Shown: positions 1 to 64,000 of the stretch, in pieces
How the letters are laid out: each line of letters begins with the position of its first letter
Numbering within the stretch: the first letter of the stretch is position 1
From: Domibacillus sp. DTU_2020_1001157_1_SI_ALB_TIR_016
GTDB lineage: Bacteria > Bacillota > Bacilli > Bacillales > Domibacillaceae
Direction of reading: 5' to 3'
NCBI RefSeq assembly: GCF_032341995.1
Contig: NZ_CP135438.1
Location: 1,240,001 to 1,304,000, forward strand
DNA length: 64,000 nt
The notes under the pieces: model-generated
What the model was told of the DNA's origin: nothing
The model's database searches: none
Seen by the model: the letters and a program-made list of their open reading frames with translations, nothing else
Program-made: the position numbers and the translations under genes

Positions 1-871
1 TTCCGGCATGTGACAGCATCCGTTCTTTCTGCTGCTCTAAATTTGGATAATTGATCATAGAAGCAAGCACAAAACCAATTAAAAACAATACGGGTACCGG
101 AAGAAGCCCCATCACTAAGATCACCATAACCGAAAGAACCAACAGCAGGTTTACCCACACTAATTTCGGGCGCTTAATATCTTCCTGCAGCGCATAGGCT
201 GCTGCTGCTTCTGAAAGAGAAGCCTGATTCTGTGCAGCAAGATCAATTTCAATGACTCCAATACGTTCACGCTCCTTTTTGCCTAGAAGAAAAGCAATGC
301 CGATCACACAAACCATGCCGCCAAACATCGTTGGAAGAAGTGGAATGAAAAAGTCTCCTGCATCAAGGCCTAACGATGTAATGGCTCTTGTGGCAGGACC
401 GCCCCATGGTGTCATGCCGCTCATAATGCTTAAAGAAAGCAGGGAAATCGTCGCCAGAACAAACGGCTTCATCCCTAAACGTTTATAAAGCGGAAACATA
501 GCGGAGATGGTAATCATATGAGTCGTTGTCCCATCACCATCGAGTGCAACCGTTAGTGCTAATACTGCGGTTCCAATTGCGATTTTAACCGGATCCCCTT
601 TTACGATCTTTAGCATTTTCTGAATAAGAGGATCAAACAAACCCGCATCAATTAAAACACCGAAAAACAGGATAGCGAACAGGAGCAGGGCGGCTGAAGG
701 CGCAACCGTTTTCAATCCCTCCATCATCATATCCCCAAGTTTGGAACCGAACCCGCCGATCACGGCAAAGAGGATAGGCACAATGGTAAGAGCCGCAACC
801 GGAGTTAAACGTTTAGCCATAATCAAATACGTAAACACAACCACCATGGATATACCAAGTAGTGTAAGAAT
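1..871 (-). CDS. CitMHS-family citrate/tricarboxylate-metal transporter, 3' part outside window
   Basis: Translation of the minus strand gives a hydrophobic protein of the CitMHS family (Bacillus CitM/CitH type), a proton-coupled membrane carrier for metal-complexed citrate or related tricarboxylates. Recognisable stretches are LTLLGISMVVVF, MAKRLTPVAAL, ALDGDGTTTHMITISAMFP and MSGMTPWGGPATRA. About 290 codons are present and the C-terminus runs off the window. The first ATG (845-847) lies inside the conserved N-terminus. A strong AGGAGGG ends about 7 nt before ATT at 869-871, so ATT is the likely start. The neighbouring LysR and PrpF-like genes suggest uptake of an aconitate- or tricarballylate-like acid. 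Family call firm, substrate not. Confidence 0.85.
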   Translation of the reverse strand, partial: MLTLLGISMVVVFTYLIMAKRLTPVAALTIVPILFAVIGGFGSKLGDMMMEGLKTVAPSAALLLFAILFFGVLIDAGLFDPLIQKMLKIVKGDPVKIAIGTAVLALTVALDGDGTTTHMITISAMFPLYKRLGMKPFVLATISLLSLSIMSGMTPWGGPATRAITSLGLDAGDFFIPLLPTMFGGMVCVIGIAFLLGKKERERIGVIEIDLAAQNQASLSEAAAAYALQEDIKRPKLVWVNLLLVLSVMVILVMGLLPVPVLFLIGFVLASMINYPNLEQQKERMLSHAG

Positions 872-1046
872 AAAAATCCCTCCTCGTAAAGTAATCGCTT
901 ACAAGTGTTAAAAGGCCGTGTAAGATATGCTCTGTATTCAGCGTAATACAAGGAAATAGATAAAGGAAATACATTATTTTTTTGTTTTTTGATAAAAATT
1001 ATTTATAATCTAAAACGCAGGAAGTGTTCCTGCGTTTCGAATACGA

Positions 1047-1910
1047 TTATATATTTTCTTTTTTGTTTAGAAAGTCGATAAAGGCTTTGACGGTAGAAAG
1101 CCTCAACGCATCCTGGCTGTACATAAGCCAGGTATTTCTTAAAACAGGCTCTCCGTTTTTAAAAGACAATCCATACGTGTGGAGGTTGTCTGAAGGCTGA
1201 AGGCAGATTTCCGGCAGGATCGAAACCCCAAGCCCCTGCTTGACCATTTCTTTACAGGTTTCCTGCCGATCGTTTTCCATCGTTACTCTAGGCGGATCCG
1301 GAAAGCGGTCATGCCACCAGCCATTCATTAAGTTTTTCAGGGAACTGTCCGTTTTATAATTGATAAAAGGAAGTTCAGGCAGGTCTTCCAAATCAACCTC
1401 TTCTTTTGAAATCAAACAAAGCCTCTCTTTATGCAGCAGTGTTTTGATGCCGTACCACTCATAGTTTCCGCGTAAAATGCCAAGCTGTACACTGGAGGAA
1501 TTTAAAAGGTGCATAATGTCCGTGCTCCATCCCGTGTTTACACTGAACTGAACATTTGGATACTGGGCGGAGAACTTTTTTAAAATCTTCGGCAGCTTAT
1601 ACTGGGCAAAATTGCTGGAAACGCCAAGGCGAAGGGTGCCTCTTACTTCATTTTGCATATTCAGCATGTAATCTTTTGTTTTTTGCAGTTTTTTGATCAT
1701 TTCTTCTGCGTAATCGGCTAAATAAATACCTTCGGATGTAAATTCAATGCCGCTTTTAATTTTAAAAAACAAGCTTGTGCCAAATTCTTTTTCTAGATTT
1801 TTTAAACGATAAGTGAGAGCGGGCTGTGAGATATATAAACGTTCAGCAGCCCGGCTGAAATTTTTCTCTTCATATAATACCCGAAGAGCCACCCAGTCTT
1901 TTTCATCCAT
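1047..1910 (-). CDS. LysR-family transcriptional regulator
   Basis: A 287-residue LysR-type regulator: N-terminal winged HTH at about residues 3-60 (FSRAAERLYISQPALTYRLKNLE), then a two-lobed substrate-binding domain that should sense a small organic acid. Length is typical. It lies upstream of the CitMHS transporter in the same orientation and diverges from the PrpF-like gene across about 120 bp of AT-rich DNA, the usual place for a LysR operator. It probably controls both neighbours in response to the transported tricarboxylate. The start ATG has GGAGG-like sequence upstream (GGCGGAAGGGA). No unusual features. Confidence 0.88.
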   Translation of the reverse strand: MDEKDWVALRVLYEEKNFSRAAERLYISQPALTYRLKNLEKEFGTSLFFKIKSGIEFTSEGIYLADYAEEMIKKLQKTKDYMLNMQNEVRGTLRLGVSSNFAQYKLPKILKKFSAQYPNVQFSVNTGWSTDIMHLLNSSSVQLGILRGNYEWYGIKTLLHKERLCLISKEEVDLEDLPELPFINYKTDSSLKNLMNGWWHDRFPDPPRVTMENDRQETCKEMVKQGLGVSILPEICLQPSDNLHTYGLSFKNGEPVLRNTWLMYSQDALRLSTVKAFIDFLNKKENI

Positions 1911-2034
1911 TCCCTTCCGCCTCCATTTTTAGTTATAATTTTTTTTTTGCTTTTACCGAAAAAAATATGTATTTCATTTATCAGTATCTTTATCATACTA
2001 TACACTTATCGAATGTGAAAAGGTGGTAATGACG

Positions 2035-3162
2035 ATGAAAGTGCCTGTAGTGATCATGAGAGGCGGTACAAGCAAGGGTGTTTTTCTGAATCATCAGCAC
2101 ATGCCGACAAACCCGGCGCTTTGGGAAGAATTCCTGCTTGATGTGATGGGAAGCCCGGACCAGCGCCAGATTGATGGATTAGGCGGCGCTAACTCTTTAA
2201 CAAGCAAAGCAGCTATTATTAAAAAATCAGATTCTCCAGCGTTTGATGTGGAGTATACATTTGCACAGGTCAGTATTGATCATCAAATGGTGGATTTCAA
2301 AGGCAACTGTGGAAACATTTCATCGGCTGTTGGACCGTATGCGATCGAGCAGGGCATGGTTCCAATAAAAGAGCCGGTTACAAAGGTTCGGATTTATAAT
2401 ACAAACACGAAAAAATTAATCATTGCTGAAGTAGAAGTAGAAAACGGACAGGTAAAAGCAGAAGGAAATTGTTTCATTCCTGGTGTGCCTGGTACAGGGT
2501 CTCCGATTTACTTATCGTTTACGCAGGCAGAAGGCGCCGTAACAGGAAAGCTGTTTCCAACAGGGAAGCGGGTGGATATGATCCGGACAGCGGACCGCCT
2601 GATTCCAGTTTCCATTGTTGATGTGGCCAATCCGCTTGTTTTTGTTAGAGCGAAAGACGTTGGACTAAACGGAACAGAGCTGCCTGCGGAGTACACCCCT
2701 GAAAAGCTAAAAGAGCTGGAAGAGATCCGTTCCATCGCAGCTGAGATGTGCGGGTTTGCAGATCGAAAAGAAGCGACTTTGAAGTCTCCAGCTGTCCCGA
2801 AAATGACGATCGTGGCTTCACCTGCGGATTATACAGACCGTACAGGGATGCAAAGACAGTCAGCGGACATGGATATTGTAATCCGGATGATGTCCATGCA
2901 AAAGCCGCATCAGGCGCTCGCCATTACGGGTGCGATTTGTACAACAGCCGCTGCCTTTCTTGAGGACACTATTCTGTCAGACTTGATAGATATTAAACAG
3001 GAAGTATTCCGGCTGGCTCATCCAGCTGGGATTATGGAAACGAAAGTAGATTTTGTTGCGGGCCATATCAGTGCGATCAAAGTAGTCCGCACAGCAAGAA
3101 CGATTTTAGAAGGCAACGTGTTTACAAAAAAGAACTATGCACTTTCCCATCAGCTGGCGTAA
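2035..3162 (+). CDS. PrpF-family protein (aconitate-type cis-trans isomerase / tautomerase)
   Basis: A 375-residue protein of the PrpF family (DUF453), which has a diaminopimelate-epimerase fold and isomerises or tautomerises unsaturated tricarboxylates such as 2-methylaconitate, aconitate or 4-oxalomesaconate. The N-terminal signature VPVVIMRGGTSKGVF and the segments IDGLGGANSLTSKAAI and DFKGNCGNISSAVGPYAI are typical. GTG and ATG codons lie slightly upstream, but AAAGGTGG at 2019-2026 is best spaced to the ATG at 2035, which also gives the family-like N-terminus. There are no prp methylcitrate genes nearby, so propionate catabolism is unlikely. With the adjacent CitMHS carrier, a tricarboxylate isomerase is the better guess. 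Confidence 0.85.
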   Translation: MKVPVVIMRGGTSKGVFLNHQHMPTNPALWEEFLLDVMGSPDQRQIDGLGGANSLTSKAAIIKKSDSPAFDVEYTFAQVSIDHQMVDFKGNCGNISSAVGPYAIEQGMVPIKEPVTKVRIYNTNTKKLIIAEVEVENGQVKAEGNCFIPGVPGTGSPIYLSFTQAEGAVTGKLFPTGKRVDMIRTADRLIPVSIVDVANPLVFVRAKDVGLNGTELPAEYTPEKLKELEEIRSIAAEMCGFADRKEATLKSPAVPKMTIVASPADYTDRTGMQRQSADMDIVIRMMSMQKPHQALAITGAICTTAAAFLEDTILSDLIDIKQEVFRLAHPAGIMETKVDFVAGHISAIKVVRTARTILEGNVFTKKNYALSHQLA

Positions 3163-3253
3163 CTTTAGTTTAAAGCCTTTGTAAATGATAAAAAACAGTA
3201 AGTAGGAAGAAAGCTGGTTGATTCCTAACTAAACATTCAGGAGGAATACGTCA

Positions 3254-3403
3254 ATGTGGGTGATTACGCTTTATTCTAAAGAAGCAATTAAAATGTTTGA
3301 ATTTAATACGGAAGAAGAGGCAGTAGAAGCTTATAAAAACATGACCGGCCACGCATTTTTATCACATGTTATTTATTACAATGATCCATGCTTTGCGTCG
3401 TAA
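3254..3403 (+). CDS. small conserved-looking hypothetical protein
   Basis: A 49-codon ORF (begins MWVITLYSK, ends YYNDPCFAS) preceded by CAGGAGG with about 9 nt spacing. The composition is protein-like (KMFEFNTEEEAVEAYKNM, an amphipathic helix). I recall similar short Bacillus proteins of unknown function but can assign no role. It sits about 90 bp after the PrpF-like gene and before the HPr-like gene in the same orientation. Confidence 0.55.
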   Translation: MWVITLYSKEAIKMFEFNTEEEAVEAYKNMTGHAFLSHVIYYNDPCFAS

Positions 3404-3521
3404 AACGGGAAGGGTTCCAGGGTATAAGGGGCAGTGCTTTGTCTGTGGACTCAGAAAGAATTTGAGTGGAGCAACGACTAGCTGCACACTTGATTAAATA
3501 AAGACAGGAGCATCCGTGCAT

Positions 3522-3770
3522 ATGAACTTAGACAAATCTCTGGCAAAAGCGGTAGTTGAAATTAACCAAACTGCCAATACATTTCGGTCAAGTATTGTGA
3601 TTTGTACAGATGATAAGCATATAGATGCCAAAAGTATCCTTGGCTTAACTTACAGTGTGCTGAGTTCTAAAACCTTCAATTTGGAAATACATGGACCGGA
3701 TGAAGAAAAAGCCAAAATAGCCATGATGCGTGTGTTTATGAGAAATGGTCTTCCTGCTGAAATTTTATAG
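3522..3770 (+). CDS. HPr/Crh-like protein lacking the active-site histidine
   Basis: An 82-residue protein with the HPr/Crh fold pattern. The segment around the regulatory serine is preserved (DAKSILGL, like NAKSIMGL in Crh), and the C-terminal GPDEEKAKIAMM helix aligns with Crh. The phosphocarrier site GxHARP near residue 15 is replaced by KAVVEINQ, so it cannot accept phosphate from enzyme I. It could still be a serine-phosphorylated regulatory partner, as Crh is. A GTG at 3516 is an alternative start; the AGGAG is 5 nt from GTG and 11 nt from ATG, so the start is undecided. A strong hairpin follows. Confidence 0.6.
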   Translation: MNLDKSLAKAVVEINQTANTFRSSIVICTDDKHIDAKSILGLTYSVLSSKTFNLEIHGPDEEKAKIAMMRVFMRNGLPAEIL

Positions 3771-3819
3771 GAGAGTAAGCAATACAAAGAAAAAGGTACT
3801 TTCTTCAAAAACAAAAAAG

Positions 3820-3871
3820 CAAAAAACAACCATCCGGGTCTCCTGCTAGAAGATGCGGATGGTTGTTTTGC
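3820..3871. terminator. bidirectional intrinsic terminator
   Basis: Inverted repeat with arms CAAAACAACCATCCG-like at 3820-3836 and CGGATGGTTGTTTTGC at 3856-3871. The A-rich left flank and T-rich right flank suit termination from both sides. It lies between the HPr-like gene (+) and the convergent MFS gene (-). Confidence 0.85.
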
Positions 3872-3875
3872 GTAA

Positions 3876-5075
3876 TCAAGATTCTACTGGCTGCCTGCTG
3901 GGCATATAAAGAGATTTATCCTCTACTTTGTGCGTTACGATCGCAATCACTGTACCGAATAAGATCATTCCGGCCGCAATCAGTGTAATCCACGTATAGC
4001 TTAGGCCGCTGTTTAAGAAAATCGTCCCAAGTGTGGCGCCAATGCAGTTAGCGAGGTTAAACACGAAGGCCGCAATGGTTCCTGAAAGGGAAGGGGCTTC
4101 CCGGCCGGCGATAATGATTTTTGAATTTAAAAGCGGTGTTGTACCGAACGTTCCTGCGCCAAACAAAAAGCACATGGCGAAAGCAAGCACGTAATACGGA
4201 ATCAGGAATGTAAACAGCGCTAAAACGGCCGCTAAAATCACGAGCGCTAAAATAAGCCGCTCCGTTAAACGGACTGCTGGAATTCTGCCGGAAACAAAGT
4301 TGCCGATTACGGCACCTAATCCAAAGAAAAAGAACCCAATCGTAATGCTGTTAACGCCAAATCCGGATAGTTCTCTTAGCATTGGTTCCAGGAACGTATA
4401 GGCTGTAAACACACCAGAAAAGCCAAATACAATAATAGCGAGAACAAGCAGTACATTTTTGTTATTAAAAATTTTCAGCTCTTCCTTCAGTTTTGGCACG
4501 ACCACATGCTTCTGGTTCGGTGTGGTGAGCATAATGCCAAGCAGTGACACTACACCAAGCAGCGTAATAAACCAGAACACATAGCGCCATTCAAAAATGC
4601 CGCCGATATATGAGCCGGCCGGAACACCGAGCATAATCGCAATGGTCAGACCGCCTTGTACCGCTGCAATCGCACTCGGCTGTTTTTCCGGTTCGGAAAT
4701 GTAAAAAGCCACCGACATGCAAAGACCGAAAAACGGTGCGTGCATCGAGGCAGATAGAAGCCGGGAGGCGAGCAGTACCTCAAATGTTGGGGCAGTAGCC
4801 GCAATGATATTGCTGATTACAAAGATGGCCATCATGCCTATCAATAAAGGTTTTGGGGTCATTTTAATGGTCATGATTCTGACAAGAGGCCCAAAGATGG
4901 CCACGCTGATCGCATACACACTTAACAGCAGCCCGGTCGTGGCTACTTCTACGTGTAAATCTTTTGCAAATTGAGTGAGCAGTCCGGTGACTACATATTC
5001 CGTCATGCCGATCGCAAAAGTTCCGATCATAAAAACCAATAAAACCACCGTTCTAGAATGCTGTAAACGGGTCAT
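3876..5075 (-). CDS. MFS transporter, AraJ/YdhP-like drug or sugar efflux family
   Basis: A 399-residue major facilitator protein with about 12 predicted hydrophobic segments. The N-terminus (FAIGMTEYVVTGLL) and the following LLLSVYAISVAIFGPLVRIM are typical of the bacterial AraJ/CmlA-like proton-coupled exporters (YdhP, PbuE relatives). The second motif, LLASRLLSASMHAPFFG, marks the second helix pair. The substrate cannot be read from sequence. It is a monocistronic unit sharing a bidirectional terminator with the convergent HPr-like gene. Confidence 0.85.
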   Translation of the reverse strand: MTRLQHSRTVVLLVFMIGTFAIGMTEYVVTGLLTQFAKDLHVEVATTGLLLSVYAISVAIFGPLVRIMTIKMTPKPLLIGMMAIFVISNIIAATAPTFEVLLASRLLSASMHAPFFGLCMSVAFYISEPEKQPSAIAAVQGGLTIAIMLGVPAGSYIGGIFEWRYVFWFITLLGVVSLLGIMLTTPNQKHVVVPKLKEELKIFNNKNVLLVLAIIVFGFSGVFTAYTFLEPMLRELSGFGVNSITIGFFFFGLGAVIGNFVSGRIPAVRLTERLILALVILAAVLALFTFLIPYYVLAFAMCFLFGAGTFGTTPLLNSKIIIAGREAPSLSGTIAAFVFNLANCIGATLGTIFLNSGLSYTWITLIAAGMILFGTVIAIVTHKVEDKSLYMPSRQPVES

Positions 5076-5294
5076 CGATTCACCCTTTCTTTTAGCTTGA
5101 AAAAACTATACTAAATCATTTTTAAAAAAGCTTCTACACGATTTGCATAAAGAAGCAAAAAGCGGTGCTTTTAAGAAAAATTGATAATGGAAGTTAAATT
5201 TTTATCGAGCAGAACGTCTTCCTGCAACATTTTTTATTCAATCAAGTATATACTTTTATTTCCCTGCATAGAGGGAAAAGCTTAAACAAAGAGA

Positions 5295-5324
5295 AAGCGG
5301 CTGTCTAGAAACAGACAGCCGCTT
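5295..5324. terminator. strong hairpin, possible terminator
   Basis: AAGCGGCTGTCT and AGACAGCCGCTT form a perfect 12-bp stem with a 6-nt loop, followed on + by ATTTTTATCC. No + gene ends just before it. On the minus strand it lies about 115 bp beyond the DUF421 stop, with a poor T-run, so its partner gene is unclear. Confidence 0.55.
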
Positions 5325-5440
5325 ATTTTTATCCTGTTAAGCCATCGACTAACACTCGCCAGACGTGAAGGAAAAGGTCTTAAAAGCGAACTTCCATATC
5401 CTCTAAACGTATGTTAAAAAAGTGTTTTGTTTGTCCAATA

Positions 5441-6127
5441 CTACCTAGAGCGGGAATAGGTTTGAATATAAAAGCCATTTGTTTCTGACCATTCTCCATA
5501 AAAGATATCTTTAATTCTGTCATAGTTTTCTTTCTTTAATTCACGAAGAAGCCATTCTTTTGTTTTACCGATCGATTGAAGTTCTTTCACTTTAATTTCT
5601 CCTTCTTCAATCACTAACGTAGAAGGAGCATCGTCTTCAGGGATAAGGCCAAGGATATCGGGAGTGACACTGTCGGATTTTGTATGTAATTTTACACTGA
5701 TGTCTCCGCCAGGCTCCAGATAAAGATCACGTACTTCTCGCAGTGTGAAAACGCCTTGTTTTCGAAGCATGGTTCGCAGCTGTTCTAAATCCAGATGATT
5801 CTTTTTGAGTTGCTTATGATCGAGCTTACCATTCCGGATAATAAGAGAAGGTTTCCCTTTGAGCAGTTCTTTCACGCCATCTTTTTTCTGCCCTAATACT
5901 TCGATGGCATAGATCGACACTCCCCATACAGCAACTGCAAAAAGAATCTGCCATATGGACACCTGCTCATCATAAATACCCTCTTCTAAAATACCGCCAA
6001 GGACAAGGGCATATACAAAATCAAGAGGTGTCACCTGAGACATCTCTTTTTTTCCGAGGAGCCGGGTTACGACAATTAAGCCAATCAGCCCGATAACAAT
6101 TTTAAGAGCTATTTCTACATAGATCAT
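5441..6127 (-). CDS. DUF421 membrane protein (YetF/YrbG-like)
   Basis: A 228-residue protein with three N-terminal membrane segments (about residues 5-20, 35-50, 60-78) and a soluble C-terminal domain containing KGKPSLIIRNGKLDHKQLKK and LRTMLRKQGV. This is the pattern of the DUF421/YetF family common in spore formers; some members are linked to spore germination or stress, but the biochemical role is unknown. Length matches the family. The start ATG is preceded by GGGTGAGGTGATAAG. It appears monocistronic and diverges from the CorA gene. Confidence 0.85.
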   Translation of the reverse strand: MIYVEIALKIVIGLIGLIVVTRLLGKKEMSQVTPLDFVYALVLGGILEEGIYDEQVSIWQILFAVAVWGVSIYAIEVLGQKKDGVKELLKGKPSLIIRNGKLDHKQLKKNHLDLEQLRTMLRKQGVFTLREVRDLYLEPGGDISVKLHTKSDSVTPDILGLIPEDDAPSTLVIEEGEIKVKELQSIGKTKEWLLRELKKENYDRIKDIFYGEWSETNGFYIQTYSRSR

Positions 6128-6519
6128 CTTATCACCTCACCCTTTTTTTCTTACTCTCCCGTTTAACAGGCACTTAAACCTCTAATTGTCAAAAAATTAT
6201 TGGTGGATGGGTTAATCTTTAAAAATCTTGTTTAGTCAAAGGGAAAGAATGATTCATAAACCCTCGTTTTTTGACAAAGGATTAAGGGTATTTTAAAAGA
6301 TACGAGGGGAAAACCAAATAAGAATGGCATTCTTTACTTTAACAACTTCTCATGGACCTGTAATATCTTTGCCGCATAATGTTCAGCTTTTAAAAACGAT
6401 TAAGCTGGTTTAACAAGGCAGGAAATTTTCACATAAAAGGTGACAGTCATCAGCATGAAAGCGAGGAGGCGAAAGAAATAAAACGAACAGAAATTTTTCT
6501 CTAGGAGGCACAAATTAAA
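6128..6519. other. intergenic region between DUF421 and CorA genes
   Basis: About 390 bp, AT-rich. It contains an inverted repeat CCCTCGT (6261-6267) / ACGAGGG (6302-6308) enclosing TTGACA with a weak -10 17 nt later. It also holds a possible 8-codon basic leader peptide (MKARRRKK, start 6454) with AAGGTGA upstream, about 40 bp before the CorA start. I see no recognisable Mg2+ riboswitch. Confidence 0.35.
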
Positions 6520-7461
6520 ATGAAACACACATTTCATTCTTCACAGTGGAAATGGTACGAATTAAATCTGGATGATGGAAATATAGAAGAAAAGGTTCCT
6601 AATATGGACACTATATGTAAGGAATGGCTGAAAAATCTCTCGAAAGATCAAACAAACGCTATCGATATGGATACGGGCACAGAAGGCAAAGAAGCTTTCT
6701 GGGGATCTCTCGTGTATATGCAGAGCGCCAAGGAAGAAGAGGATAAATCGGTTTTTCACTTTTATTTAACGAGGGAACAGCTGATCACGGCTCATATTGA
6801 TTTTCTTAAGCTGGACCATGTGAACGTTAAAGCAATGAGGGAAAAAATGCATGAAGCTCAAAATCCCATTGAAGGGTTTCTTATTTTGGTCAGCCATATT
6901 ACTTCTCATTTTTTAAAGAAAATAGATGCTTTTGAATTAGAGCTTCATGATTTATTTTGGAAAATAAAAAAACGGAATAATATCAAAATACTGGACCGGG
7001 TTGCCCGTGCGGATCAAGAGCTGCTCATCTGGAAAAATCTCATTGTTCCGGCCGTGGAAATCCGTATGGCTTTAAAAGAAGCGTTTGGAGAAGATGTGAC
7101 AGAAGGGAAACAATATAGACTGGCCAAAAATCGGCTTGAACGGGCGATGTTTCTCGTAAGGGCGTACGAAGAAGAAATTGATTCTCTGCTTGACTTTGAA
7201 AATCTTGTTTCTGCTCACCGGGGCAACGAAATTACAAAAACATTGACCGTTATTACGACCTTGTTTGCTCCGGCCACAGTACTTGGAGCGGTGTGGGGAA
7301 TGAATTTTAAACATATGCCTGAGCTTGAATGGAAGCTGGGCTACCTGCTCGCAGGCGGCTTGATGATTATCAGTACGCTGGCGATCTATTTTTACTTAAG
7401 AAGAAAGGGCTGGATGGGCGACATTTTAAGTACGAAAAGCAAAAAATCCTTTTTCCAATAA
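6520..7461 (+). CDS. CorA-family divalent cation transporter
   Basis: A 313-residue CorA-type magnesium/divalent metal channel. It has a large N-terminal cytoplasmic alpha/beta funnel domain, a long stalk helix (HRGNEITKTLTVITTLFAPATVLGAVWGMNF) and two C-terminal membrane helices. The essential loop signature appears as WGMNFKHMPEL, so the GMN motif is intact. Near the C-terminus YFYLRRKGWMG follows the second membrane helix. The start has CTAGGAGGC upstream. Substrate could be Mg2+, Co2+ or Ni2+. It is single-gene and ends in a hairpin terminator. Confidence 0.9.
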   Translation: MKHTFHSSQWKWYELNLDDGNIEEKVPNMDTICKEWLKNLSKDQTNAIDMDTGTEGKEAFWGSLVYMQSAKEEEDKSVFHFYLTREQLITAHIDFLKLDHVNVKAMREKMHEAQNPIEGFLILVSHITSHFLKKIDAFELELHDLFWKIKKRNNIKILDRVARADQELLIWKNLIVPAVEIRMALKEAFGEDVTEGKQYRLAKNRLERAMFLVRAYEEEIDSLLDFENLVSAHRGNEITKTLTVITTLFAPATVLGAVWGMNFKHMPELEWKLGYLLAGGLMIISTLAIYFYLRRKGWMGDILSTKSKKSFFQ

Positions 7462-7540
7462 TGCCTGCTATTATAGAAAGTATAAAACCTTCTCATCCTT
7501 CGAGTATGCTTCTCTTCACGTAAAAAACTCATCAAGATTC

Positions 7541-7590
7541 AGCTTGCAGGCACGATCTTTATAAAGAGGACAAAGTCTGCAAGCTTTTTG
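7541..7590 (+). terminator. intrinsic terminator after CorA gene
   Basis: AGCTTGCAG (7541-7549) pairs with CTGCAAGCT (7577-7585), followed by TTTTTG. The rest of 7462-7797 shows no further gene. Confidence 0.8.
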
Positions 7591-7797
7591 TATAATAGAG
7601 TTAGACCATTCTTGTAAACATTTTTGGGCTGCCTAATAACTGAATTCCCATTTTCCTCATCTCTAATGACTAGAGCTTTTTTTGAAATCGCTTTAAATAT
7701 AAAAAGCAGTGCAAAATTGAGAAACGGAAGTAAGCAGCAATCACATTGCTAGATACTCATTGAAATTATCAAATGTTTGAACAGGAGAGCTGCTTTC

Positions 7798-9162
7798 ATG
7801 AATTACAAAAAAATATTGGTTCTTGCACTTCCATCAATTGCTTCTTTCGCGGCCATGACCGCGACCGGTACGATCAATTTAATTATGGTTGGAAACCTGG
7901 GTGCCTTAGCCATCGCGATTGTTGGTGTCTCTAATATTATTATGTACAATGTATGGGCATTGTTTTCCGGGATTGGCCATACTGTGAATTATCTTGTAGC
8001 CCAGCACTATGGGTCCAATAACATGAAGCGAGGCGTCAAGCAGACAGCAATTGCTCTTTATTTATGTGTGATCGCCAACATACTCGTTATTCTCACTGGT
8101 TTGTTTGCCTCAGAAGCCATTTTATCCTTAATGGGTTCTTCAAAGGATCTGATCAGGGAAGGAACCGGCTATTTAACGATCCGTTTTCTGGCGATGACCG
8201 CAACAGTGTTTACTTTTGTGCTGCACGGCTTTTTCCGGGGGATCGGCGATACAAAAACACCCATGATTACATCCCTCATTGGGAACGGCATCATGGTGTT
8301 TTTTACGTACGCGTTAACTTATGGAAATGCAGGGTTTCCTGAAATAGGCTTGATCGGGGCTGCGTGGGCTGTATTAATCGGAGAATGTACAATTTTTCTT
8401 CTTTCTGCCTACGTTTATTTTATTGTCCTGCATAAACGCTATCGAACACGCTCAAAAGCGAAGCTGGACCGTACGGATTCTATGTTAATTGCCTCGGAAA
8501 GCGGAAAATTAGGGGCAGAGGAATTTTCAAAAAGTATGGCGATGTTTGTTTTTACGATTTTTGTGACACAGCTGGGAACTAATGCGCTGGCATCTAATGA
8601 AGTAGCTTTAAGTGTCATGAGCTTTGGGTTCATGCCGGCTTTTGCTTTTGGTACGACGGCCACCATTTTAGTCGGCCAGGATATTGGGCGCGGAAACCCA
8701 TTATCGGCAAGGAGGATGGGGACAGAGACGGCTATTATCGGCAGTATATTTATTTTGGTTCTGGGGCTTTTTGAATTTATATTTGCGGATTCCATTATTG
8801 GGATGTATACAAACGACCCGGATGTACACAGGCTCGCCGTGCAGTTGATTCAAATTTCTGCTTTCCTCCAGTTATTTGATGCGTGGTTTAACTTTTACGC
8901 AGGCGGCCTGCGGGGTATCGGCGACACAACGTTTTTGCTGAAAATTTCGCTCGTCTTGTCCTGGCTGTTTTTTGTGCCGCTGGCGTATATATGTACAAAC
9001 CTTCTTCACTGGGAAAGTATCGGTGCCTGGCTGGCGCTTTATGGATTCACTACAGTTATCGGCATTGCCGTTTTGATCCGCTTTTATCGGGTGGACTGGC
9101 TGGCCGTTGAAATGAAGTCAGGACACATGCAGGAGCATTCAGCGGGCCATGCAAAAGAATAA
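7798..9162 (+). CDS. MATE-family efflux transporter
   Basis: A 454-residue membrane protein with about 12 helices and the two-fold MATE pattern. Each half carries the signature GFFRGIGDTKTPM / GGLRGIGDTTFLLK. MATE proteins exchange Na+ or H+ for cationic drugs and metabolites at the cytoplasmic membrane. A TTG seven codons upstream is in frame but overlaps the AGGAGAG ribosome binding site (7783-7789), so ATG 7798 is chosen. The C-terminus is hydrophilic with several His. Nothing links it to its neighbours; it ends in a terminator and is followed by the rRNA promoters. Confidence 0.88.
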   Translation: MNYKKILVLALPSIASFAAMTATGTINLIMVGNLGALAIAIVGVSNIIMYNVWALFSGIGHTVNYLVAQHYGSNNMKRGVKQTAIALYLCVIANILVILTGLFASEAILSLMGSSKDLIREGTGYLTIRFLAMTATVFTFVLHGFFRGIGDTKTPMITSLIGNGIMVFFTYALTYGNAGFPEIGLIGAAWAVLIGECTIFLLSAYVYFIVLHKRYRTRSKAKLDRTDSMLIASESGKLGAEEFSKSMAMFVFTIFVTQLGTNALASNEVALSVMSFGFMPAFAFGTTATILVGQDIGRGNPLSARRMGTETAIIGSIFILVLGLFEFIFADSIIGMYTNDPDVHRLAVQLIQISAFLQLFDAWFNFYAGGLRGIGDTTFLLKISLVLSWLFFVPLAYICTNLLHWESIGAWLALYGFTTVIGIAVLIRFYRVDWLAVEMKSGHMQEHSAGHAKE

Positions 9163-9249
9163 TGAAGAAAAAGGTTTTTCATCACGCATGAAAATTGGTA
9201 TATAAATGAGCGAAGTTGTTTGGAATATCATCAATCATAAAAGGATGGG

Positions 9250-9290
9250 AGGCGCTGCTTCTTCTTAAAGAAGAAATAGCGCCTTTTTCT
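9250..9290 (+). terminator. intrinsic terminator after MATE gene
   Basis: GGCGCT-GCTTCTTC pairs with GAAGAAAT-AGCGCC (arms about 9251-9266 and 9269-9283), followed by TTTTTCTG. Confidence 0.8.
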
Positions 9291-9450
9291 GTTTATGTAC
9301 AATGAAAGAAGTGCATCATCTTTATAAGGTTCCTGTCCATCATTTTTAAGTACTGCATGCTGAATTAGAATGCCACCAATCCGCAAGGTTATCCTGGATG
9401 CTTACAGGTGTAAAAATCCAGTTCAAGAAGCAAAAAAAATAAAAATAGCG

Positions 9451-9479
9451 TTGATATAAAAAAAATACTATGGTATATT
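9451..9479 (+). promoter_or_regulatory. rRNA promoter, distal
   Basis: TTGATA (9451-9456), 17-nt spacer, TATATT (9474-9479). First of three tandem SigA-type promoters before the 16S gene. Confidence 0.6.
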
Positions 9480-9557
9480 TTTAATCGTCGCTTACGAAGC
9501 GGCAAAGCAGAAGAAAGATAATTACTATTTTAAGATAATTATTTTCAAGGAACGGTA

Positions 9558-9586
9558 TTGACTTTTCGTTTGGATGTTGTTATATT
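9558..9586 (+). promoter_or_regulatory. rRNA promoter, middle
   Basis: TTGACT (9558-9563), 17-nt spacer, TATATT (9581-9586). Confidence 0.75.
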
Positions 9587-9677
9587 TGATCTCTGTTGCA
9601 AGAGAACGCAGCGAAAAAAGATGAGTTTACTTAGTTAAATGATGATTTATTGAAATAATATCTTCGATAAAAAGTTG

Positions 9678-9706
9678 TTGACTTAAAACATTCTGCATGA
9701 TATGAT
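9678..9706 (+). promoter_or_regulatory. rRNA promoter, proximal
   Basis: TTGACT (9678-9683), 17-nt spacer, TATGAT (9701-9706), about 140 bp before the 16S 5' end. Best match of the three to the SigA consensus. Confidence 0.8.
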
Positions 9707-9748
9707 TATTTAGCTGTCGGAAACGACAATAAAGAAAATTGATCTTTG

Positions 9749-9774
9749 AAAACTGAACAAAATAAACGTCAACG
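9749..9774 (+). other. 16S rRNA processing stem, 5' arm
   Basis: The segment AAAACTGAACAAAATAAACG followed by TCAACG is complementary, with short bulges, to 11436-11462 downstream of 16S. This is the usual long stem cleaved to release pre-16S RNA. Confidence 0.75.
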
Positions 9775-9842
9775 TTTTAAAAATTAAACTTCTATAGAAG
9801 ATGCCCGTCATCTTTATAGAAACAAACGAGCAAGTCAAACAC

Positions 9843-11405
<1,563 letters not shown>

Positions 11406-11435
11406 TTACGGAAGTGAGAACTTGGTTCTCACACA

Positions 11436-11462
11436 CGTTGACGCGTTATTTTGTTCAGTTTT
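11436..11462 (+). other. 16S rRNA processing stem, 3' arm
   Basis: CGTTGACG then CGTTATTTTGTTCAGTTTT; pairs with 9749-9774. The 16S-23S spacer (11398-11566) contains no tRNA gene. Confidence 0.75.
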
Positions 11463-11566
11463 GAGGGATGAATTCCTTCTATATTAGATAGTAAACATGA
11501 TTGTTCTTTGAAAACTGGATAATATCGTAAAGTAACACCAAGCAATACCGAGTAATCGCCATTTTA

Positions 11567-14498
<2,932 letters not shown>

Positions 14499-14572
14499 GA
14501 TCCAAATGGCACGGTATGCCGTTACTTTACAGAGATTATCCAGTTTTGAAGGAACAATTTTGTTCCATATAG

Positions 14573-14688
<116 letters not shown>

Positions 14689-14698
14689 AAAAGCAGAG

Positions 14699-14724
14699 AG
14701 GACAGCGAAAGCTGTCCTTTTTTG
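14699..14724 (+). terminator. rRNA operon terminator
   Basis: AGGACAGC-GAAA-GCTGTCCT followed by TTTTTT; tetraloop hairpin directly after 5S. Confidence 0.92.
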
Positions 14725-14816
14725 TGTAGGAATCATATTCCATGAAAAAAACTTGTTTTTTTGCGAAATGTGAAAGAACAGGCAATATTGCCGTAAACGC
14801 TCCTCCTTGTAAAAAT

Positions 14817-14860
14817 AAAACATTGACTGAAGAATATTCAGACAATGTTTTATTTTTTTA
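14817..14860. terminator. second hairpin after rRNA operon
   Basis: AAAACATTGACTGAA (14817-14831) pairs with TTCAGACAATGTTTT (14837-14851), with A-rich and T-rich flanks. It could be a back-up terminator for the rRNA operon in either direction. Confidence 0.65.
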
Positions 14861-15036
14861 TGGTCATTTTTTTCTTGAGCCAAAAGCAGCTATAGCTTAT
14901 GTCTCGTAAGAATAACTATTCAGGTGCCCCCTTCAAGAGCTGAGAATTTTTAAAGGAAGGTTTTTTCTTTTAAATGATCAGATATTGGGCAAAATATTTT
15001 AGGAAATGGTTATAGCAGAACAGGGAGGGAACTAAC

Positions 15037-15300
15037 ATGGAAAAAATTGAAACCGGGGAAATCATTACTATGATTGATGATAATGGCAGAACACAAGATA
15101 TGGAAGTGCTGAAGACCTTAGCTCTTGATGGAAAAGAATATGCAGTTGTAGGGTATGTGGAAGAGCTTCAGCAAAAAACGGATGAAGAGATCGATGTTTT
15201 CTTTTTAAGGGTGGATAATGATGAGCAGCTATCCTTGATAGAAAATGATGAGGAATTGGATAAGGTATCTGCTGCATTTAATGAAGCTAAGGAAGAGTAA
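15037..15300 (+). CDS. DUF1292 domain protein (YrzB-like)
   Basis: An 87-residue acidic protein. The order ITMIDDNGRTQDMEVLKTLALDGKEYAVV ... VDNDEQLSLIENDEELDKVSAAF is the DUF1292 pattern found in small Firmicutes proteins such as YrzB, function unknown. The start has GGGAGGGAA upstream. It stands alone here, not in the usual alaS-yrzL-yrzB setting, so it is probably a paralogue. Confidence 0.8.
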   Translation: MEKIETGEIITMIDDNGRTQDMEVLKTLALDGKEYAVVGYVEELQQKTDEEIDVFFLRVDNDEQLSLIENDEELDKVSAAFNEAKEE

Positions 15301-15368
15301 GCAAACGATCTTTGTTACTTACTGTGACCATCGAACCAGGAAATACTTTCGTAAAGATGTTTTCGGTT

Positions 15369-15491
15369 CCAAGAATACGCTGCTTTCGCCATCCCGGCGG
15401 TTGGTAAGCCGGGTGGCGGAAGCTAAGATAAATCACTCATATTCTTGGCTGCATGTTGATCTCTGTCGTCCGGATGTCCGCGCAGGACAGA
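15369..15491. ncRNA. highly structured GC-rich intergenic segment, possible structured RNA
   Basis: Outer arms CCAAGAATA (15369-15377) and TATTCTTGG (15440-15448) enclose a long GC-rich inner stem, 15382-15398 with 15408-15423, 9-nt loop, one bulge and one G-T pair. A second hairpin follows: CTCTGTC (15461-15467) with GACAGAG (15486-15492). No T-run follows. It lies between the DUF1292 gene and a convergent kinase gene. I match it to no known RNA family, and a mobile-element remnant is possible. Confidence 0.35.
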
Positions 15492-15642
15492 GTATAAACG
15501 TTCTGTGAGCAGTGTTTTTATTTAACCATATAAAATGCTCCATAATTAGGGGAGCGGGATGAACAGAGGTCATTTTTTTGCCATATTATTCACGCAAATA
15601 TTTATGATGGCGTCTCCTGGGTGTTCTTCAATCAGATTTTCT

Positions 15643-16980
15643 TCAGACGGCAGGTGGATAAATGGGAAGTATGAGGGAGAAGCATGTTCCTTGTTTCTGC
15701 TCACTCTCCACAACAACCTTTCCACCCATCCCTTTAATGATACTGAATGTCACCATCATTCCAAGTCCAGTACCCTTTTCTTTTGTTGTAAAATAGGGTT
15801 CCCCAAGACGCTGGATTTGTTTTTGTGTCATACCTATTCCTTGATCCCGTATATCAATTTGAACATGATCGTCGCTATAACGTAAATGAACATCTAATTT
15901 TCCGCCATGTGGCATTGATTCGATTCCATTTTTTAATAAATTGATGATCCCTTGTTCAAATTTTTTTCTTTCTCCTGAAACGGTAAATTGTTTCGCATTG
16001 GTTAAAGATAAGCTTATTTGCACACCATTCATGGTAGCTAAGGGAGAGATAATATTAATACATTGCTGAATCTCTTTTAGGACATTGATTTCTTCATTTT
16101 TTTCTGACATCGGTTTCGCAAATGTCAAGTAATCATTAATGATTTCTGCCGCCCGGTCTAGTTCCTCAATAGCAATATTTATATAATAATTTCTTGCCTC
16201 TGCAGAGTCCTCCTCTGCTATCAGCTGCATAAATCCCTTGCTTGAGGTAAGTGGATTACGCACCTCATGTGAAATACTTGCGGCAAGGTGACTCACCACC
16301 TCTAATTTTTCTGCCTTAATTAACTTGTTTAACATTTCAAAATTTGTTCGGATAATTTTCCACAAAAACACGGACACGATTATACCTAGGAGAAGAGCCA
16401 CGGTGATAGAAATAATAGTAAATGACCTTGTAATTAAGAAGTAGTTCTTCGCTTCTTGAGCCGAATACTTCGCCCCTTTTTCATTAAGTGTTACGAGGGA
16501 GGTTATATCTTTCTTCATAATGTTAAAAGGTTCTTTTCCGTTTTTTAAATTGGACAGTGCTGCTTTACTTTTGCCTGCTGCACTTAATTCCATTGTTTTC
16601 TCACTAATCTGCAGAAAATCTGTCCAGTTTGATTTTAGTTGATTAAATTGTTTTCGATCTTCTTTTAAATAAATAGTGTCTTCATATTCTTCCATCATGT
16701 TGTTGATTTTTTCTATCGATATTTGATACTTATTTTCTATATCATTCAGTTCCTCACTACTTTGGGTATTAGTATGCAGTAAAGTCAGCGTTAACATACG
16801 TTCTGTATGGTAATTAATATTGTTGATGATAGCCAGTCCCGGCATCCAGCTTTCTGTAATTAAATCTGTTTTTCTATACATCTGATTCATCTTTACAACA
16901 GAAGCGGTTCCTATCAAGCATAGCAGCAAAAGTATAGCGCTAAGCCCAAAGATTAATTTTTTCTGAGTTGTCCATTCCAC
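15643..16980 (-). CDS. sporulation-type sensor histidine kinase
   Basis: A 445-residue membrane histidine kinase. Membrane segments at about 10-29 and 184-208 flank a helical extracellular sensor of four-helix-bundle type. The HisKA box LAASISHEVRNPLTSSKGF (His about 238) and ATPase boxes NLLKNGIESMPHGG, DQGIGM and GTGLGM follow. The ISHEVRNPLT box is typical of Bacillus phosphorelay kinases (KinA-E), and there is no response regulator gene beside it, as usual for those orphan kinases. A role in sporulation control is inferred. It lies alone between a structured segment and the decayed hps-phi copy. Confidence 0.85.
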   Translation of the reverse strand: MEWTTQKKLIFGLSAILLLLCLIGTASVVKMNQMYRKTDLITESWMPGLAIINNINYHTERMLTLTLLHTNTQSSEELNDIENKYQISIEKINNMMEEYEDTIYLKEDRKQFNQLKSNWTDFLQISEKTMELSAAGKSKAALSNLKNGKEPFNIMKKDITSLVTLNEKGAKYSAQEAKNYFLITRSFTIISITVALLLGIIVSVFLWKIIRTNFEMLNKLIKAEKLEVVSHLAASISHEVRNPLTSSKGFMQLIAEEDSAEARNYYINIAIEELDRAAEIINDYLTFAKPMSEKNEEINVLKEIQQCINIISPLATMNGVQISLSLTNAKQFTVSGERKKFEQGIINLLKNGIESMPHGGKLDVHLRYSDDHVQIDIRDQGIGMTQKQIQRLGEPYFTTKEKGTGLGMMVTFSIIKGMGGKVVVESEQKQGTCFSLILPIYPPAV

Positions 16981-17087
16981 AGGCTGTTCTCCCTCCGCTT
17001 TAAATCATTTATCATAATTAAAGTTATTATGAATAAATTTCAGAAAAATGAAAATAGTTTTAGAAGAATTTATTTAAGTTTAATATA

Positions 17088-17520
17088 AGCGAAGGCCTTC
17101 ATGCTGTAAAAGCTATGCATGAAGCATTCCCGGACTTAGAGGTTCTTGCAGACCTTAAAATTACGGATGCAGCAGGCGCTGACATTGTTACCATTCTAGG
17201 CGCTGCAGAAGATGCATCCATCAAAGGGCAGTAGAAGAAGTGAAAAAACAGGGTAAGCAGATTGTTGTGGATATGATTGTGATCAAAGACATCAAAACTC
17301 GTGCACAGGAGCTTGACGCTCTTGGCGTTGACGGTATTTGTGTTCATGCTGAATACGATCTTCAGGCAGTCGGCAAAAATTCATTTGAAGACCTTTATAC
17401 CCCTAAAGGCGTCGTGAAAAACGCCAAAACAGCGATTGCCGGCGGTATTACAAACAAAGACGATAAAAAAGCTGCAGCGGCCCAGATGCAAAAACTGATC
17501 GAAGAAGCGGTTAGCGCCTA
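17088..17520 (+). pseudogene. decayed 3-hexulose-6-phosphate synthase (hps) copy
   Basis: The translated segment (EGLHAVKAMHEAFPDLEVLADLKI..., VVDMIVIKDIKTRAQELDALGVDGICVH..., YDLQAVGKNSFEDL) is clearly homologous to the intact hxlA at 27766-28407. It lacks the N-terminus and carries an in-frame loss of about 10 codons. A one-base deletion near 17232 (AAAGGGCAGTAG for AAAGGAGCCGTAG) causes a stop. A second loss of about 22 codons removes the residues between two GGI segments. It cannot make a working barrel. Confidence 0.85.
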
Positions 17521-17877
17521 ATGACAAAACAGCTGGAGCGCATTTTACAAGAGATTCAAGCAACAGCTGGCCTGATTCGTGAGGATGATGCCGCCCAGCT
17601 TGTGAATCGTATTCTTGAAGCGAAAAAGATTTTTGGGGCCTGCGCGGGACGCTCCGGATTCACGGCGAAATTATTTGCGATGCGCATGATACACGCGGAT
17701 TTAGAACCTTATGTCGTTGGCGAAACTTACGCAAATACCGAAGAAGGTGATTTATTAATTGTCGGTTCCGGGTCTGGTGAAACCAAAAGCCTTGTGGCAA
17801 TGGCGGAGGAAGCCAAGTCGATTGGTGCGAATGTAGCAGCTGTTACGATATTCTTGCGCTCAATATGTGTACCTTGA
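17521..17877 (+). pseudogene. truncated 6-phospho-3-hexuloisomerase (phi) copy
   Basis: Starts at an ATG overlapping the stop of the hps remnant (TAATG). It matches hxlB (27206-27763) through ILEAKK, AGRSGFTAK, PYVVGET and VGSGSGETKSLVAMAEEAKSIGANVAAVTI, about 110 residues. It then breaks off into unrelated LRSICVP and a stop. The C-terminal third of the SIS domain is missing, so it is almost surely inactive. With the preceding fragment it is a second, decaying hxlAB operon in opposite orientation to the intact one. Confidence 0.85.
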
Positions 17878-17930
17878 TGAATTTATTCTACATAGGATAT
17901 TTAAACATTAAATTTTAAGGGGATGAATAC

Positions 17931-18617
17931 TTGAGTGAAAACAGCGGGTCAATACCATTTTCTCATTACAGCACTTCTTGTTTTCAGCCATTTATCAGCT
18001 CTAACCCGGTAACTTCTTTTAACCCTGTTCAACGTTTTCCCACAATTGACCGGACGGCTTTTATTAGTCCATTTTCAAGTGTTATCGGGGACGTTACGAT
18101 TAAAAATCAAGTGTATATTGCGTCTAATGTAAGCATACGTGCAGACGAAGGAACGCCGTTTTATATTGGTTCTAAAACGAATCTTCAGGATGGTGTTATT
18201 TTGCATGGCTTATTAAACAAGCAATTTATTGTGGGCGGGAAAGGCTATTCTATATTCATTGGAAATGAGGTTACTGTAGCTCACAAAGCGCTTATTCATG
18301 GCCCTTGTTTTATCGGAAGCAATGTATTTGTTGGGTTTAACTCCCTTGTCTATAATGCCATTGTAGAAAAAGGGGCATTTATTTCTTACAACGCTGTAGT
18401 CACCAATGGTGTACGTATAGATCAAAATAAATTCGTGCCGCCGGGCGCCCATATCGATACTCAGGAAAAAGCGGATACACTTTCAGTGGTGCCAAAAGAC
18501 AGTAAGGACTTTGCAGCGGAAGTACAGCGTGTAAATCAAGAATTTCCTTCCTCATATCATCTTTTGTTCGGAAAGTATCGTTGTTCATGTGGGCTTGCGT
18601 ATGACGACCACGCGTAA
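17931..18617 (+). CDS. gamma-class carbonic anhydrase-like hexapeptide-repeat protein
   Basis: A 228-residue left-handed beta-helix protein of the Cam type. It has repeats SSVIGDVTI, VYIASNVSIRADEGTPFYIG, NLQDGVILHGL, VTVAHKALIHGPCFIG and FVGFNSLVYNAIVEKG, then a C-terminal helix (EFPSSYHLLF). The three zinc-binding histidines of Cam (LHG, and AHxxxxHG) are all preserved, so CO2 hydration is plausible. The start is TTG 17931 after AAGGGGATGA; no ATG fits. It directly follows the decayed hps-phi genes but is not part of that pathway. An acyltransferase role is the alternative, less likely given the metal ligands. Confidence 0.78.
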   Translation: MSENSGSIPFSHYSTSCFQPFISSNPVTSFNPVQRFPTIDRTAFISPFSSVIGDVTIKNQVYIASNVSIRADEGTPFYIGSKTNLQDGVILHGLLNKQFIVGGKGYSIFIGNEVTVAHKALIHGPCFIGSNVFVGFNSLVYNAIVEKGAFISYNAVVTNGVRIDQNKFVPPGAHIDTQEKADTLSVVPKDSKDFAAEVQRVNQEFPSSYHLLFGKYRCSCGLAYDDHA

Positions 18618-18650
18618 CGAAAAACCTTAACAACGAAATTTAGGTTTAAA

Positions 18651-18680
18651 AAAAGCCTTTTAGATAAAGGCTTTTTTGCT
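18651..18680 (+). terminator. intrinsic terminator
   Basis: AAAAGCCTTT-TAGAT-AAAGGCTTTT then TTGC. Confidence 0.85.
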
Positions 18681-19197
18681 TGCAAGCTGTATTCCAGTTC
18701 ATGTACTTTTTCTTTTAAAAAAGACTATAAGAACTTTATTAAATTACATACACAGAACGTCATAACTGCTCGCGCAGACGAAAGTGCATAATGGTTCATT
18801 AAGAAATAACATACTTAGGCTTCAGGTATTAAGAAACCACATTTATATTAGCTGTTGTAAGCATCCAGAAAATCCGAGAAGGAGAGAAGCATGTTGAGCT
18901 TTTAAAGAACAGTGCTCTATTTGTAATAAAGGAAAGGCTTTGATCGGAAAAATGTAAAGAAGCCTCTCAAATCTAATTGGATAAATAAACACCACGAATA
19001 TAGCTGGTTGAAAAATATAGACTACATTACTCCAGTAGCCTGAAGTTGAAATTACGAGACACGATTTATAAATGGTGTCTGCTTTTATAGGACCGAGAAC
19101 ACTTCATTTCATAATTCTTAAATAGGGAGCGTGATGATTAATAAATTAATTTTTTGAAGAGGAGTTCGATCGTCGAATTTTATCTTAAGGCTGGCGA
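18681..19197. other. AT-rich intergenic region without a recognisable gene
   Basis: About 515 bp. It contains only very short ORFs, for example a well-placed GGAGAGAAGC before a four-codon ORF near 18890. No hairpin with a T-run and no RNA gene were recognised. Confidence 0.4.
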
Positions 19198-20022
19198 TCA
19201 CAAGTAGGCAACATATTGATCAAATGAAACTGAATTCTGGTTATGTTGGATGATAGGTTGATATTTATAAACCGAATACACGGGCCGTACCACTGAAAGT
19301 GTCGCTAGATGTTTAAAAGACGGTCTTACAACAACATTTGTCAGATAAGAAGATTGATCTGCTCCCGATATTCTCCTTTGATTTAAAGCCTGAATCATTC
19401 GTTCAGCTGTCTTGATTCCTAATCCATGCCCAAAATACGTATCATCTTCCAGCACAACAGCATTTTCTCCTCTCCACTGAGGGGTTTGCGGATCAAAGTC
19501 CGGATTTTTAAAATATACGATATCACCAGGTAAAGAGCGGCTTGTATAAAGGGGCTTTATTCCGAGGTCAGGATCAGCATGCCAGCTGTATAAGTAAATG
19601 GTTTGAAACAAACGATTAAACAATGAGTCGCCGATCATATTTAGAAGTGCGTGATAAAAGACAATAACCATCGCGGTTGCACATTCGAACGCATATTGTG
19701 AGCTGTTTATATAAATATCTTTAATCGCATCTGACGACTTTACACCATGCTTCAGCTGAAATCCGCCGGTGCTCGTCAGTTTCCAGTATTGAGGATTACA
19801 GCGGGAGTTAGCAAATACTGCAAACCGTACACTACTTTCATTCATTGCTCTTGCACTGATGATGATATTTTTTCGTAACTCAAGCTCAAACGATAATTCA
19901 CCAATGAATGAATACGAATAAACCGCTGTATCATTCTTCATCCGTTGAAGAATGGTGCTTTCAATACTTCCAGATGGCCACGTGGTACTTTGTTGAAAGG
20001 GCATCCCTGATAACCGAATCAT
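19198..20022 (-). CDS. tgl: spore coat protein-glutamine gamma-glutamyltransferase
   Basis: A 274-residue bacterial transglutaminase of the B. subtilis Tgl type. It forms epsilon-(gamma-glutamyl)lysine crosslinks in spore coat proteins such as GerQ. The catalytic cysteine lies in YAFECATAMVIVFYHALL (Cys about 117), preceded by CNPQYWKLTSTGGFQLKHGV. Further landmarks are LPGDIVYFKNPDFDP, WRGENAVVL and YFGHGLGI, which supply the other active-site residues. It is slightly longer than the 245-residue B. subtilis enzyme. It shows that the host forms spores, and expression late in the mother cell is expected. Confidence 0.93.
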   Translation of the reverse strand: MIRLSGMPFQQSTTWPSGSIESTILQRMKNDTAVYSYSFIGELSFELELRKNIIISARAMNESSVRFAVFANSRCNPQYWKLTSTGGFQLKHGVKSSDAIKDIYINSSQYAFECATAMVIVFYHALLNMIGDSLFNRLFQTIYLYSWHADPDLGIKPLYTSRSLPGDIVYFKNPDFDPQTPQWRGENAVVLEDDTYFGHGLGIKTAERMIQALNQRRISGADQSSYLTNVVVRPSFKHLATLSVVRPVYSVYKYQPIIQHNQNSVSFDQYVAYL

Positions 20023-20449
20023 AATATACCTCTTTCCGAGTTCGAATATTCACTTGCATTCTTACCTAGCATATTCAAGCATTGTTTTAACGTGTGGCTT
20101 TCATCATTTAATTCGCACATCTATATGATCTGTTTAATAAAACACTTGTATTAAGCCAGCAGATCGGACACAAATGTATCTTATTTTCCTCTATTGCCTT
20201 TTCAATTTGCAATCTTTCTAAGCCTAAAATTTCCTAAATGTGCAAAAAAAGAGTAAGGGAGGAAATCAAGGCGCATTTATACAATAACATTGGAGAACAT
20301 ATCCCTGGAGATAGACCATCCACCCCCAGGGATATGTTCTTTAAACAGAATAAGCTTATTGAGCAAAAAAATGATTCGGCACTTTTGAGTTATTCATCAG
20401 TATCCTTTTTCTGCTGTTGATATATGAAAACCACCGAAAAAAGAATGAA
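20023..20449. other. intergenic region with a strong 14-bp hairpin
   Basis: About 425 bp. GAACATATCCCTGG (20294-20307) pairs perfectly with CCAGGGATATGTTC (20326-20339), loop 18 nt, without a T-run. A 60-codon ORF (20238-20420) spans it but lacks a ribosome binding site and looks spurious. Confidence 0.45.
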
Positions 20450-21370
20450 TCAGCTTACAACAGCTTCCAACAATGTAATCGTATTATTGGAGGTATTTAA
20501 ATTTACTCTAGCACCTATTGGGATGGCTGCTTTGTAAAATCCATGCCCAGAAGCAAGGTTGGTCATGAGCGGTTTTCCAAGCGGTACAATAAATTCACTA
20601 ATCAAATCGTTATAAGACTTGCCATAGGCATTCGGACAATCGGTACATTCTCCCATAATAATTCCGAGACAATCCTCAAATTTCCCAGCCATCCTCATGT
20701 GATCGATGTAGCGGTAAACCGTATTAATGGGTTCATGTGTTTCTTCGAGCAAAATAATCTTCCCGGTTGTATTGATTTCATATGGTGTACCCAATGTACT
20801 GACAATGGATGTTAAGTTTCCTCCAACAATTGGGCCGCTGACGTTCCCCTGTACTCTGCCAGTAAGCGGCATTCCTGGAGGATTCAAAATCGGACGAGGT
20901 GAAACAGTCGAAGAGGTGATGGTAAAAAACTGTTCAAAATTGTAAGCCGGCGTCTGTGGTCTAAAGTCAATGAGGAGTAAGCTGTGGAATGTAATAAGGT
21001 CGGTAAACTGATATAAAATATTCAATAAAACAGTAATATCGCTGTAGCCGCTCACGATTTTTGGGTTTTGAGCGATCACTGTATAATCAAGGAACGGTAA
21101 TATACTTTCCACACCGACACCGCCCCTTACAGGCAAAATCATCTGTACCTGTGTGTTGGTAAACATGGACATCAAGTCTTCAGCGCGCTGCTGGGCCGTT
21201 CCTGCCAGGAATCCGTTTTGTGCATATACATACTTCCCTAAAACAACCTGAAGCCCCATTCCTTGCAGAAAAGCAATGCTGGCATCAATAATACTCGAAG
21301 CAACCGGGCTGCCCAGCGCAACGATGCCGACTGTATCTCCCCGCTGTAGAATTCTTGGTTTAACGGGCAT
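20450..21370 (-). CDS. LD-carboxypeptidase (S66 family, LdcA/YkfA/MccF-like)
   Basis: A 306-residue S66 serine peptidase that would cleave L,D-linked murein tripeptide tails or detoxify peptide-nucleotide antibiotics. The N-terminal domain has GDTVGIVALGSP. The nucleophile Ser lies in the elbow VSGYSDITVLL. The Glu and His of the triad are in LLEETHEPINTVYRYIDH and ASGHGFYKAAIPIG. All catalytic residues are present and the length is normal. AAAGGGAGGCG precedes the ATG. It is not in an operon; the role (cell-wall recycling or self-protection) cannot be decided. Confidence 0.87.
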   Translation of the reverse strand: MPVKPRILQRGDTVGIVALGSPVASSIIDASIAFLQGMGLQVVLGKYVYAQNGFLAGTAQQRAEDLMSMFTNTQVQMILPVRGGVGVESILPFLDYTVIAQNPKIVSGYSDITVLLNILYQFTDLITFHSLLLIDFRPQTPAYNFEQFFTITSSTVSPRPILNPPGMPLTGRVQGNVSGPIVGGNLTSIVSTLGTPYEINTTGKIILLEETHEPINTVYRYIDHMRMAGKFEDCLGIIMGECTDCPNAYGKSYNDLISEFIVPLGKPLMTNLASGHGFYKAAIPIGARVNLNTSNNTITLLEAVVS

Positions 21371-21743
21371 ATTGTCGCCTCCCTTTGTTTGCTGCCTTTA
21401 TAAGTTATGAAAGGAGAAAGCGGAATATTTGATTATTCAGGATGAGGGATGTAACGAAAGACTATTAGGAAAAGTGAATAAGGCATAAACAGCAGGAAAT
21501 TTTTTAAGTAAGATGAATGGAAAGAACACTGAGTAAAGGATTGAAAAAAATAAAAGTGAGAACTGTATCATGAGATGAGTAGAGTTTATTTTGCATTTTC
21601 CATCGGCCTATTGAGATGCTTTCTTTTTTGTTTCAAGGGCTCTGAAACGATTATTTTAACCAAAAGGTGCATAATAAAATAGTCAGCTGTGCATCGCAAG
21701 AATATAAAAAATGTGAGATACATGATGCTAATGAGGTGAAAGA
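21371..21743. other. intergenic region, nothing recognised
   Basis: About 370 bp of AT-rich DNA between divergent genes. It presumably contains both promoters, but I can place no convincing -35/-10 pair, terminator or RNA. Confidence 0.35.
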
Positions 21744-22526
21744 ATGGGAAAAGCATTAAAGGATGTCCATATCGTGGTTACGGGTGCTTCGAGCGGTTTA
21801 GGATATGCCATGGCAGAAGCGCTTCTTGATGAAGGGGCAACAGTTGCGCTGGCATCCCGCCCAGGTTCAAAATTAACCCAAGCTGTAAACGAACTTAAAG
21901 ATAAGGGATATATGGCTGTTTTTGAGCTGCCATTGGATGTAAGATCAGAGGAATCAGTTGAAGAAGCTGTGAAATGGATAAAAACGGAATGGGGCAGAAT
22001 TGATGTTCTTATAAATAATGCCGGCATTGGGATGAGAACGGTAAATCCAAAGTTTCTGACAGAACCGCAGCCTTTCTTTAACGTAACTCCAGAAGGATTT
22101 AGGGATTTAATGGATACTAATGTGACCGGCTATTTTCTAACTTCCCGGGGATTTGCACCTCTTATGGCGGAGCGGGGAAGAGGAAAAATCATTAACATTT
22201 CGATGAATTACGAAACAATGAAACGAAAAGGATTTGTTCCCTATGGTCCATCTCGTGCGGCTACCGAGTCTATGTCCTATATTATGGCAGAAGACCTGCG
22301 GGATTTTGGTGTATCAGTCAATATGCTTCTTCCCGGCGGCGCTACGCTGACGGGTATGATACCGAATGAGGTGAGAAAGGAATTAGAAGGGAATTTCGAA
22401 CTCCTGAAACCAGAGATCATGGCAAAAGCAATCGTTTTTCTTGCCTCAGAGCAATCTGAAGGTATAACAGGTGAACGCATTGTTGCAGCCGAATTCGAAA
22501 AATGGTTAAAACAAAGAAGTAATTAA
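21744..22526 (+). CDS. short-chain dehydrogenase/reductase with altered active site
   Basis: A 260-residue classical SDR. It has TGASSGLGYAMAEALLDEGATVALASR (cofactor loop), NNAGIG, the active-site serine region INISMNYE and YGPSRAATESMSYIMAEDLRDFGVSVNMLLPGG. The invariant Tyr-x-x-x-Lys is here Tyr-x-x-x-Arg (YGPSR), which may alter catalysis. The Arg after the second beta strand favours NADPH. The start is supported by GAGGTG 9 nt upstream. It appears monocistronic. The substrate is unknown. Confidence 0.82.
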   Translation: MGKALKDVHIVVTGASSGLGYAMAEALLDEGATVALASRPGSKLTQAVNELKDKGYMAVFELPLDVRSEESVEEAVKWIKTEWGRIDVLINNAGIGMRTVNPKFLTEPQPFFNVTPEGFRDLMDTNVTGYFLTSRGFAPLMAERGRGKIINISMNYETMKRKGFVPYGPSRAATESMSYIMAEDLRDFGVSVNMLLPGGATLTGMIPNEVRKELEGNFELLKPEIMAKAIVFLASEQSEGITGERIVAAEFEKWLKQRSN

Positions 22527-22692
22527 CCTGTCGCTATATCAGCATTAACAAGTGTTTCCAGGCTGACTGTTTATCAAAAATAAAGTAAATGATTAACCAG
22601 TAAAAATTAAATTCATTTGGTTTATTGTACAGGGAATTACTCGAGGCAAACGGTGTCATAAATAACGGCAAATTTCTTGTTGTAAAACGGAA

Positions 22693-22720
22693 GCCGACTG
22701 CAGTCAGCAGTCGGACTTTT
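22693..22720 (+). terminator. intrinsic terminator
   Basis: GCCGACTGC-AGTCA-GCAGTCGG followed by ACTTTTCGTTTG. The preceding 160 bp contain a short in-frame stretch (ELLEANGVINNGKFLVVKR at about 22634-22690) that looks like a gene tail remnant, unassigned. Confidence 0.7.
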
Positions 22721-22800
22721 CGTTTGTTTCCCATTAAGAGTAATCATATAGGTTGATCGAGCCTTGACATACTTTTATTTGTCCTTTTCCCGAACAGATA

Positions 22801-23829
22801 TTAAGCAAAGCCTTCTAAGACAATCTTGCCAATCGCCTTATTGCTCTCCAGAAGTTTATGGGCTTGGCGAAGGTTTTCTGCTGAAATAGGTCCAAGCACT
22901 TCAGTGAGCGTGGTTTTTAATTTTTGCTGGTCCACTGCCTCAGCGACCCGATTAAGCAAATGGTGCTGTTCAATCATATCCTCTGTTTCAAAAAGCGAGC
23001 GTGTAAACATAAATTCCCAAACGAAGGTGACGCTTTTTTGCTTGAGCATGGTAAGGTCAAGTGGAGAAGTCGGATCATCAATGGCGCATACAACTCCTTG
23101 AGGAGACACAACCTCGCTGATGCCGGCCCAATGTTTTTCTAAAGCATTCAGGCAGAAAATGTACGGAACGCTTGGAAATCCAATGGCTTGAAGCTGCGGC
23201 AGAAGCGGATCGTGGTGATTAATCGTATAATCGGCGCCCATTGATTGAACCCATTCGACTGTTTCCGGCCGCGAAGCAGTACCGATTACAGTAAGACCTG
23301 CTTGTTTTGCAAGCTGAATGGCAATGGATCCAACACCACCGGCGGCCCCAATAATCAACAAAGATTTTCCTTTGTTGACACTTGGATCTTGTGAAAGTAA
23401 CATTCGGGTAAATAATGCTTCCCAGGCTGTAATAGAAGTTAGAGGAAGGGCCGCCGCTTCTGCGAAAGTCAAGGAAGCGGGCTTTCGCCCAACGATGCGC
23501 TCATCGACGAGATGATATTCGCTGTTGCCGCCTTGTCGTGCAATACTGCCAGCATAAAACACTTCATCTCCCGGTCGGAACAAGGAGCAGTCTGGCCCTA
23601 CTTCATCAACAATTCCTGCCACGTCCCAGCCTAAGATTTTAGGAGCTTCTTCAACTTTGTCTTTAGGAGCCCGAACCTTCGTGTCAACCGGATTGACCGA
23701 TATGGCGGTGACTTTAACCAAAATGTCACGGCCCGTTGCTTTTGGCTTCTCAATCACTACATCTTCCAGACTTTCTGGATTTTCAATGGGAAGGTATCTC
23801 ATTAGTCCTACTGCCTTCATTTTATCCAT
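22801..23829 (-). CDS. zinc-type alcohol dehydrogenase-like / quinone oxidoreductase family
   Basis: A 342-residue medium-chain dehydrogenase/reductase of the YogA/SA1988 branch. It has a GroES-like N-terminal domain (KVTAISVNPVDTKVR, LGWDVAGIVDEVG, FRPGDEVFYAG), then a Rossmann domain with GAAGGVGSIAIQLAKQAGLTVIGTASRPE. The cysteines of the structural zinc lobe and the catalytic zinc ligands are absent, so it is likely a zinc-independent NADPH-dependent enone or quinone reductase. An upstream ATG (23841) abuts the AAAGGA site; ATG 23829 (MDKMKAVGL) is better spaced. Single-gene unit. Confidence 0.85.
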   Translation of the reverse strand: MDKMKAVGLMRYLPIENPESLEDVVIEKPKATGRDILVKVTAISVNPVDTKVRAPKDKVEEAPKILGWDVAGIVDEVGPDCSLFRPGDEVFYAGSIARQGGNSEYHLVDERIVGRKPASLTFAEAAALPLTSITAWEALFTRMLLSQDPSVNKGKSLLIIGAAGGVGSIAIQLAKQAGLTVIGTASRPETVEWVQSMGADYTINHHDPLLPQLQAIGFPSVPYIFCLNALEKHWAGISEVVSPQGVVCAIDDPTSPLDLTMLKQKSVTFVWEFMFTRSLFETEDMIEQHHLLNRVAEAVDQQKLKTTLTEVLGPISAENLRQAHKLLESNKAIGKIVLEGFA

Positions 23830-24017
23830 AATCAAACACATCCTTTCCTTACAAGTATACCTTTTGCGAAGAATGACTTAAAATATAAAACATTGCTGCT
23901 ATTTGGTAAGTTGAATTTTCATGTAATGATTAAATTAAAGCCTAAAACCAAAAACAAGATAAAATCTTTTATATAATTTTAAAAATATGTGACAGGCTGT
24001 AAAGGAAGGAGATGCAT

Positions 24018-24851
24018 ATGGGGATTGAAGTAAATGAAATCCTTGCTAAAAAAATCCTCACTGAGGCAAAAGGTTATTTGGATGTTGGATTTACCCACTC
24101 TTTAAATCCGTATAGCGGCTGCGCATTTTCCTGCAGGTACTGCTATGTAAGGGAAATGCCCATTCAGAAATTCAAGGAAATTCCTTGGGGAGAATGGCTG
24201 GACATCAAAGCAAATGCCGCAGAAAATTATCGAAATGAAATCAGAAAACTTCGTGAGAAAAACAAACCTGTGAATATTTTTATGTCTTCTGTGACAGATC
24301 CTTACCAGCCAATTGAACGTAAAGCAAAGATCACACGCAGTATATTAGAAGAAATGATTGAAAACCCACCTGATTTTCTCCAAATCCAAACAAGAAGCCC
24401 GCTGATCACACGGGATATTGATCTACTAAAGAAATTAAATGAAATATGCGAAGTCCTTGTCTCCATAACAATTGAAACGGACAGGGAAGATATGAAGACA
24501 ATATTTTCTTCATATGCACCCGGCATTAAATTAAGGATAATAGCTTTAAAAGAAATTCACAATGCAGGAATATCCACTCAAGCTTCAATTTCTCCTGTTT
24601 TGCCATTCACCCCTGACTTTCCGGAAGTATTAATTGGAATTGTGGATCATATTTGGATTGATACATTAAGTATCGGAGACGGCTCCATGGGAAAGCGTTC
24701 AGAGAGGTTAGGGATGCCGGAATTATTTCAACAGCATGAACTGTCAAAGTGGTACCGAAAAGATTTACACTTAATGGTGGGGAAATATTTTAACAAGTAT
24801 TTTCCTACTGAAATGATACGAATTTCTAAAAAAGAAGCTTTTCCAAAATAA
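24018..24851 (+). CDS. radical SAM protein, SPL-like
   Basis: A 277-residue radical S-adenosylmethionine enzyme. The cluster motif CAFSCRYCYVRE (Cys-x3-Cys-x2-Cys, about residue 32) sits after THSLNPYSGC. MSSVTDPYQPIERK and LQIQTRSPLITRDIDLLK follow. This order is typical of the SplB/Rv2578c-related family, which includes spore photoproduct lyase relatives. The conserved Cys near the C-terminus used by true SplB is not evident, and it is shorter than SplB (about 342), so it is not the canonical lyase. An upstream ATG (24012) is too close to GGAGGAGA-like sequence; 24018 fits better. Confidence 0.85.
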   Translation: MGIEVNEILAKKILTEAKGYLDVGFTHSLNPYSGCAFSCRYCYVREMPIQKFKEIPWGEWLDIKANAAENYRNEIRKLREKNKPVNIFMSSVTDPYQPIERKAKITRSILEEMIENPPDFLQIQTRSPLITRDIDLLKKLNEICEVLVSITIETDREDMKTIFSSYAPGIKLRIIALKEIHNAGISTQASISPVLPFTPDFPEVLIGIVDHIWIDTLSIGDGSMGKRSERLGMPELFQQHELSKWYRKDLHLMVGKYFNKYFPTEMIRISKKEAFPK

Positions 24852-25004
24852 AAGTCACTGTTCGTTAAGGTGTATATGGTTTCGTAATGCGGGCTTATTG
24901 GGCTTTGTGCATAAAATATTTGTCTGATTTTTTTAGAATACCGATTTATACTGACAAAGGGACTTATGTTTAAAGTAAAGGCTTTTCTACTTGCTTCATT
25001 ATAG

Positions 25005-25120
<116 letters not shown>

Positions 25121-25128
25121 AAAAGCAG

Positions 25129-25156
25129 AGAGAACAGCGAAAGCTGTTCTCTTTTT
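25129..25156 (+). terminator. terminator of orphan 5S
   Basis: AGAGAACAGC-GAAA-GCTGTTCTCT then TTTTT. Compared with the rRNA operon terminator, a G-C pair has become A-T on both arms, so pairing is preserved. Confidence 0.9.
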
Positions 25157-25254
25157 TATTGTCTTGTAAACTATGTTTTTGGCCGTTTCTATCTGCCTTC
25201 ATTTTGAATAATTTAATAGTAAGGACTATTTTATGAAAAAGGAGAAATGGAAAG

Positions 25255-25449
25255 ATGTGTTCAAATTGTTGTTGCCAGTGTGGAGGCCATCGTGGCCGAA
25301 ATAAGGACACGAGAGTCTTGCTTACACTTGAGGAAATAGAGCGACTGAATGAGGAACGCTTAAATGGAATTAGATATGTAGACAGGATTTCTCAATGTGG
25401 CAGTTGTATAGTGATTCGTTTTTGTAAGGGATTAGATGCAATACGATAA
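25255..25449 (+). CDS. small cysteine-rich hypothetical protein
   Basis: A 64-codon ORF with AAAGGAG about 13 nt before the ATG. The N-terminus is unusual, with five Cys in eleven residues (MCSNCCCQCGGH), and two more Cys (QCGSC) occur later, so metal binding is possible. The middle (VLLTLEEIERLNEERLNG) is helical. No homologue recognised. It lies between the orphan 5S and an SDR gene. Confidence 0.45.
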   Translation: MCSNCCCQCGGHRGRNKDTRVLLTLEEIERLNEERLNGIRYVDRISQCGSCIVIRFCKGLDAIR

Positions 25450-25687
25450 AGTGAAAGACAAAGAAAGAAACTTCTCTTAGCTGACTAAGGTGGTTTCTTT
25501 TTATTCATTTATTCTTTAGAGTGAGATAGCTGGTCAATACATATTGAGATAAAACCCTGTATGTTTGTTATGTTCACCTAAAACCGACAACTGGGTCAAT
25601 CGATTTTTGAGATAGCTGTATCGGGCATATTTTTCTCAAATGAGGGAACAGTTTCTTTAGACTAATAGTGGAAAAGGAGACAAGATC

Positions 25688-26482
25688 ATGGCTATTTTTT
25701 CAGAGACAGCATTGGATGGCATGCATGTATTAATAACCGGTGCATCTGGTGACATCGGTTCCCAAACAGCTAAAATAGCAGCTTCAATGGGCGCTAAAAT
25801 CTCACTTACAGGAAGAAATGAAGAAAAGCTTGAACAGCTTGCAAATGAGTTGAAGTCTAATGGCATGGCTGTGCACTTCGTTAAAGCAGACCTCTCCAAT
25901 CAGGAAGAGAGGGAACATCTGATCAGATCATGCGAGAAAGAAGTTGGTTTCGTTTCAGGCTTGGTCAATTGTGCGGGTATAGCGGGAGGAGAGGCACTCG
26001 AGGAACTAGGGGAAGAATTTGTCGCCAACATGCTACATGTCAATGTAACATCAGCAATGATGCTGACAAAGCTCGTTTACCCGAAAATGAAAGAAAAAGG
26101 ATTTGGACGAATTGTCAATGTATCTTCCTTGTCCGGTATTCGCGGCACTCATGGAAACAGTGCTTATGCAGCCAGCAAATTCGCACTTCGCGGGTTCACG
26201 CAGTCTCTTGCAGTTGAAGCGGCACCACATCGTATAACGGTGAATGCCGTGTGTCCAGGCTATGTGGATACCAAAATGGGCCGCAGCGCTATTAAAAGAA
26301 GGGCAGAAGAAAAAGGACAAACCTTTGAACAGAAATATGAAGAAGTGTTAAAAGGCCTTCCATCCGGAAGAATTACGACACCCATTGAAGTCGCAAATAC
26401 GATCGGTTTTCTGCTGACAGATGCAGCCCCCAATTTAACGGGTGAATCAATTCTGCTGTCGGGCGGGAGTGTGATGAAATAA
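25688..26482 (+). CDS. SDR-family oxidoreductase (FabG-like)
   Basis: A 264-residue classical SDR with all active residues: TGASGDIGSQTAKIAASMGA, then the Arg of SLTGRNEEK suggesting NADPH. NCAGIAGG, the serine region VNVSSLSGI, and Tyr/Lys in YAASKFALRGFTQSLA follow. The C-terminus PNLTGESILLSGGS is typical of 3-oxoacyl or sugar-alcohol dehydrogenases. The substrate is not deducible. Ribosome binding site GGAAAAGGAGA. Ends in a clear terminator; no operon partners. Confidence 0.85.
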   Translation: MAIFSETALDGMHVLITGASGDIGSQTAKIAASMGAKISLTGRNEEKLEQLANELKSNGMAVHFVKADLSNQEEREHLIRSCEKEVGFVSGLVNCAGIAGGEALEELGEEFVANMLHVNVTSAMMLTKLVYPKMKEKGFGRIVNVSSLSGIRGTHGNSAYAASKFALRGFTQSLAVEAAPHRITVNAVCPGYVDTKMGRSAIKRRAEEKGQTFEQKYEEVLKGLPSGRITTPIEVANTIGFLLTDAAPNLTGESILLSGGSVMK

Positions 26483-26499
26483 GAAATCTGGATTTGTAT

Positions 26500-26538
26500 A
26501 CAGACCGTTTGATGTGTTAGTCAGACGGTCTCTTTTTT
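26500..26538 (+). terminator. intrinsic terminator
   Basis: AGACCGTTTGA (26502-26512) pairs with TCAGACGGTCT (26521-26531), followed by CTTTTTTATT. Confidence 0.85.
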
Positions 26539-26571
26539 ATTGAACCATATTTAAGTTTCCTTAAATTTGTT

Positions 26572-26588
26572 TGTTAGAAATTTTAACA
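26572..26588 (+). promoter_or_regulatory. perfect TnrA/GlnR box before tnrA-like gene
   Basis: TGTTA-GAAATTT-TAACA, an exact match to TGTNA-N7-TNACA. A TAATAT-type -10 lies about 42 bp after its centre (26622-26628), the spacing expected for TnrA-activated promoters. Suggests autoregulation. Confidence 0.75.
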
Positions 26589-26759
26589 CAAAATCCCATT
26601 TTATCTCGTGAAATGAGAAAATAATATTTAACCAATGTATTAGTTGTGTGAATATAAGATTATCATTGGCAAGGTTCCAAATAGCGTTTTTCTGGTCATC
26701 GAATGAAGGAATTGCTTTATTCACTGAACAAAGACAACAATCTTAGGGGGAAGAGGCTT

Positions 26760-27053
26760 ATGTCGTTTAAAAATCAAGCATACAAAGAGATAAAAGCAAT
26801 CAGTATTGGTGTAGTAAGTGAATTAACAGCCCTATCCTATAGAAAGATCCGTTATTATGAAGAGCAAAAGTTAATCTCGCCTCAAAAATCAAAAGCAAAT
26901 ACCCGAAAATATTCGTTTTCAGATATCGAAAAATTAATCGAAATCTCCAGTAAAATTAAAGAAGGCTATTTAACGAAGGAAATCAGAAAAGAGATGGAGC
27001 AAGCTGAAAGAAAGGCAGAAGCTGCATACGGCCTTGTAGATGGACTACAATAA
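26760..27053 (+). CDS. TnrA-like MerR-family nitrogen regulator
   Basis: A 97-residue MerR-type DNA-binding protein whose core (AISIGVVSELTALSYRKIRYYEEQKLISPQKS...TRKYSFSDIEKLIEI) closely follows B. subtilis TnrA/GlnR. TnrA activates nitrogen-scavenging genes when glutamine is scarce and is held inactive by feedback-inhibited glutamine synthetase through its C-terminus. Here the last 25 residues (EQAERKAEAAYGLVDGLQ) do not resemble the TnrA glutamine-synthetase-binding tail. An upstream in-frame ATG (26703) has no ribosome site; AGGGGGAAGAGG precedes ATG 26760. A TnrA box lies in its own promoter, and similar boxes recur before the amine genes in this window. Confidence 0.75.
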   Translation: MSFKNQAYKEIKAISIGVVSELTALSYRKIRYYEEQKLISPQKSKANTRKYSFSDIEKLIEISSKIKEGYLTKEIRKEMEQAERKAEAAYGLVDGLQ

Positions 27054-27169
27054 TGAAATCGCTTTCTAAATGAGGGCATTCTTGAAGAGTAAACATGTTC
27101 TGTAAACTGCTTCAGCAATCCGAATCAAACGATGGGCGGCGGCTGTTGCTCGCTGAAGCTTTTTCGATA

Positions 27170-27199
27170 AAAATACCCGGCCTTGAGACCGGGTATTTT
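27170..27199. terminator. bidirectional terminator after hxlB
   Basis: AAAATACCCGG (27170-27180) with CCGGGTATTTT (27189-27199), A- and T-rich flanks. Serves hxlB (-) and perhaps the tnrA-like gene (+). Confidence 0.88.
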
Positions 27200-27205
27200 T
27201 GATTT

Positions 27206-27763
27206 CTATTCAAGATTGGCATGTCTGCCATACATGGTTTCTGAATTCATTCCTTTTCGCTCCATAAGCCGCAGGATAACAGAATCATATGTCAGCAAAA
27301 GGCTTTGTTCAAAAAGGGAACCCATCGGCTGAATCGATTTATTGCCGGTGTCTTCGCCTGATTTGGTCTGTGCTGGAATTTCTACCACAACATCCGCAAG
27401 GCGGCCAATTGTGGAATTTGGAGCGATGGTAATGGCCGCTACAACTGCACCAATGGACTTTGCTTTTTCTGCCATCGCCACAAGACTTTTTGTTTCACCA
27501 GAGCCCGAGCCGACAATAAAGATATCGCCGTCCTCCAGGTTCGGTGTGACCGTTTCCCCTACTACATACGGATCGAGTCCCATATGCATCATACGCATGG
27601 CAAACGATTTCGCCATAAATCCAGAGCGTCCAGCACCAGCGACAAGCACTTTCTTGGCTTCCAGAATGCCATTGACCAGCTGTTCTGTTTGATCACCATT
27701 CATTAACACAGCCGTGCGCTGAAGTTCATTTAAGATTTCTGCAGTATACTGAGTTGTCTGCAT
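27206..27763 (-). CDS. hxlB: 6-phospho-3-hexuloisomerase
   Basis: A 185-residue SIS-domain isomerase converting D-arabino-hex-3-ulose 6-phosphate to fructose 6-phosphate, second step of the ribulose monophosphate (RuMP) pathway. Signature segments are VLVAGAGRSGFMAKSFAMRMMHMGLDPYVVGE, DIFIVGSGSGETKSLVAMAEKAKSIGA and SIQPMGSLFEQSLLLTYD. The length equals B. subtilis HxlB. It begins 2 nt after hxlA in the same orientation, so translation is probably coupled. Cytoplasmic, protects against and assimilates formaldehyde. Confidence 0.95.
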   Translation of the reverse strand: MQTTQYTAEILNELQRTAVLMNGDQTEQLVNGILEAKKVLVAGAGRSGFMAKSFAMRMMHMGLDPYVVGETVTPNLEDGDIFIVGSGSGETKSLVAMAEKAKSIGAVVAAITIAPNSTIGRLADVVVEIPAQTKSGEDTGNKSIQPMGSLFEQSLLLTYDSVILRLMERKGMNSETMYGRHANLE

Positions 27764-27765
27764 AA

Positions 27766-28407
27766 TTACACAGTAACCGCTTCTTTAATCATGTTTTGCA
27801 TTTGAGCAGCTGCAGATTTTTTATCCTCCTGGCTTGTAATCCCGCCGCCGACGATAATCAAATCCGGCTGCGCAGCAATCACTTCGGAAAGAGTATCCAT
27901 TTTAATCCCGCCAGCAATGGCTGTTTTGGCATTTTTTACGACACTTTTAATCGTACGCAGGTCTTCAAATGAATTTTGCCCAACTGCCTGCAGGTCATAG
28001 CCTGTGTGAACACAGATATAGTCAACACCCATTTCATCCAGTTCACGCACCCGTGCTTGTTTATCTTTTACCGCAATCATATCAACCAAAATCTGCTTGC
28101 CTTGTTTTTTGGCTTCTTCTACGGCTCCTTTAATGGATGCATCTTCTGCAGCGCCCAAAATGGTTACGATATCCGCGCCTGAAGCTGCGGCCTGGGATAC
28201 TTCATAGCCTGCTGCGTCCATAATTTTCAAGTCGGCCAGCACCGTCAAATTAGGAAAGGCATCTTTGACTTCTTTTACTGCGCGCAGACCTTCATTGATG
28301 ACAACTGGTGTTCCAATCTCTACAACGTCTACGTGTTCCTGTACTTCTTTGATTAGTTCGATCGCCTGCGGAATGTTTACAAGATCTAATGCCAATTGTA
28401 ATTTCAT
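27766..28407 (-). CDS. hxlA: 3-hexulose-6-phosphate synthase
   Basis: A 213-residue TIM-barrel enzyme of the orotidine-decarboxylase superfamily that condenses formaldehyde with ribulose 5-phosphate. MKLQLALDLVNI, the catalytic Asp-x-Lys-x-x-Asp motif LADLKIMDAAGYE and IIVGGGITSQEDKKSAA are all intact. The ribosome site is AAGGGAGAG. It lies downstream of hxlR in the same orientation, with a probable HxlR operator between them. In this window formaldehyde would come from the amine oxidase and the dimethylamine-monooxygenase-type operon. Confidence 0.95.
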   Translation of the reverse strand: MKLQLALDLVNIPQAIELIKEVQEHVDVVEIGTPVVINEGLRAVKEVKDAFPNLTVLADLKIMDAAGYEVSQAAASGADIVTILGAAEDASIKGAVEEAKKQGKQILVDMIAVKDKQARVRELDEMGVDYICVHTGYDLQAVGQNSFEDLRTIKSVVKNAKTAIAGGIKMDTLSEVIAAQPDLIIVGGGITSQEDKKSAAAQMQNMIKEAVTV

Positions 28408-28447
28408 AATGTGTTTCTCTCCCTTATTTAAAATTTTGTATAAGCTC

Positions 28448-28494
28448 AGTCTAAAGACAAAATTTTTATAAGGGAAGTACGCACTTTAAATTCA
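28448..28494 (-). promoter_or_regulatory. HxlR-type operator and promoter of hxlAB
   Basis: On the minus strand a 20-bp element (TGAATTTAAAGTGCGTACTT, 28494-28475) is followed at fixed register by a poor -35 (TTCCCT) and a -10 TAGACT (28453-28448). An exact copy stands before zwf in the same register. The weak -35 abutting the operator suggests an activator-dependent promoter, as known for HxlR. Confidence 0.75.
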
Positions 28495-28555
28495 GATAGT
28501 CACAAAATGTATACTGTCTTTGTCGATAAGTGTGTTTTAAGCACTTTATCGTAAC

Positions 28556-28930
28556 TTAGTCCAAAGAAGATGCTGGCTTATTTTGATCTTCCAGCTTTTT
28601 CTGGATAAATGATTTATAATCCCTGCCCCAGCTGTACATGGATTCAAGAATCGGCATTAAACTTTCTCCTTTATCGGTTAAAGAATATTCCACCTTAGGC
28701 GGCACCACAGGATATACCTCACGATGAACAATATAGTCGGACTCTAACTCCCTTAATTGATTCACCAGCATACGCTGGGTGATACCGGGCATTAATCCCT
28801 TTAGCTCGTTAAATCGTTTTGTGCCTTCTTTACCTAAATGCCATAAAATAAGCATCTTCCATTTTCCGCCGATTACATGCAGTGTGAGTTCTTTTTCACA
28901 ATTAAAATCTTTGGCGCAAGTGTGTCCCAT
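28556..28930 (-). CDS. hxlR: HxlR-family formaldehyde-responsive transcriptional activator
   Basis: A 124-residue winged-helix protein. It has the N-terminal Cys segment [22 protein letters not shown], then [26 protein letters not shown] (recognition helix) and [20 protein letters not shown]. In B. subtilis HxlR senses formaldehyde through its conserved Cys (here Cys11 of NCEKEL) and activates hxlAB. The gene is in tandem with hxlAB rather than divergent as in B. subtilis, and divergent from zwf. Ribosome site TAAGGAGG. The identical operators before hxlA and zwf suggest it controls both units. Confidence 0.88.
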
Positions 28931-29090
28931 TTTAAGTCCTCCTTAAAGTAAATGGCTAATGATGCTTTTCAATATATAACTCAGAAGCAGGCCGTGGCAA
29001 AAAAATTACAAAATAAATGATCATTAACTACAAACAAATACTTCTTCACGATACTTGTTGCAGCCCTGCAGTATATTTTAGGACACTATA

Positions 29091-29137
29091 TGAATTTAAA
29101 GTGCGTACTTATAACGGAGATATGGAGCCACTATACT
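29091..29137 (+). promoter_or_regulatory. HxlR-type operator and promoter of zwf-gndA
   Basis: TGAATTTAAAGTGCGTACTT (29091-29110) is the exact reverse complement of 28475-28494. Its last two bases form the weak -35 TTATAA (29109-29114), and TATACT (29132-29137) is the -10 after 17 nt. Layout identical to the hxlA promoter. Confidence 0.78.
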
Positions 29138-29188
29138 AAGGGGGTAGAAAGAACAAACCAATTGAATCAAATGCAAGGAGGGGATTGA

Positions 29189-30736
29189 ATGAAAACCATG
29201 ACAATGCCTGCTAGTCTCCAAGTCGAAAAAACTGCTCTTGAAGCCATTCAGGAAACAAGGTTGAGCCCAATGACGTTTGTTTTGTTTGGGGCAACAGGGG
29301 ATTTAGCCAAAAGAAAAATTTTCCCCGCACTGTACAATTTGTTTTTAGATCATAAGCTGCCAAATACTTTTTCGATTATTGGCTTAGGAAGAAAAGAAAG
29401 CTCTGATCAGGATTTTCAAGCTCATATAGAGAGAGCGGTCAAAACATTCTCGAGAAGAACTGTACAGGATCACGCTAAGTTAAACGAATTCCTGCTTTAC
29501 TGCCATTATCAGCAGCTTGATGGAACGAAAAAAGAAGATTATGCTGCCTTGCTTAAAAGCGTTCAAAAGTATGAAGCGGAATTGAATCTGCCGGAAAATC
29601 GGCTGTTTTATTTGTCTGTATCGCCGGAATTCTATCATGATATTGCTTCAAACATTAAAGAAAGCGGGCTGGATGCTGTTCAGGGCTGGAAACGCCTTAT
29701 TGTAGAAAAGCCTTTTGGCCATGACACCATTTCTGCGCAAGCATTAAACAAAACATTAAGCCAGACATTCAAAGAAGAAGAAATCTATCGAATTGATCAC
29801 TATCTTGGAAAGCCAATGGTTCAAGGTCTTGAATCACTAGAATTTGCAAACCCAATCTTGAAAGCGATATGGAATAACCAATATATTTCGAATATTCAAA
29901 TAACAGCTAGCGAAACGGTCGGGGTTGAAGAAAGAGCGGCCTATTATGATCAGGCAGGTGCTATCAGAGACATGGTTCAAAACCATCTATTGCAGCTTGT
30001 GATGATGACAGCCATGCATCTAACGGAAAAAGTAAGTGCAAAAGAAGTAGTCGAAAAGAAAAAAGAAATTATGCATGCTCTGCGGCCGCTGCAGAAGGAA
30101 GACGTAGCAGTTAATGTAATTCGAGGCCAGTATGGACCGGGAGACATACTTGGTGAAAAGGTGATCGCTTATAACGAAGAGCCAGGCGTCGATGCTTCAT
30201 CGAAAAACGATACCTTTATTGCAGCCCGCTTATGGATTGATGATGACTTTTGGGCAGGCGTCCCTTTCTATATTCGAACTGGTAAAAGAATGAAAGAAAA
30301 ATCAACAAGAATTGTGATTGAATTTAAAAATCAGCCAGCCAAAGCAGACGCGGATCAAAAGAAAACAATGCCGCCTAATCTTTTAACGATTGAAATCAAT
30401 CCGTGTGAAAATGTTTCCTTACGTTTAAATATGAAAAATCCGCTGACAAACCGGATTGAACCTGTTTCTATTGATCTTTCATCGGGGAATGAAAATCTGC
30501 CGGAAGCGTATGAGCTGCTTCTATTTGATGCGATTGGGGGCAACTCCACATTTTTTGCCCATTGGCAGGAAGTCGAACTTTCCTGGAAGTGGGTTCAGCC
30601 TATATTGGAAGCATTTGAAGAAGATAGGGTTCCTTTGTACACGTATCCGGCTGGTTCGATGGGTCCAGATGCTTCAGAAGAGCTGCTGGAAACAGGCGGT
30701 TTTCATTGGTGGGAGCCGGAAAAAGCTAATTGGTAA
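29189..30736 (+). CDS. zwf: glucose-6-phosphate 1-dehydrogenase
   Basis: A 515-residue enzyme oxidising glucose 6-phosphate to 6-phosphogluconolactone. The coenzyme motif FGATGDLAKRKIFPALYNLF and the active-site RIDHYLGKPMVQ are intact, as are KPFGHD and PFYIRTGKRM. It is some 20 residues longer than usual at the N-terminus; AAGGAGGGG before ATG 29189 supports this start. With gndA it closes the oxidative RuMP cycle (hexulose phosphate to fructose 6-P, glucose 6-P, 6-phosphogluconate, ribulose 5-P plus CO2). No lactonase or glucose-6-P isomerase gene is present here, so housekeeping copies must serve. Likely HxlR-controlled. Confidence 0.95.
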   Translation: MKTMTMPASLQVEKTALEAIQETRLSPMTFVLFGATGDLAKRKIFPALYNLFLDHKLPNTFSIIGLGRKESSDQDFQAHIERAVKTFSRRTVQDHAKLNEFLLYCHYQQLDGTKKEDYAALLKSVQKYEAELNLPENRLFYLSVSPEFYHDIASNIKESGLDAVQGWKRLIVEKPFGHDTISAQALNKTLSQTFKEEEIYRIDHYLGKPMVQGLESLEFANPILKAIWNNQYISNIQITASETVGVEERAAYYDQAGAIRDMVQNHLLQLVMMTAMHLTEKVSAKEVVEKKKEIMHALRPLQKEDVAVNVIRGQYGPGDILGEKVIAYNEEPGVDASSKNDTFIAARLWIDDDFWAGVPFYIRTGKRMKEKSTRIVIEFKNQPAKADADQKKTMPPNLLTIEINPCENVSLRLNMKNPLTNRIEPVSIDLSSGNENLPEAYELLLFDAIGGNSTFFAHWQEVELSWKWVQPILEAFEEDRVPLYTYPAGSMGPDASEELLETGGFHWWEPEKANW

Positions 30737-30769
30737 TAAAGAATTCGGTAAAGAAGAGGAGATATGAAT

Positions 30770-31669
30770 ATGAGAATAGGTTTAGTTGGTTTAGGAAAAA
30801 TGGGGATAAATCTTGGCCAAAATCTTATTGATCATGATTATGAAGTCGCAGCATTTGATCTTAATCCGGATGCCACTGATGAAATGAGAAAGTACGGGGC
30901 TAATGCGTTTTCCAGCTTGCAGGAACTTGCAGCATTTCTACCCCAGCCCCGGATCCTCTGGCTCATGGTTCCACATTCAGCAGTCGATTCTGTTCTTGGC
31001 GAACTGACGCCGCTGCTAAGTAAAGGGGATATTGTGATCGAAGCGGGCAATTCCCATTATAAAGAATCGATTCGCCGCTACGATGATTTGAAAACAAAGG
31101 GTATTTATTTTATAGACGTCGGGACTTCCGGCGGTACGGCAGGAGCTCGTCATGGAGCCTGTTATATGGCAGGAGGAGATCTGGAGGCGTGGACAATAGT
31201 AGAGCCAATTTTTAGGGATACAGCCGTTGAGAAAGGCTTTTTATACGCAGGAAAAGCAGGTAGCGGCCACTACTTAAAAATGATTCACAACGGTATAGAA
31301 TATGGCATGATGGCAGCGATTGGAGAAGGGTTTGAAATTCTCGAAAAAAGTGAATTCGATTATGATTATGAAAAGGTGGCGAGTGTATGGAACCATGGGT
31401 CTGTGATTCGTTCCTGGCTGATGGAATTAACCGAAAATGCTTTTTCGAAAGATGCCCATTTGGATGAAATAAAAGGCGTTATGCATTCCTCGGGTGAAGG
31501 AAAATGGACGGTGGAAGAAGCGCTTAATCTGCAAACGGCTGCACCTGTCATTGCCATGTCTTTACTCATGCGCTACCGATCTTTAAACCATGACACCTTC
31601 ACAGGAAAGGTAGTAGCAGCTCTTCGTAATGAATTCGGCGGCCATGCGGTAGAAAAAGTAAAAGTGTAA
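30770..31669 (+). CDS. 6-phosphogluconate dehydrogenase (decarboxylating), short NAD-type
   Basis: A 299-residue enzyme of the short YqeC/GntZ-like class. It has MRIGLVGLGKMGINLGQNLI, then FDLNPDA after the second strand, where an acidic residue instead of an Asn-Arg-Thr motif predicts NAD rather than NADP use. VEAGNSHYKESIRRYDDLK, DVGTSGGTAGARHGACYMAGG and KMIHNGIEYGMMAAIGEG (catalytic Lys and Asn) are intact. ATG 30764 is too close to GAGGAGA; ATG 30770 is better. It starts 33 bp after zwf in one transcription unit and regenerates ribulose 5-phosphate for HxlA, releasing CO2 and NADH. Confidence 0.92.
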   Translation: MRIGLVGLGKMGINLGQNLIDHDYEVAAFDLNPDATDEMRKYGANAFSSLQELAAFLPQPRILWLMVPHSAVDSVLGELTPLLSKGDIVIEAGNSHYKESIRRYDDLKTKGIYFIDVGTSGGTAGARHGACYMAGGDLEAWTIVEPIFRDTAVEKGFLYAGKAGSGHYLKMIHNGIEYGMMAAIGEGFEILEKSEFDYDYEKVASVWNHGSVIRSWLMELTENAFSKDAHLDEIKGVMHSSGEGKWTVEEALNLQTAAPVIAMSLLMRYRSLNHDTFTGKVVAALRNEFGGHAVEKVKV

Positions 31670-31824
31670 GATCCTATCCTGATTTACAGGCATTGAGTAA
31701 GAAAATATTTCTTCCAGCAAAAAAGAATATTTTATAACTGGAAATAATGGATGTTTAATAGATTTACAATTGGATGATTTGCCAAAGTACATGAGCTTAG
31801 GGGCTTTGAACAGGAGGGACTCAT

Positions 31825-32598
31825 TTGTCGGAAGTGATTCGAAAATCTGCTATGCTGCTTCATGCGCTTCGTTCCGCAGATTATATGGAGAAGGAAGAAT
31901 GGAGCGCCACCGAAATGGGCTGCAGGCTTAATATGAGTGTTCAAACTGTACACCGATTGCTTTCCTCTTTAGAAGAGTATGGCTTTGTCGCGAAAAACCC
32001 AGAGACAAAAAAATTTAGATTAGGTCTCTCCCTGTTAAAGCTAGGAATGTCTATCAAAGAAAATTCGTCTATTAGAAATAGTGCGATTTTAGCTATGGAA
32101 AAATTAATGAGCCAGACAAAGGAAAAGGTATATTTAACAGTTCCTGAAGGTAATGAAGGAGTTTTTATTGACTGTGTTCAGCCAGGCTTCACAGCGCTTG
32201 ATGAGTATATTGGCGTAAGAAGTCCTTTAAGCCTGGGGGCTGCCAATAAAGTAATGTTAGCTCATGAAAGCAGAGAAAATCGTCAAAAAATCATGCAGAA
32301 CCTATACAAAAAGGGAGAAATCATTGATTTAAAACAATTGGAAAAAAACATAAACATCATAGCCAAATGTGGTGTCTCTATATGTTTTGAAGAAATAAAA
32401 GAAGGAAATACAGAGATCGCTGCACCTATTTTTTCCTGGGATAATCGTGTTGCTGCGTCTATAAGCGTGATAAGTCCATCATCTAGGTTAGATGAACAAG
32501 AAATTTATATGACTATACAGTATGTTCAAGATGCTGCAGAGGAAGCTTCGAGAAATTTAGGGTGGAGAGCAAAAGAATATAAAGTTTATTCTATTTAA
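31825..32598 (+). CDS. IclR-family regulator (IclR1)
   Basis: A 257-residue IclR-type regulator: winged HTH (WSATEMGCRLNMSVQTVHRLLSSLEEYGFV) and C-terminal effector domain (YLTVPEGNEGVFIDC, SPLSLGAANKVMLAH, GVSICFEEIKEGNTEIAAPIFSW). It starts with TTG 31825 after AGGAGGG. It is paralogous to the IclR gene at 40053 along its whole length (same start MSEVIRKS, same HTH). It stands just upstream of the cupin/flavoprotein cluster and is its probable local regulator. Effector unknown. Confidence 0.88.
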   Translation: MSEVIRKSAMLLHALRSADYMEKEEWSATEMGCRLNMSVQTVHRLLSSLEEYGFVAKNPETKKFRLGLSLLKLGMSIKENSSIRNSAILAMEKLMSQTKEKVYLTVPEGNEGVFIDCVQPGFTALDEYIGVRSPLSLGAANKVMLAHESRENRQKIMQNLYKKGEIIDLKQLEKNINIIAKCGVSICFEEIKEGNTEIAAPIFSWDNRVAASISVISPSSRLDEQEIYMTIQYVQDAAEEASRNLGWRAKEYKVYSI

Positions 32599-32630
32599 AA
32601 GTTATACTGACTGTTATTGATTTTTAATAA

Positions 32631-32672
32631 AAAGCGAAAGAGCCATCTTTTAAGGTGGCTCTTTCGTTTTTA
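32631..32672 (+). terminator. intrinsic terminator after IclR1
   Basis: GCGAAAGAGCCATC (32634-32647) pairs with GGTGGCTCTTTCGT (32654-32667), then TTTTATTC. Confidence 0.88.
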
Positions 32673-32883
32673 TTCTCTAAAAACAGCTGCTCATTACTAG
32701 TATCTGTTTTCATATTAAGTAAAAGGAAGGGAGTCGGCAGGCTATAGCCAATACCCTGCTGCTTTTTCATAAAAAAAAAGAGAAGGGGAGGTCAGCTGTA
32801 CTGAAACAGGCTGCCAAAATAAAAAACGCCTGTCAGTATTCATACAACGTGGCAAAAACAGTTTTTAGACGAAGATTGTTATT

Positions 32884-32940
32884 TGTAAGAAATGTTTACA
32901 ACAAATATTATTTTCTCTCATTTATTAAGAAGACAATATT
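32884..32940 (+). promoter_or_regulatory. perfect TnrA box and promoter of catabolic cluster 1
   Basis: TGTAA-GAAATGT-TTACA at 32884-32900, exact consensus. GACAAT/AATATT at 32932-32940 is a -10 candidate about 40-43 bp after the box centre, with no good -35. The rest of 32599-33062 shows no gene. Confidence 0.72.
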
Positions 32941-33062
32941 TTAATAGAAAACTCGTTATGTAAAGATGTTTTCATACCCCATTTCCAAAGTAATTATTAG
33001 AATATTCAGAATTATATTGTTTGGGAAACGGTGGGTTAAAAAAATGCGCTGAGGTGAGGAAC

Positions 33063-33476
33063 ATGAGTAAAGAAACATTGATCAAAACAGAGTTTAACTA
33101 TTTAAACGAAAAACCGGGTGTACAGCTGATAAAAGCTGGTACGTATCAAAAAAAAGAATTAAACAGCCTCCTTGGAATTTCAGCGTTAAAAAGTCAAATT
33201 ATTGATGTTCCGGTTTGTACGAATGAGCGAGCACTGTCAATGGGTTACTTTTCAATGCAGCCTTCAGAAGAATTTGAATTTACTTATACGTACCTGGAAA
33301 TGAAAACAGTCATTAAAGGGAAAATCGTGGTCCGGGATGAGCGGGGAACCAAATTTGTAGCTGAAGCCGGCGATGTATTGATTTTTTCGCCTGAAACTAC
33401 CGTTGTGTTTGATAAAGAAAGTGACGGAGAAGCCATTTATACAGCTCACCGTTTGCCTGAACCCTTATTTATGTAG
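33063..33476 (+). CDS. small cupin-fold protein (cupin1)
   Basis: A 137-residue single-domain cupin. Characteristic segments are FEFTYTYLEMKTVIKGKIVVRDERG (first cupin motif) and VAEAGDVLIFSPETTVVFD (second). The usual metal histidines are missing, as in EutQ-like and binding-only cupins. The function is unknown; such proteins may bind or isomerise a small polar metabolite. GAGGTGAGG before ATG 33063 decides the start. By hand alignment about 100 of 137 positions are identical to the cupin at 39288-39701, without gaps. First gene of the TnrA-box operon. Confidence 0.75.
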   Translation: MSKETLIKTEFNYLNEKPGVQLIKAGTYQKKELNSLLGISALKSQIIDVPVCTNERALSMGYFSMQPSEEFEFTYTYLEMKTVIKGKIVVRDERGTKFVAEAGDVLIFSPETTVVFDKESDGEAIYTAHRLPEPLFM

Positions 33477-33569
33477 AAACAATCATTTGGCGGATATCAA
33501 GGTTTAAAAAAGGAAAGCTGAAGTTTTGCAACTTCTGTTTTTATAAAAATAGAGGAGAGTGAAGCAATC

Positions 33570-34790
33570 ATGACAATTAATCAAGCGGTCGTAGATGAAG
33601 GAATCATGCAAATCCCAAGCTGGTGGAAGTGTCCGCCTGGATATGAGGAACTGCAAACAAAGGCTCATGAAATTGGAAAAACAGAGCTGCTTCCACGTAC
33701 TTCTCTTTCTGATCAGGAAAGTCGGTATCCGCGTGAAAGCCTTAAAGCCATTGCACAAGCCGGCTATGGAGCCGTTACGATCCCTGCGCAAGAAGGAGGC
33801 ATCGGCGCAGGATATATGGGTTTTGCTGTATTGGCAGAAAGTTTTGCTCATTACTGTTCGTCTTCCACAATGTGCTGGGTCATGCATACGGCTGCAGTGC
33901 AGACGCTATATTCAGCAGGCTCACCTGAACAGCGCCAGCGTTTTATACCAGGTGTATTAAGCGGAGAGGTTGGTGCGCTTGCCTTTAGTGAGCCGGCAAC
34001 AGGAAGCCATTTCTGGAATGTGGTAAGTTCAGCTCCCAGAAGCGGCGAGGGCTATCTTTTAAACGCCAGCAAGTCTTTTGTGACAAGCGGCGGCGAGGCA
34101 GACTGGTATGTCGTCTGTACAAACTATCCTGACAGTATTGAAACAGATAAACTTATGTTTTTACTCGTAGAAAAAAACCAGGAAGGTGTTGAAAGCTTCC
34201 CGTTTTCTGCAATGGGACTGCGCGGCAATTCAAGCGGTCCTATGAAGTTTACGAATGTGTTTGTTCCTGCTGAAAACCGCCTCGGCAGTGAAGGCGGCAT
34301 GAATTCCTATAATGATAATGTCATTGATCCATTGTTTTTGCTAGGAACCAGTGCCTGCTGGATTGGGATTGCCCAAGGAGCACTTAATGCAGCTATTGAC
34401 AGTGCAAAGAAAAAAGTTCACCAGGATACTGGAAAGTCTGTTTCTGGTTATCAGGTTATTCGTCATGAATTAGCAAAAGCACAGATCTTAATTGACAGCG
34501 CTAGAAACATGCTGTACCGCACAGCCCAGGGAATGGATGAATGCAGCGAAAAAGGGCTTGCTTTATCAAGTTGCCTTTACCCTTTATGGGAACTGAAAAC
34601 ACATGCAGCGGATATTGTTATTCAAGTAACCAATCAAGCATTACAGGTATCGGGTGGCAGGGGCTATCTGACAGGGCAGGTAGAAAAGTACCTTCGTGAT
34701 GGCCGGGCTGGAGCACTAATGGGCCCAACCAATGAAATCCTGCGAGAATGGGTTGGCCGCACCTTGGTTGAAGTTCCGTGGTTTGAATAA
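33570..34790 (+). CDS. acyl-CoA-dehydrogenase-like flavoprotein, probable FMNH2-dependent monooxygenase
   Basis: A 406-residue protein with the acyl-CoA dehydrogenase fold: helical N-domain (ETLKAIAQAGYGAVTIPAQEGG region), beta middle domain (ALAFSEPATGSHF, FVTSGGEADWYVVC), C-terminal helices (ALQVSGGRGYLTGQVEKYLRDGRAG). Where dehydrogenases carry the catalytic Glu (YEGT), it has MGPTNEI, so dehydrogenation is unlikely. This recalls the DszC/KijD3-type monooxygenases that use reduced FMN from a partner reductase; an SsuE-like reductase is encoded downstream (38188). The substrate is unknown; nitrogen control suggests an amine or N-heterocycle. Ribosome site GAGGAG. Confidence 0.75.
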   Translation: MTINQAVVDEGIMQIPSWWKCPPGYEELQTKAHEIGKTELLPRTSLSDQESRYPRESLKAIAQAGYGAVTIPAQEGGIGAGYMGFAVLAESFAHYCSSSTMCWVMHTAAVQTLYSAGSPEQRQRFIPGVLSGEVGALAFSEPATGSHFWNVVSSAPRSGEGYLLNASKSFVTSGGEADWYVVCTNYPDSIETDKLMFLLVEKNQEGVESFPFSAMGLRGNSSGPMKFTNVFVPAENRLGSEGGMNSYNDNVIDPLFLLGTSACWIGIAQGALNAAIDSAKKKVHQDTGKSVSGYQVIRHELAKAQILIDSARNMLYRTAQGMDECSEKGLALSSCLYPLWELKTHAADIVIQVTNQALQVSGGRGYLTGQVEKYLRDGRAGALMGPTNEILREWVGRTLVEVPWFE

Positions 34791-34884
34791 GCGAAGGGCT
34801 GGCTTGAGACAATGTGGCAGTAGAAATTTGTAAGTAAACAGTTAATAAAAAAGGATTAGAAAGAATTGAGATGGAAAAGAAACC

Positions 34885-34921
34885 ATTTTGGATTGGCTAA
34901 AAGTATTGGTCAATCCAAAAT
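34885..34921 (+). repeat. hairpin between flavoprotein and ammonium transporter genes
   Basis: ATTTTGGATTG (34885-34895) pairs with CAATCCAAAAT (34911-34921), 15-nt loop, weak T-rich tail. Possible attenuator inside the operon. Confidence 0.55.
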
Positions 34922-34961
34922 AATCTTTATCCTTTTCTCATCATACCGGAGGAGGATTTCA

Positions 34962-36314
34962 ATGAACAGAACAATGAATAGTATCGCTTTGTTTTTAGCA
35001 GTAGTTGGATGTTTGATAGGTTTTCCCTTGAATTCATTTGCCGCGGAAACTTCTGTAATCGATACAGGAGATACTGCTTGGATTTTATCTGCGAATGCTA
35101 TCGTTGTCTTTATGCTTATTCCCGGGCTGGCCCTTTTTTATGGCGGGCTGATGAGTAATAGAAACGTTCTTTCTACGATGATGTACAGCTTTTCCAGTCT
35201 TCTTGTTGTAAGTATCGTTTGGGTATTATGGGGATACAGTCTTACTTTTGGTACTGATATTGGAGGACTTATTGGAGGCATGGATTATCTAGGGTTTAAA
35301 AATGTAGGGGAAGAAGCTGCATTTGGTACCTTAACCATTCCGCATTATCTTTATGCTGTTTTCCAAACTTGCTTTGCAGCCATTACTGTAGCCATTGTTT
35401 CCGGGGGAATAGCAGGCCGCATCTCTTTTCCTGCTTGGATTCTTTTTTGTATTCTATGGCCTACTGCAGTCTATGCTCCAATAGCGCACTGGGCATGGGG
35501 AGGGGGCTGGCTTTCAAAAATAGGGGAGCTTGATTTTGCTGGGGGAACAGTTGTTCACATCCTGGCAGGTGTGAGTGCCCTAGTGGCTGCTCTCATGATT
35601 GGACCGAGACGTTTAAAAAATGAAGAATCACCGCACAACATTGTGTATTTTTTAATTGGGGCAGCTACTCTTTGGTTTGGCTGGCTGGCTTTTAATGGCG
35701 GCAGTGCCCTGGCAGCTGGCGGATTAGCTTCTCTCGCTTTTATGAATACACACATTGCGGCATGCGCAGGAGGGATCGGCTGGCTTGTAATTGAATGGGC
35801 AATTAGAAAACGTCCGACACTAGTAGGAACGATGACTGGAGCGATTGCAGGACTAGTGGCTATAACTCCAGCTGCGGGTTATGTGACGGTTTTGTCCGCT
35901 GCTCTTATTGGCCTGCTGTCAGGTCCAATTGGATATTACGCTATTCACTTTATCAAAACACGGTTTAAATATGACGATACGTTAGATGCTTTTGGAATCC
36001 ATGGAATTTGCGGGATTTGGGGCGCTATGGCTACCGGAATTTTTGCTACAAAAGAAGTAAATGAAGCCGGAAACAATGGCTTGTTGTACGGCAACCCTGA
36101 ACAGTTGGTGAGCCAGGCTATTGGAGTAGGGGTTACAGTTCTGCTTGCTGTTATTGGAACGTATGTAGTGTTACAGGTGATACGTTTGTTTGTTCCGTTG
36201 CGTGTAAGTGAAGAAGATGAAATTCTTGGACTTGATTTAAGTATTCATGACGAGTCAGCGTATCTGAAAGAAGAAGAGGTTCCGCCTGGGCGAATTCAAA
36301 TGGAAAACTCTTAA
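34962..36314 (+). CDS. ammonium transporter (Amt family), first copy
   Basis: A 450-residue Amt/NrgA-type channel: an N-terminal leader-like segment (LFLAVVGCLIGFPLNSFA), then about 11 membrane helices. The conserved pair of pore His occurs in FAGGTVVHILAGV and DAFGIHGICGIWGAMATG. LIPGLALFYGGLMS and FNGGSALAAGG are typical. Amt proteins carry NH4+ and also methylammonium. No glnK/PII gene follows, unlike nrgAB, so gating must rely on PII elsewhere or be absent. GGAGGAGGA before ATG 34962 gives the start. Its place in cluster 1 suggests recovery of ammonia leaking from catabolism. Confidence 0.92.
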   Translation: MNRTMNSIALFLAVVGCLIGFPLNSFAAETSVIDTGDTAWILSANAIVVFMLIPGLALFYGGLMSNRNVLSTMMYSFSSLLVVSIVWVLWGYSLTFGTDIGGLIGGMDYLGFKNVGEEAAFGTLTIPHYLYAVFQTCFAAITVAIVSGGIAGRISFPAWILFCILWPTAVYAPIAHWAWGGGWLSKIGELDFAGGTVVHILAGVSALVAALMIGPRRLKNEESPHNIVYFLIGAATLWFGWLAFNGGSALAAGGLASLAFMNTHIAACAGGIGWLVIEWAIRKRPTLVGTMTGAIAGLVAITPAAGYVTVLSAALIGLLSGPIGYYAIHFIKTRFKYDDTLDAFGIHGICGIWGAMATGIFATKEVNEAGNNGLLYGNPEQLVSQAIGVGVTVLLAVIGTYVVLQVIRLFVPLRVSEEDEILGLDLSIHDESAYLKEEEVPPGRIQMENS

Positions 36315-36346
36315 GCTTTGGCTTCCGTGACCAATGGATACAATAG

Positions 36347-36379
36347 ACGCCTTCATTCCAAATAAACGAATGGAGGCGT
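36347..36379 (+). repeat. 12-bp hairpin between amt and ribF-like genes
   Basis: ACGCCTTCATTC (36347-36358) pairs with GAATGGAGGCGT (36368-36379), one G-T pair, no T-run. May be an mRNA processing or stabilising element. Confidence 0.5.
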
Positions 36380-36412
36380 AACTAAAAAATACCAGGAAAG
36401 GGGCGGCCAAAG

Positions 36413-37294
36413 GTGGAAACGATCTATCTTTGTCACACAGATGCTCCACAGTATATTTCAGACGAGCCTGTTGTTATGGCGTTAGGTTTCTTTGATGGAG
36501 TGCATGCCGGCCATCAGCGTTTAACTCAAACTGCAAGAAAAATAGCAAAAGAAAAAAGAATGAAATTGGCTGTTATGACTTTCTATCCTCATCCTAGTGA
36601 AGTGATCCAGGGTTTAGAACCTATTAAATACTTATCACCCCTTTCAGTAAAACAGAAGAAATTTGAAAAACTGGGTGTAGAAAAATTATTTGTGGTGAAG
36701 TTTGATCGGATTTTTTCTAGGCTTTCCCCTGAAGAATTTATTAAACAATATATTGTAGGAATAAAATGTAAGCATGTAGTAGCAGGATTTGACTTTACCT
36801 ATGGCTACAAAGGAACTGGAAATGCGATAAAGATGAAGGAAGAAGCATCAGGTGGAAAATTTGATGTATCCATTGTACCGAAAGAAGAACGGAACGGGTT
36901 AAAAGTCAGTTCTACCCTCATTCGTCGTTTTATTTCAACGGGCAGTGTTCATGTAATTCCGAACTACCTTGGTGATTATTATGAAGTCATGGGTAAGGTC
37001 GAACAAGAAATGATTGAGAGAGAAGAAAGCCTTCTCTATAAAATTTCCACAAATAAAAAATACATCCTTCCAGAAACCGGTGTATATCAAATTGAGGTTG
37101 AAAGTGACAACAAACGATTACAAGGCATTTGCCTAAAAATTGACCAATGTGATGAAAAAAATATATTAACCGTTAAGCTGCTTCATTATCTTGAAAATAA
37201 AAAAGAAGAACATATTCAAATTAGATGGTTGAAAAAAATAGCTGCTGATCAGTCCATTTCAAATCATGTGCAAGAGCAAACAATATTCATTTAA
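36413..37294 (+). CDS. RibF-like FAD synthase with degenerate riboflavin kinase domain
   Basis: A 293-residue protein. Residues 1-185 match the FMN adenylyltransferase half of RibF: VMALGFFDGVHAGHQRL, TFYPHPSEV, FDFTYGYKGTG and SSTLIRRFI. After the usual junction (YLGDYYEVMGKV) the riboflavin kinase signature GRTIGFPTAN is missing and the tail is divergent, so kinase activity is doubtful. It probably supplies FAD, or competes for FMN, for the flavoenzyme of this operon; a housekeeping ribF is expected elsewhere. The start is GTG 36413 after AAAGGGGCGG. A dedicated flavin gene inside a catabolic operon is unusual. Confidence 0.8.
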   Translation: METIYLCHTDAPQYISDEPVVMALGFFDGVHAGHQRLTQTARKIAKEKRMKLAVMTFYPHPSEVIQGLEPIKYLSPLSVKQKKFEKLGVEKLFVVKFDRIFSRLSPEEFIKQYIVGIKCKHVVAGFDFTYGYKGTGNAIKMKEEASGGKFDVSIVPKEERNGLKVSSTLIRRFISTGSVHVIPNYLGDYYEVMGKVEQEMIEREESLLYKISTNKKYILPETGVYQIEVESDNKRLQGICLKIDQCDEKNILTVKLLHYLENKKEEHIQIRWLKKIAADQSISNHVQEQTIFI

Positions 37295-37314
37295 ACCTTG
37301 AAAGGAGTGTCCTG

Positions 37315-38103
37315 ATGCATTCAATGACGATGTTATCCTGCTCTGATTTTTCAATAGAAATTCAAAATCAGCGAGCTTCAATAGATGACTTATTCCCTGG
37401 ATTGAATGAAAAAGACCGGATTGGATTTATTGTTCATCAAGCTGGCGGGAGTGTAGGTGCAAGTGCTCTTCTGTTAGCTTCAGTCACAAGATTCTATGAA
37501 TTTTACCGTGAGAAGCTGGGGGATGGACCAGGACAGCTGAGAATTTACCCCGAAATATTTATGTTCCATATAGGAACGCAGCACTTAAACCATTACTGGC
37601 TGGATGTATGGCCACCTCATAAAGAAGTGGTTGTAGAAGACGACCCAGAACAAATCTTGGAAGCAGTAAATGACCGGGGTATTACTCGTTTAATCGTTGA
37701 AGACCTTCCTGCTGTGTCCAAGATCGAACTAAATAAACCGATGTCCTTTCATAATATCCCTTCGTCAACGGCCATTTTTTTGCGAGAGACGTTGGCCAGT
37801 GCTGAGCAGCGGATCATCACGGCCTTGGCGTATTCTCATACGGGAAGAGTGGACCAGCCAGACGTTTCTTTTTTTAGTTGTCACAATGCAGAAAAATTGT
37901 TATCGGCCTCTTTGGAAAGTTCAAACATGCTGACGGAAGAAATAAAGGAGAAGCTATGGCTTAACCGGCAGGCCCTTCAAAAGGATGGACGCATCAAAGA
38001 AACGTTTAGGCGCATCAAGGTAGCCGATGCTCTCTGTATGTTAACTCAGACTACTCGAGTAAGTGAAGCTACAAGACAATATATTTCCATGCTGGAAAGC
38101 TAA
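37315..38103 (+). CDS. unknown protein of catabolic cluster 1
   Basis: A 262-residue soluble protein that I do not recognise. Visible segments are a moderately conserved-looking DRIGFIVHQAGGSVGASALLLASVTRFYEFYRE, an aromatic region FMFHIGTQHLNHYWLDVWPPHKEV, ITRLIVEDLP and SSTAIFLRETLASAEQRIITALAYS. Numerous His and Trp between residues 75 and 105 could make a ligand pocket. No membrane segment or signal peptide. It starts 20 bp after the RibF-like gene with AAAGGAGTG, so it is translated in the same operon between two flavin-related genes. Function open. Confidence 0.7.
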   Translation: MHSMTMLSCSDFSIEIQNQRASIDDLFPGLNEKDRIGFIVHQAGGSVGASALLLASVTRFYEFYREKLGDGPGQLRIYPEIFMFHIGTQHLNHYWLDVWPPHKEVVVEDDPEQILEAVNDRGITRLIVEDLPAVSKIELNKPMSFHNIPSSTAIFLRETLASAEQRIITALAYSHTGRVDQPDVSFFSCHNAEKLLSASLESSNMLTEEIKEKLWLNRQALQKDGRIKETFRRIKVADALCMLTQTTRVSEATRQYISMLES

Positions 38104-38187
38104 AATTGTTCACAGCCCTTTCGCATGCAACACACTTAACCGTGTTATTTTTTTAAAACTATTAAATGTCAGGGGAGTTAATACGGA

Positions 38188-38748
38188 ATGAAAAAAGTGA
38201 CAATTTTATCGGGTAGTCCATCTACGATCTCCAAACTAAATGAGGTTTTGAAATACATGGTAATCCAGTTAGAACAAAGGGAAGTCCAGGTGGAATTTGT
38301 TTCAGTTTGTGATTTGCCAGCAGAAGATCTACTACACGCACGGTATGAAAGCGATAGTATTCAAACAGTGAATGCTCTGCTGGCAGAATCTGATGCGGTC
38401 ATTGTTGGAACTCCTGTTTATAAAGGTTCATACAGCGGGATCTTAAAGACGTATTTGGATTTGCTGCCGCAAAAAGGTCTGGAAAACAAACTTCTTTTAC
38501 CAGTAGCTGTCGGAGGGACCATGGCTCATCTTTTAATGCTGGAATACAACCTTAAACCCTTGTTGTCGGTGCTTGGTGCAACTCGGATAGAAAAAGGCCT
38601 TTTCATTCAGGACACACAGATTATTTGGAATGAGCAAAAGCAAGGAGTAATTTCGGAAGAGATTATAGCTCGATTAACTGCGTGTATTAATCAATTTTCA
38701 AACAAATTAATGAAAGACGAAGCAGTTTGCTCCATTGAGGTGAGCTAG
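38188..38748 (+). CDS. NADPH-dependent FMN reductase (SsuE/MsuE-like)
   Basis: A 186-residue flavodoxin-fold reductase. The phosphate-binding GSPSTISKLNEVL, AVIVGTPVYKGSYSGILKTYLDLLPQKGLENKLLLPVAVGG and LKPLLSVLGA segments are those of SsuE/MsuE, which deliver FMNH2 to two-component monooxygenases. Its probable partner is the acyl-CoA-dehydrogenase-like protein at 33570. Ribosome site CAGGGGAG. Last gene of cluster 1, followed by a strong terminator. A second member of the family stands in cluster 2 (50067). Confidence 0.88.
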   Translation: MKKVTILSGSPSTISKLNEVLKYMVIQLEQREVQVEFVSVCDLPAEDLLHARYESDSIQTVNALLAESDAVIVGTPVYKGSYSGILKTYLDLLPQKGLENKLLLPVAVGGTMAHLLMLEYNLKPLLSVLGATRIEKGLFIQDTQIIWNEQKQGVISEEIIARLTACINQFSNKLMKDEAVCSIEVS

Positions 38749-38840
38749 TCGCAGCATATTGGCAGATGACTAATTTGAACGTAGGCACGGCAGCAGTAAT
38801 ACAGAATGGGAAGGCAGGCAGGAATCAATACTGTAGATTG

Positions 38841-38894
38841 AAAAACATCGCCGTATTATTGGATGAAACAATCCATGAAATTCGGCGTTTTTTG
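38841..38894 (+). terminator. terminator of catabolic cluster 1
   Basis: AAAAACATCGCCG ... CGGCGTTTTTT with an inner stem TTGGAT-GAAACA-ATCCAT. It is enclosed by a wider imperfect repeat TACAGAATGG (38799) / CCATTCTGTA (38904). The following 38900-39287 holds no gene. Confidence 0.8.
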
Positions 38895-39194
38895 TGCTGT
38901 TCCATTCTGTAATACAAAGAAATAAATATGAACAGCCTGATCCGCTGTCAATTATTTTTAGTTAAATTCTTTTCATTAGAGAAAGAAAGGCAGAATTTAG
39001 TCGGACAAACAGAGGGAAAAGGTACATAAATTCTTGGAATAAACCAACTTCATGCAATTTAAAGGCGGATCTTTTTAGAAGTTTAGAATAGTGTTCACCT
39101 ATCCGATGGGGAGCATAATTCCTTAAATTTTCTGTTCTCATTGGAGAATACGAAGGGAAGAGGTTTGATAAACTTATTATCCTTTTTCAAATGA

Positions 39195-39242
39195 TATCAA
39201 GCATTCTGGGGAGATTAAATTTCTCTTCCAAAATGCTTGATA
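39195..39242. repeat. inverted repeat beyond cupin2
   Basis: TATCAAGCATT (39195-39205) pairs with AATGCTTGATA (39232-39242), with inner pairing GGAGA/TCTCTTCC. It probably ends the minus-strand cupin2 transcript, but T-runs are poor on both sides. Confidence 0.55.
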
Positions 39243-39287
39243 AGTCATTATAAAATCTTAATTGAAATTCCTTTCATCGGTTACCTC

Positions 39288-39701
39288 CTACATAAACATG
39301 GGTTCTGGAAGACGGTGCCCTGTGTAAATAGCCTCTCCATCACTTTCTTTATCAAACACAACGGTTGTGTCAGGAGTAAATACTAATACATCACCAGCTT
39401 CGGCTATGTATTTGGTGCCCTGATCATCCCGCACAATAATTTTTCCATTAATAACGACTTTGATTTCCAGGTACGTATAAGTAAATTCAAATTCTTCGGA
39501 TGGCTGCATAGAGAAATAGCCCAATTGCACGGCATTTTCCTTGTCTGTAATAGGGACGTCAATAATTTGACTTTTTAATGCAGGTATATTTAGTGCGTCA
39601 TTCAATTCTTTCTTTTTATACGTTCCGGCTTTAATTAACTGAACACCTGGTTTTTGACTTAAAAAAGTGTACGCTGTTTGGATCATTGTGTTTTCGCTCA
39701 T
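39288..39701 (-). CDS. small cupin-fold protein (cupin2)
   Basis: A 137-residue paralogue of cupin1 (33063), identical at roughly 100 positions without gaps, including SEEFEFTYTYLE and TTVVFDKESDGEAIYT. The cupin metal ligands are likewise absent. A GTG (39710) lies in frame upstream but overlaps the GAGGTGAAG site; ATG 39701 gives the same N-terminus as cupin1. It is a one-gene unit on the opposite strand. The two cupins may be alternative versions of one function; role unknown. Confidence 0.75.
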   Translation of the reverse strand: MSENTMIQTAYTFLSQKPGVQLIKAGTYKKKELNDALNIPALKSQIIDVPITDKENAVQLGYFSMQPSEEFEFTYTYLEIKVVINGKIIVRDDQGTKYIAEAGDVLVFTPDTTVVFDKESDGEAIYTGHRLPEPMFM

Positions 39702-39856
39702 TTTCTTCACCTCATAAATTATTTTTTATAAAATCAATTGACGTCACTTTTGATGTAACTCAATCAACTTTATATGTATTTCGATTTCTATCATCACATA
39801 AATACAAAATGAAACCCAGATTGATATCCTGAATAGTGGGAAAAATCAGAAAATTT

Positions 39857-39924
39857 TGTTATATAATCTTACGGGTTATTTTATGTATGAAATTATGTTT
39901 AAAGAAAGGTTCGTTTCTTACAAT
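39857..39924 (+). promoter_or_regulatory. near-TnrA box and shared promoter motif D before IclR2
   Basis: TGTTA-TATAATC-TTACG (39857-39873), one mismatch to the TnrA box. It is followed by AAAGGTTCGTTTCTTACAAT (39905-39924), which aligns without gaps to the motif at 41897, 53419 and 60480. Box centre to TACAAT is 54 bp, 11 more than at the other sites. Other parts of 39711-40052 are featureless. Confidence 0.5.
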
Positions 39925-40052
39925 AAAAGTTTAATAAGCAGGCATTATGATGATAAAAATTGTATGTTCCTTTATTTAAAAGAAACCCATTTATAAAAAG
40001 TCAGCTTGCTGCCAAGCCGGTTTAATACAGGCATTGGAAAGGGGAGAACAAA

Positions 40053-40814
40053 GTGTCTGAAGTGATAAGAAAGTCTGTTTTATTGCTGCACGCCATGAAG
40101 CCAACGGAAGAAAGAGAAGAATGGAGTGCCACAGAATTAAGCAGGGATTTAGGCATTCCCGTCCAAACTGTGCATCGGCTTCTTTCCTCTTTAGAAGAAC
40201 AGGGTTTAGTATATAGAAGCGCTGAAACAAAAAAATTTCGGCTGGGGCTGTTGATTTTACAATTAGGCCTGGCTGGAAAAAACAATTTGTCTGTTCGAAA
40301 GCAATCTGTTGATATAGTGCAGGAGTTAGTGAGAAAAACAAAAAATCCAGTTTTTATTACAGTCCCAGAGGGAGAAGAAGGGGTGCTCATTGAGTATATA
40401 AGTCCAGGCACGCCCAAATCGAAAGAACTGACAGGAACTCGATTTTTTCTGTTTGAAGGTGCTTTTAACAAGGTGATGTTAGCTTTTATGAAAAAGCAGA
40501 GGCAGCTGAAGATGTTTGAAATGCTCTCTGGAACGCAAGAAAGTAACAAATTAAAAGAACTGGAAGATGAATTAACGATCATTCAAAAAAAGGGCTGGGC
40601 TGTGTCATTTAATGAAATTCAGCCAGGAGCGGTTTGTATATCAGCTCCTATTTTTAATTGGGAAAATGAGGTTGTAGCTTCTGTAAGTATGATGGTTTGG
40701 GAAGAAGCTTTTGCAGAAGATACAAAAGGAACGAATATAAAGAGTATAAAAAAAGCAGCAAAAGAAATTTCATCAGAATTAGGATGGCTCCAAAACATCC
40801 GGCAAGTTTTTTAA
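40053..40814 (+). CDS. IclR-family regulator (IclR2)
   Basis: A 253-residue paralogue of IclR1: MSEVIRKSVLLLHAM, HTH WSATELSRDLGIPVQTVHRLLSSLEEQGLV, and effector domain with FITVPEGEEGVLIEY and KGWAVSFNEIQPGAVCISAPIFNW. GTG start after AAAGGGGAG. It lies next to cupin2 as IclR1 lies next to cupin1, so an IclR-cupin module has been duplicated with inversion of one cupin. It may regulate cluster 1 or cupin2. Effector unknown. Confidence 0.87.
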   Translation: MSEVIRKSVLLLHAMKPTEEREEWSATELSRDLGIPVQTVHRLLSSLEEQGLVYRSAETKKFRLGLLILQLGLAGKNNLSVRKQSVDIVQELVRKTKNPVFITVPEGEEGVLIEYISPGTPKSKELTGTRFFLFEGAFNKVMLAFMKKQRQLKMFEMLSGTQESNKLKELEDELTIIQKKGWAVSFNEIQPGAVCISAPIFNWENEVVASVSMMVWEEAFAEDTKGTNIKSIKKAAKEISSELGWLQNIRQVF

Positions 40815-40963
40815 GCTCATCAGCACAAACTGTTTCATCATTTCGAAAATGAAAAGAGAGCCCCTCATTTATTTTTTGTACAGATGAGAGGCTGTTTTTA
40901 TTTAGCTGTATCGTGAAACTGAAAAGGATCTTATCCATTAAAAAATGATAATTGTGCCTTCTG

Positions 40964-41782
40964 TTAAGCAAGGTTAGAGTACATGGCGAGTGTTTCTTTA
41001 TACTGCTTTGGGGTAACGTTCATTAGTTTTTTAAAATCTTTTATGAAATGCGGCTGGTCATAGTAGCCATTTTCATGTATAACATCATGCACATCTACAT
41101 GATCCATTTTTAAAATGCAGCTCAAAGAATTTTGAAACTGGACGACTTTACAAAACTGTTTTGGTGAAAAACCGATATACTCTTCGAATTTCCGGCGGAT
41201 ATACTGCTCCGAATATCCGATTTCCGCAGATAATTGCTTGATATTCAGCATTCCTCCGGACAAATAAATTTTTTTAATTGAATAATCGATGAGATCAAGC
41301 CCATTGCCCGACATCTCTGCACTTTTATGTATAAATTGTTTAAACAGCGTGATTCGTTCGCCAAATGAGGCTGCTAAGCTGATTTGTTCAATAAGAGATG
41401 GATCAAAGAGTAAAACATCCGCTAGCGGAATAAGCTGATTTAAAAGCTCTTTCATCGGGTAGCGAAGCTTCAGCAGACTTTGTTCTGGAAAAAAACGAAC
41501 CCCAAAATAATCACAGCCATCTACAAATTCCGGTTGTTTCAGCCTGGAGACCGGGCTGGTCCAAAGAAAAGCCGAAGGAGTATTGGCATCACAGCAAAAA
41601 ATGATATCAAAGCATCCATCCGGGATGAGTGAAAGAGACGTTTTTTGTCCTTTTTTCGTTTCAAATTGATAAAAAAGTGCAATGTTTTTACTTTTAGAGT
41701 AATTAGCTGGCATCAATTCTCGATAGCCGGTTGTGGTCATTGGAATTTCAGGCTGAAAAGGAAAGTAGATGGTTTCTTTCAT
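40964..41782 (-). CDS. AraC-family transcriptional regulator
   Basis: A 272-residue regulator. The C-terminal double HTH (GMLNIKQLSAEIGYSEQYIRRKFEEYIGFSPKQFCKVVQFQ and HENGYYDQPHFIKDFKKLMNVTPKQYKE) is typical of AraC/XylS. The N-terminal domain (SLIPDGCFDIIFCCD, YFGVRFFPEQS) is the sensor found in many Firmicutes members. It faces a TnrA-box promoter region (41860-41916) in its own upstream DNA. It could activate the neighbouring transport and amine-oxidation genes. Two adjacent regulators, IclR2 and AraC, are convergent. Confidence 0.88.
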   Translation of the reverse strand: MKETIYFPFQPEIPMTTTGYRELMPANYSKSKNIALFYQFETKKGQKTSLSLIPDGCFDIIFCCDANTPSAFLWTSPVSRLKQPEFVDGCDYFGVRFFPEQSLLKLRYPMKELLNQLIPLADVLLFDPSLIEQISLAASFGERITLFKQFIHKSAEMSGNGLDLIDYSIKKIYLSGGMLNIKQLSAEIGYSEQYIRRKFEEYIGFSPKQFCKVVQFQNSLSCILKMDHVDVHDVIHENGYYDQPHFIKDFKKLMNVTPKQYKETLAMYSNLA

Positions 41783-41859
41783 AATGCTTACCCCTTTACT
41801 CTTAATTTGTCAGGAATAGTAACATTATGAGGAGTATTTCAAGTTAAAAACAATTTATT

Positions 41860-41916
41860 TGTAAGATAATGTAACAAGTTTTCTGAAAATTTAAACTTTG
41901 TTTCGTTTTTTACAAT
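41860..41916 (+). promoter_or_regulatory. TnrA box, CodY-like box and shared promoter motif A
   Basis: TGTAA-GATAATG-TAACA (41860-41876), exact TnrA consensus. It abuts AGTTTTCTGAAAATT (41877-41891), one mismatch from the CodY consensus. TTTGTTTCGTTTTTTACAAT (41897-41916) follows, identical to the motif before the amine oxidase. The box centre is 43 bp before TACAAT. Confidence 0.75.
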
Positions 41917-42030
41917 AAAAATATTGAAAATCTGACTACTCTATGGATAGTCAAAGCAAAAAGAAACAGATTTGATGCTTTAAAGATCATTTCTTTAGCG
42001 ATACAAAAGAAGGGAGGATTATAAAATAAG
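41917..42030 (+). other. orphan leader resembling the amine oxidase leader, start codon lost
   Basis: Downstream of motif A, the segment with CTCTATGGATAGTCAAAG (from 41938) matches the amine oxidase leader (TTCTATGGATAAGCAAAG, 53461). A ribosome site AAGGGAGGATTATAAA follows at the same distance (about 98 nt after TACAAT), but the position of the start codon reads ATA, followed by five codons and TAA. It appears to be a copied promoter-leader whose gene is gone. Confidence 0.5.
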
Positions 42031-42162
42031 CATATCTTTAGAATAAAATCCTGATTAGTTGACGTTTAGTTTCCAGGGTGAATCGCTTTATGTATTGAGA
42101 ATAATACATAAAAGTTTTGATGATTAAAATCAATAAAAGGAAATAATTTCATTAATTTTCAG

Positions 42163-42186
42163 TTGACTTACATGGTACATGGTAAA
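42163..42186 (+). promoter_or_regulatory. GntR-type operator, site 1
   Basis: TTGACT at 42163 followed by ACATGGTACATGGT (42170-42183), sharing CATGGTACATGG with the sites at 42337 and 45179. Confidence 0.55.
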
Positions 42187-42295
42187 AACAGGGGCGAGAA
42201 GCATGTATAAATGAATTTTACAATGAAAAAGCTGCTGAGTCTTAAAACTTACTGCTAGAAATTAAAAACTTTATAATTTTCTTTTTAAGAAATTA

Positions 42296-42360
42296 TTGAC
42301 ACATGTATGCGCTTACAGATAAAATTGCATTAAATCTTGCATGGTACATAGTACATGCAA
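42296..42360 (+). promoter_or_regulatory. promoter with GntR-type palindrome, site 2
   Basis: TTGACA (42296-42301), 18-nt spacer, TAAAAT (42320-42325). Then a 24-bp palindromic element 42337-42360 with outer arms TTGCATG / CATGCAA and core GGTACATAGTA. Its position just after the start site suits repression. It could drive the small ORF at 42383 and the NCS1 gene. Confidence 0.65.
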
Positions 42361-42382
42361 CAGATGAGATGTGAGGTGATTA

Positions 42383-42619
42383 TTGAAATAGGTTCTTTTA
42401 ATAACACAGAGTGCTTATACACGGAACACTAATGTGAGGGAAGCGAATTTTAAACGAGAGATTAATGAAAAGATTAAAACAGGAAGTTTAACGATGATCA
42501 GCTTGTCTGAAAACGGTGTTTCCATTTCTATTTCACTAAATGAAATAAAAAGGACATTGAGGAAAATGATCAAAGAGAGACTTGGAGGGGAGGTATGGTT
42601 GAATATGTTATTCACATAA
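42383..42619 (+). pseudogene. small gene with stop at codon 3, possibly decayed
   Basis: After GTGAGGTGA a TTG start (42383) opens a 78-codon frame in which codon 3 is TAG. The frame then runs on without stops, and from about codon 19 it looks like real protein (ANFKREINEKIKTGSLTMISLSENG, then SLNEIKRTLRKMIKERLGG). A GTG at 42434 could start a 61-residue form, but it has no ribosome site. No homologue recognised. Either a recently broken small gene or an unusual translation start. Confidence 0.35.
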
Positions 42620-43107
42620 AACATGTGCATTAACAAGTATGAAAAGCCGTCATACACCTCAAGGGATTTAAATTTTAAACTGAGACAAGGATAATATGAT
42701 TCATTCCGTAAGTGTTAAAACTCATCTTTCACTGGAATATGTCTAATCCAGCACAGTGTTGTAGTAGTTGTTTCATTAAGGTGCAGGTTATTATGCTGAA
42801 AAGGCAGGTAGCTAAACAGGAACAGCATCCCTTTTAAGATACGGCAGTGTTCCTCTTGCATTAAGTAAGTCTTACAATGTAACAATTACGGATCAAAGAA
42901 AAGATAAATATGTTAATAGTTTTCTGATATTTCGTAATATTTTGTTTGCATTTACTGTCAAACTGCGGATTAATAGGGAGCGTTTAGTTTGGAATAATTG
43001 GTGAGTAAGAAAAGTTTATGAAAACCTAGCAAACTATTTCATATAGCCTTATACACCTGTCCACCGAAATACTTCTAATTACAAATTCACTTAAAGGGGG
43101 AAATTCA
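42620..43107. other. long leader before the NCS1 gene
   Basis: About 490 bp, AT-rich, no convincing ORF. An imperfect hairpin AGGAACA (42819) / TGTTCCT (42850) is the only structure I see. Confidence 0.3.
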
Positions 43108-44517
43108 GTGAAAGTTGAAACACGTACTATTGAGTATATCCCAGCAGAAGAAAGGCATGGAAAAGCTAAAGATTTATTCCCAATTTGGTTTGGAGCAAAC
43201 ATGCATATCACAACCCTTGTAACAGGGGCATTGCCAATCAGTTTAGGGCTTAACTTGTTTTGGAGCTTTGTAGCCATCATTATTGGTACCTTATTAGGCG
43301 CCATTTTTATGGCTTCCCATTCTGCTCAAGGACCTAAGCTAGGAATCCCGCAAATGATTCAGAGCAGAGCGCAGTTTGGAGTTATTGGCGCTATTTTCCC
43401 GTTATTTCTTGTTATGTTTGTTTATTTAGGTTTTTTTGCCAGCAGCGGCTTGCTTGCGGCTCAAACTTTAAGCAGTTTAGTATCTATTGATCAAACATGG
43501 AGCATTTTAATTTTAAATATTCTTTGTTTTGTAGTAACTATTTTTGGACATGACTTAATTCACAAAATGCAAAAAATACTTTCTTGGTCATCACTTATCA
43601 TTTATCTTGTGGCGACGGTTATTATTTTCCAGCTGCCGCTTCCATCGGGTATTTGGTCAGCTGGCAGCGTCGATTGGCCTGTATTTTTATTAGCGGTTAG
43701 TATTGTGGCTACGTGGCAATTAGCCTATGCCCCATATGTTGCGGATTATTCCCGCTATCTTCCGGTTACAACCTCGACGGCTCAAACATTTTGGTACAGT
43801 TATGCGGGTACAGTAGTTGGAACTATTTGGATGATGGTGTTAGGTTCAACGCTAACTGTTGCGATTCCAAACTTTCTTGATCATTCAGGAAGCAATTTGG
43901 GACAGCTGTTTGGAAGTTTTGCCATAGTGATGTATCTCATCATCATCTTTGGACAGCTTTCCATTAATGTGTTTAATTTGTATGGTGCATTTATGTCAAC
44001 AATTACAACGATAGAACCTTTCGTTAAATTGAAGGTTACACCAAAGGTGCGCGTGGGAATGATTTTTGGTGTGACCGTAATGGGCACTATACTATGCTTG
44101 TTAGGACAAAGTAATTTTCTTGCGTTTTTCTTAAATTTTATCTTTTTTATTAGTTATTTCTTAATTCCATGGACTTCCATTAATCTTGTTGATTATTATC
44201 TGCTGCGCCATGGTCAATACAATGTAAAAGATATTTTTGACATAAATGGCCAATATGGAAAAATCAATTGGATCACAACCATCGCATTTCTTGTATCAGT
44301 CATTGCAGAAATTCCTTTTATAAACACCTCTTTCTACGTAGGACCTATAGCTACGGCTTTAGAAGGTGCGGATATTGCTTGGTTAATTGGATTGGTTGTC
44401 CCTGCTGCTTTGTATTATTTCCCAATGAAACGGAAGTTAAATAACTCTATGTATACGATTGAAAACCAAGAAACAGCTGTTGTAGAAAACTTGGATAATT
44501 TGAATAGCAAATCCTAG
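43108..44517 (+). CDS. NCS1-family nucleobase/N-heterocycle:cation symporter
   Basis: A 469-residue membrane protein with about 12 helices of the NCS1 family (cytosine, allantoin, hydantoin, pyridoxine carriers). Typical segments are IEYIPAEERHGKAKDLFPIWFGANMHITTLVTGALP, GPKLGIPQMIQSRAQFG, YVADYSRYLP and INLVDYYLLRHGQYNVKDIF. It would import a planar nitrogen heterocycle or its N-methylated form. GTG start after AAAGGGGGA. It lies downstream of the GntR-type operators and before the CMD gene, so it is probably the uptake system of cluster 2. Confidence 0.9.
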   Translation: MKVETRTIEYIPAEERHGKAKDLFPIWFGANMHITTLVTGALPISLGLNLFWSFVAIIIGTLLGAIFMASHSAQGPKLGIPQMIQSRAQFGVIGAIFPLFLVMFVYLGFFASSGLLAAQTLSSLVSIDQTWSILILNILCFVVTIFGHDLIHKMQKILSWSSLIIYLVATVIIFQLPLPSGIWSAGSVDWPVFLLAVSIVATWQLAYAPYVADYSRYLPVTTSTAQTFWYSYAGTVVGTIWMMVLGSTLTVAIPNFLDHSGSNLGQLFGSFAIVMYLIIIFGQLSINVFNLYGAFMSTITTIEPFVKLKVTPKVRVGMIFGVTVMGTILCLLGQSNFLAFFLNFIFFISYFLIPWTSINLVDYYLLRHGQYNVKDIFDINGQYGKINWITTIAFLVSVIAEIPFINTSFYVGPIATALEGADIAWLIGLVVPAALYYFPMKRKLNNSMYTIENQETAVVENLDNLNSKS

Positions 44518-44624
44518 TTAACTTCAGTTCATGTGAGTTGCTGCTAAAAATAAACATGTCTCAGTACAAAAAATATTTATATTGCATTGAAACCATACAA
44601 AATATAGTATAAGGAGCTTTAAGA

Positions 44625-45011
44625 ATGCACTCAAAAAAATTTGATGAGGGACTCGAGGTTCGCAGAGCAGTTCTAGGCGCTGACTATGTTGACAATTCTA
44701 TTAATAATGCTACAGACTTTAACCGGCCTTTACAGGAATTAGTAACTGAGTATTGTTGGGGTGAGATCTGGACAAGACCGGGGCTGTCAAGGAAGAGCCG
44801 CAGCATGATCAACCTTGCAATGATAACAGCATTGAATCGTCCGCATGAACTTAAACTGCATATACGTGGAGCAATTACGAATGGTTTAACTATTGAAGAA
44901 ATCCATGAGATCTTTTTGCAATGTGCCATTTATTGTGGTGTACCAGCGGCCATTGACAGCTTCAGAACCGCACAGGAAGTATTAAAGGAAATGGAGCAAA
45001 GTGAAGTTTAA
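44625..45011 (+). CDS. carboxymuconolactone decarboxylase family protein
   Basis: A 128-residue all-helical CMD-fold protein: RAVLGADYVDNSINNATDFNRPLQELVTEYCWGEIWTRPGLSRKSRSMINLAMITAL, then ELKLHIRGAITNGLTIEEIHEIFLQCAIYCGVPAAIDSF. It matches the gamma-carboxymuconolactone decarboxylase subtype rather than AhpD, since it has no Cys-x-x-Cys. The decarboxylase His is preserved (LKLHIRGA). The true substrate in this setting is unknown because no protocatechuate genes are nearby. Ribosome site AAGGAGC. About 110 bp after the NCS1 gene. Confidence 0.85.
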   Translation: MHSKKFDEGLEVRRAVLGADYVDNSINNATDFNRPLQELVTEYCWGEIWTRPGLSRKSRSMINLAMITALNRPHELKLHIRGAITNGLTIEEIHEIFLQCAIYCGVPAAIDSFRTAQEVLKEMEQSEV

Positions 45012-45133
45012 TATGCTGTAGAGGGGTACTTTGATTTCTTGATTGTATGGAGATAAAAATGAGTGTTATCTAAAAGGAAGTTTTTATTTTTTGAAAAAAC
45101 ATAAAATATTTTCTAAATTTTCTGTAACTTTCA

Positions 45134-45197
45134 TTGACAAAGATTACTAATATAAGTAGAATTAAGCCAACAAATAACTTGCATGGTACATGGCACA
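45134..45197 (+). promoter_or_regulatory. promoter and GntR-type operator of cluster 2, site 3
   Basis: TTGACA (45134-45139), 17-nt spacer, TAGAAT (45157-45162). About 16 bp later comes TTGCATGGTACATGGCA (45179-45195), sharing its core with sites 1 and 2. Its location downstream of the start site fits repression by the GntR protein encoded next. Confidence 0.7.
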
Positions 45198-45286
45198 GAA
45201 GGAAGAACAAATATAAAAATTCTTAAAATTTTTATATTTGTTCGCCATTGCACCATGCCCCATATAGGGAGGCGGAAACAACTACC

Positions 45287-45973
45287 ATGATTTTAACAAC
45301 AAGTATAACCACACAAGTAACAAATGCGATCCGTGAAGCAATTGTGACCGGAGAATTTGAGCCAGGCAGAAAATTATCAGAATTTGAACTATCAGAACAC
45401 TATAAAGTAAGCCGGACTCCTGTTAGAGAAGCATTTAAGCAATTGGAAAGAGAAGGTCTTGTAGAAATTATTCCACGGGTTGGCACCTGTGTGACAAAAC
45501 CTACAGAGAAAGAGATTGCAGAGCTATTTACAGTAAAAGAAGTGCTTGAAGGACTCGCAGCCGGCCTTTTGGCCGAAAACAGACATGTGAAGGAAATTGA
45601 TGATCTTCAAAAAGCGGTTCAATCAATGGAAAAAGCAGTTCAGTCCTCTGATCATAAGCAATTTGTTGAAGCAAACAATGCTTTTCACGAAGCAGTGATT
45701 AACGGAGCTAACAATTCAAAATTAAGCTTTATGCTCAATATGTTGATCAATCAAATTCCATATAACCGCTATGTTTACTTGAGTATTGAGGTGCCGAATC
45801 GCTTAGAAAAGTCACTTAAGGAGCATCAATTTATCCTTGAAACCATTCTAAGCGGAAACCGGGAAGCTGCAGAAAAAGCTATGCGAGAGCATGTAAGAGC
45901 AAGCGCGATGCAGCTTCAAAAAGGAATCAGTCAAAAATTACGAGAGATCAATCTAAAGGAGGAAAATATATGA
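45287..45973 (+). CDS. GntR/FCD-family regulator of cluster 2
   Basis: A 228-residue FadR-type regulator: winged HTH (SEFELSEHYKVSRTPVREAFKQLEREGLVEIIPRVGTCV) and helical FCD effector domain (LFTVKEVLEGLAAGLLA, AFHEAVINGANN, EHQFILETILSGNREAAEKAMREHV). It is the first gene of a tight operon; its TGA overlaps the ATG of the monooxygenase. A TTG start at 45248 is possible, but GGGAGGCGG favours ATG 45287. It most likely binds the TGCATGGTACATGGCA-type sites around it and is released by the pathway substrate. Confidence 0.9.
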   Translation: MILTTSITTQVTNAIREAIVTGEFEPGRKLSEFELSEHYKVSRTPVREAFKQLEREGLVEIIPRVGTCVTKPTEKEIAELFTVKEVLEGLAAGLLAENRHVKEIDDLQKAVQSMEKAVQSSDHKQFVEANNAFHEAVINGANNSKLSFMLNMLINQIPYNRYVYLSIEVPNRLEKSLKEHQFILETILSGNREAAEKAMREHVRASAMQLQKGISQKLREINLKEENI

Positions 45974-47121
45974 AATTTGGAATTTTTGCTAACCTGGCAG
46001 GACCTGGTCGTATTGAAGACTATGCAACAGTGCTGGATGAAGCTCGCGAGCAAGCAGTATACTGTGATGAAAACGGTTACGACTCTATCTGGTACACTGA
46101 ACATCATTTTGGACATGAGGGAAATGAACTAATTACCAACCCTATTTTAATGGGGGCAGATATTGCAGCCCGGACAAAGAATATTCGAATTGGACAAGCT
46201 GCAAATGTCGCAACATTTTGGCATCCGCTTCGTTTAGCAGAAGACATTGCCATGCTTGACCAGTTAAGCAAAGGGCGTGTAGAAGTTGGGCTGGCGCGTG
46301 GATTATATGGAAGGGAAGCGGCTAATTTAAACACACTTTCTGACCCAACCAATCAAGCGCAAAATCGGGCTTTGTTTGAAGAAACAGTTGAAATTATGAA
46401 AAAAGCCTGGTCTAATCGATTCTTCTCACACGAAGGAGATATTTATCAATTCCCGCCAAAAGGATTAAAGTGGAATCATCCGATGAGCCCTCCTTCTGAA
46501 GAATACATGGATATGGAAAAAGGCGAAATCAGCAAAATTTCTTTAGTGCCTCAGCCGTATCAAAAACCATTTCCACAACTTTGGCAAACCATTGATTCAC
46601 CGCGGTCGATTGAGCTGGCAGCTGAAAACAACATTAAGGGAATTTTCTGGATGCCTACCGTGAAAGAATTAAAAGGCCGTTTTGAATTGTACCGGGAAAA
46701 AGCATCTGCAGCACGTGGATACGATGTACCGCTTGGAGAGGGTATTGCACTTGTGCGGGATGTATATGTGGCGGAAACGATGGAGCAGGCAAGAGAAGAT
46801 GCGGCAGAAGCTGTACTCAATACGTATCGTTGGATTTGCCATTGGCGTGGACTGGGCAACTTAATGGATCCAGGTGAAGCTGTGAAAGAAGGCCAGGAAT
46901 TAAACTATGATTTTCTTCATCCGCGTAACTTATTATTTGGAACACCAGAGTATGTAACAGAGAAAATCAAAGAGCTGCAGGAAGAATTAAACTTGCAAAA
47001 TCTTTTGTTATGGGTGAACCACAGTCACCTGCCTCATGAAAAAGTAATGAAAAGCTTGAAATTATTTACAGAGCAAGTAATGCCGAACTTTACAAATACA
47101 AATCAGGAGGTATACCTATAA
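45970..47121 (+). CDS. luciferase-like (LLM) flavin-dependent monooxygenase
   Basis: A 383-residue bacterial-luciferase-family TIM barrel. It has MKFGIFANLAGPG, YDSIWYTEHHFGHEGNELITNPILMGADIAARTKNIRIGQAANVATFWHPLRLAEDIAMLDQLSKGRVEVGLARG and SLVPQPYQKPFPQLWQTIDS. It requires reduced FMN from a separate reductase (50067). Relatives cleave rings, for example RutA (uracil) and TgnA (trigonelline). No RutB/RutC homologues are here, so uracil is unlikely. The ATG overlaps the GntR stop. It is the central candidate for ring opening or oxygenation in cluster 2. Confidence 0.9.
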   Translation: MKFGIFANLAGPGRIEDYATVLDEAREQAVYCDENGYDSIWYTEHHFGHEGNELITNPILMGADIAARTKNIRIGQAANVATFWHPLRLAEDIAMLDQLSKGRVEVGLARGLYGREAANLNTLSDPTNQAQNRALFEETVEIMKKAWSNRFFSHEGDIYQFPPKGLKWNHPMSPPSEEYMDMEKGEISKISLVPQPYQKPFPQLWQTIDSPRSIELAAENNIKGIFWMPTVKELKGRFELYREKASAARGYDVPLGEGIALVRDVYVAETMEQAREDAAEAVLNTYRWICHWRGLGNLMDPGEAVKEGQELNYDFLHPRNLLFGTPEYVTEKIKELQEELNLQNLLLWVNHSHLPHEKVMKSLKLFTEQVMPNFTNTNQEVYL

Positions 47122-47699
47122 TGCTAGAAGTGAGAAAAGTGTACACAGCGGTTGAAGAAACTCGGATCGATGGCGGAAAAAAACTTGATACTCCAATTAA
47201 AATGATTACTACAATGCTGGTGATGAAAAATCCTTGGGCAGGCAGAGGGTACGTGGAAGATTTGATGCCGGAAATTAATGCCTACGCTCCTGAAATCGGT
47301 GAAATTTTAGTGTCGGAACTATTCAAGCATATTGATTCGGCAGCGGATGTAGAGGCATTTGGAAAAGCGGCTGTCGTAGGTGCGGATGGAGAAATGGAGC
47401 ATGCCTCGGCTTTTATCCATACATTGAAATTTGGAAATAAATTCAGAGATGCTGTGCAAGGAACAAGTATTTTAACTTTCACCAATAAACGCGGCGGACC
47501 GGGAACAGCTGTAACGATTCCAATGGTGCATAAAACTGATGAATCAGAACGGTCTCACTTTATTACATTTGAGGCAGCGATTCCTGATGCGCCACGAGCT
47601 GATGAAATTGTAGTAGCTATCGGTGCTTCCACAGGCGGGCGTCCTCATCCGAGAACAGGAAACCGTCACCTGGATATGATTGAGATGGGGCTTGTCTGA
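47121..47699 (+). CDS. DUF1185 / 'amino acid synthesis' family protein
   Basis: A 192-residue protein of the DUF1185 (AA_synth) family, recognisable from MLVMKNPWAGRGYVEDLMPEI, AAVVGADGEMEHASAFIHTLKFGNKFRDAVQG and IVVAIGASTGGRPHPRTGNRHLDMIEMG. No member has a settled biochemical function to my knowledge. The start overlaps the preceding stop by one base (TAATG) and the end overlaps the hydrolase start (TGATG), so it is translationally coupled on both sides. It probably acts on the ring-cleavage product or as a hydrolase, but this is a guess. Confidence 0.85.
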   Translation: MLEVRKVYTAVEETRIDGGKKLDTPIKMITTMLVMKNPWAGRGYVEDLMPEINAYAPEIGEILVSELFKHIDSAADVEAFGKAAVVGADGEMEHASAFIHTLKFGNKFRDAVQGTSILTFTNKRGGPGTAVTIPMVHKTDESERSHFITFEAAIPDAPRADEIVVAIGASTGGRPHPRTGNRHLDMIEMGLV

Positions 47700-48490
47700 T
47701 GCCTATAGCAGGGACTACTTATTATAAAGAAATAGGGCAGGGTGAGCCGCTTATTCTTATTCATGGAGTAGGTCTAGACCATTCTATGTGGGAAAAGCAG
47801 GTTGAAGCTTTATCCAGCCAGTTTCGTGTCATTGTGTACGATATGGTTGGGCATGGAGGATCAGAGCATCCTCCAGCCCCTTATTCTATTTCCCAGTTTG
47901 CGAAACAGCTGTCTGATTTAATGGAGCATTTAAACATTAAGAAAAGCCACATTGTTGGGTTTTCAATGGGCGGCATGACGGCTCAAGCCTTTGCCTTAGC
48001 GTATCCTGAAAAAGTCAAAACATTAACGATTATGAGTGCAGTGGCAAACCGAACGAACGTGCAGCGGGCGGCAATATTAAGTAGAGTTCAAGAACTAAAA
48101 GCCAAAGGACCTTCAGCTACGATTGAACCAGCTATCCAGCGCTGGTTCAGCAAAGCGTTTCAAGAGCAAAACCAACGCATAGTTCAACAAATAAGACAGA
48201 GGCTTCAGCATAATAACCCCGAGTCATACTTGGCAGCATATACGCTTTTCGCAACCGCTGACGAGGAATTATGGACAAATTTTCATGAAATAAATGTCCC
48301 CGTTTTCATCATAACGGGAGAAGAAGATGTGGGTTCAAACCCACAGATGTCAGAGCAAATGCATGAAAAATTATCACAATCCAAGCTTACCATTGTACCG
48401 GGCATGAAGCATATGCTGCCCGTAGAAGGCGCAGCTCTTGTGAATGAAGCGCTTTCTTCATTTATTCATTCGCAAGCAGCAGTAAAATAA
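47699..48490 (+). CDS. alpha/beta hydrolase (enol-lactonase/amidohydrolase-like)
   Basis: A 263-residue alpha/beta-fold hydrolase with LILIHGVGLDHSMWE (oxyanion loop), VYDMVGHGGSE, nucleophile GFSMGGM (Ser about 98), Asp in TGEEDVGSN and His in VPGMKHMLPVE. The triad is intact. Relatives include 3-oxoadipate enol-lactonase, RutD and the hydrolases that cleave acylaminomethylene-succinates in vitamin B6 and trigonelline degradation. The latter would split the opened ring into succinic semialdehyde, a one-carbon acid and an amine. Exact substrate unknown. Confidence 0.88.
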   Translation: MPIAGTTYYKEIGQGEPLILIHGVGLDHSMWEKQVEALSSQFRVIVYDMVGHGGSEHPPAPYSISQFAKQLSDLMEHLNIKKSHIVGFSMGGMTAQAFALAYPEKVKTLTIMSAVANRTNVQRAAILSRVQELKAKGPSATIEPAIQRWFSKAFQEQNQRIVQQIRQRLQHNNPESYLAAYTLFATADEELWTNFHEINVPVFIITGEEDVGSNPQMSEQMHEKLSQSKLTIVPGMKHMLPVEGAALVNEALSSFIHSQAAVK

Positions 48491-48502
48491 AGGAGGAGTC
48501 TC

Positions 48503-50023
48503 ATGGAACAGACAGTAAAGGGAATGAGCCTCGATCGTTCTACTGACTTGAAAAAATACAATTTATATATAAACGGAGAATGGGTGGAGCCAGCGAGTCA
48601 TGAATATTTTCCAAGCTATAACCCTGCAACGGGTGAAGCATGGTGTGAAGTCGCAAAAGGAACAGCTGAAGACGTTGACAAAGCTGTACAGGCAGCTCAC
48701 CATGCTTTTTTGCATTCAGACTGGGCAAGCATGACGTTCACTGAAAGAGGACGCCTTGTTTACAGGCTGGGGGAGCTAATTGCCGAAAATATCGAAGAAT
48801 TGGCACGCTATGAATCTATTGATAACGGTAAATTAATCAGGGAAATGCGCGGACAGCTCCGTTATTTACCAGAGTTTTTCTACTATTACGCCGGACTTGC
48901 TGATAAGATTCATGGCCATACACTGCCGATTGATAAACAAGATATGTTTACCTTCACATCAAGAGAGCCGCTTGGAGTCGTTGCGGCCATCACACCATGG
49001 AACTCGCCTCTATATTTAACAACCTTAAAGCTGGCTCCTGCACTTACTGCGGGAAATACGATTGTTATTAAACCTTCTGAAATGACATCTGCTTCATTAC
49101 TAGAACTTGTTAAGCTTGTTGAAAAAGCAGGTTTCCCGCCTGGAGTCGTAAACGTTGTGACTGGGTTTGGGATGCCTGTAGGAAATACGTTAACTGCTCA
49201 TCCGCTTGTTCGAAAAGTAGCGTTTACCGGAGGTGCTGAATCGGCCCGCCATGTGGTACGGAATACAGCGGAAAATTTTGCGCAGCTTTCCTTGGAGCTT
49301 GGCGGTAAGTCACCCAATATTGTTTTTAAGGATGCCGATTTAGACAATGCGGTCATGGGCATCATTGCAGGCATTTTTGGCGCTTCTGGACAAAGCTGTG
49401 TAGCGGGATCAAGAGCACTTTTACACGTAGACATTTATGATCAAGTAATAGAAAAGTTGATTGACCGGATTTCCCGCATTAGAATTGGTGACCCGCTTCA
49501 TGATGACAGCGAAATGGGCCCTCTTGCCACTCCAGCTCAGCTAAAGCGTGTAGAAGAATTTGTTGCGCTTGGTTTGGCAGAAGGCGGAAAAATACTGTAT
49601 GGCGGCAAAAGACCAGAGCATTTACAGAATGGCTGGTATTTTGAACCCACTATTTTTGAATATGCGGACCAAACTTCCCGCCTGACACAAGAAGAAATAT
49701 TTGGACCTGTTCTCAGTGTCATTCCTTTCAGGGATGAAGCAGAAGCCATTGCCCTTGCAAACGGTACAGAATACGCGCTTGCAGCCGGCATTTGGACAAG
49801 CGACTTAGCAAAAGCACATCGTGTAGCAAAAGCAGTGCAAGCTGGCATCGTCTGGGTGAATACATACCGCAGCATTTCACCAATGGCGCCAATAGGCGGA
49901 TCAGGTCTAAGCGGGTACGGACGGGAAGGCGGCTATGAAGCGATTTATGAATATACGCAAAGCAAGACGGTTTGGATAAATTTATCTCAAGAGTCAATGC
50001 CTGATCCTTTCATTATGCGGTAA
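48503..50023 (+). CDS. aldehyde dehydrogenase (ALDH1 of cluster 2)
   Basis: A 506-residue NAD(P)-dependent aldehyde dehydrogenase with TPWNSPLYLTTLKLAPALTAGN (Asn of the oxyanion site), FTGG, ELGGKSPNIVF (general base Glu), GASGQSCVAGSR (nucleophile Cys) and EEIFGPVLSV. All catalytic residues are present. It would oxidise an aldehyde produced by ring cleavage. It starts 12 bp after the hydrolase with AAAGGAGGAG. Full family length, cytoplasmic. Confidence 0.92.
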   Translation: MEQTVKGMSLDRSTDLKKYNLYINGEWVEPASHEYFPSYNPATGEAWCEVAKGTAEDVDKAVQAAHHAFLHSDWASMTFTERGRLVYRLGELIAENIEELARYESIDNGKLIREMRGQLRYLPEFFYYYAGLADKIHGHTLPIDKQDMFTFTSREPLGVVAAITPWNSPLYLTTLKLAPALTAGNTIVIKPSEMTSASLLELVKLVEKAGFPPGVVNVVTGFGMPVGNTLTAHPLVRKVAFTGGAESARHVVRNTAENFAQLSLELGGKSPNIVFKDADLDNAVMGIIAGIFGASGQSCVAGSRALLHVDIYDQVIEKLIDRISRIRIGDPLHDDSEMGPLATPAQLKRVEEFVALGLAEGGKILYGGKRPEHLQNGWYFEPTIFEYADQTSRLTQEEIFGPVLSVIPFRDEAEAIALANGTEYALAAGIWTSDLAKAHRVAKAVQAGIVWVNTYRSISPMAPIGGSGLSGYGREGGYEAIYEYTQSKTVWINLSQESMPDPFIMR

Positions 50024-50066
50024 TGTGACGAGAAAGCGCGATCATTTACTAAAGGAGGAAGAATTC

Positions 50067-50615
50067 ATGAAATTGCTAGGTATCTCAGGAACGATTACGG
50101 GCTCAAAAACACGGGTTGTCATCCAAAAAATGCTGGAAGACATTAAGCACAGCCATCCGGAGGTTGATATTGAACTGCTGGATTTAAAAGAATATAATCT
50201 TCAGTTTTGTGATGGGCGCAATCCGGCAGATTACACGGGCGATACTAGAAAAGTCATTGATATGGTTTCCTCAGCTGATTTTTATCTGATCGGTACGCCA
50301 ATTTTTCAAGGATCTATCACAGGGGCATTAAAAAATTTATTTGATTTAATCCCGCCTCAACATTTTCGCAATAAAGTCATGGGTTTCGCAGCAACAGGGG
50401 GCACGTACCAGCATTACCTTGTTATCGAAAATCAGTTAAAGCCGATCGCCAGCTATTTCCGTGCTTTTGTGGCACCTGGCTCTGTCTACGCCCATAATGA
50501 CCATTTTAATGCTCAAAATGAAATTGTTGACCCAGAAGTGTTGAAACGAATGGCCAGCCTTAGTGAAGAATTGGTTTTCATGCAAAAAATGCTGAAAGAA
50601 CCTCAATACAGCTAA
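50067..50615 (+). CDS. NAD(P)H-dependent FMN reductase
   Basis: A 182-residue flavodoxin-fold reductase: LLGISGTITGSKTRVVIQ, the middle IGTPIFQGSITGALKNLFDLIPPQHFRNKVMGFAATGGTYQHYLVIENQLKPI. It supplies FMNH2 to the LLM monooxygenase at 45970. An upstream in-frame start (50025) has no ribosome site; AAAGGAGGAAG precedes ATG 50067. It is distinct from, but related to, the reductase of cluster 1 (38188), so each cluster has its own reductase. Confidence 0.88.
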   Translation: MKLLGISGTITGSKTRVVIQKMLEDIKHSHPEVDIELLDLKEYNLQFCDGRNPADYTGDTRKVIDMVSSADFYLIGTPIFQGSITGALKNLFDLIPPQHFRNKVMGFAATGGTYQHYLVIENQLKPIASYFRAFVAPGSVYAHNDHFNAQNEIVDPEVLKRMASLSEELVFMQKMLKEPQYS

Positions 50616-50627
50616 AGGTGGCTCACT

Positions 50628-51053
50628 ATGAAAAAACAAAGCAGCATGTCCAAAACGTTTTGCGGCAAAGTGGTTTCTGGAAATCAAATCGGGCGAACGA
50701 TCGGGTTTCCAACGGCTAACCTTTCCATTGATTCGAGCACACCGTTCTTGGAAAAAGGTGTATACGGTGTCAAAGTAAAGTATCGGGATCAGGATTATTA
50801 CGGAATTATGAACGCTGGAAATCGTCCGACGATTAATAAAGAAAATCTTCAGCTTCATTATGAAGTGCACATATTTGACTTTTGTGAAGAAATATATGAT
50901 CAGGAATTAACGGTGGAAACATGCTTTTTTATAAGAAAAGAAATGTCTTTTCAGTCTCTTGAAAAGCTTGTCCGGCAAATTAACCGAGATGTTCAATATG
51001 CCAAATGGAAATTTAGTATAAAGCATGATATAGAAAATATTTTTTGGGGCTAG
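50628..51053 (+). CDS. stand-alone riboflavin kinase (RibR flavokinase domain)
   Basis: A 141-residue riboflavin kinase domain: FCGKVVSGNQIGRTIGFPTANLSID (ATP and riboflavin signature), GVYGVKVKYRDQDYYGIMNAGNRPTI, LQLHYEVHIFDF and EIYDQELTVE (catalytic Glu region). It lacks the FAD synthase half of RibF. It resembles the first half of B. subtilis RibR, encoded in a sulfur operon beside LLM monooxygenases. It would raise FMN for the monooxygenase and reductase encoded upstream. Ribosome site AAAGGTGG. Ends with TAG that is part of the next gene's AGGAGAG. Confidence 0.88.
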   Translation: MKKQSSMSKTFCGKVVSGNQIGRTIGFPTANLSIDSSTPFLEKGVYGVKVKYRDQDYYGIMNAGNRPTINKENLQLHYEVHIFDFCEEIYDQELTVETCFFIRKEMSFQSLEKLVRQINRDVQYAKWKFSIKHDIENIFWG

Positions 51054-51063
51054 GAGAGATAAA

Positions 51064-51363
51064 ATGAAGCGGCATGTCGAAGAAATTATTCATTTGCCTG
51101 ATCTGGCATTTATTCATTTTTGCTGCGAGCATTATGGTATTAATAGAGGCGTTTATAATACTATTGATTCCTGGTTCTACGAGCAGGGGGTTGAACATGT
51201 CATTGAGCGCCGCAGACAAATCCTTTTATGTCTTAGATTTATCAAAGAAAAACAGGAAGATAAAAACGGTCGGTGTAAGTTTGGGAATGGAGGCTTGAAG
51301 ATAAAGCTGCAGGAATACATCGCAAGCGAAAAAGAAGTCTCGAAGAAAGCAGTAACCGTTTAA
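51064..51363 (+). CDS. RibR C-terminal-like domain as separate protein (probable FMN-riboswitch regulator)
   Basis: A 99-residue protein (HLPDLAFIHFCCEHYGINRGVYN, IDSWFYEQGVEHVIERRRQILLCLRF, KFGNGGLKIKLQEYI) that matches what I remember of the C-terminal half of B. subtilis RibR. That half binds the FMN riboswitch and relieves FMN repression of flavin synthesis. Here it is encoded in another frame with its own ribosome site (TAGGAGAGATAAA) right after the kinase stop. So the two RibR functions are two polypeptides, or the gene was split by a frameshift that gained a start. No FMN riboswitch is in the window, so any target is elsewhere. Confidence 0.7.
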   Translation: MKRHVEEIIHLPDLAFIHFCCEHYGINRGVYNTIDSWFYEQGVEHVIERRRQILLCLRFIKEKQEDKNGRCKFGNGGLKIKLQEYIASEKEVSKKAVTV

Positions 51364-51393
51364 TCTTTGCTGAGAAAGGAGTGTCTATCTACG

Positions 51394-52836
51394 ATGCCAA
51401 ATATTAAAAGTTTAATAAAAAAAGATTTAATCATTAATGGAGAACAAATTGAAACAGAGAAGTATACAACGCTTTACGCTCCTTATTCAGGAGAAGCTAT
51501 TGCAGAAATTGCATCTGCCACGGGAATCGAAACAGAGCAAGCCATAACAGCAGCTTATAAGGCGCGTGAAACGATGGCATCTATGCCAGCCTGGAAGCGT
51601 GCAGAAATTTTAGAAACGGCAGCACAGCTTTTAAAGGATCGGACAGAAGAAGCTTCCAGCATCATTGCTTTAGAAGCAGCCAAGCCTTTAAATACAGCTC
51701 GGCAGGAAGTGGCACGGACTGTAGAAACATATAAATTTGCGGCAGAAGAAGCAAAACGAATTCATGGAGAAACGATACCGCTCGATGCAGCGCGCAGTGG
51801 AGAAAACAAGCTTGCTTATACAGTTCGTGAACCAATTGGGGTAGTAGGTGCGATTACACCGTTTAATTTTCCAATGAATCTAGTTGCTCATAAAGTAGGT
51901 CCGGCTATCGCAAGTGGAAATACGATCGTTTTAAAGCCCGCTTCGCAAACACCACTCTCTTCTTTTTTTATCGCAGAGCTTTTTGAAGAAGCAGGGCTTC
52001 CGGCAGGCGTGTTAAACGTGATAACGGGAAGCGGCCGTATCGTTGGGGATCAGCTTGTAACAGACGAGAGAGTCAGCATGATCACTTTTACGGGCAGTCC
52101 GGCTGTTGGTATTGGCATCCGCAATAAAGCAGGATTGAAGAAAGTCACATTGGAGCTTGGATCTAACGCTGCTGTTATAATTGATCAGCATACAGCACTT
52201 GATCAAATTGCTTCCCGCTGTGTTACCGGTGCATTTTCCAATCAGGGCCAAGTATGCATATCACTTCAGCGCATTTATGTACATGAAAAAGTTTATGAAG
52301 AATTTGTTGAAAAATTGATCATTGAAACAAAAAAGCTGGTTCTCGGTGACCCCCTTTGCTCAGAAACCAATATTTCTGCGCTCATTTCGCCGGAAGAGAC
52401 GAAACGTGCGCTCAGCTGGATTAAAGAAGCCGTAAAAAGTGGTGCAAAACTAGTAACGGGAGGAGAGGTTGAAGGAACAGTGCTTCAGCCAACGATCCTG
52501 TTAGAAGCAGGCCAGTCCATGAAAGTTTCCTGCCAGGAAGTTTTTGCGCCAATCGTGATCGTCAACAAAGTAACAACAATAGAGGAAGCGATTGAAAAAG
52601 TAAATGATTCCCGATATGGCCTCCAAGCAGGCATTTACACAAATGATGTGCAAACCGCTTTGACTGCAGCAGATCAATTACACGTTGGCGGTGTAATGAT
52701 CAATGATATTCCCACATTCCGGGTAGACCATATGCCGTATGGAGGAGTAAAAGAAAGCGGAACCGGGCGGGAAGGATTAAAATACGCGATTGAAGAAATG
52801 ACGGAAATGAAACTGGTTGTCTGGAGCCGGCAGTAA
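51394..52836 (+). CDS. aldehyde dehydrogenase (ALDH2, succinic-semialdehyde/glyceraldehyde type)
   Basis: A 480-residue ALDH of the GabD/lactaldehyde/non-phosphorylating GAPDH branch: TPFNFPMNLVAHKVGPAIASGN, FTGSPAVG, LELGSNAAVII (general base Glu; the usual Gly-Gly is Gly-Ser), FSNQGQVCISLQR (nucleophile Cys) and EVFAPIV. It may oxidise succinic or malonic semialdehyde to a central metabolite at the end of cluster 2. AAAGGAGTG lies 13 nt before ATG 51394; start moderately sure. The short gap to the RibR part keeps it in the operon. Confidence 0.9.
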   Translation: MPNIKSLIKKDLIINGEQIETEKYTTLYAPYSGEAIAEIASATGIETEQAITAAYKARETMASMPAWKRAEILETAAQLLKDRTEEASSIIALEAAKPLNTARQEVARTVETYKFAAEEAKRIHGETIPLDAARSGENKLAYTVREPIGVVGAITPFNFPMNLVAHKVGPAIASGNTIVLKPASQTPLSSFFIAELFEEAGLPAGVLNVITGSGRIVGDQLVTDERVSMITFTGSPAVGIGIRNKAGLKKVTLELGSNAAVIIDQHTALDQIASRCVTGAFSNQGQVCISLQRIYVHEKVYEEFVEKLIIETKKLVLGDPLCSETNISALISPEETKRALSWIKEAVKSGAKLVTGGEVEGTVLQPTILLEAGQSMKVSCQEVFAPIVIVNKVTTIEEAIEKVNDSRYGLQAGIYTNDVQTALTAADQLHVGGVMINDIPTFRVDHMPYGGVKESGTGREGLKYAIEEMTEMKLVVWSRQ

Positions 52837-52847
52837 GGAGGAGTGTT

Positions 52848-53123
52848 ATGGCTTATTATGCGGCCTTGCTTCATATGATGGACCCAGAAAAAAACCAAGA
52901 AGTACTCCCGCGTCATATTGAATATTTAAACCATCTTGATAAAGAAGGAAAAATCCTAGCGAGGGGCCCTTTTGGAGACGGCTCTGGCGGACTTGTGATC
53001 TATCAGGCAGACTCTTTTGAAGAAGCAGCAGTGCTTGCGGAAAAAGATCCGCATGTGCTTGAAAAAGTGCGCCGCCTTGAACTAAAAGAATGGAAAGTCT
53101 GGACGCCCCCTGATAGGGCTTAA
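52848..53123 (+). CDS. YciI-family protein
   Basis: A 91-residue dimeric alpha-beta-barrel protein of the YciI family: MAYYAALLHMMDPEKNQEVLPRHIEYLNHLDKEGKILARGPFGDGSGGLVIYQADSFEEAAVLAEKDPHV. The His of RHIEYL and Asp of FGDG are the conserved catalytic-type pair. Members include muconolactone-isomerase-like and dehalogenase-like enzymes, most unassigned. It ends the cluster 2 operon, 11 bp after ALDH2 with AAGGAGGAG. It probably acts on a lactone or tautomer in the pathway. Confidence 0.87.
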   Translation: MAYYAALLHMMDPEKNQEVLPRHIEYLNHLDKEGKILARGPFGDGSGGLVIYQADSFEEAAVLAEKDPHVLEKVRRLELKEWKVWTPPDRA

Positions 53124-53240
53124 ACAAAGGGATGTGGAAGGTTTCTTAAGCAGCCGGCTGCTCGCCGCCAATGGGCAGCTGGCTGTTTCGTGTGGGTTTA
53201 AAGACAGGTCTTCACAGCGGGCCAGCTTAAAACGACCAAA

Positions 53241-53286
53241 TAAAGACATGAACCTGGGTATCTCCAGGTTCATGTCTTTATTTTTT
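53241..53286 (+). terminator. terminator of catabolic cluster 2
   Basis: TAAAGACATGAACCTGG (53241-53257) and CCAGGTTCATGTCTTTA (53264-53280), perfect 17-bp stem, followed by TTTTTT. Confidence 0.95.
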
Positions 53287-53381
53287 GGGGGCTTGATCAA
53301 CGCCAGCCCAGCAAAACTTCCAGGATGAAGTCTCAGTCGGGAAAAAGGGTTTTTATCTATTACTTGAAAGTCTATTTTCTC

Positions 53382-53438
53382 TGTCAGAAAAGTTAACAAT
53401 CTCCCTTAAATTAGTCAATTTGTTTCGTTTTTTACAAT
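53382..53438 (+). promoter_or_regulatory. TnrA box and shared promoter motif B of the amine oxidase
   Basis: TGTCA-GAAAAGT-TAACA (53382-53398), exact TnrA consensus. TTTGTTTCGTTTTTTACAAT (53419-53438) ends in the -10-like TACAAT 43 bp after the box centre. No -35 of note. About 105 bp of leader follow before the ATG, including TTCTATGGATAAGCAAAG shared with 41938. Confidence 0.78.
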
Positions 53439-53544
53439 CAACGAGTCCGAAAACGGCGTATTCTATGGATAAGCAAAGTGACAAGCGAACGATTAGTCAT
53501 TTTGAAAGAAAAATATTCGGAACGAATTAAAGGAGGATTTATTT

Positions 53545-55515
53545 ATGCAAACACCTGAATTGAAAACTCAAACAATCTTACATCCACTTGAGCCCCTAAC
53601 AGCTGAAGAAATAAGAGAAGCGGTGGCGCTGATTAGACAAGATAAAAGTTTGACAGAAACGTATAAATTTGTTCAGGTGGTGTTGTATGAACCATTGAAA
53701 GAAGAAGTAGCCAGCTTTAAAGAAGGCGACCCGATCGACCGTAAGGCATTTATCATTCTGCTTGACAGCGCTGAAAACAAAACATATGAAGCGATTGTAT
53801 CGATCACAAACGAGCAGGTGCTCTCTTATGTACATATTCCAGATGTACAGCCAAACTTCTTGCTGGATGATTTTGAAATTGAAGAGCTGATTAAAAATGA
53901 TCCTGAATATCAAAAAGCCCTTTTAAAAAGAGGCGTTACCGATCCAAGCCTAGTCATGATCGACCCCTGGTCAGCCGGCCATTTCAATGATCTGGATAAT
54001 CCAGACACACGTGTAACACGGGCGCTTGCCTGGGTTCGCAAATCGGAAAAAGACAATGGCTATGCATATCCATTAACGGGTCTTTACGCAATCGTCGATT
54101 TAAATAAAAAAGAAATTGTCCGTATTGAAGATTACGGCGTAAAACCGCTGCCGCCAACAGCTGGCAATTACGTGCCGGAATTAAATGAAAACATTCAGGT
54201 GCGTACAGACGTAAAGCCGCTGGATATCATTCAGCCGGAAGGCCCGAGCTTTGAAATCAACGGCCATCATATCAAGTGGCAGAAATGGGATTTCCGCATC
54301 AGCTTTACGCCGCGAGAAGGGCTTGTTATTCACTCTGTCGGATTCGAAGATAAAGGAAAAAGAAGACCGATTTTATACAGAGCTTCCTTGTCTGAAATGG
54401 TTGTTCCATATGCAGATACATCGGAAATGCACGGCCGTCAAAATGCGTTTGATGCCGGAGAGTACGGAATGGGCCAGCTGGCGAATTCATTAGAATTAGG
54501 CTGCGACTGCGTTGGGCATATTCATTATTTTGATGCGGTCATGGCGGATCATAAAGGAGACGTCCGCACGATTCCAAATGCGATCTGCCTGCACGAAGAA
54601 GATTACGGCATTGCCTGGAAACATACGGACTGGAGAACAAATGAAGTGGAAGTGCGCCGCTCACGCCGTTTGGTCGTTTCCTTCTTCTCGACTGTAGCCA
54701 ACTATGATTACGGCTTCTTCTGGTCCTTCTACCAAGACGGCACAATTGAACAGGAAGTGAAGCTGACAGGAATGCTGAATACCGGCGCGCTGGATGAAGG
54801 CGAAGTTCCGAAATACGGAAATTTAGTAGCGCCGCAGTTAAATGCAACGTTCCACCAGCACTTCTTTAACTTCCGTCTCGATATGGAGCTTGATGGAGCG
54901 AAAAACTCTGTTGTAGAAACGGAAACTGTGGCGGAAGAAAGAGGGGAACACAATCCGTTCAATAATGGATGGTACCCTGTGTCCAAAACGTTTAAAACGG
55001 AAAAAGAATCGGTCCGTAAAATGAATTTGGAAACCGTACGCACATGGAAAATTATTAACCCAGAATCAAAGAATTTTGTCGGACAGCCGGTGGGCTACAA
55101 AATTGTAACGGGCGAAAACTGCCTTCCGTTTGCGAATGACGATTCCAGCTTGATCAAACGGGCCGGCTTCTTGAAAAACCACCTTCATGTCACGAAGTTT
55201 GACCGTAACGAGCAATTTGCATCTGGCGCTTATCCCAATCAGCATCGTGGTGGAGACGGCTTGACGAAATACCTTGAAGCGGACCGCAATATTGAAAATG
55301 AAGATATTGTCGTCTGGTACACAATGGGTCACCATCACATCACTCGTCCGGAAGACTGGCCGGTTATGCCGACTGCGTATACAAACTTCCAGCTGAAGCC
55401 GGTTGGATTCTTTGATCACAATCCAGCGCTTGACCTGCCGCGTCCAGAATCAAAAACCAAGTGTCAATCAAACACAAGTGCTTCTTCCTCTTGCGGGCAT
55501 TCAACAGAGATTTAA
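53545..55515 (+). CDS. copper-containing primary amine oxidase (topaquinone enzyme)
   Basis: A 656-residue cytosolic copper amine oxidase like the Arthrobacter methylamine, histamine and phenethylamine oxidases. The topaquinone precursor Tyr is in VANYDYGFFW (Asn-Tyr-Asp-Tyr). The copper ligands are the His-x-His of FHQHFFN and the later His of YTMGHHHITRPEDWP. The catalytic-base Asp lies in the earlier barrel part. It oxidises RCH2NH2 to aldehyde, NH3 and H2O2; given the neighbouring dimethylamine and formaldehyde genes, methylamine is the likely substrate. No signal peptide. The C-terminus is Cys/Ser-rich. AAAGGAGG before the ATG; TnrA-box promoter. Confidence 0.95.
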   Translation: MQTPELKTQTILHPLEPLTAEEIREAVALIRQDKSLTETYKFVQVVLYEPLKEEVASFKEGDPIDRKAFIILLDSAENKTYEAIVSITNEQVLSYVHIPDVQPNFLLDDFEIEELIKNDPEYQKALLKRGVTDPSLVMIDPWSAGHFNDLDNPDTRVTRALAWVRKSEKDNGYAYPLTGLYAIVDLNKKEIVRIEDYGVKPLPPTAGNYVPELNENIQVRTDVKPLDIIQPEGPSFEINGHHIKWQKWDFRISFTPREGLVIHSVGFEDKGKRRPILYRASLSEMVVPYADTSEMHGRQNAFDAGEYGMGQLANSLELGCDCVGHIHYFDAVMADHKGDVRTIPNAICLHEEDYGIAWKHTDWRTNEVEVRRSRRLVVSFFSTVANYDYGFFWSFYQDGTIEQEVKLTGMLNTGALDEGEVPKYGNLVAPQLNATFHQHFFNFRLDMELDGAKNSVVETETVAEERGEHNPFNNGWYPVSKTFKTEKESVRKMNLETVRTWKIINPESKNFVGQPVGYKIVTGENCLPFANDDSSLIKRAGFLKNHLHVTKFDRNEQFASGAYPNQHRGGDGLTKYLEADRNIENEDIVVWYTMGHHHITRPEDWPVMPTAYTNFQLKPVGFFDHNPALDLPRPESKTKCQSNTSASSSCGHSTEI

Positions 55516-55528
55516 ATCGTTTTTGGAG

Positions 55529-55556
55529 GCGGGCTCTTGAGCCTGCTTCTTTTTTA
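55529..55556 (+). terminator. hairpin terminator between amine oxidase and membrane protein genes
   Basis: GCGGGCT-CTTG-AGCCTGC followed by TTCTTTTTT. It lies only about 30 bp before the next gene's ribosome site, so it may attenuate read-through. Confidence 0.75.
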
Positions 55557-55578
55557 TAAAAAATGGAGGTGCAGCAAA

Positions 55579-56157
55579 ATGATCCTGATCAGCAGCTTTA
55601 TTGTCCTTATGTATACCGTCTTTTTTGCTCTCAGCCTTTACCCGGTCAAGCAGCAGGTAAGCGCGGTGTCCGGAAAATGTATTGTTATGGCTTTCAGCAT
55701 GGTGACTGCTACCCTTATCGGGCTGCTGCTTGCTTTTTCCATGCAGGGCCAGCTGGCGGTTTCCACCATTTTGTCCATTGTAATCAGCAGTATTTTCGCT
55801 TATGTAATTGGGCGCCCGTTCGGATTAATGGGGATTGTAGAAGCGCTGATGTCGGGTTTTATGGGCGGCATGATGGGAGCCATGCTTGGTGAAATGATTC
55901 CTGTAAACCAAATGACGATTATGATGGCTGCCATGGACCTTTTTTATTTTTTTACAGCAGCCGTGATTATTACGATGATCCGCCGGGAAGTTTCCGCACA
56001 AAAAAAGGGGTTGTTCAGTACGCGCCGGCTTCCTTTTGCTTTGCTGACCACTTTATCAATCTGCATTATAGGCGGTGCCGCTTTATTTGACAGTGTGAAA
56101 GCAGCTGGCAGTGAAGCGGAAGAAAACGTACAGACCCATGATCACCATAACCATTGA
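55579..56157 (+). CDS. Met-rich membrane protein with His tail, possible copper handling
   Basis: A 192-residue membrane protein with about five hydrophobic helices that I cannot assign to a named family. The third and fourth helices are strikingly rich in Met (GFMGGMMGAMLGEMIPVNQM, then IMMAAMD). The C-terminus ends HDHHNH. Met and His clusters are typical of copper-binding membrane proteins, and the gene follows the copper amine oxidase by about 60 bp, so copper supply or sensing is a reasonable guess. ATGGAGGTG precedes ATG 55579; an upstream TTG lies in the terminator and is rejected. Confidence 0.6.
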   Translation: MILISSFIVLMYTVFFALSLYPVKQQVSAVSGKCIVMAFSMVTATLIGLLLAFSMQGQLAVSTILSIVISSIFAYVIGRPFGLMGIVEALMSGFMGGMMGAMLGEMIPVNQMTIMMAAMDLFYFFTAAVIITMIRREVSAQKKGLFSTRRLPFALLTTLSICIIGGAALFDSVKAAGSEAEENVQTHDHHNH

Positions 56158-56289
56158 ATGGATTAATAGGACGAGTGAGACAGCTTCCAAAAAAGGAAAG
56201 CATGACGGGTGATTCCTCACCCCTTTTTTATTGCACGGTATATAAAGAAAGAAGCTCGAAAACTGATGAATAAGAAAGGCGGAAGAAAC

Positions 56290-56658
56290 ATGACCCGACA
56301 TTATGAAAAAGAAGTAAATTGCGACAAAGAATTAACCTTATCCCTAATCAGTGGAAAGTGGAAAATGTTTATCATTTGGACACTGAATGAGAAAGGAACG
56401 GTTCGCTTTAATGAAATGAGAAGGCTGATTCCAGCCATTACGCAGCGTATGCTCGTGAATCAGCTGCGGGAACTCGAGGCAGATGGAGTGATTCAGCGGA
56501 AAGTATATCCTGTTGTGCCTCCGAAAGTTGAATACTCGTTAACGGAAATCGGCCACAGCTTAATGCCTATCTTGAAGTTAATGTACGACTGGGGGAAAAA
56601 TTATCGGGCAACAATGGATCAGCACAGCCCGACTTCATTAACCTCCATCTCACAATAA
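56290..56658 (+). CDS. HxlR-family regulator, second copy
   Basis: A 122-residue paralogue of HxlR (28556). It has [21 protein letters not shown] with the conserved Cys that senses formaldehyde in HxlR, then [25 protein letters not shown] and [34 protein letters not shown] 56290 is preceded by AAAGGCGGAAG. Its position between the amine oxidase and the dimethylamine operon suggests that it senses formaldehyde or amines and controls this block; a target site is not apparent. Confidence 0.87.
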
Positions 56659-56664
56659 TGGACT

Positions 56665-56700
56665 CAAAAAAGCATCCTCCTCTCAGGGTGCTTTTTTGTT
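56665..56700 (+). terminator. intrinsic terminator
   Basis: AAAAAAGCATCC (56665-56677) with GGGTGCTTTTTT (56686-56697). The following 56700-56940 contains no gene. Confidence 0.85.
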
Positions 56701-56963
56701 TAAAGAGAAAGGGAAATTTTTATCTTTTCTGTTGAGAACTTCTGTGCTTTTTTAAAGAGAGAAAAAGAAGGCTGCCCAGCCAGACTACAGTAATGCTTGC
56801 AGTGCTAATTAAAAGGAAGTACCAGCCATCTCAACGGTTAATGGCAGAGAAGAGAAAATATGTAAGGCAAGGTGAGGCATGATACATTGATAAACAAGGA
56901 GAGCTGAGGCTCTTAACAGCCGGCAGTTTGGGTCCTCTAAAAACCAGCTGCCATGTTACATAG

Positions 56964-57326
56964 TCAGCTGGTTTTCTTAATGAAGACCTGTTTTTTTCCT
57001 TGTTGCTTGCTTTGAGAACTATTTAATATCACAATACCGGCAATCGTAAAAAGCAAGCCCGCCGCTTTTAAGCTATCAATGCTTTCGTGAAACAATAAGC
57101 TTCCTACAACAGCTGTACAGACTGTACCAGTGCCTGCCCAGGTTGCATAAGCGATGGACAAGGGGATTGTCTTAAGGGCAAAACTTAAACAAGTAAATGT
57201 AGCAAGAAAGCCGATTGCAGCCCCGACAGACGGCCATACAATCGTAAAGCCGTTCGACAACTTCAGCATAGTAGAACCAAACACTTCAAACAAAATAGCG
57301 GCTCCTAAAAACACCATTCCTTTCAA
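56964..57326 (-). CDS. small multidrug resistance (SMR) subunit, second of pair
   Basis: A 120-residue four-helix SMR protein: VFLGAAILFEVFGSTMLKLSNGFT (essential Glu in AxLFEV), PLSIAYATWAGTGTV, LLFHESIDSLKAAGLLFTIAGIVIL. Start TTG 57326 after AAGGAGG. It begins 13 bp after its partner (57340) and its stop lies inside a terminator hairpin (56941-56974). Paired SMR proteins form heteromeric exporters of small cations, guanidinium or quaternary amines. Downstream of a methylamine operon, amine export is possible but unproven. Confidence 0.88.
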   Translation of the reverse strand: MKGMVFLGAAILFEVFGSTMLKLSNGFTIVWPSVGAAIGFLATFTCLSFALKTIPLSIAYATWAGTGTVCTAVVGSLLFHESIDSLKAAGLLFTIAGIVILNSSQSKQQGKKQVFIKKTS

Positions 57327-57339
57327 GGCACTTCCTCCT

Positions 57340-57657
57340 TTATTCAGTGATATTCAGCAACACAAGCCCCATAAGTAACAGGCCAATGCCTGCAGCGCCT
57401 TGCTGGCTGATTTTTTCCCGAAACAGTAAAATGCCAGCTAAAGCGGTTAACATGATGCCAAGTCCGCTCCAGGTAGCGTAAACGATACTGAGAGGAATTG
57501 ATTTCATCGTAATCGATAAACAGTAAAACGTAATGGTATAGCCGGCAATAGTTCCTGCAGCCGGCAGCCATTTGGTAAATCCATTTGAATATTTCAGCAT
57601 CGCAGCAGCAAATACTTCAAAAATGACGGCTGTTACTAAGAATAAATAAGGCAGCAT
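57340..57657 (-). CDS. small multidrug resistance (SMR) subunit, first of pair
   Basis: A 105-residue SMR protein: LPYLFLVTAVIFEVFAAAMLKYSNGFT, PLSIVYATWSGLGIMLTA, LLFREKISQQGAAGIGLLLMGLVLLN. The Glu in the first helix is intact. A longer ORF upstream overlaps a terminator and has no ribosome site; AAAGGAC before ATG 57657 is used. No guanidine riboswitch precedes the pair. Topology in the heterodimer is probably opposite to the partner's. Confidence 0.88.
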   Translation of the reverse strand: MLPYLFLVTAVIFEVFAAAMLKYSNGFTKWLPAAGTIAGYTITFYCLSITMKSIPLSIVYATWSGLGIMLTALAGILLFREKISQQGAAGIGLLLMGLVLLNITE

Positions 57658-57714
57658 ACGCAATGTCCTTTCTGTTTGAAAAATAAGGAAGGAAATAAAA
57701 GAAAACAAGAAAAC

Positions 57715-57751
57715 AGCCCGGCTTCTCACATGAAAGGTAAAATGCCGGGCT
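57715..57751 (-). terminator. terminator of the dimethylamine operon
   Basis: AGCCCGGC (57751-57744, minus) with GCCGGGCT (57722-57715), then GTTTTC on the minus strand. Confidence 0.78.
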
Positions 57752-57763
57752 GGCCTTATCTCG

Positions 57764-58720
57764 TTATAAGTCCAAAACAAGACAGTCTGTCTTAGCACGG
57801 GATACACAAGTGAGCATCACATTTTCTTCAGCTTTTTCTAAGTCGGTTAAAAAGAAATCACGGTGGTCTACTTCCCCGCCGCTCACGGGAACAAGGCAGC
57901 TTCCACATCCTCCGACTTTACATGAATAGGGAGCCTTCACTCCATGAGCAAGCAGTGCATCGAGTACAGTTTCGTTTTCAGAAACAGGGATTGTTTCCCC
58001 GCTTTGCTTCAGCTTGACCTGAAGAGGATGAGACGGACCAAAATCAGGAGGAGAAAAACGTTCAAAATGAATGCTTTTGTCCAGGTAGCCGTATTTTTTG
58101 GCTGCTTCCGCAAATTCGTTCATCATGGCTTCTGAACCGCAAAAATAAACGTGCGTGCCGATCGGCTGCTGTTTCAATAAGCTGGTATGCATTCTTTGCT
58201 GTCGGTCCGAAAAGTAAAAATGGGTTTGCTCCGGATAAGCCTGTTTTAAAAAAGAATAAAATGCGCACTGTTCGTTTGAAGGCGCAGCATAGTGCAATTC
58301 AAACGATTTTTCTTTTCGTTTTAAATCTGCTGTCATCGCTAAAAACGGTGTAATGCCGATGCCGGCTGCAAAAAAGACATGATGTTTTGCCTGAAAACTG
58401 AGCGGAAAATGATTTTTGGGATAGCTGATCTGCAGCCGTGCTCCTTTTTGAACCTTGCTATGCCAGTAAACAGAGCCTTCTTTTGAAACGGCCTGACGCC
58501 GAATCGCAATTTGGTAAGCTGACGTATCAGCTGGATGGCTTGTTAAAGAATAGTGCCGCTCCAGCACTCCATCTTCTTTGGGGAGAAACGTTGTAATATG
58601 CGAACCCGCACTAAATCTTGGCAGGGGAACGTTTTCTGCTGGTACAAGTGTAAAACTTTTAACAGAAGGCGACTCTTCTTTTATATCAGCCACAAAAACA
58701 TCGATTACAGCATTCGTCAT
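57764..58720 (-). CDS. ferredoxin-NAD(P)H reductase subunit of dimethylamine-monooxygenase-type system
   Basis: A 318-residue PDR/VanB-type reductase. It has an N-terminal FMN/FAD barrel (HYSLTSHPAD), a nicotinamide domain (VFFAAGIGITPFLAM, VYFCGSEAMMNEF) and a C-terminal plant-type [2Fe-2S] ferredoxin (APYSCKVGGCGSCLVPVSGG with a further Cys in MLTCVSRA). All four cluster Cys are present. It passes electrons from NAD(P)H to the haem oxygenase encoded upstream. ATG 58720 follows AAAGGATGATGAGG; earlier in-frame starts overlap that site. Last gene of the operon before the terminator. Confidence 0.9.
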   Translation of the reverse strand: MTNAVIDVFVADIKEESPSVKSFTLVPAENVPLPRFSAGSHITTFLPKEDGVLERHYSLTSHPADTSAYQIAIRRQAVSKEGSVYWHSKVQKGARLQISYPKNHFPLSFQAKHHVFFAAGIGITPFLAMTADLKRKEKSFELHYAAPSNEQCAFYSFLKQAYPEQTHFYFSDRQQRMHTSLLKQQPIGTHVYFCGSEAMMNEFAEAAKKYGYLDKSIHFERFSPPDFGPSHPLQVKLKQSGETIPVSENETVLDALLAHGVKAPYSCKVGGCGSCLVPVSGGEVDHRDFFLTDLEKAEENVMLTCVSRAKTDCLVLDL

Positions 58721-58742
58721 CCTCATCATCCTTTCAAAAAAA

Positions 58743-59294
58743 TCAAACACGGATATATCCTAAATAAGCATCATGCCGTTTGGAGTAGTGGGAAGAAACA
58801 TCCAATTCAGTACGGCAGCTTGGACAAACAAAAAATTCTTTTTCATTTCGGTCATGGCGTGAATAGCATTTTACACAGAAGACAGTATCTTTTTGAGAAC
58901 CGATGACTTTTAGCTGCATTTCTTCATCTGAAAATCCGGCTGTTTCTGCTTCACTTCGAACTGTTTTAACAAAAGACGAACTTCCGGATACCACCAAGCG
59001 GGTGCCGATAAATTGAATGCGTAATATGGATAAAAGTCTTTCCGAAGAAACGGTTACCAGGCAGTCGAGCGGGTGAGAAGAAAGCTCCGGGTAAGAGGAA
59101 AGGATTTGTTTCTTTTTTTGTTTTGTTTGAACAATAAAATGCACTCGGATATCAGTTGAAAAAAAAGGCTGTAAAGATGAAAAGCCCTCTGACAGGGCCG
59201 CTTCATCTAACACGATAAGCAGTTTGGCTGTATGGGACGGGATGGAAAAATAATTGATTTCTTCTGCTTCTATTATTTCGAATAAAGGGGTCAT
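58743..59294 (-). CDS. DmmA-family subunit of dimethylamine monooxygenase
   Basis: A 183-residue protein. The N-terminal part has nucleotide-enzyme-like strands (KLLIVLDEAALSEGF, RVHFIVQTKQ region). A short C-terminal domain has Cys pairs (VFCVKCYSRHDRNEKEFFVCPSCRTEL) like a rubredoxin or zinc ribbon. I recall this two-part layout from proteins named DmmA in dimethylamine monooxygenase operons. Its ATG overlaps the stop of the haem subunit gene (ATGA), so they are translated together. Probable role: electron transfer or regulatory subunit. Confidence 0.75.
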   Translation of the reverse strand: MTPLFEIIEAEEINYFSIPSHTAKLLIVLDEAALSEGFSSLQPFFSTDIRVHFIVQTKQKKKQILSSYPELSSHPLDCLVTVSSERLLSILRIQFIGTRLVVSGSSSFVKTVRSEAETAGFSDEEMQLKVIGSQKDTVFCVKCYSRHDRNEKEFFVCPSCRTELDVSSHYSKRHDAYLGYIRV

Positions 59295-60274
59295 TTTATT
59301 GCCTCCTCCTGTATGGATAGATGTTTCTCCAAAAAAGCTAGCAAACTTCCTTTATAGGAAATAAAGCCTTTGTACTCAGCAATGTAGTCCGGCAGGTCAC
59401 TTAATACCCGGTAAAAGCGCTCGGTCCATTCGGGCTTTTCGAGAAGAGCATTTAAAGATATCAAGTGGCTGTGAATACTAAACAAAAGTCCATTGCTTTC
59501 AGGTAGGCGAAATAAACGCTGGTCTTCTGTACGCAGATAAACGAGCTCTCCGGCTGTTTCGGCTGTCACTGCTTCTTTTTTGCTGCCCCAGTCACTGAAT
59601 GTTTCTGGAAATGTATCAAGGATAGGTTCAACTGTTAACGTCCAATTCAGCCGTGTCCAGGGTTTGCCGGCTTCCATGCGCATTAGGAACGACCGTACTT
59701 TTTCCGCTAACCCGCTGTCAGAAAAAACAGGGACAGGGGAATGGAATTCCAGGTAAGACATCCCCAGGTTAAAGTGGATAGACCAGTTGGCAGGAAAGCA
59801 AAGCTGGCCGGCATCCATAAAAAGATCACTGTCTTTTTGTGAGATGTAAATTAAGTCTTCCTGTACATGGCGGCCGATAAAGTCTAATGGTTCATAAGGG
59901 AGGGTGGAAGCATCTCCAAAACGAAACACTTCTTTTTCTTGAAGCAAATAGTTGTGAAACGTCCAGGTATCTTCTTTTTTGGCTACGTGAAAGTAATCGG
60001 GATAATGGGCGGTAAGCTGGTTGACGACAAGCTCTAATATTTCCCACTGAGCATTGATAGAATGGGAGAAAGATTGAAAAGCCCGTTCAGGCGTTTGAGA
60101 TAAAATGCGCCGTTTTAATTGGATTTCCTCATAATATTCTGGCGTAATCGTAATGGCGGGTGAGGAAGCTAGCGTTTCGGAATTATTAGAATAGCGGTAT
60201 GAATCTTCTTTGAACGGAAACGGAAAACGATTGACTAAAGGGCTGTTTGGAATATCGACCATATGGTTTGACAT
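59291..60274 (-). CDS. haem-dependent oxidative N-demethylase (DUF3445), dimethylamine monooxygenase catalytic subunit
   Basis: A 327-residue DUF3445 protein. FPFPF near the N-terminus, HVAKKEDTWTFHNYLLQ, IGRHVQEDLIYISQKDSDLFMDAGQLCFPANWSIHFNLGMSYLEFHSPVP and LVYLRTEDQRLFRLPESNGLLFSIHSHLISLNAL are characteristic. Such enzymes use haem and O2 to remove a methyl group from dimethylamine as formaldehyde, leaving methylamine. An upstream ATG (60358) lacks a ribosome site; GGAGGGATAAAATC precedes ATG 60274. First gene of a three-gene operon. Its products feed the amine oxidase and HxlA. Confidence 0.88.
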   Translation of the reverse strand: MSNHMVDIPNSPLVNRFPFPFKEDSYRYSNNSETLASSPAITITPEYYEEIQLKRRILSQTPERAFQSFSHSINAQWEILELVVNQLTAHYPDYFHVAKKEDTWTFHNYLLQEKEVFRFGDASTLPYEPLDFIGRHVQEDLIYISQKDSDLFMDAGQLCFPANWSIHFNLGMSYLEFHSPVPVFSDSGLAEKVRSFLMRMEAGKPWTRLNWTLTVEPILDTFPETFSDWGSKKEAVTAETAGELVYLRTEDQRLFRLPESNGLLFSIHSHLISLNALLEKPEWTERFYRVLSDLPDYIAEYKGFISYKGSLLAFLEKHLSIQEEAIK

Positions 60275-60442
60275 GATTTTATCCCTCCAATGAAATAAGA
60301 TAGCGGTATTTAATCGATTTACCTGTACGCCGATCATGTCATAAAACGCAAAAACCAAGCCAGACCCTTTTCTTGACTATCGGGAAAAATGATACTTTTA
60401 TGTAAGAAAATATATCATTAAAAAGAAAACAACAAAAAATCT

Positions 60443-60499
60443 TGTCAGATAATTTTCCAATTTGCTTTGAAAGAAGAATTTAGTTTCGTTTTATACAAT
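60443..60499 (+). promoter_or_regulatory. near-TnrA box and shared promoter motif C
   Basis: TGTCA-GATAATT-TTCCA (60443-60459), one mismatch to TNACA. TTAGTTTCGTTTTATACAAT (60480-60499) follows, with the box centre exactly 43 bp before TACAAT as at 41860 and 53382. A second one-mismatch box TGTAA-GAAAATA-TATCA (60401-60417) may serve the divergent dimethylamine operon. Confidence 0.65.
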
Positions 60500-60559
60500 T
60501 GATAAAAGAAAAAAAGAATTATTCTGGAGGAAATATAACAAGAAAGGAGAGAGAATAAT

Positions 60560-60742
60560 CTGAAGCATTCCATAAACCCCTGTTTTCACCAGAAGCTGTT
60601 TGGCCAAAAGAAAGTGGATAGAAAAAATGGACATGGTGATGACGGTCGCTTGTCTATTGACTGTTTAACGGATGACCAATTGAATGATTTGGTTGAATCA
60701 ATCAAAAAAGCAGCCTGGAACGTTTCCAAAAAACTTGGCTGA
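60560..60742 (+). CDS. possible small protein with CTG start
   Basis: AAAGGAGAG ends 8 nt before CTG 60560, which opens a 60-codon frame with protein-like composition (NPCFHQKLFGQKKVDRKNG, then LSIDCLTDDQLNDLVESIKK). No ATG, GTG or TTG is available at this site. After its TGA the same frame continues 34 codons (GLAKRLLEEILEDTIKFSLL...) to TAA, which could mean a decayed longer gene. It sits between motif C and the second ammonium transporter. No homologue recognised. Confidence 0.35.
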   Translation: MKHSINPCFHQKLFGQKKVDRKNGHGDDGRLSIDCLTDDQLNDLVESIKKAAWNVSKKLG

Positions 60743-60932
60743 ATCGGGCTTGCCAAGAGACTGCTAGAAGAGATATTAGAAGACACAATCAAGTTCTCCT
60801 TATTGGTAAAAACAGATGGGCTTGTATCAGTATCTGCAGAATGTTAAAAGAAGCAGGCTAATCAGGTGAAACGTCAGAAAAGAAGGCGATTAAATTTCTG
60901 AAAATTCAATTAAATAGAAAGGGGTTTTCTTC

Positions 60933-62300
60933 ATGAATCTTTTCGGAAAACGATCAAAATGTACTTATTTGTTTTTTCTTTTGCTGTTGTTGATTCCGGG
61001 TAATGCGCTTGCGGCAACCGAAACTCCGGCTATAGATACGGGGGATACGACCTGGGTTTTAATTGCAACAGCCCTTGTTCTTTTTATGCATGTGCCAGGA
61101 CTTGCGCTTTTTTACGGCGGGCTTGTAAGTGAACGAAATGTCGTATCGACCATGATGCACAGCTTTGTCAGCCTGCTGATTGTCAGTATCGTCTGGGTAT
61201 TATGGGGCTATACGTTAAGCTATGGAACAGATCTTGGCGGCGGCTTAATTGGCGGCTTGGATTATCTCGGTTTTAAAGATGTAGGCGGGGAAGCAGCCCT
61301 TGGCAGCTTGACCATTCCGCATTACTTGTTTGCGATGCTGCAGATTGTTTATGCAGCGATCACCGTTGCCATCATTTCAGGCGGTATTGCCGGCAGAATT
61401 TCTTTTAAAGCATGGGTCGTTTTCGCAGCAGTGTGGCCGACTCTTATTTACGCACCGATGGCTCACTGGGTTTGGGGCGGCGGCTGGCTGTTTCAAATGG
61501 GAGAGCTTGACTTTGCCGGCGGGACGGTCGTTCATATTTTGTCAGGTGTCGGAGCGCTTGTAGCGGCGTTGATGATTGGTCCAAGACGGGGGTATTTAGA
61601 AGAGGAGCAGCGTCCGCATAACATCGTATTGTTCTTGTTTGGTGCTGCGACACTGTGGTTCGGCTGGTTTGGCTTTAATGGAGGCAGCGCTCTTGCATCA
61701 GGCGGCATTACATCACTTGCTTTTATCACGACACATACTGCAGGAGCAGCAGCCGGTCTTAGCTGGCTGATCATCGAATGGTCGCTGCGCAAGCGTCCGA
61801 CGTTAATTGGAACAGCAACAGGGGCCATTGCCGGGCTGGTTGCCATCACGCCTGGAGCAGGATTTGTTACGGTTCCTTCCGCTTTAATCATTGGCTTGCT
61901 GGCAGCACCTGTTTGTTATTTCAGCATTCACTTTTTAAAGGCCCGTTTAAAATATGATGACACACTGGATGCATTTGGCGTACATGGTATGGCAGGGATC
62001 TGGGGGGCTATTGCCACTGGGCTTTTTGCAACCAAGTCAGTGAACCCGGCGGGCAATAACGGTTTGTTTTACGGAAATCCGGAGCAGCTTCTTCACCAGC
62101 TGACGGGGGTGGGCACGGCCGTACTTTTATCTGGCATTGGCACGTTTGTGATCTTAAAGGTAATGGGTATGTTTATGCAGCTTCGTGTAAGCGAAGAAGA
62201 AGAAATGATGGGGCTTGATTTAAGCTTCCATGAAGAACCTGCGTATAACAACGAGAACCTAGAAAAAGTGGAAGAACATAAAAATATCTCAGGTATGTGA
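60933..62300 (+). CDS. ammonium transporter (Amt family), second copy
   Basis: A 455-residue Amt channel closely similar to the copy at 34962: an N-terminal leader-like segment ending NALA, VPGLALFYGGLVS, FAGGTVVHILSGV and DAFGVHGMAGIWGAIATG with the twin pore His, GGNNGLFYGN-type loop, and an acidic C-terminal tail. AAAGGGG before the ATG. No PII gene follows. Next to the dimethylamine operon and under a TnrA-type promoter, it may import ammonium or methylammonium at low concentration. Confidence 0.93.
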   Translation: MNLFGKRSKCTYLFFLLLLLIPGNALAATETPAIDTGDTTWVLIATALVLFMHVPGLALFYGGLVSERNVVSTMMHSFVSLLIVSIVWVLWGYTLSYGTDLGGGLIGGLDYLGFKDVGGEAALGSLTIPHYLFAMLQIVYAAITVAIISGGIAGRISFKAWVVFAAVWPTLIYAPMAHWVWGGGWLFQMGELDFAGGTVVHILSGVGALVAALMIGPRRGYLEEEQRPHNIVLFLFGAATLWFGWFGFNGGSALASGGITSLAFITTHTAGAAAGLSWLIIEWSLRKRPTLIGTATGAIAGLVAITPGAGFVTVPSALIIGLLAAPVCYFSIHFLKARLKYDDTLDAFGVHGMAGIWGAIATGLFATKSVNPAGNNGLFYGNPEQLLHQLTGVGTAVLLSGIGTFVILKVMGMFMQLRVSEEEEMMGLDLSFHEEPAYNNENLEKVEEHKNISGM

Positions 62301-62330
62301 AGAAAGATGTACTCTATAGGGTACGATTCC

Positions 62331-62378
62331 AGCTTGCAGCTACTCTTCAACTTGAGGAGTGCCTGCGGGCTTTTTTTG
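62331..62378 (+). terminator. intrinsic terminator after second amt
   Basis: AGCTTGCAG (62331-62339) pairs with CTGCGGGCT (62363-62371), with inner ACTC/GAGT pairing, then TTTTTT. The remaining 62380-62641 shows no gene. Confidence 0.8.
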
Positions 62379-62641
62379 TGCTATCTATTGTAAATATCTG
62401 GACAAAATGCTGAACCTAAACCGTATTTTCACTTTAAAGGTCTGTTAGTGGAAAGAATACTTTTTAGGTTATCCACCGAAATGCCAACGTGAATTTACGA
62501 AGAAAATATTTTGTATGATCCTTCATATGTACAGGCACTCATAAAATTTCTTTATAAAGAAATGCAAAGAAATCCTTTTTTTAAACAAACGCCCATACCA
62601 GCTGTCATCCACTTGAATACAGTAAGGAGAAAGTCAAATGG

Positions 62642-63010
62642 ATGGAGGGTTTAATGTTGGAAGATCAAAATGTATATCCGGAAGAATTTTTCTCTCATGA
62701 ACAGGGCGAGTTTGATGAAGCACTAGAGGTACAGCAGCCGTATCACTACTATCCAAGACCACGGCAGCCGCGTTACCCGTACTATCCATTGTTCCCTTTG
62801 TTTCCATTTTATCCGTATTACCCGTACCCTCGTTATCCGCGCTATCCGCGCTACCCGCGTTACCCTCAGTACCCTGGATACGGCGGCGGATATGGTTACG
62901 GTGGAGGACAGTCAGGTGGATATTCTGGCGGCGGATATGGCTACGGTGGAGGGCAGTCAGGTGGGTATACTGGCGGCGGAGATGACTATGATAGAGGGCA
63001 GGACAGCTAA
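62642..63010 (+). CDS. Tyr/Pro/Gly-rich repeat protein, coat-like
   Basis: A 122-residue low-complexity protein. An acidic N-terminus (residues 1-30) is followed by Pro/Tyr/Arg repeats with the unit RYP or YPRYP (about 38-80), then two near-identical Gly/Tyr blocks, GYGYGGGQSGGYSGG and GYGYGGGQSGGYTGG. This style is typical of spore coat and other self-assembling surface proteins in Bacillus; the acidic head may anchor it. Tgl-type crosslinking would need Lys/Gln, which are scarce here apart from Gln. AAGGAGA lies 13 nt before ATG 62642. Function inferred only from composition. Confidence 0.6.
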   Translation: MEGLMLEDQNVYPEEFFSHEQGEFDEALEVQQPYHYYPRPRQPRYPYYPLFPLFPFYPYYPYPRYPRYPRYPRYPQYPGYGGGYGYGGGQSGGYSGGGYGYGGGQSGGYTGGGDDYDRGQDS

Positions 63011-63044
63011 AAATACTGTATGTAAAGTAAATTAGAAAATGAGC

Positions 63045-63078
63045 AAGCATCCATGAAGAAATTCATGGATGCTTTTGT
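63045..63078 (+). terminator. intrinsic terminator
   Basis: AAGCATCCATGAA (63045-63057) and TTCATGGATGCTT (63062-63074), then TTGTTGTG. Confidence 0.82.
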
Positions 63079-63173
63079 TGTGTTAAATGTCTGTTTTTCT
63101 ATAAAGGAAAATGAATAAAGTTATTTACCGAATGCTTTTTTCGGCGATTCGCTACAGAGGGGGTCATATAGAG

Positions 63174-63272
63174 ATGTTTCATCATACAGGCATAACCGAG
63201 ATTGTATACCGAGTTAATGCAGGTGAAGATACATTTCCAAGCGGGAATTTAAAAAAAACGAATAAGTGCTAA
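63174..63272 (+). CDS. possible 32-residue peptide
   Basis: ORF starting MFHHTGITEIVYRV after AGAGGGGGTC with about 8 nt spacing, ending KKTNKC. The ribosome site is the only support. Confidence 0.3.
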   Translation: MFHHTGITEIVYRVNAGEDTFPSGNLKKTNKC

Positions 63273-63311
63273 TCGTGTTTGTAAAAATAACTTAAAGGCA
63301 GGTGAGGCGAA

Positions 63312-63914
63312 ATGAACTTAACGGAAAAGCAAAAGGCGTTCATCAGTCATTATTATGCCACCTTAGGTGAAAAAAGCGAGATTGCAACCGTTGAACAAAT
63401 GGTTGAAGTATTCGTTGTTCTGTACTTAGAAGCGAATGATAATTATGAAAGAGAAAAAGCGGCGTATTCTATTTTGATGATCCATCCTAAGGAAAAGCTG
63501 ACCGCCTTCGAAGAACTGATCGACGTTCAGGAGTTATACAAGTATGCTGCAGCTAAGCAAAAGAGAGTGAAGAATGGAGCAAAAGAGGCGCAGGAGAGAA
63601 GGCACCGGGAGCGGGGCGATTTTTCTTTGACAGATTCCGAGTGGGAGAAAGCCGTCCATCATTTCGGCAATGAATGTGCGTATTGTGGAAAAAGAAATAA
63701 ATTAACCTTTGAACACGTTGTTCCGTTTTCAAAAGGCGGCAGTTTTGACAAGAAAAATATTATTCCGGCTTGTACCGTATGCAATTCCAGTAAAAACGAT
63801 ATGGACTTTTCTGTTTGGTATCGAAATCAGCTGTTTTACGATGAAATAAGAGAGCAAAGAGTCATAGCATATTTAAATCAGGTAAATGAGCTAAGTTCTT
63901 CGTTGAGCAGTTAA
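63312..63914 (+). CDS. HNH endonuclease
   Basis: A 200-residue protein. A helical N-terminal part (1-110, charged) is followed by an HNH domain with zinc-type CAYCGKRNKLTFEHVVPFSKGGSFDKKNIIPACTVCNSSK (Cys-x2-Cys ... His ... Asn ... Cys-x2-Cys). The His and Asn of the HNH motif are present (FEHVVP, KNIIPAC). It resembles stand-alone HNH nucleases of Bacillus genomes, not a clear restriction enzyme; no methylase gene is nearby. GCAGGTGAGG precedes the ATG. A hairpin terminator follows. Confidence 0.88.
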   Translation: MNLTEKQKAFISHYYATLGEKSEIATVEQMVEVFVVLYLEANDNYEREKAAYSILMIHPKEKLTAFEELIDVQELYKYAAAKQKRVKNGAKEAQERRHRERGDFSLTDSEWEKAVHHFGNECAYCGKRNKLTFEHVVPFSKGGSFDKKNIIPACTVCNSSKNDMDFSVWYRNQLFYDEIREQRVIAYLNQVNELSSSLSS

Positions 63915-63928
63915 TTGAATAATTATAG

Positions 63929-63957
63929 AGAGAGCTGCTTAGAGTTCTCTTTTTTTC
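63929..63957 (+). terminator. intrinsic terminator after HNH gene
   Basis: AGAGAGCT-GCTTAG-AGTTCTCT followed by TTTTTTC. Confidence 0.82.
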
Positions 63958-64000
63958 ATTTGTGTAAAACGTATCCCTGCTAAATGAGGGGTAGGCTTTA

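Follow-up and report, generated by a model that had tools for sequence, protein, structure and literature searches.

Which compound do the enzymes of a ten-gene run in Domibacillus sp. DTU_2020_1001157_1_SI_ALB_TIR_016 act on? The run lies within 64,000 nucleotides analysed here as a whole (the window), and a preliminary description had likened its enzyme set to the trigonelline (Tgn) pathway. The same component families do occur in other clusters: GntR, LLM flavin-dependent monooxygenase, flavin reductase, DUF1185, alpha/beta hydrolase (ABH) and ALDH genes stand together in Acinetobacter baumannii (L087), S. meliloti pSymA (L089), Leisingera (L088), Pantoea (L124) and Mesorhizobium (L123), which serve here as trigonelline-type references by their gene content rather than by assay. 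The earlier idea of a ring-opening set for an N-heterocycle is supported by our analysis, and we can narrow it. We consider it probable that the ten genes, with an NCS1 importer and a CMD protein encoded upstream, serve to bring an N-methylated pyridine carboxylate into the cell and to open its ring; this betaine is most likely trigonelline, a plant compound. The sequences themselves show which genes are present, how widely they are conserved, the classes of importer, where the motif occurs, the type of the LLM and the kinship of the ALDHs, whereas the proposed chemistry is taken over from the trigonelline pathway.

The locus sample comprised the best 80 of 289, drawn by the LLM monooxygenase, and its 31 Bacilli loci include one (L005) from the host's own species. 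Gene presence per locus was scored by tblastn with thresholds that we set; the ABH match of the SAR11 locus L081 is a stray. A literature search, with most subscription papers outside its reach, found no paper on the Gram-positive cluster among the matches listed.

Gene organization and regulatory sites

The close packing of ten ORFs on the + strand at 45287-53123, described earlier as ten tightly coupled genes, was confirmed, with spacings of -4, -1, -1, 12, 1, 12, 10, 3 and 11 bp (Table 1). The NCS1 and CMD genes upstream and the amine oxidase gene downstream are all present as the preliminary description had placed them, and its family calls agree with Pfam matches for NCS1, CMD, GntR/FCD, Bac_luciferase, DUF1185, alpha/beta hydrolase, Aldedh, FMN_red and Flavokinase; NCBIfam models match the second ALDH (ALDH2), the amine oxidase and YciI. 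The GntR gene starts at TTG 45248 in the ORF listing and at ATG 45287 in the earlier description, in the same frame.

Table 1. Features of the locus, in window coordinates
Feature	Position	Strand	Basis or remark
Operator-like site TTACATGGTACATG	42168..42181	+	upstream of NCS1; 1 mismatch vs TTGCATGGTACATG; exact ATGGTACATG at 42172
Promoter-like TTGACA-18-TAAAAT	42296-42325	+	precedes operator-like site 42337-42350 (1 mismatch of 14)
NCS1 importer	43108..44517	+	PF02133; 469 aa
CMD (PcaC-like) protein	44625..45011	+	PF02627; 128 aa; PcaC model 155.0 of 155.7 bits
Promoter-like TTGACA-17-TAGAAT	45134-45162	+	precedes operator-like TTGCATGGTACATG 45179-45192
GntR/FCD regulator	45287..45973	+	Pfam; alternative TTG start
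LLM flavin-dependent monooxygenase, predicted ring-opening oxygenase	45970..47121	+	Bac_luciferase; 383 aa
DUF1185, TgnF-like	47121..47699	+	AA_synth/DUF1185 PF06684
ABH, PcaD-like, predicted formate and methylamine release	47699..48490	+	Pfam, NCBIfam
ALDH1, kin of trigonelline-type ALDH	48503..50023	+	identity, tree, clade test
NADPH-dependent FMN reductase	50025..50615	+	PF03358
RibR-type riboflavin kinase	50628..51053	+	Flavokinase (Pfam); fused to next part in some loci
99-aa protein, RibR tail, predicted all-helical	51064..51363	+	sequence comparison
ALDH2, predicted succinic semialdehyde dehydrogenase, ALDH21 type	51367..52836	+	5mz5 match
YciI-like protein	52848..53123	+	NCBIfam 36.6 of 149 bits
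Terminator-like hairpin, 20 pairs	53238..53283		between operon and amine oxidase
Copper amine oxidase, apparently outside operon, possible methylamine user	53545..55515	+	NCBIfam, solved relatives

The amine oxidase gene seems to stand outside the operon, since 421 bp separate the two, this interval contains a hairpin (from a scan that overall was not enriched, with 11 sites against a mean of 14.2 in shuffles) and lacks the operator motif, and the gene occurs in one of the 31 Bacilli loci, that of the host's own species. Its closest solved relative is phenylethylamine oxidase, and dimethylamine-monooxygenase-like genes lie near it.

The grouping of the remaining genes goes beyond chance, as LLM, DUF1185, ABH and ALDH1 are each present in 31/31 Bacilli loci and GntR in 28/31. 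Across the Bacilli, ATGGTACATG stands ahead of GntR, BCCT, NCS1 and an amidase gene and is present in 25 of 28 GntR upstream regions; it has 76 copies in 631 kb, where letter permutations average 0.87. In the host genome, all near-copies outside ORFs are the three that stand before NCS1 and GntR. An Rfam scan of window positions 36000-60000 and five loci returned nothing at gathering scores.

The LLM oxygenase

The window LLM is 25-28% identical to trigonelline-type LLMs, and in a tree built, like the ALDH tree below, from hand-picked loci, the window-type LLMs form a group of their own, apart from the trigonelline type. Used as a query, the window protein retrieves trigonelline-type LLMs at 91-112 bits and E. 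coli SsuD at 11.7 bits; it scores 34.6 of 279.7 bits with the NtaA/DmoA model and 25.7 of 518.2 bits with the alkanesulfonate model. On these scores we reject a sulfonate or NTA monooxygenase and set the cluster apart from the Ssu system; as far as the comparison was run, the grouping with such enzymes that the preliminary description had named as counter-evidence to its proposal is not seen.

That the LLM is nevertheless an ordinary sulfur- or aldehyde-type monooxygenase, in a cluster unrelated to rings, seems very improbable. The FMN reductase does have MsuE as its top NCBIfam model (117 of 212.5 bits), a Peribacillus plasmid likewise carries RibR-type genes next to an LLM, one of lower identity (36%), and the predicted LLM fold best matches RslO1, luciferases and 3,6-diketocamphane monooxygenase (SsuD at rank 26), matches that do not tell the substrate. 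However, besides the SsuD score, the genus counts of window-type DUF1185 and trigonelline-type LLM nearly agree on plasmids, and no sulfonate importer is among the listed neighbours.

Few relatives of the host have the cluster: the LLM is found at 1e-120 in 3 of 24 genomes of the family, among them the host and one of its own species, and at 1e-150 in 1 of 299 of the order, the host itself. Among 39 genomes with a window-type LLM, from a check that took 40 of the 80 loci, 38 had no trigonelline-type match at 1e-40, and the lone match was 39% identical. A strict rule of one LLM type per genome is ruled out by genome G254, whose possession of both types suggests different substrates there.

The shared module and the two ALDHs

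An LLM-DUF1185-hydrolase-ALDH core is common to Bacilli, actinobacteria and SAR11, and its parts are related to the trigonelline type to differing degrees. The window DUF1185 is 51-54% identical to that of the five trigonelline-type clusters, and the window ABH is 29-33% identical to theirs. The preliminary description had seen no Tgn counterpart for DUF1185 and CMD, a view that we revise: the Acinetobacter cluster has both (54 and 64% identical to the window's, respectively), and one paper describes TgnF as homologous to the DUF1185 protein HcdD (PMC7913881). Database names of the LLM-attached DUF1185 proteins read 'amino acid synthesis family' or 'peptide synthetase'. For YciI, found in 25/31 Bacilli loci, the compared clusters offer NIPSNAP or DUF1330 genes at a like position, with no sequence match.

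ALDH1 is 49-52% identical to the trigonelline-type ALDH. TgnC, the ALDH for the ring-opened aldehyde, would be its counterpart, and TgnD, the hydrolase, may be that of the ABH. In the ALDH tree the ALDHs of L109, L110 and SAR11 clusters, which have a window-type LLM, join the trigonelline-type ALDH (support 99/95, starred; 92/86; and 92/91), and a single clade of all ALDHs from window-type-LLM clusters is rejected (p 1.1e-9); the window's own ALDH1 falls among Bacilli. We rate as an even chance the idea that a second, separately recruited LLM opens pyridine betaines in Bacilli, actinobacteria and SAR11, a task that falls to the trigonelline-type enzyme in Proteobacteria, the ring opener having been swapped while the DUF1185-hydrolase-ALDH module stayed constant.

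ALDH2 matches 5mz5 (ALDH21) at 389.5 bits, at rank four behind three uncharacterised ALDHs, and retains both substrate-binding arginines. It reaches 376.3 bits with the SSADH model, under the cut-off of 646.4, and is 33-35% identical to the SSADHs of trigonelline-type clusters, with no orthologue of TgnE. As ALDH21 is a demonstrated succinic semialdehyde dehydrogenase according to PMC7823795, an ALDH2 of this type would point to succinic semialdehyde as a product.

Apart from the shared families, the Acinetobacter cluster resembles the window in having NCS1, CMD and a second, SSADH-type ALDH. The window differs from the trigonelline type in its LLM branch, in a flavin reductase of PF03358 (PF01613 in Acinetobacter), in a second ALDH of another subfamily, in its extra RibR genes and in gene order. 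A further cluster on Agrobacterium fabrum pAt (L122) has flavin reductase, ALDH, LLM, ABH, CMD, NIPSNAP and DUF1185 genes and adjoins a glycine-betaine ABC importer; its CMD and DUF1185 are 50 and 56% identical to the window's and its importer is likewise of betaine type, but its LLM is 26% identical to the window's and 40-44% to the trigonelline type.

Flavin supply

A flavin reductase gene occurs in 30/31 Bacilli and 21/35 actinobacterial loci; this count, like those of importer and amidase-type neighbours below, comes from a simple gene caller that misses or misstarts genes, worst in high-GC loci. The 'split RibR' of the preliminary description is indeed in two pieces, but seems not to be a broken gene, as the 99-aa part is matched in 30/31 Bacilli loci and is an ORF of its own in 24; L007 and L034 encode it as a fusion with the flavokinase. 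The arrangement recalls B. subtilis RibR, a flavokinase with an extra tail and LLM neighbours, from which the window differs in encoding the tail separately. The 99-aa protein has no Pfam match, and a fold search against the PDB gave none at E <= 0.001.

Importers and the choice of substrate

A BCCT or NCS1 importer lies within +/-10 kb in 29/31 Bacilli and 33/35 actinobacterial loci (62/66 Gram-positive loci). The labels BCCT, NCS1b, isochorismatase and flavin reductase were each assigned after scanning one to three members of a group with Pfam. BCCT importers alone occur in 17/31 Bacilli and 10/35 actinobacterial loci and favour a betaine substrate. The Acinetobacter and Pantoea clusters encode NCS1 proteins that share 36-37% identity with the window's.

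NCS1 proteins often transport nucleobase-like rings, and opening of another N-heterocycle (N-methylisonicotinate, 1-methylnicotinamide, pyridine or a lactam) could be considered, although we regard it as quite unlikely. An isochorismatase-fold, amidase-type gene lies downstream in 10/31 Bacilli loci, preceded by ATGGTACATG in 9 of the 10, and another family of this fold occurs in 5/35 actinobacterial loci, adjoining NCS1 in L060; such neighbours would fit an amide precursor. This explanation has against it the BCCT importers and the window's own ORFs, among which there is no amidase-type gene. E. coli Rut likewise pairs an LLM with a flavin reductase, includes an alpha/beta hydrolase and opens a ring, but RutA, on a long branch, does not join the window-type and trigonelline-type LLMs, which group together, the RutA model is absent from the NCBIfam matches listed for the window LLM, the window ABH is nearer to the PcaD model (181.9 of 255.9 bits) than to RutD (108.5 of 238.5), and a RutC-like gene is absent among the ten.

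The main rival to trigonelline, which we place first, is homarine (N-methylpicolinate), an isomer that would be opened by the same chemistry to products near 2-oxoglutarate or N-methylglutamate, not succinic semialdehyde; we think it rather unlikely. A homarine catabolic operon of marine bacteria is cited in PMC13390433 (Ferrer-Gonzalez et al., 2026). SAR11 shares the core and an LLM 61% identical to the window's, and the two LLM types of G254 fit homarine too, as does the distribution of ALDH2, not needed for homarine and missing from all actinobacterial and SAR11 loci by tblastn (0 and 0). In PMC8269262, homarine is far commoner than trigonelline in the samples studied and TgnA/TgnB are thought unlikely to use it on steric grounds, so that a separate LLM branch would fit homarine. 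On the other side stand the ALDH21-type ALDH2 in 21/31 Bacilli loci, the CMD so close to that of Acinetobacter and the rarity of the window-type LLM in Alphaproteobacteria (8/385 at 1e-90, including the query's own SAR11 genome), where the homarine operon is common.

Proposed pathway and implications

For trigonelline, the genes could act as follows. NCS1 would take up the betaine; the FMN reductase would supply FMNH2, with which the LLM and O2 would cleave the ring, giving an N-formyl-N-methyl enamine aldehyde for oxidation by ALDH1; the ABH, aided by DUF1185 and CMD, may then release formate, methylamine and succinic semialdehyde; and ALDH2 would convert the last to succinate. RibR would supply FMN, its separate tail possibly keeping riboflavin synthesis on, and GntR bound at ATGGTACATG sites would repress both promoters until substrate is present. 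Against this reading we count the LLM and ABH identities, the gaps in ALDH2 distribution, the low SSADH-model score of ALDH2, G254 and the presence of CMD in 4/31 Bacilli loci, one of the four being the host species.

The motif ATGGTACATG offers a simple handle for finding the regulon and testing the inducer. If the proposed reading is true, an LLM family of Gram-positives and SAR11, and the DUF1185 proteins attached to it, would gain a testable function, and the use of pyridine betaines, a route for nitrogen and one-carbon units from plants and algae, would reach Bacilli and actinobacteria.

Operon structure and conservation

All ten ORFs of the preliminary description (GntR, LLM monooxygenase, DUF1185, alpha/beta hydrolase, ALDH1, FMN reductase, RibR kinase, RibR tail, ALDH2 and YciI) were found, running in one direction with intergenic gaps of -4 to +12 bp, and the gene names given there agree with domain searches. 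Genes for an NCS1 importer and a PcaC-like protein (CMD) are situated upstream, and a copper amine oxidase gene lies downstream, separated by 421 bp that include a 20-pair hairpin. Among named records Domibacillus indicus (L005) comes closest, its LLM being 100% identical; the 5.1-Mb host genome has one DUF1185 gene.

Gene presence was scored by tblastn, with thresholds of our own setting, in the best 80 of 289 LLM relatives from a scan of genome contigs (31 loci from Bacilli, including one of the host's species, 35 from actinobacteria and 14 from SAR11). In this sample, DUF1185 was present in 31/31 Bacilli, 35/35 actinobacterial and 13/14 SAR11 loci, the hydrolase in 31/31, 33/35 and 14/14 (one SAR11 match being a stray), ALDH1 in 31/31, 33/35 and 13/14, and GntR in 28/31, 33/35 and 0/14. 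Above threshold solely in Bacilli were the 99-aa RibR tail (30/31), YciI (25/31), FMN reductase (22/31), ALDH2 (21/31), RibR kinase (10/31) and CMD (4/31), as was NCS1 at 60% or more (12/31); the amine oxidase was found at one locus, that of the host's own species. The operon is real and conserved, and probably catabolic.

A SAR11 cluster (L072) has the order LLM, ThDP enzyme, DUF1185, hydrolase, ALDH; a flavin reductase gene was not found beside it. Its ThDP enzyme (L072 11167-12867) resembles acetolactate synthase and sulfoacetaldehyde acetyltransferase, with scores below the cut-offs. Two actinobacterial clusters carry tandem DUF1185 genes of different branches (L041 11134-12299; L060 11112-12313). 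An LLM of the window type occurs in 8/385 alphaproteobacterial genomes (1e-90); in one alphaproteobacterial cluster (L109 4413-18226) it accompanies genes for a Rieske oxygenase, a DAO-family oxidoreductase and a GMC oxidoreductase, possibly N-demethylation steps.

Relationship to trigonelline-type clusters

Clusters of the same gene families, labelled trigonelline-type by gene content, were found in a plasmid collection. That of Acinetobacter baumannii (L087, an unannotated stretch whose genes were identified by tblastn and hmmscan) comprises GntR, DUF1185, hydrolase, flavin reductase, LLM, ALDH, NCS1, an SSADH-type ALDH and CMD. On Sinorhizobium meliloti pSymA, near nifT, GntR, DUF1185, hydrolase, flavin reductase, LLM and ALDH are joined by NIPSNAP, an ABC importer and SSADH (L089), which we take to be the trigonelline (trc) locus; Leisingera, Pantoea and Mesorhizobium records hold such clusters too. 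Identity to the window proteins is 64% for the Acinetobacter CMD and, across these clusters, 51-54% for DUF1185, 49-52% for ALDH1, 36-37% for NCS1 and 29-33% for the hydrolase. The window DUF1185 is matched by 340 records (1e-30) and the S. meliloti LLM by 326 (1e-60), with near-equal genus counts (Rhizobium 157/153, Sinorhizobium 72/72, Leisingera 17/17). TgnF, a trigonelline-pathway protein homologous to HcdD, which belongs to DUF1185, is reported to enhance the TgnE-dependent oxidation of succinic semialdehyde, an effect that the same authors did not see for HcdD (PMC7913881).

The five trigonelline-type LLMs share 59-73% identity among themselves and 25-28% with the window LLM, whereas those of Bacilli, actinobacteria, SAR11 and L109 share at least 48%, and the LLM tree placed the two types in separate groups. 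SsuD and RutA fell outside both, on long reference branches that leave their placement unsure. The best fold matches of the predicted LLM model (pLDDT 85.9) are flavin monooxygenases such as RslO1, luciferases and 3,6-diketocamphane monooxygenase. As judged from sequence, the operon is a variant of the trigonelline type by gene content and a non-member by its oxygenase.

In the ALDH1 tree, the window's own ALDH1 remained among Bacilli. The ALDHs of SAR11 (support 92/91, unstarred) and of two clusters from alphaproteobacteria whose LLM is of the window type (L109, 99/95, starred; L110, 92/86, unstarred) joined the trigonelline type, and a single clade for the ALDHs of all window-type-LLM clusters was rejected (p 1.1e-9), so that oxygenase and ALDH have separate histories. 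We infer that this is as expected if different oxygenases supply similar aldehydes to a common module. The DUF1185 tree united the trigonelline-type proteins in a single branch and resolved the remainder poorly.

Regulation

The motif ATGGTACATG occurs in 25/28 regions upstream of GntR (the window plus 27 Bacilli loci, L005 left out), while the commonest 9-mer of 20 shuffled sets reached at most 5/28. The 31 Bacilli loci taken together hold 76 copies in 630,735 bases (200 letter permutations gave a mean of 0.87 and a maximum of 8); the actinobacterial, SAR11 and alphaproteobacterial loci have 0 copies. Among the 31 Bacilli loci, 26/30 GntR, 11/18 BCCT importer, 7/20 NCS1, 9/10 isochorismatase and 1/4 CMD genes have a copy in the -350/+60 interval around their start, compared with 0/54 ALDH genes; the first five classes account for 65/76 copies. 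At three mismatches, matches in the window are at chance level (9 vs 6.0). With at most one mismatch allowed, TGCATGGTACATG has eight matches in the genome and its reversed control has 2. Three of the eight are the operator-like sites of the table; the other five fall within ORFs, and one of these ORFs may be antisense. The predicted promoters ahead of two sites were the two best in the region's scan. Sites before both NCS1 and GntR link the operon to NCS1 and perhaps also to CMD, which follows NCS1, and GntR presumably binds these putative operators.

Between promoter and GntR lies a perfect 17-bp inverted repeat with a 5-bp loop (45205-45243), in a 116-base region folding at -35.3 kcal/mol (z -6.3). 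It occurs once in the genome; L005 has only a shorter form with 9-bp arms, and the GntR upstream regions of the further Bacilli loci searched showed nothing similar.

Features in and around the operon (window positions unless stated)
Feature	Position	Strand	Remark
Second ammonium-transporter gene	34866-36314		
Operator-like near-copy	42168		before NCS1
Operator-like near-copy	42337		before NCS1, after predicted TTGACA promoter
Operator-like exact copy	45179		before GntR, after predicted TTGACA promoter
RibR tail, free-standing 99-aa gene	51064-51363		own ORF in 24/31 Bacilli loci
Dimethylamine-monooxygenase-like genes (Fer2/DmmA-N-like ferredoxin-reductase, DmmA-like, HODM_asu-like)	57764-60358	-	downstream of operon
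Ammonium-transporter gene	60933-62300	+	beside dimethylamine-monooxygenase-like genes
Second RibR tail copy, 45%	G000 (host genome) C1:1672817-1673062		elsewhere in genome

FMN supply and amine genes

The operon encodes a RibR-type flavokinase and the RibR tail as separate genes; the two are fused in L007 and L034, and in L009 a DHBP-synthase-flavokinase fusion precedes the tail. The tail is predicted to be all-helical (pLDDT 85.7), with no PDB match in the fold search. A review describes RibR as binding RNA and apparently disturbing the function of the FMN riboswitch (PMC12542839); the operon's tail may conceivably act likewise.

A 20-bp identical element and a 10-bp block, at an equal 43-bp spacing, precede both an AraC gene (41897-41956) and the amine oxidase gene (53419-53478), and the first block recurs in weaker form at 60480, ahead of the ammonium transporter. 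Given this shared element and the nearby dimethylamine-monooxygenase-like and ammonium-transporter genes, the amine oxidase may belong to an amine regulon, which might also handle any methylamine released by ring opening. The methylamine role is disfavoured by the best solved relative of the amine oxidase, phenylethylamine oxidase (524 bits), which outscores yeast methylamine oxidase (405).

Substrate

Within the loci, 12 Bacilli have only BCCT, 12 only NCS1, 5 both and 2 neither; among actinobacteria the numbers are 10, 23, 0 and 2. BCCT is the betaine/carnitine/choline family. Together with a glycine-betaine ABC importer adjoining the A. fabrum cluster, these importer classes point to a substrate with a zwitterionic quaternary nitrogen. 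In ten Bacilli loci (L007, L008, L013, L014, L018, L020, L021, L024, L026, L027), YciI is followed downstream by an isochorismatase-fold gene, usually with the operator motif ahead of it, and then an NCS1 gene; the former could extend the pathway to an amide precursor.

ALDH2 resembles moss ALDH21 (5mz5; 389.5 bits), for which succinic semialdehyde dehydrogenase activity has been demonstrated (PMC7823795). Three uncharacterised ALDHs outscore ALDH21 as matches, and the SSADH model scored under its cut-off. R117 and R452 of ALDH2 align with chain residues R139 and R475 of ALDH21, presumably the substrate-binding Arg121 and Arg457. Arginines at such places also occur in non-phosphorylating glyceraldehyde-3-phosphate dehydrogenases.

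Betaine-type importers and an ALDH21-like ALDH2 favour trigonelline, which is disfavoured by the differing LLM, the lack of ALDH2 in actinobacteria and SAR11, and one genome (G254) that holds both LLM types. The chief rival substrate is homarine, whose catabolism is reportedly the subject of a 2026 paper. In its favour, one source describes homarine as much more abundant at sea than trigonelline and argues that TgnA/TgnB are unlikely to act on it (PMC8269262). We consider it moderately probable that this operon opens the ring of a pyridine betaine, with trigonelline as the first candidate.
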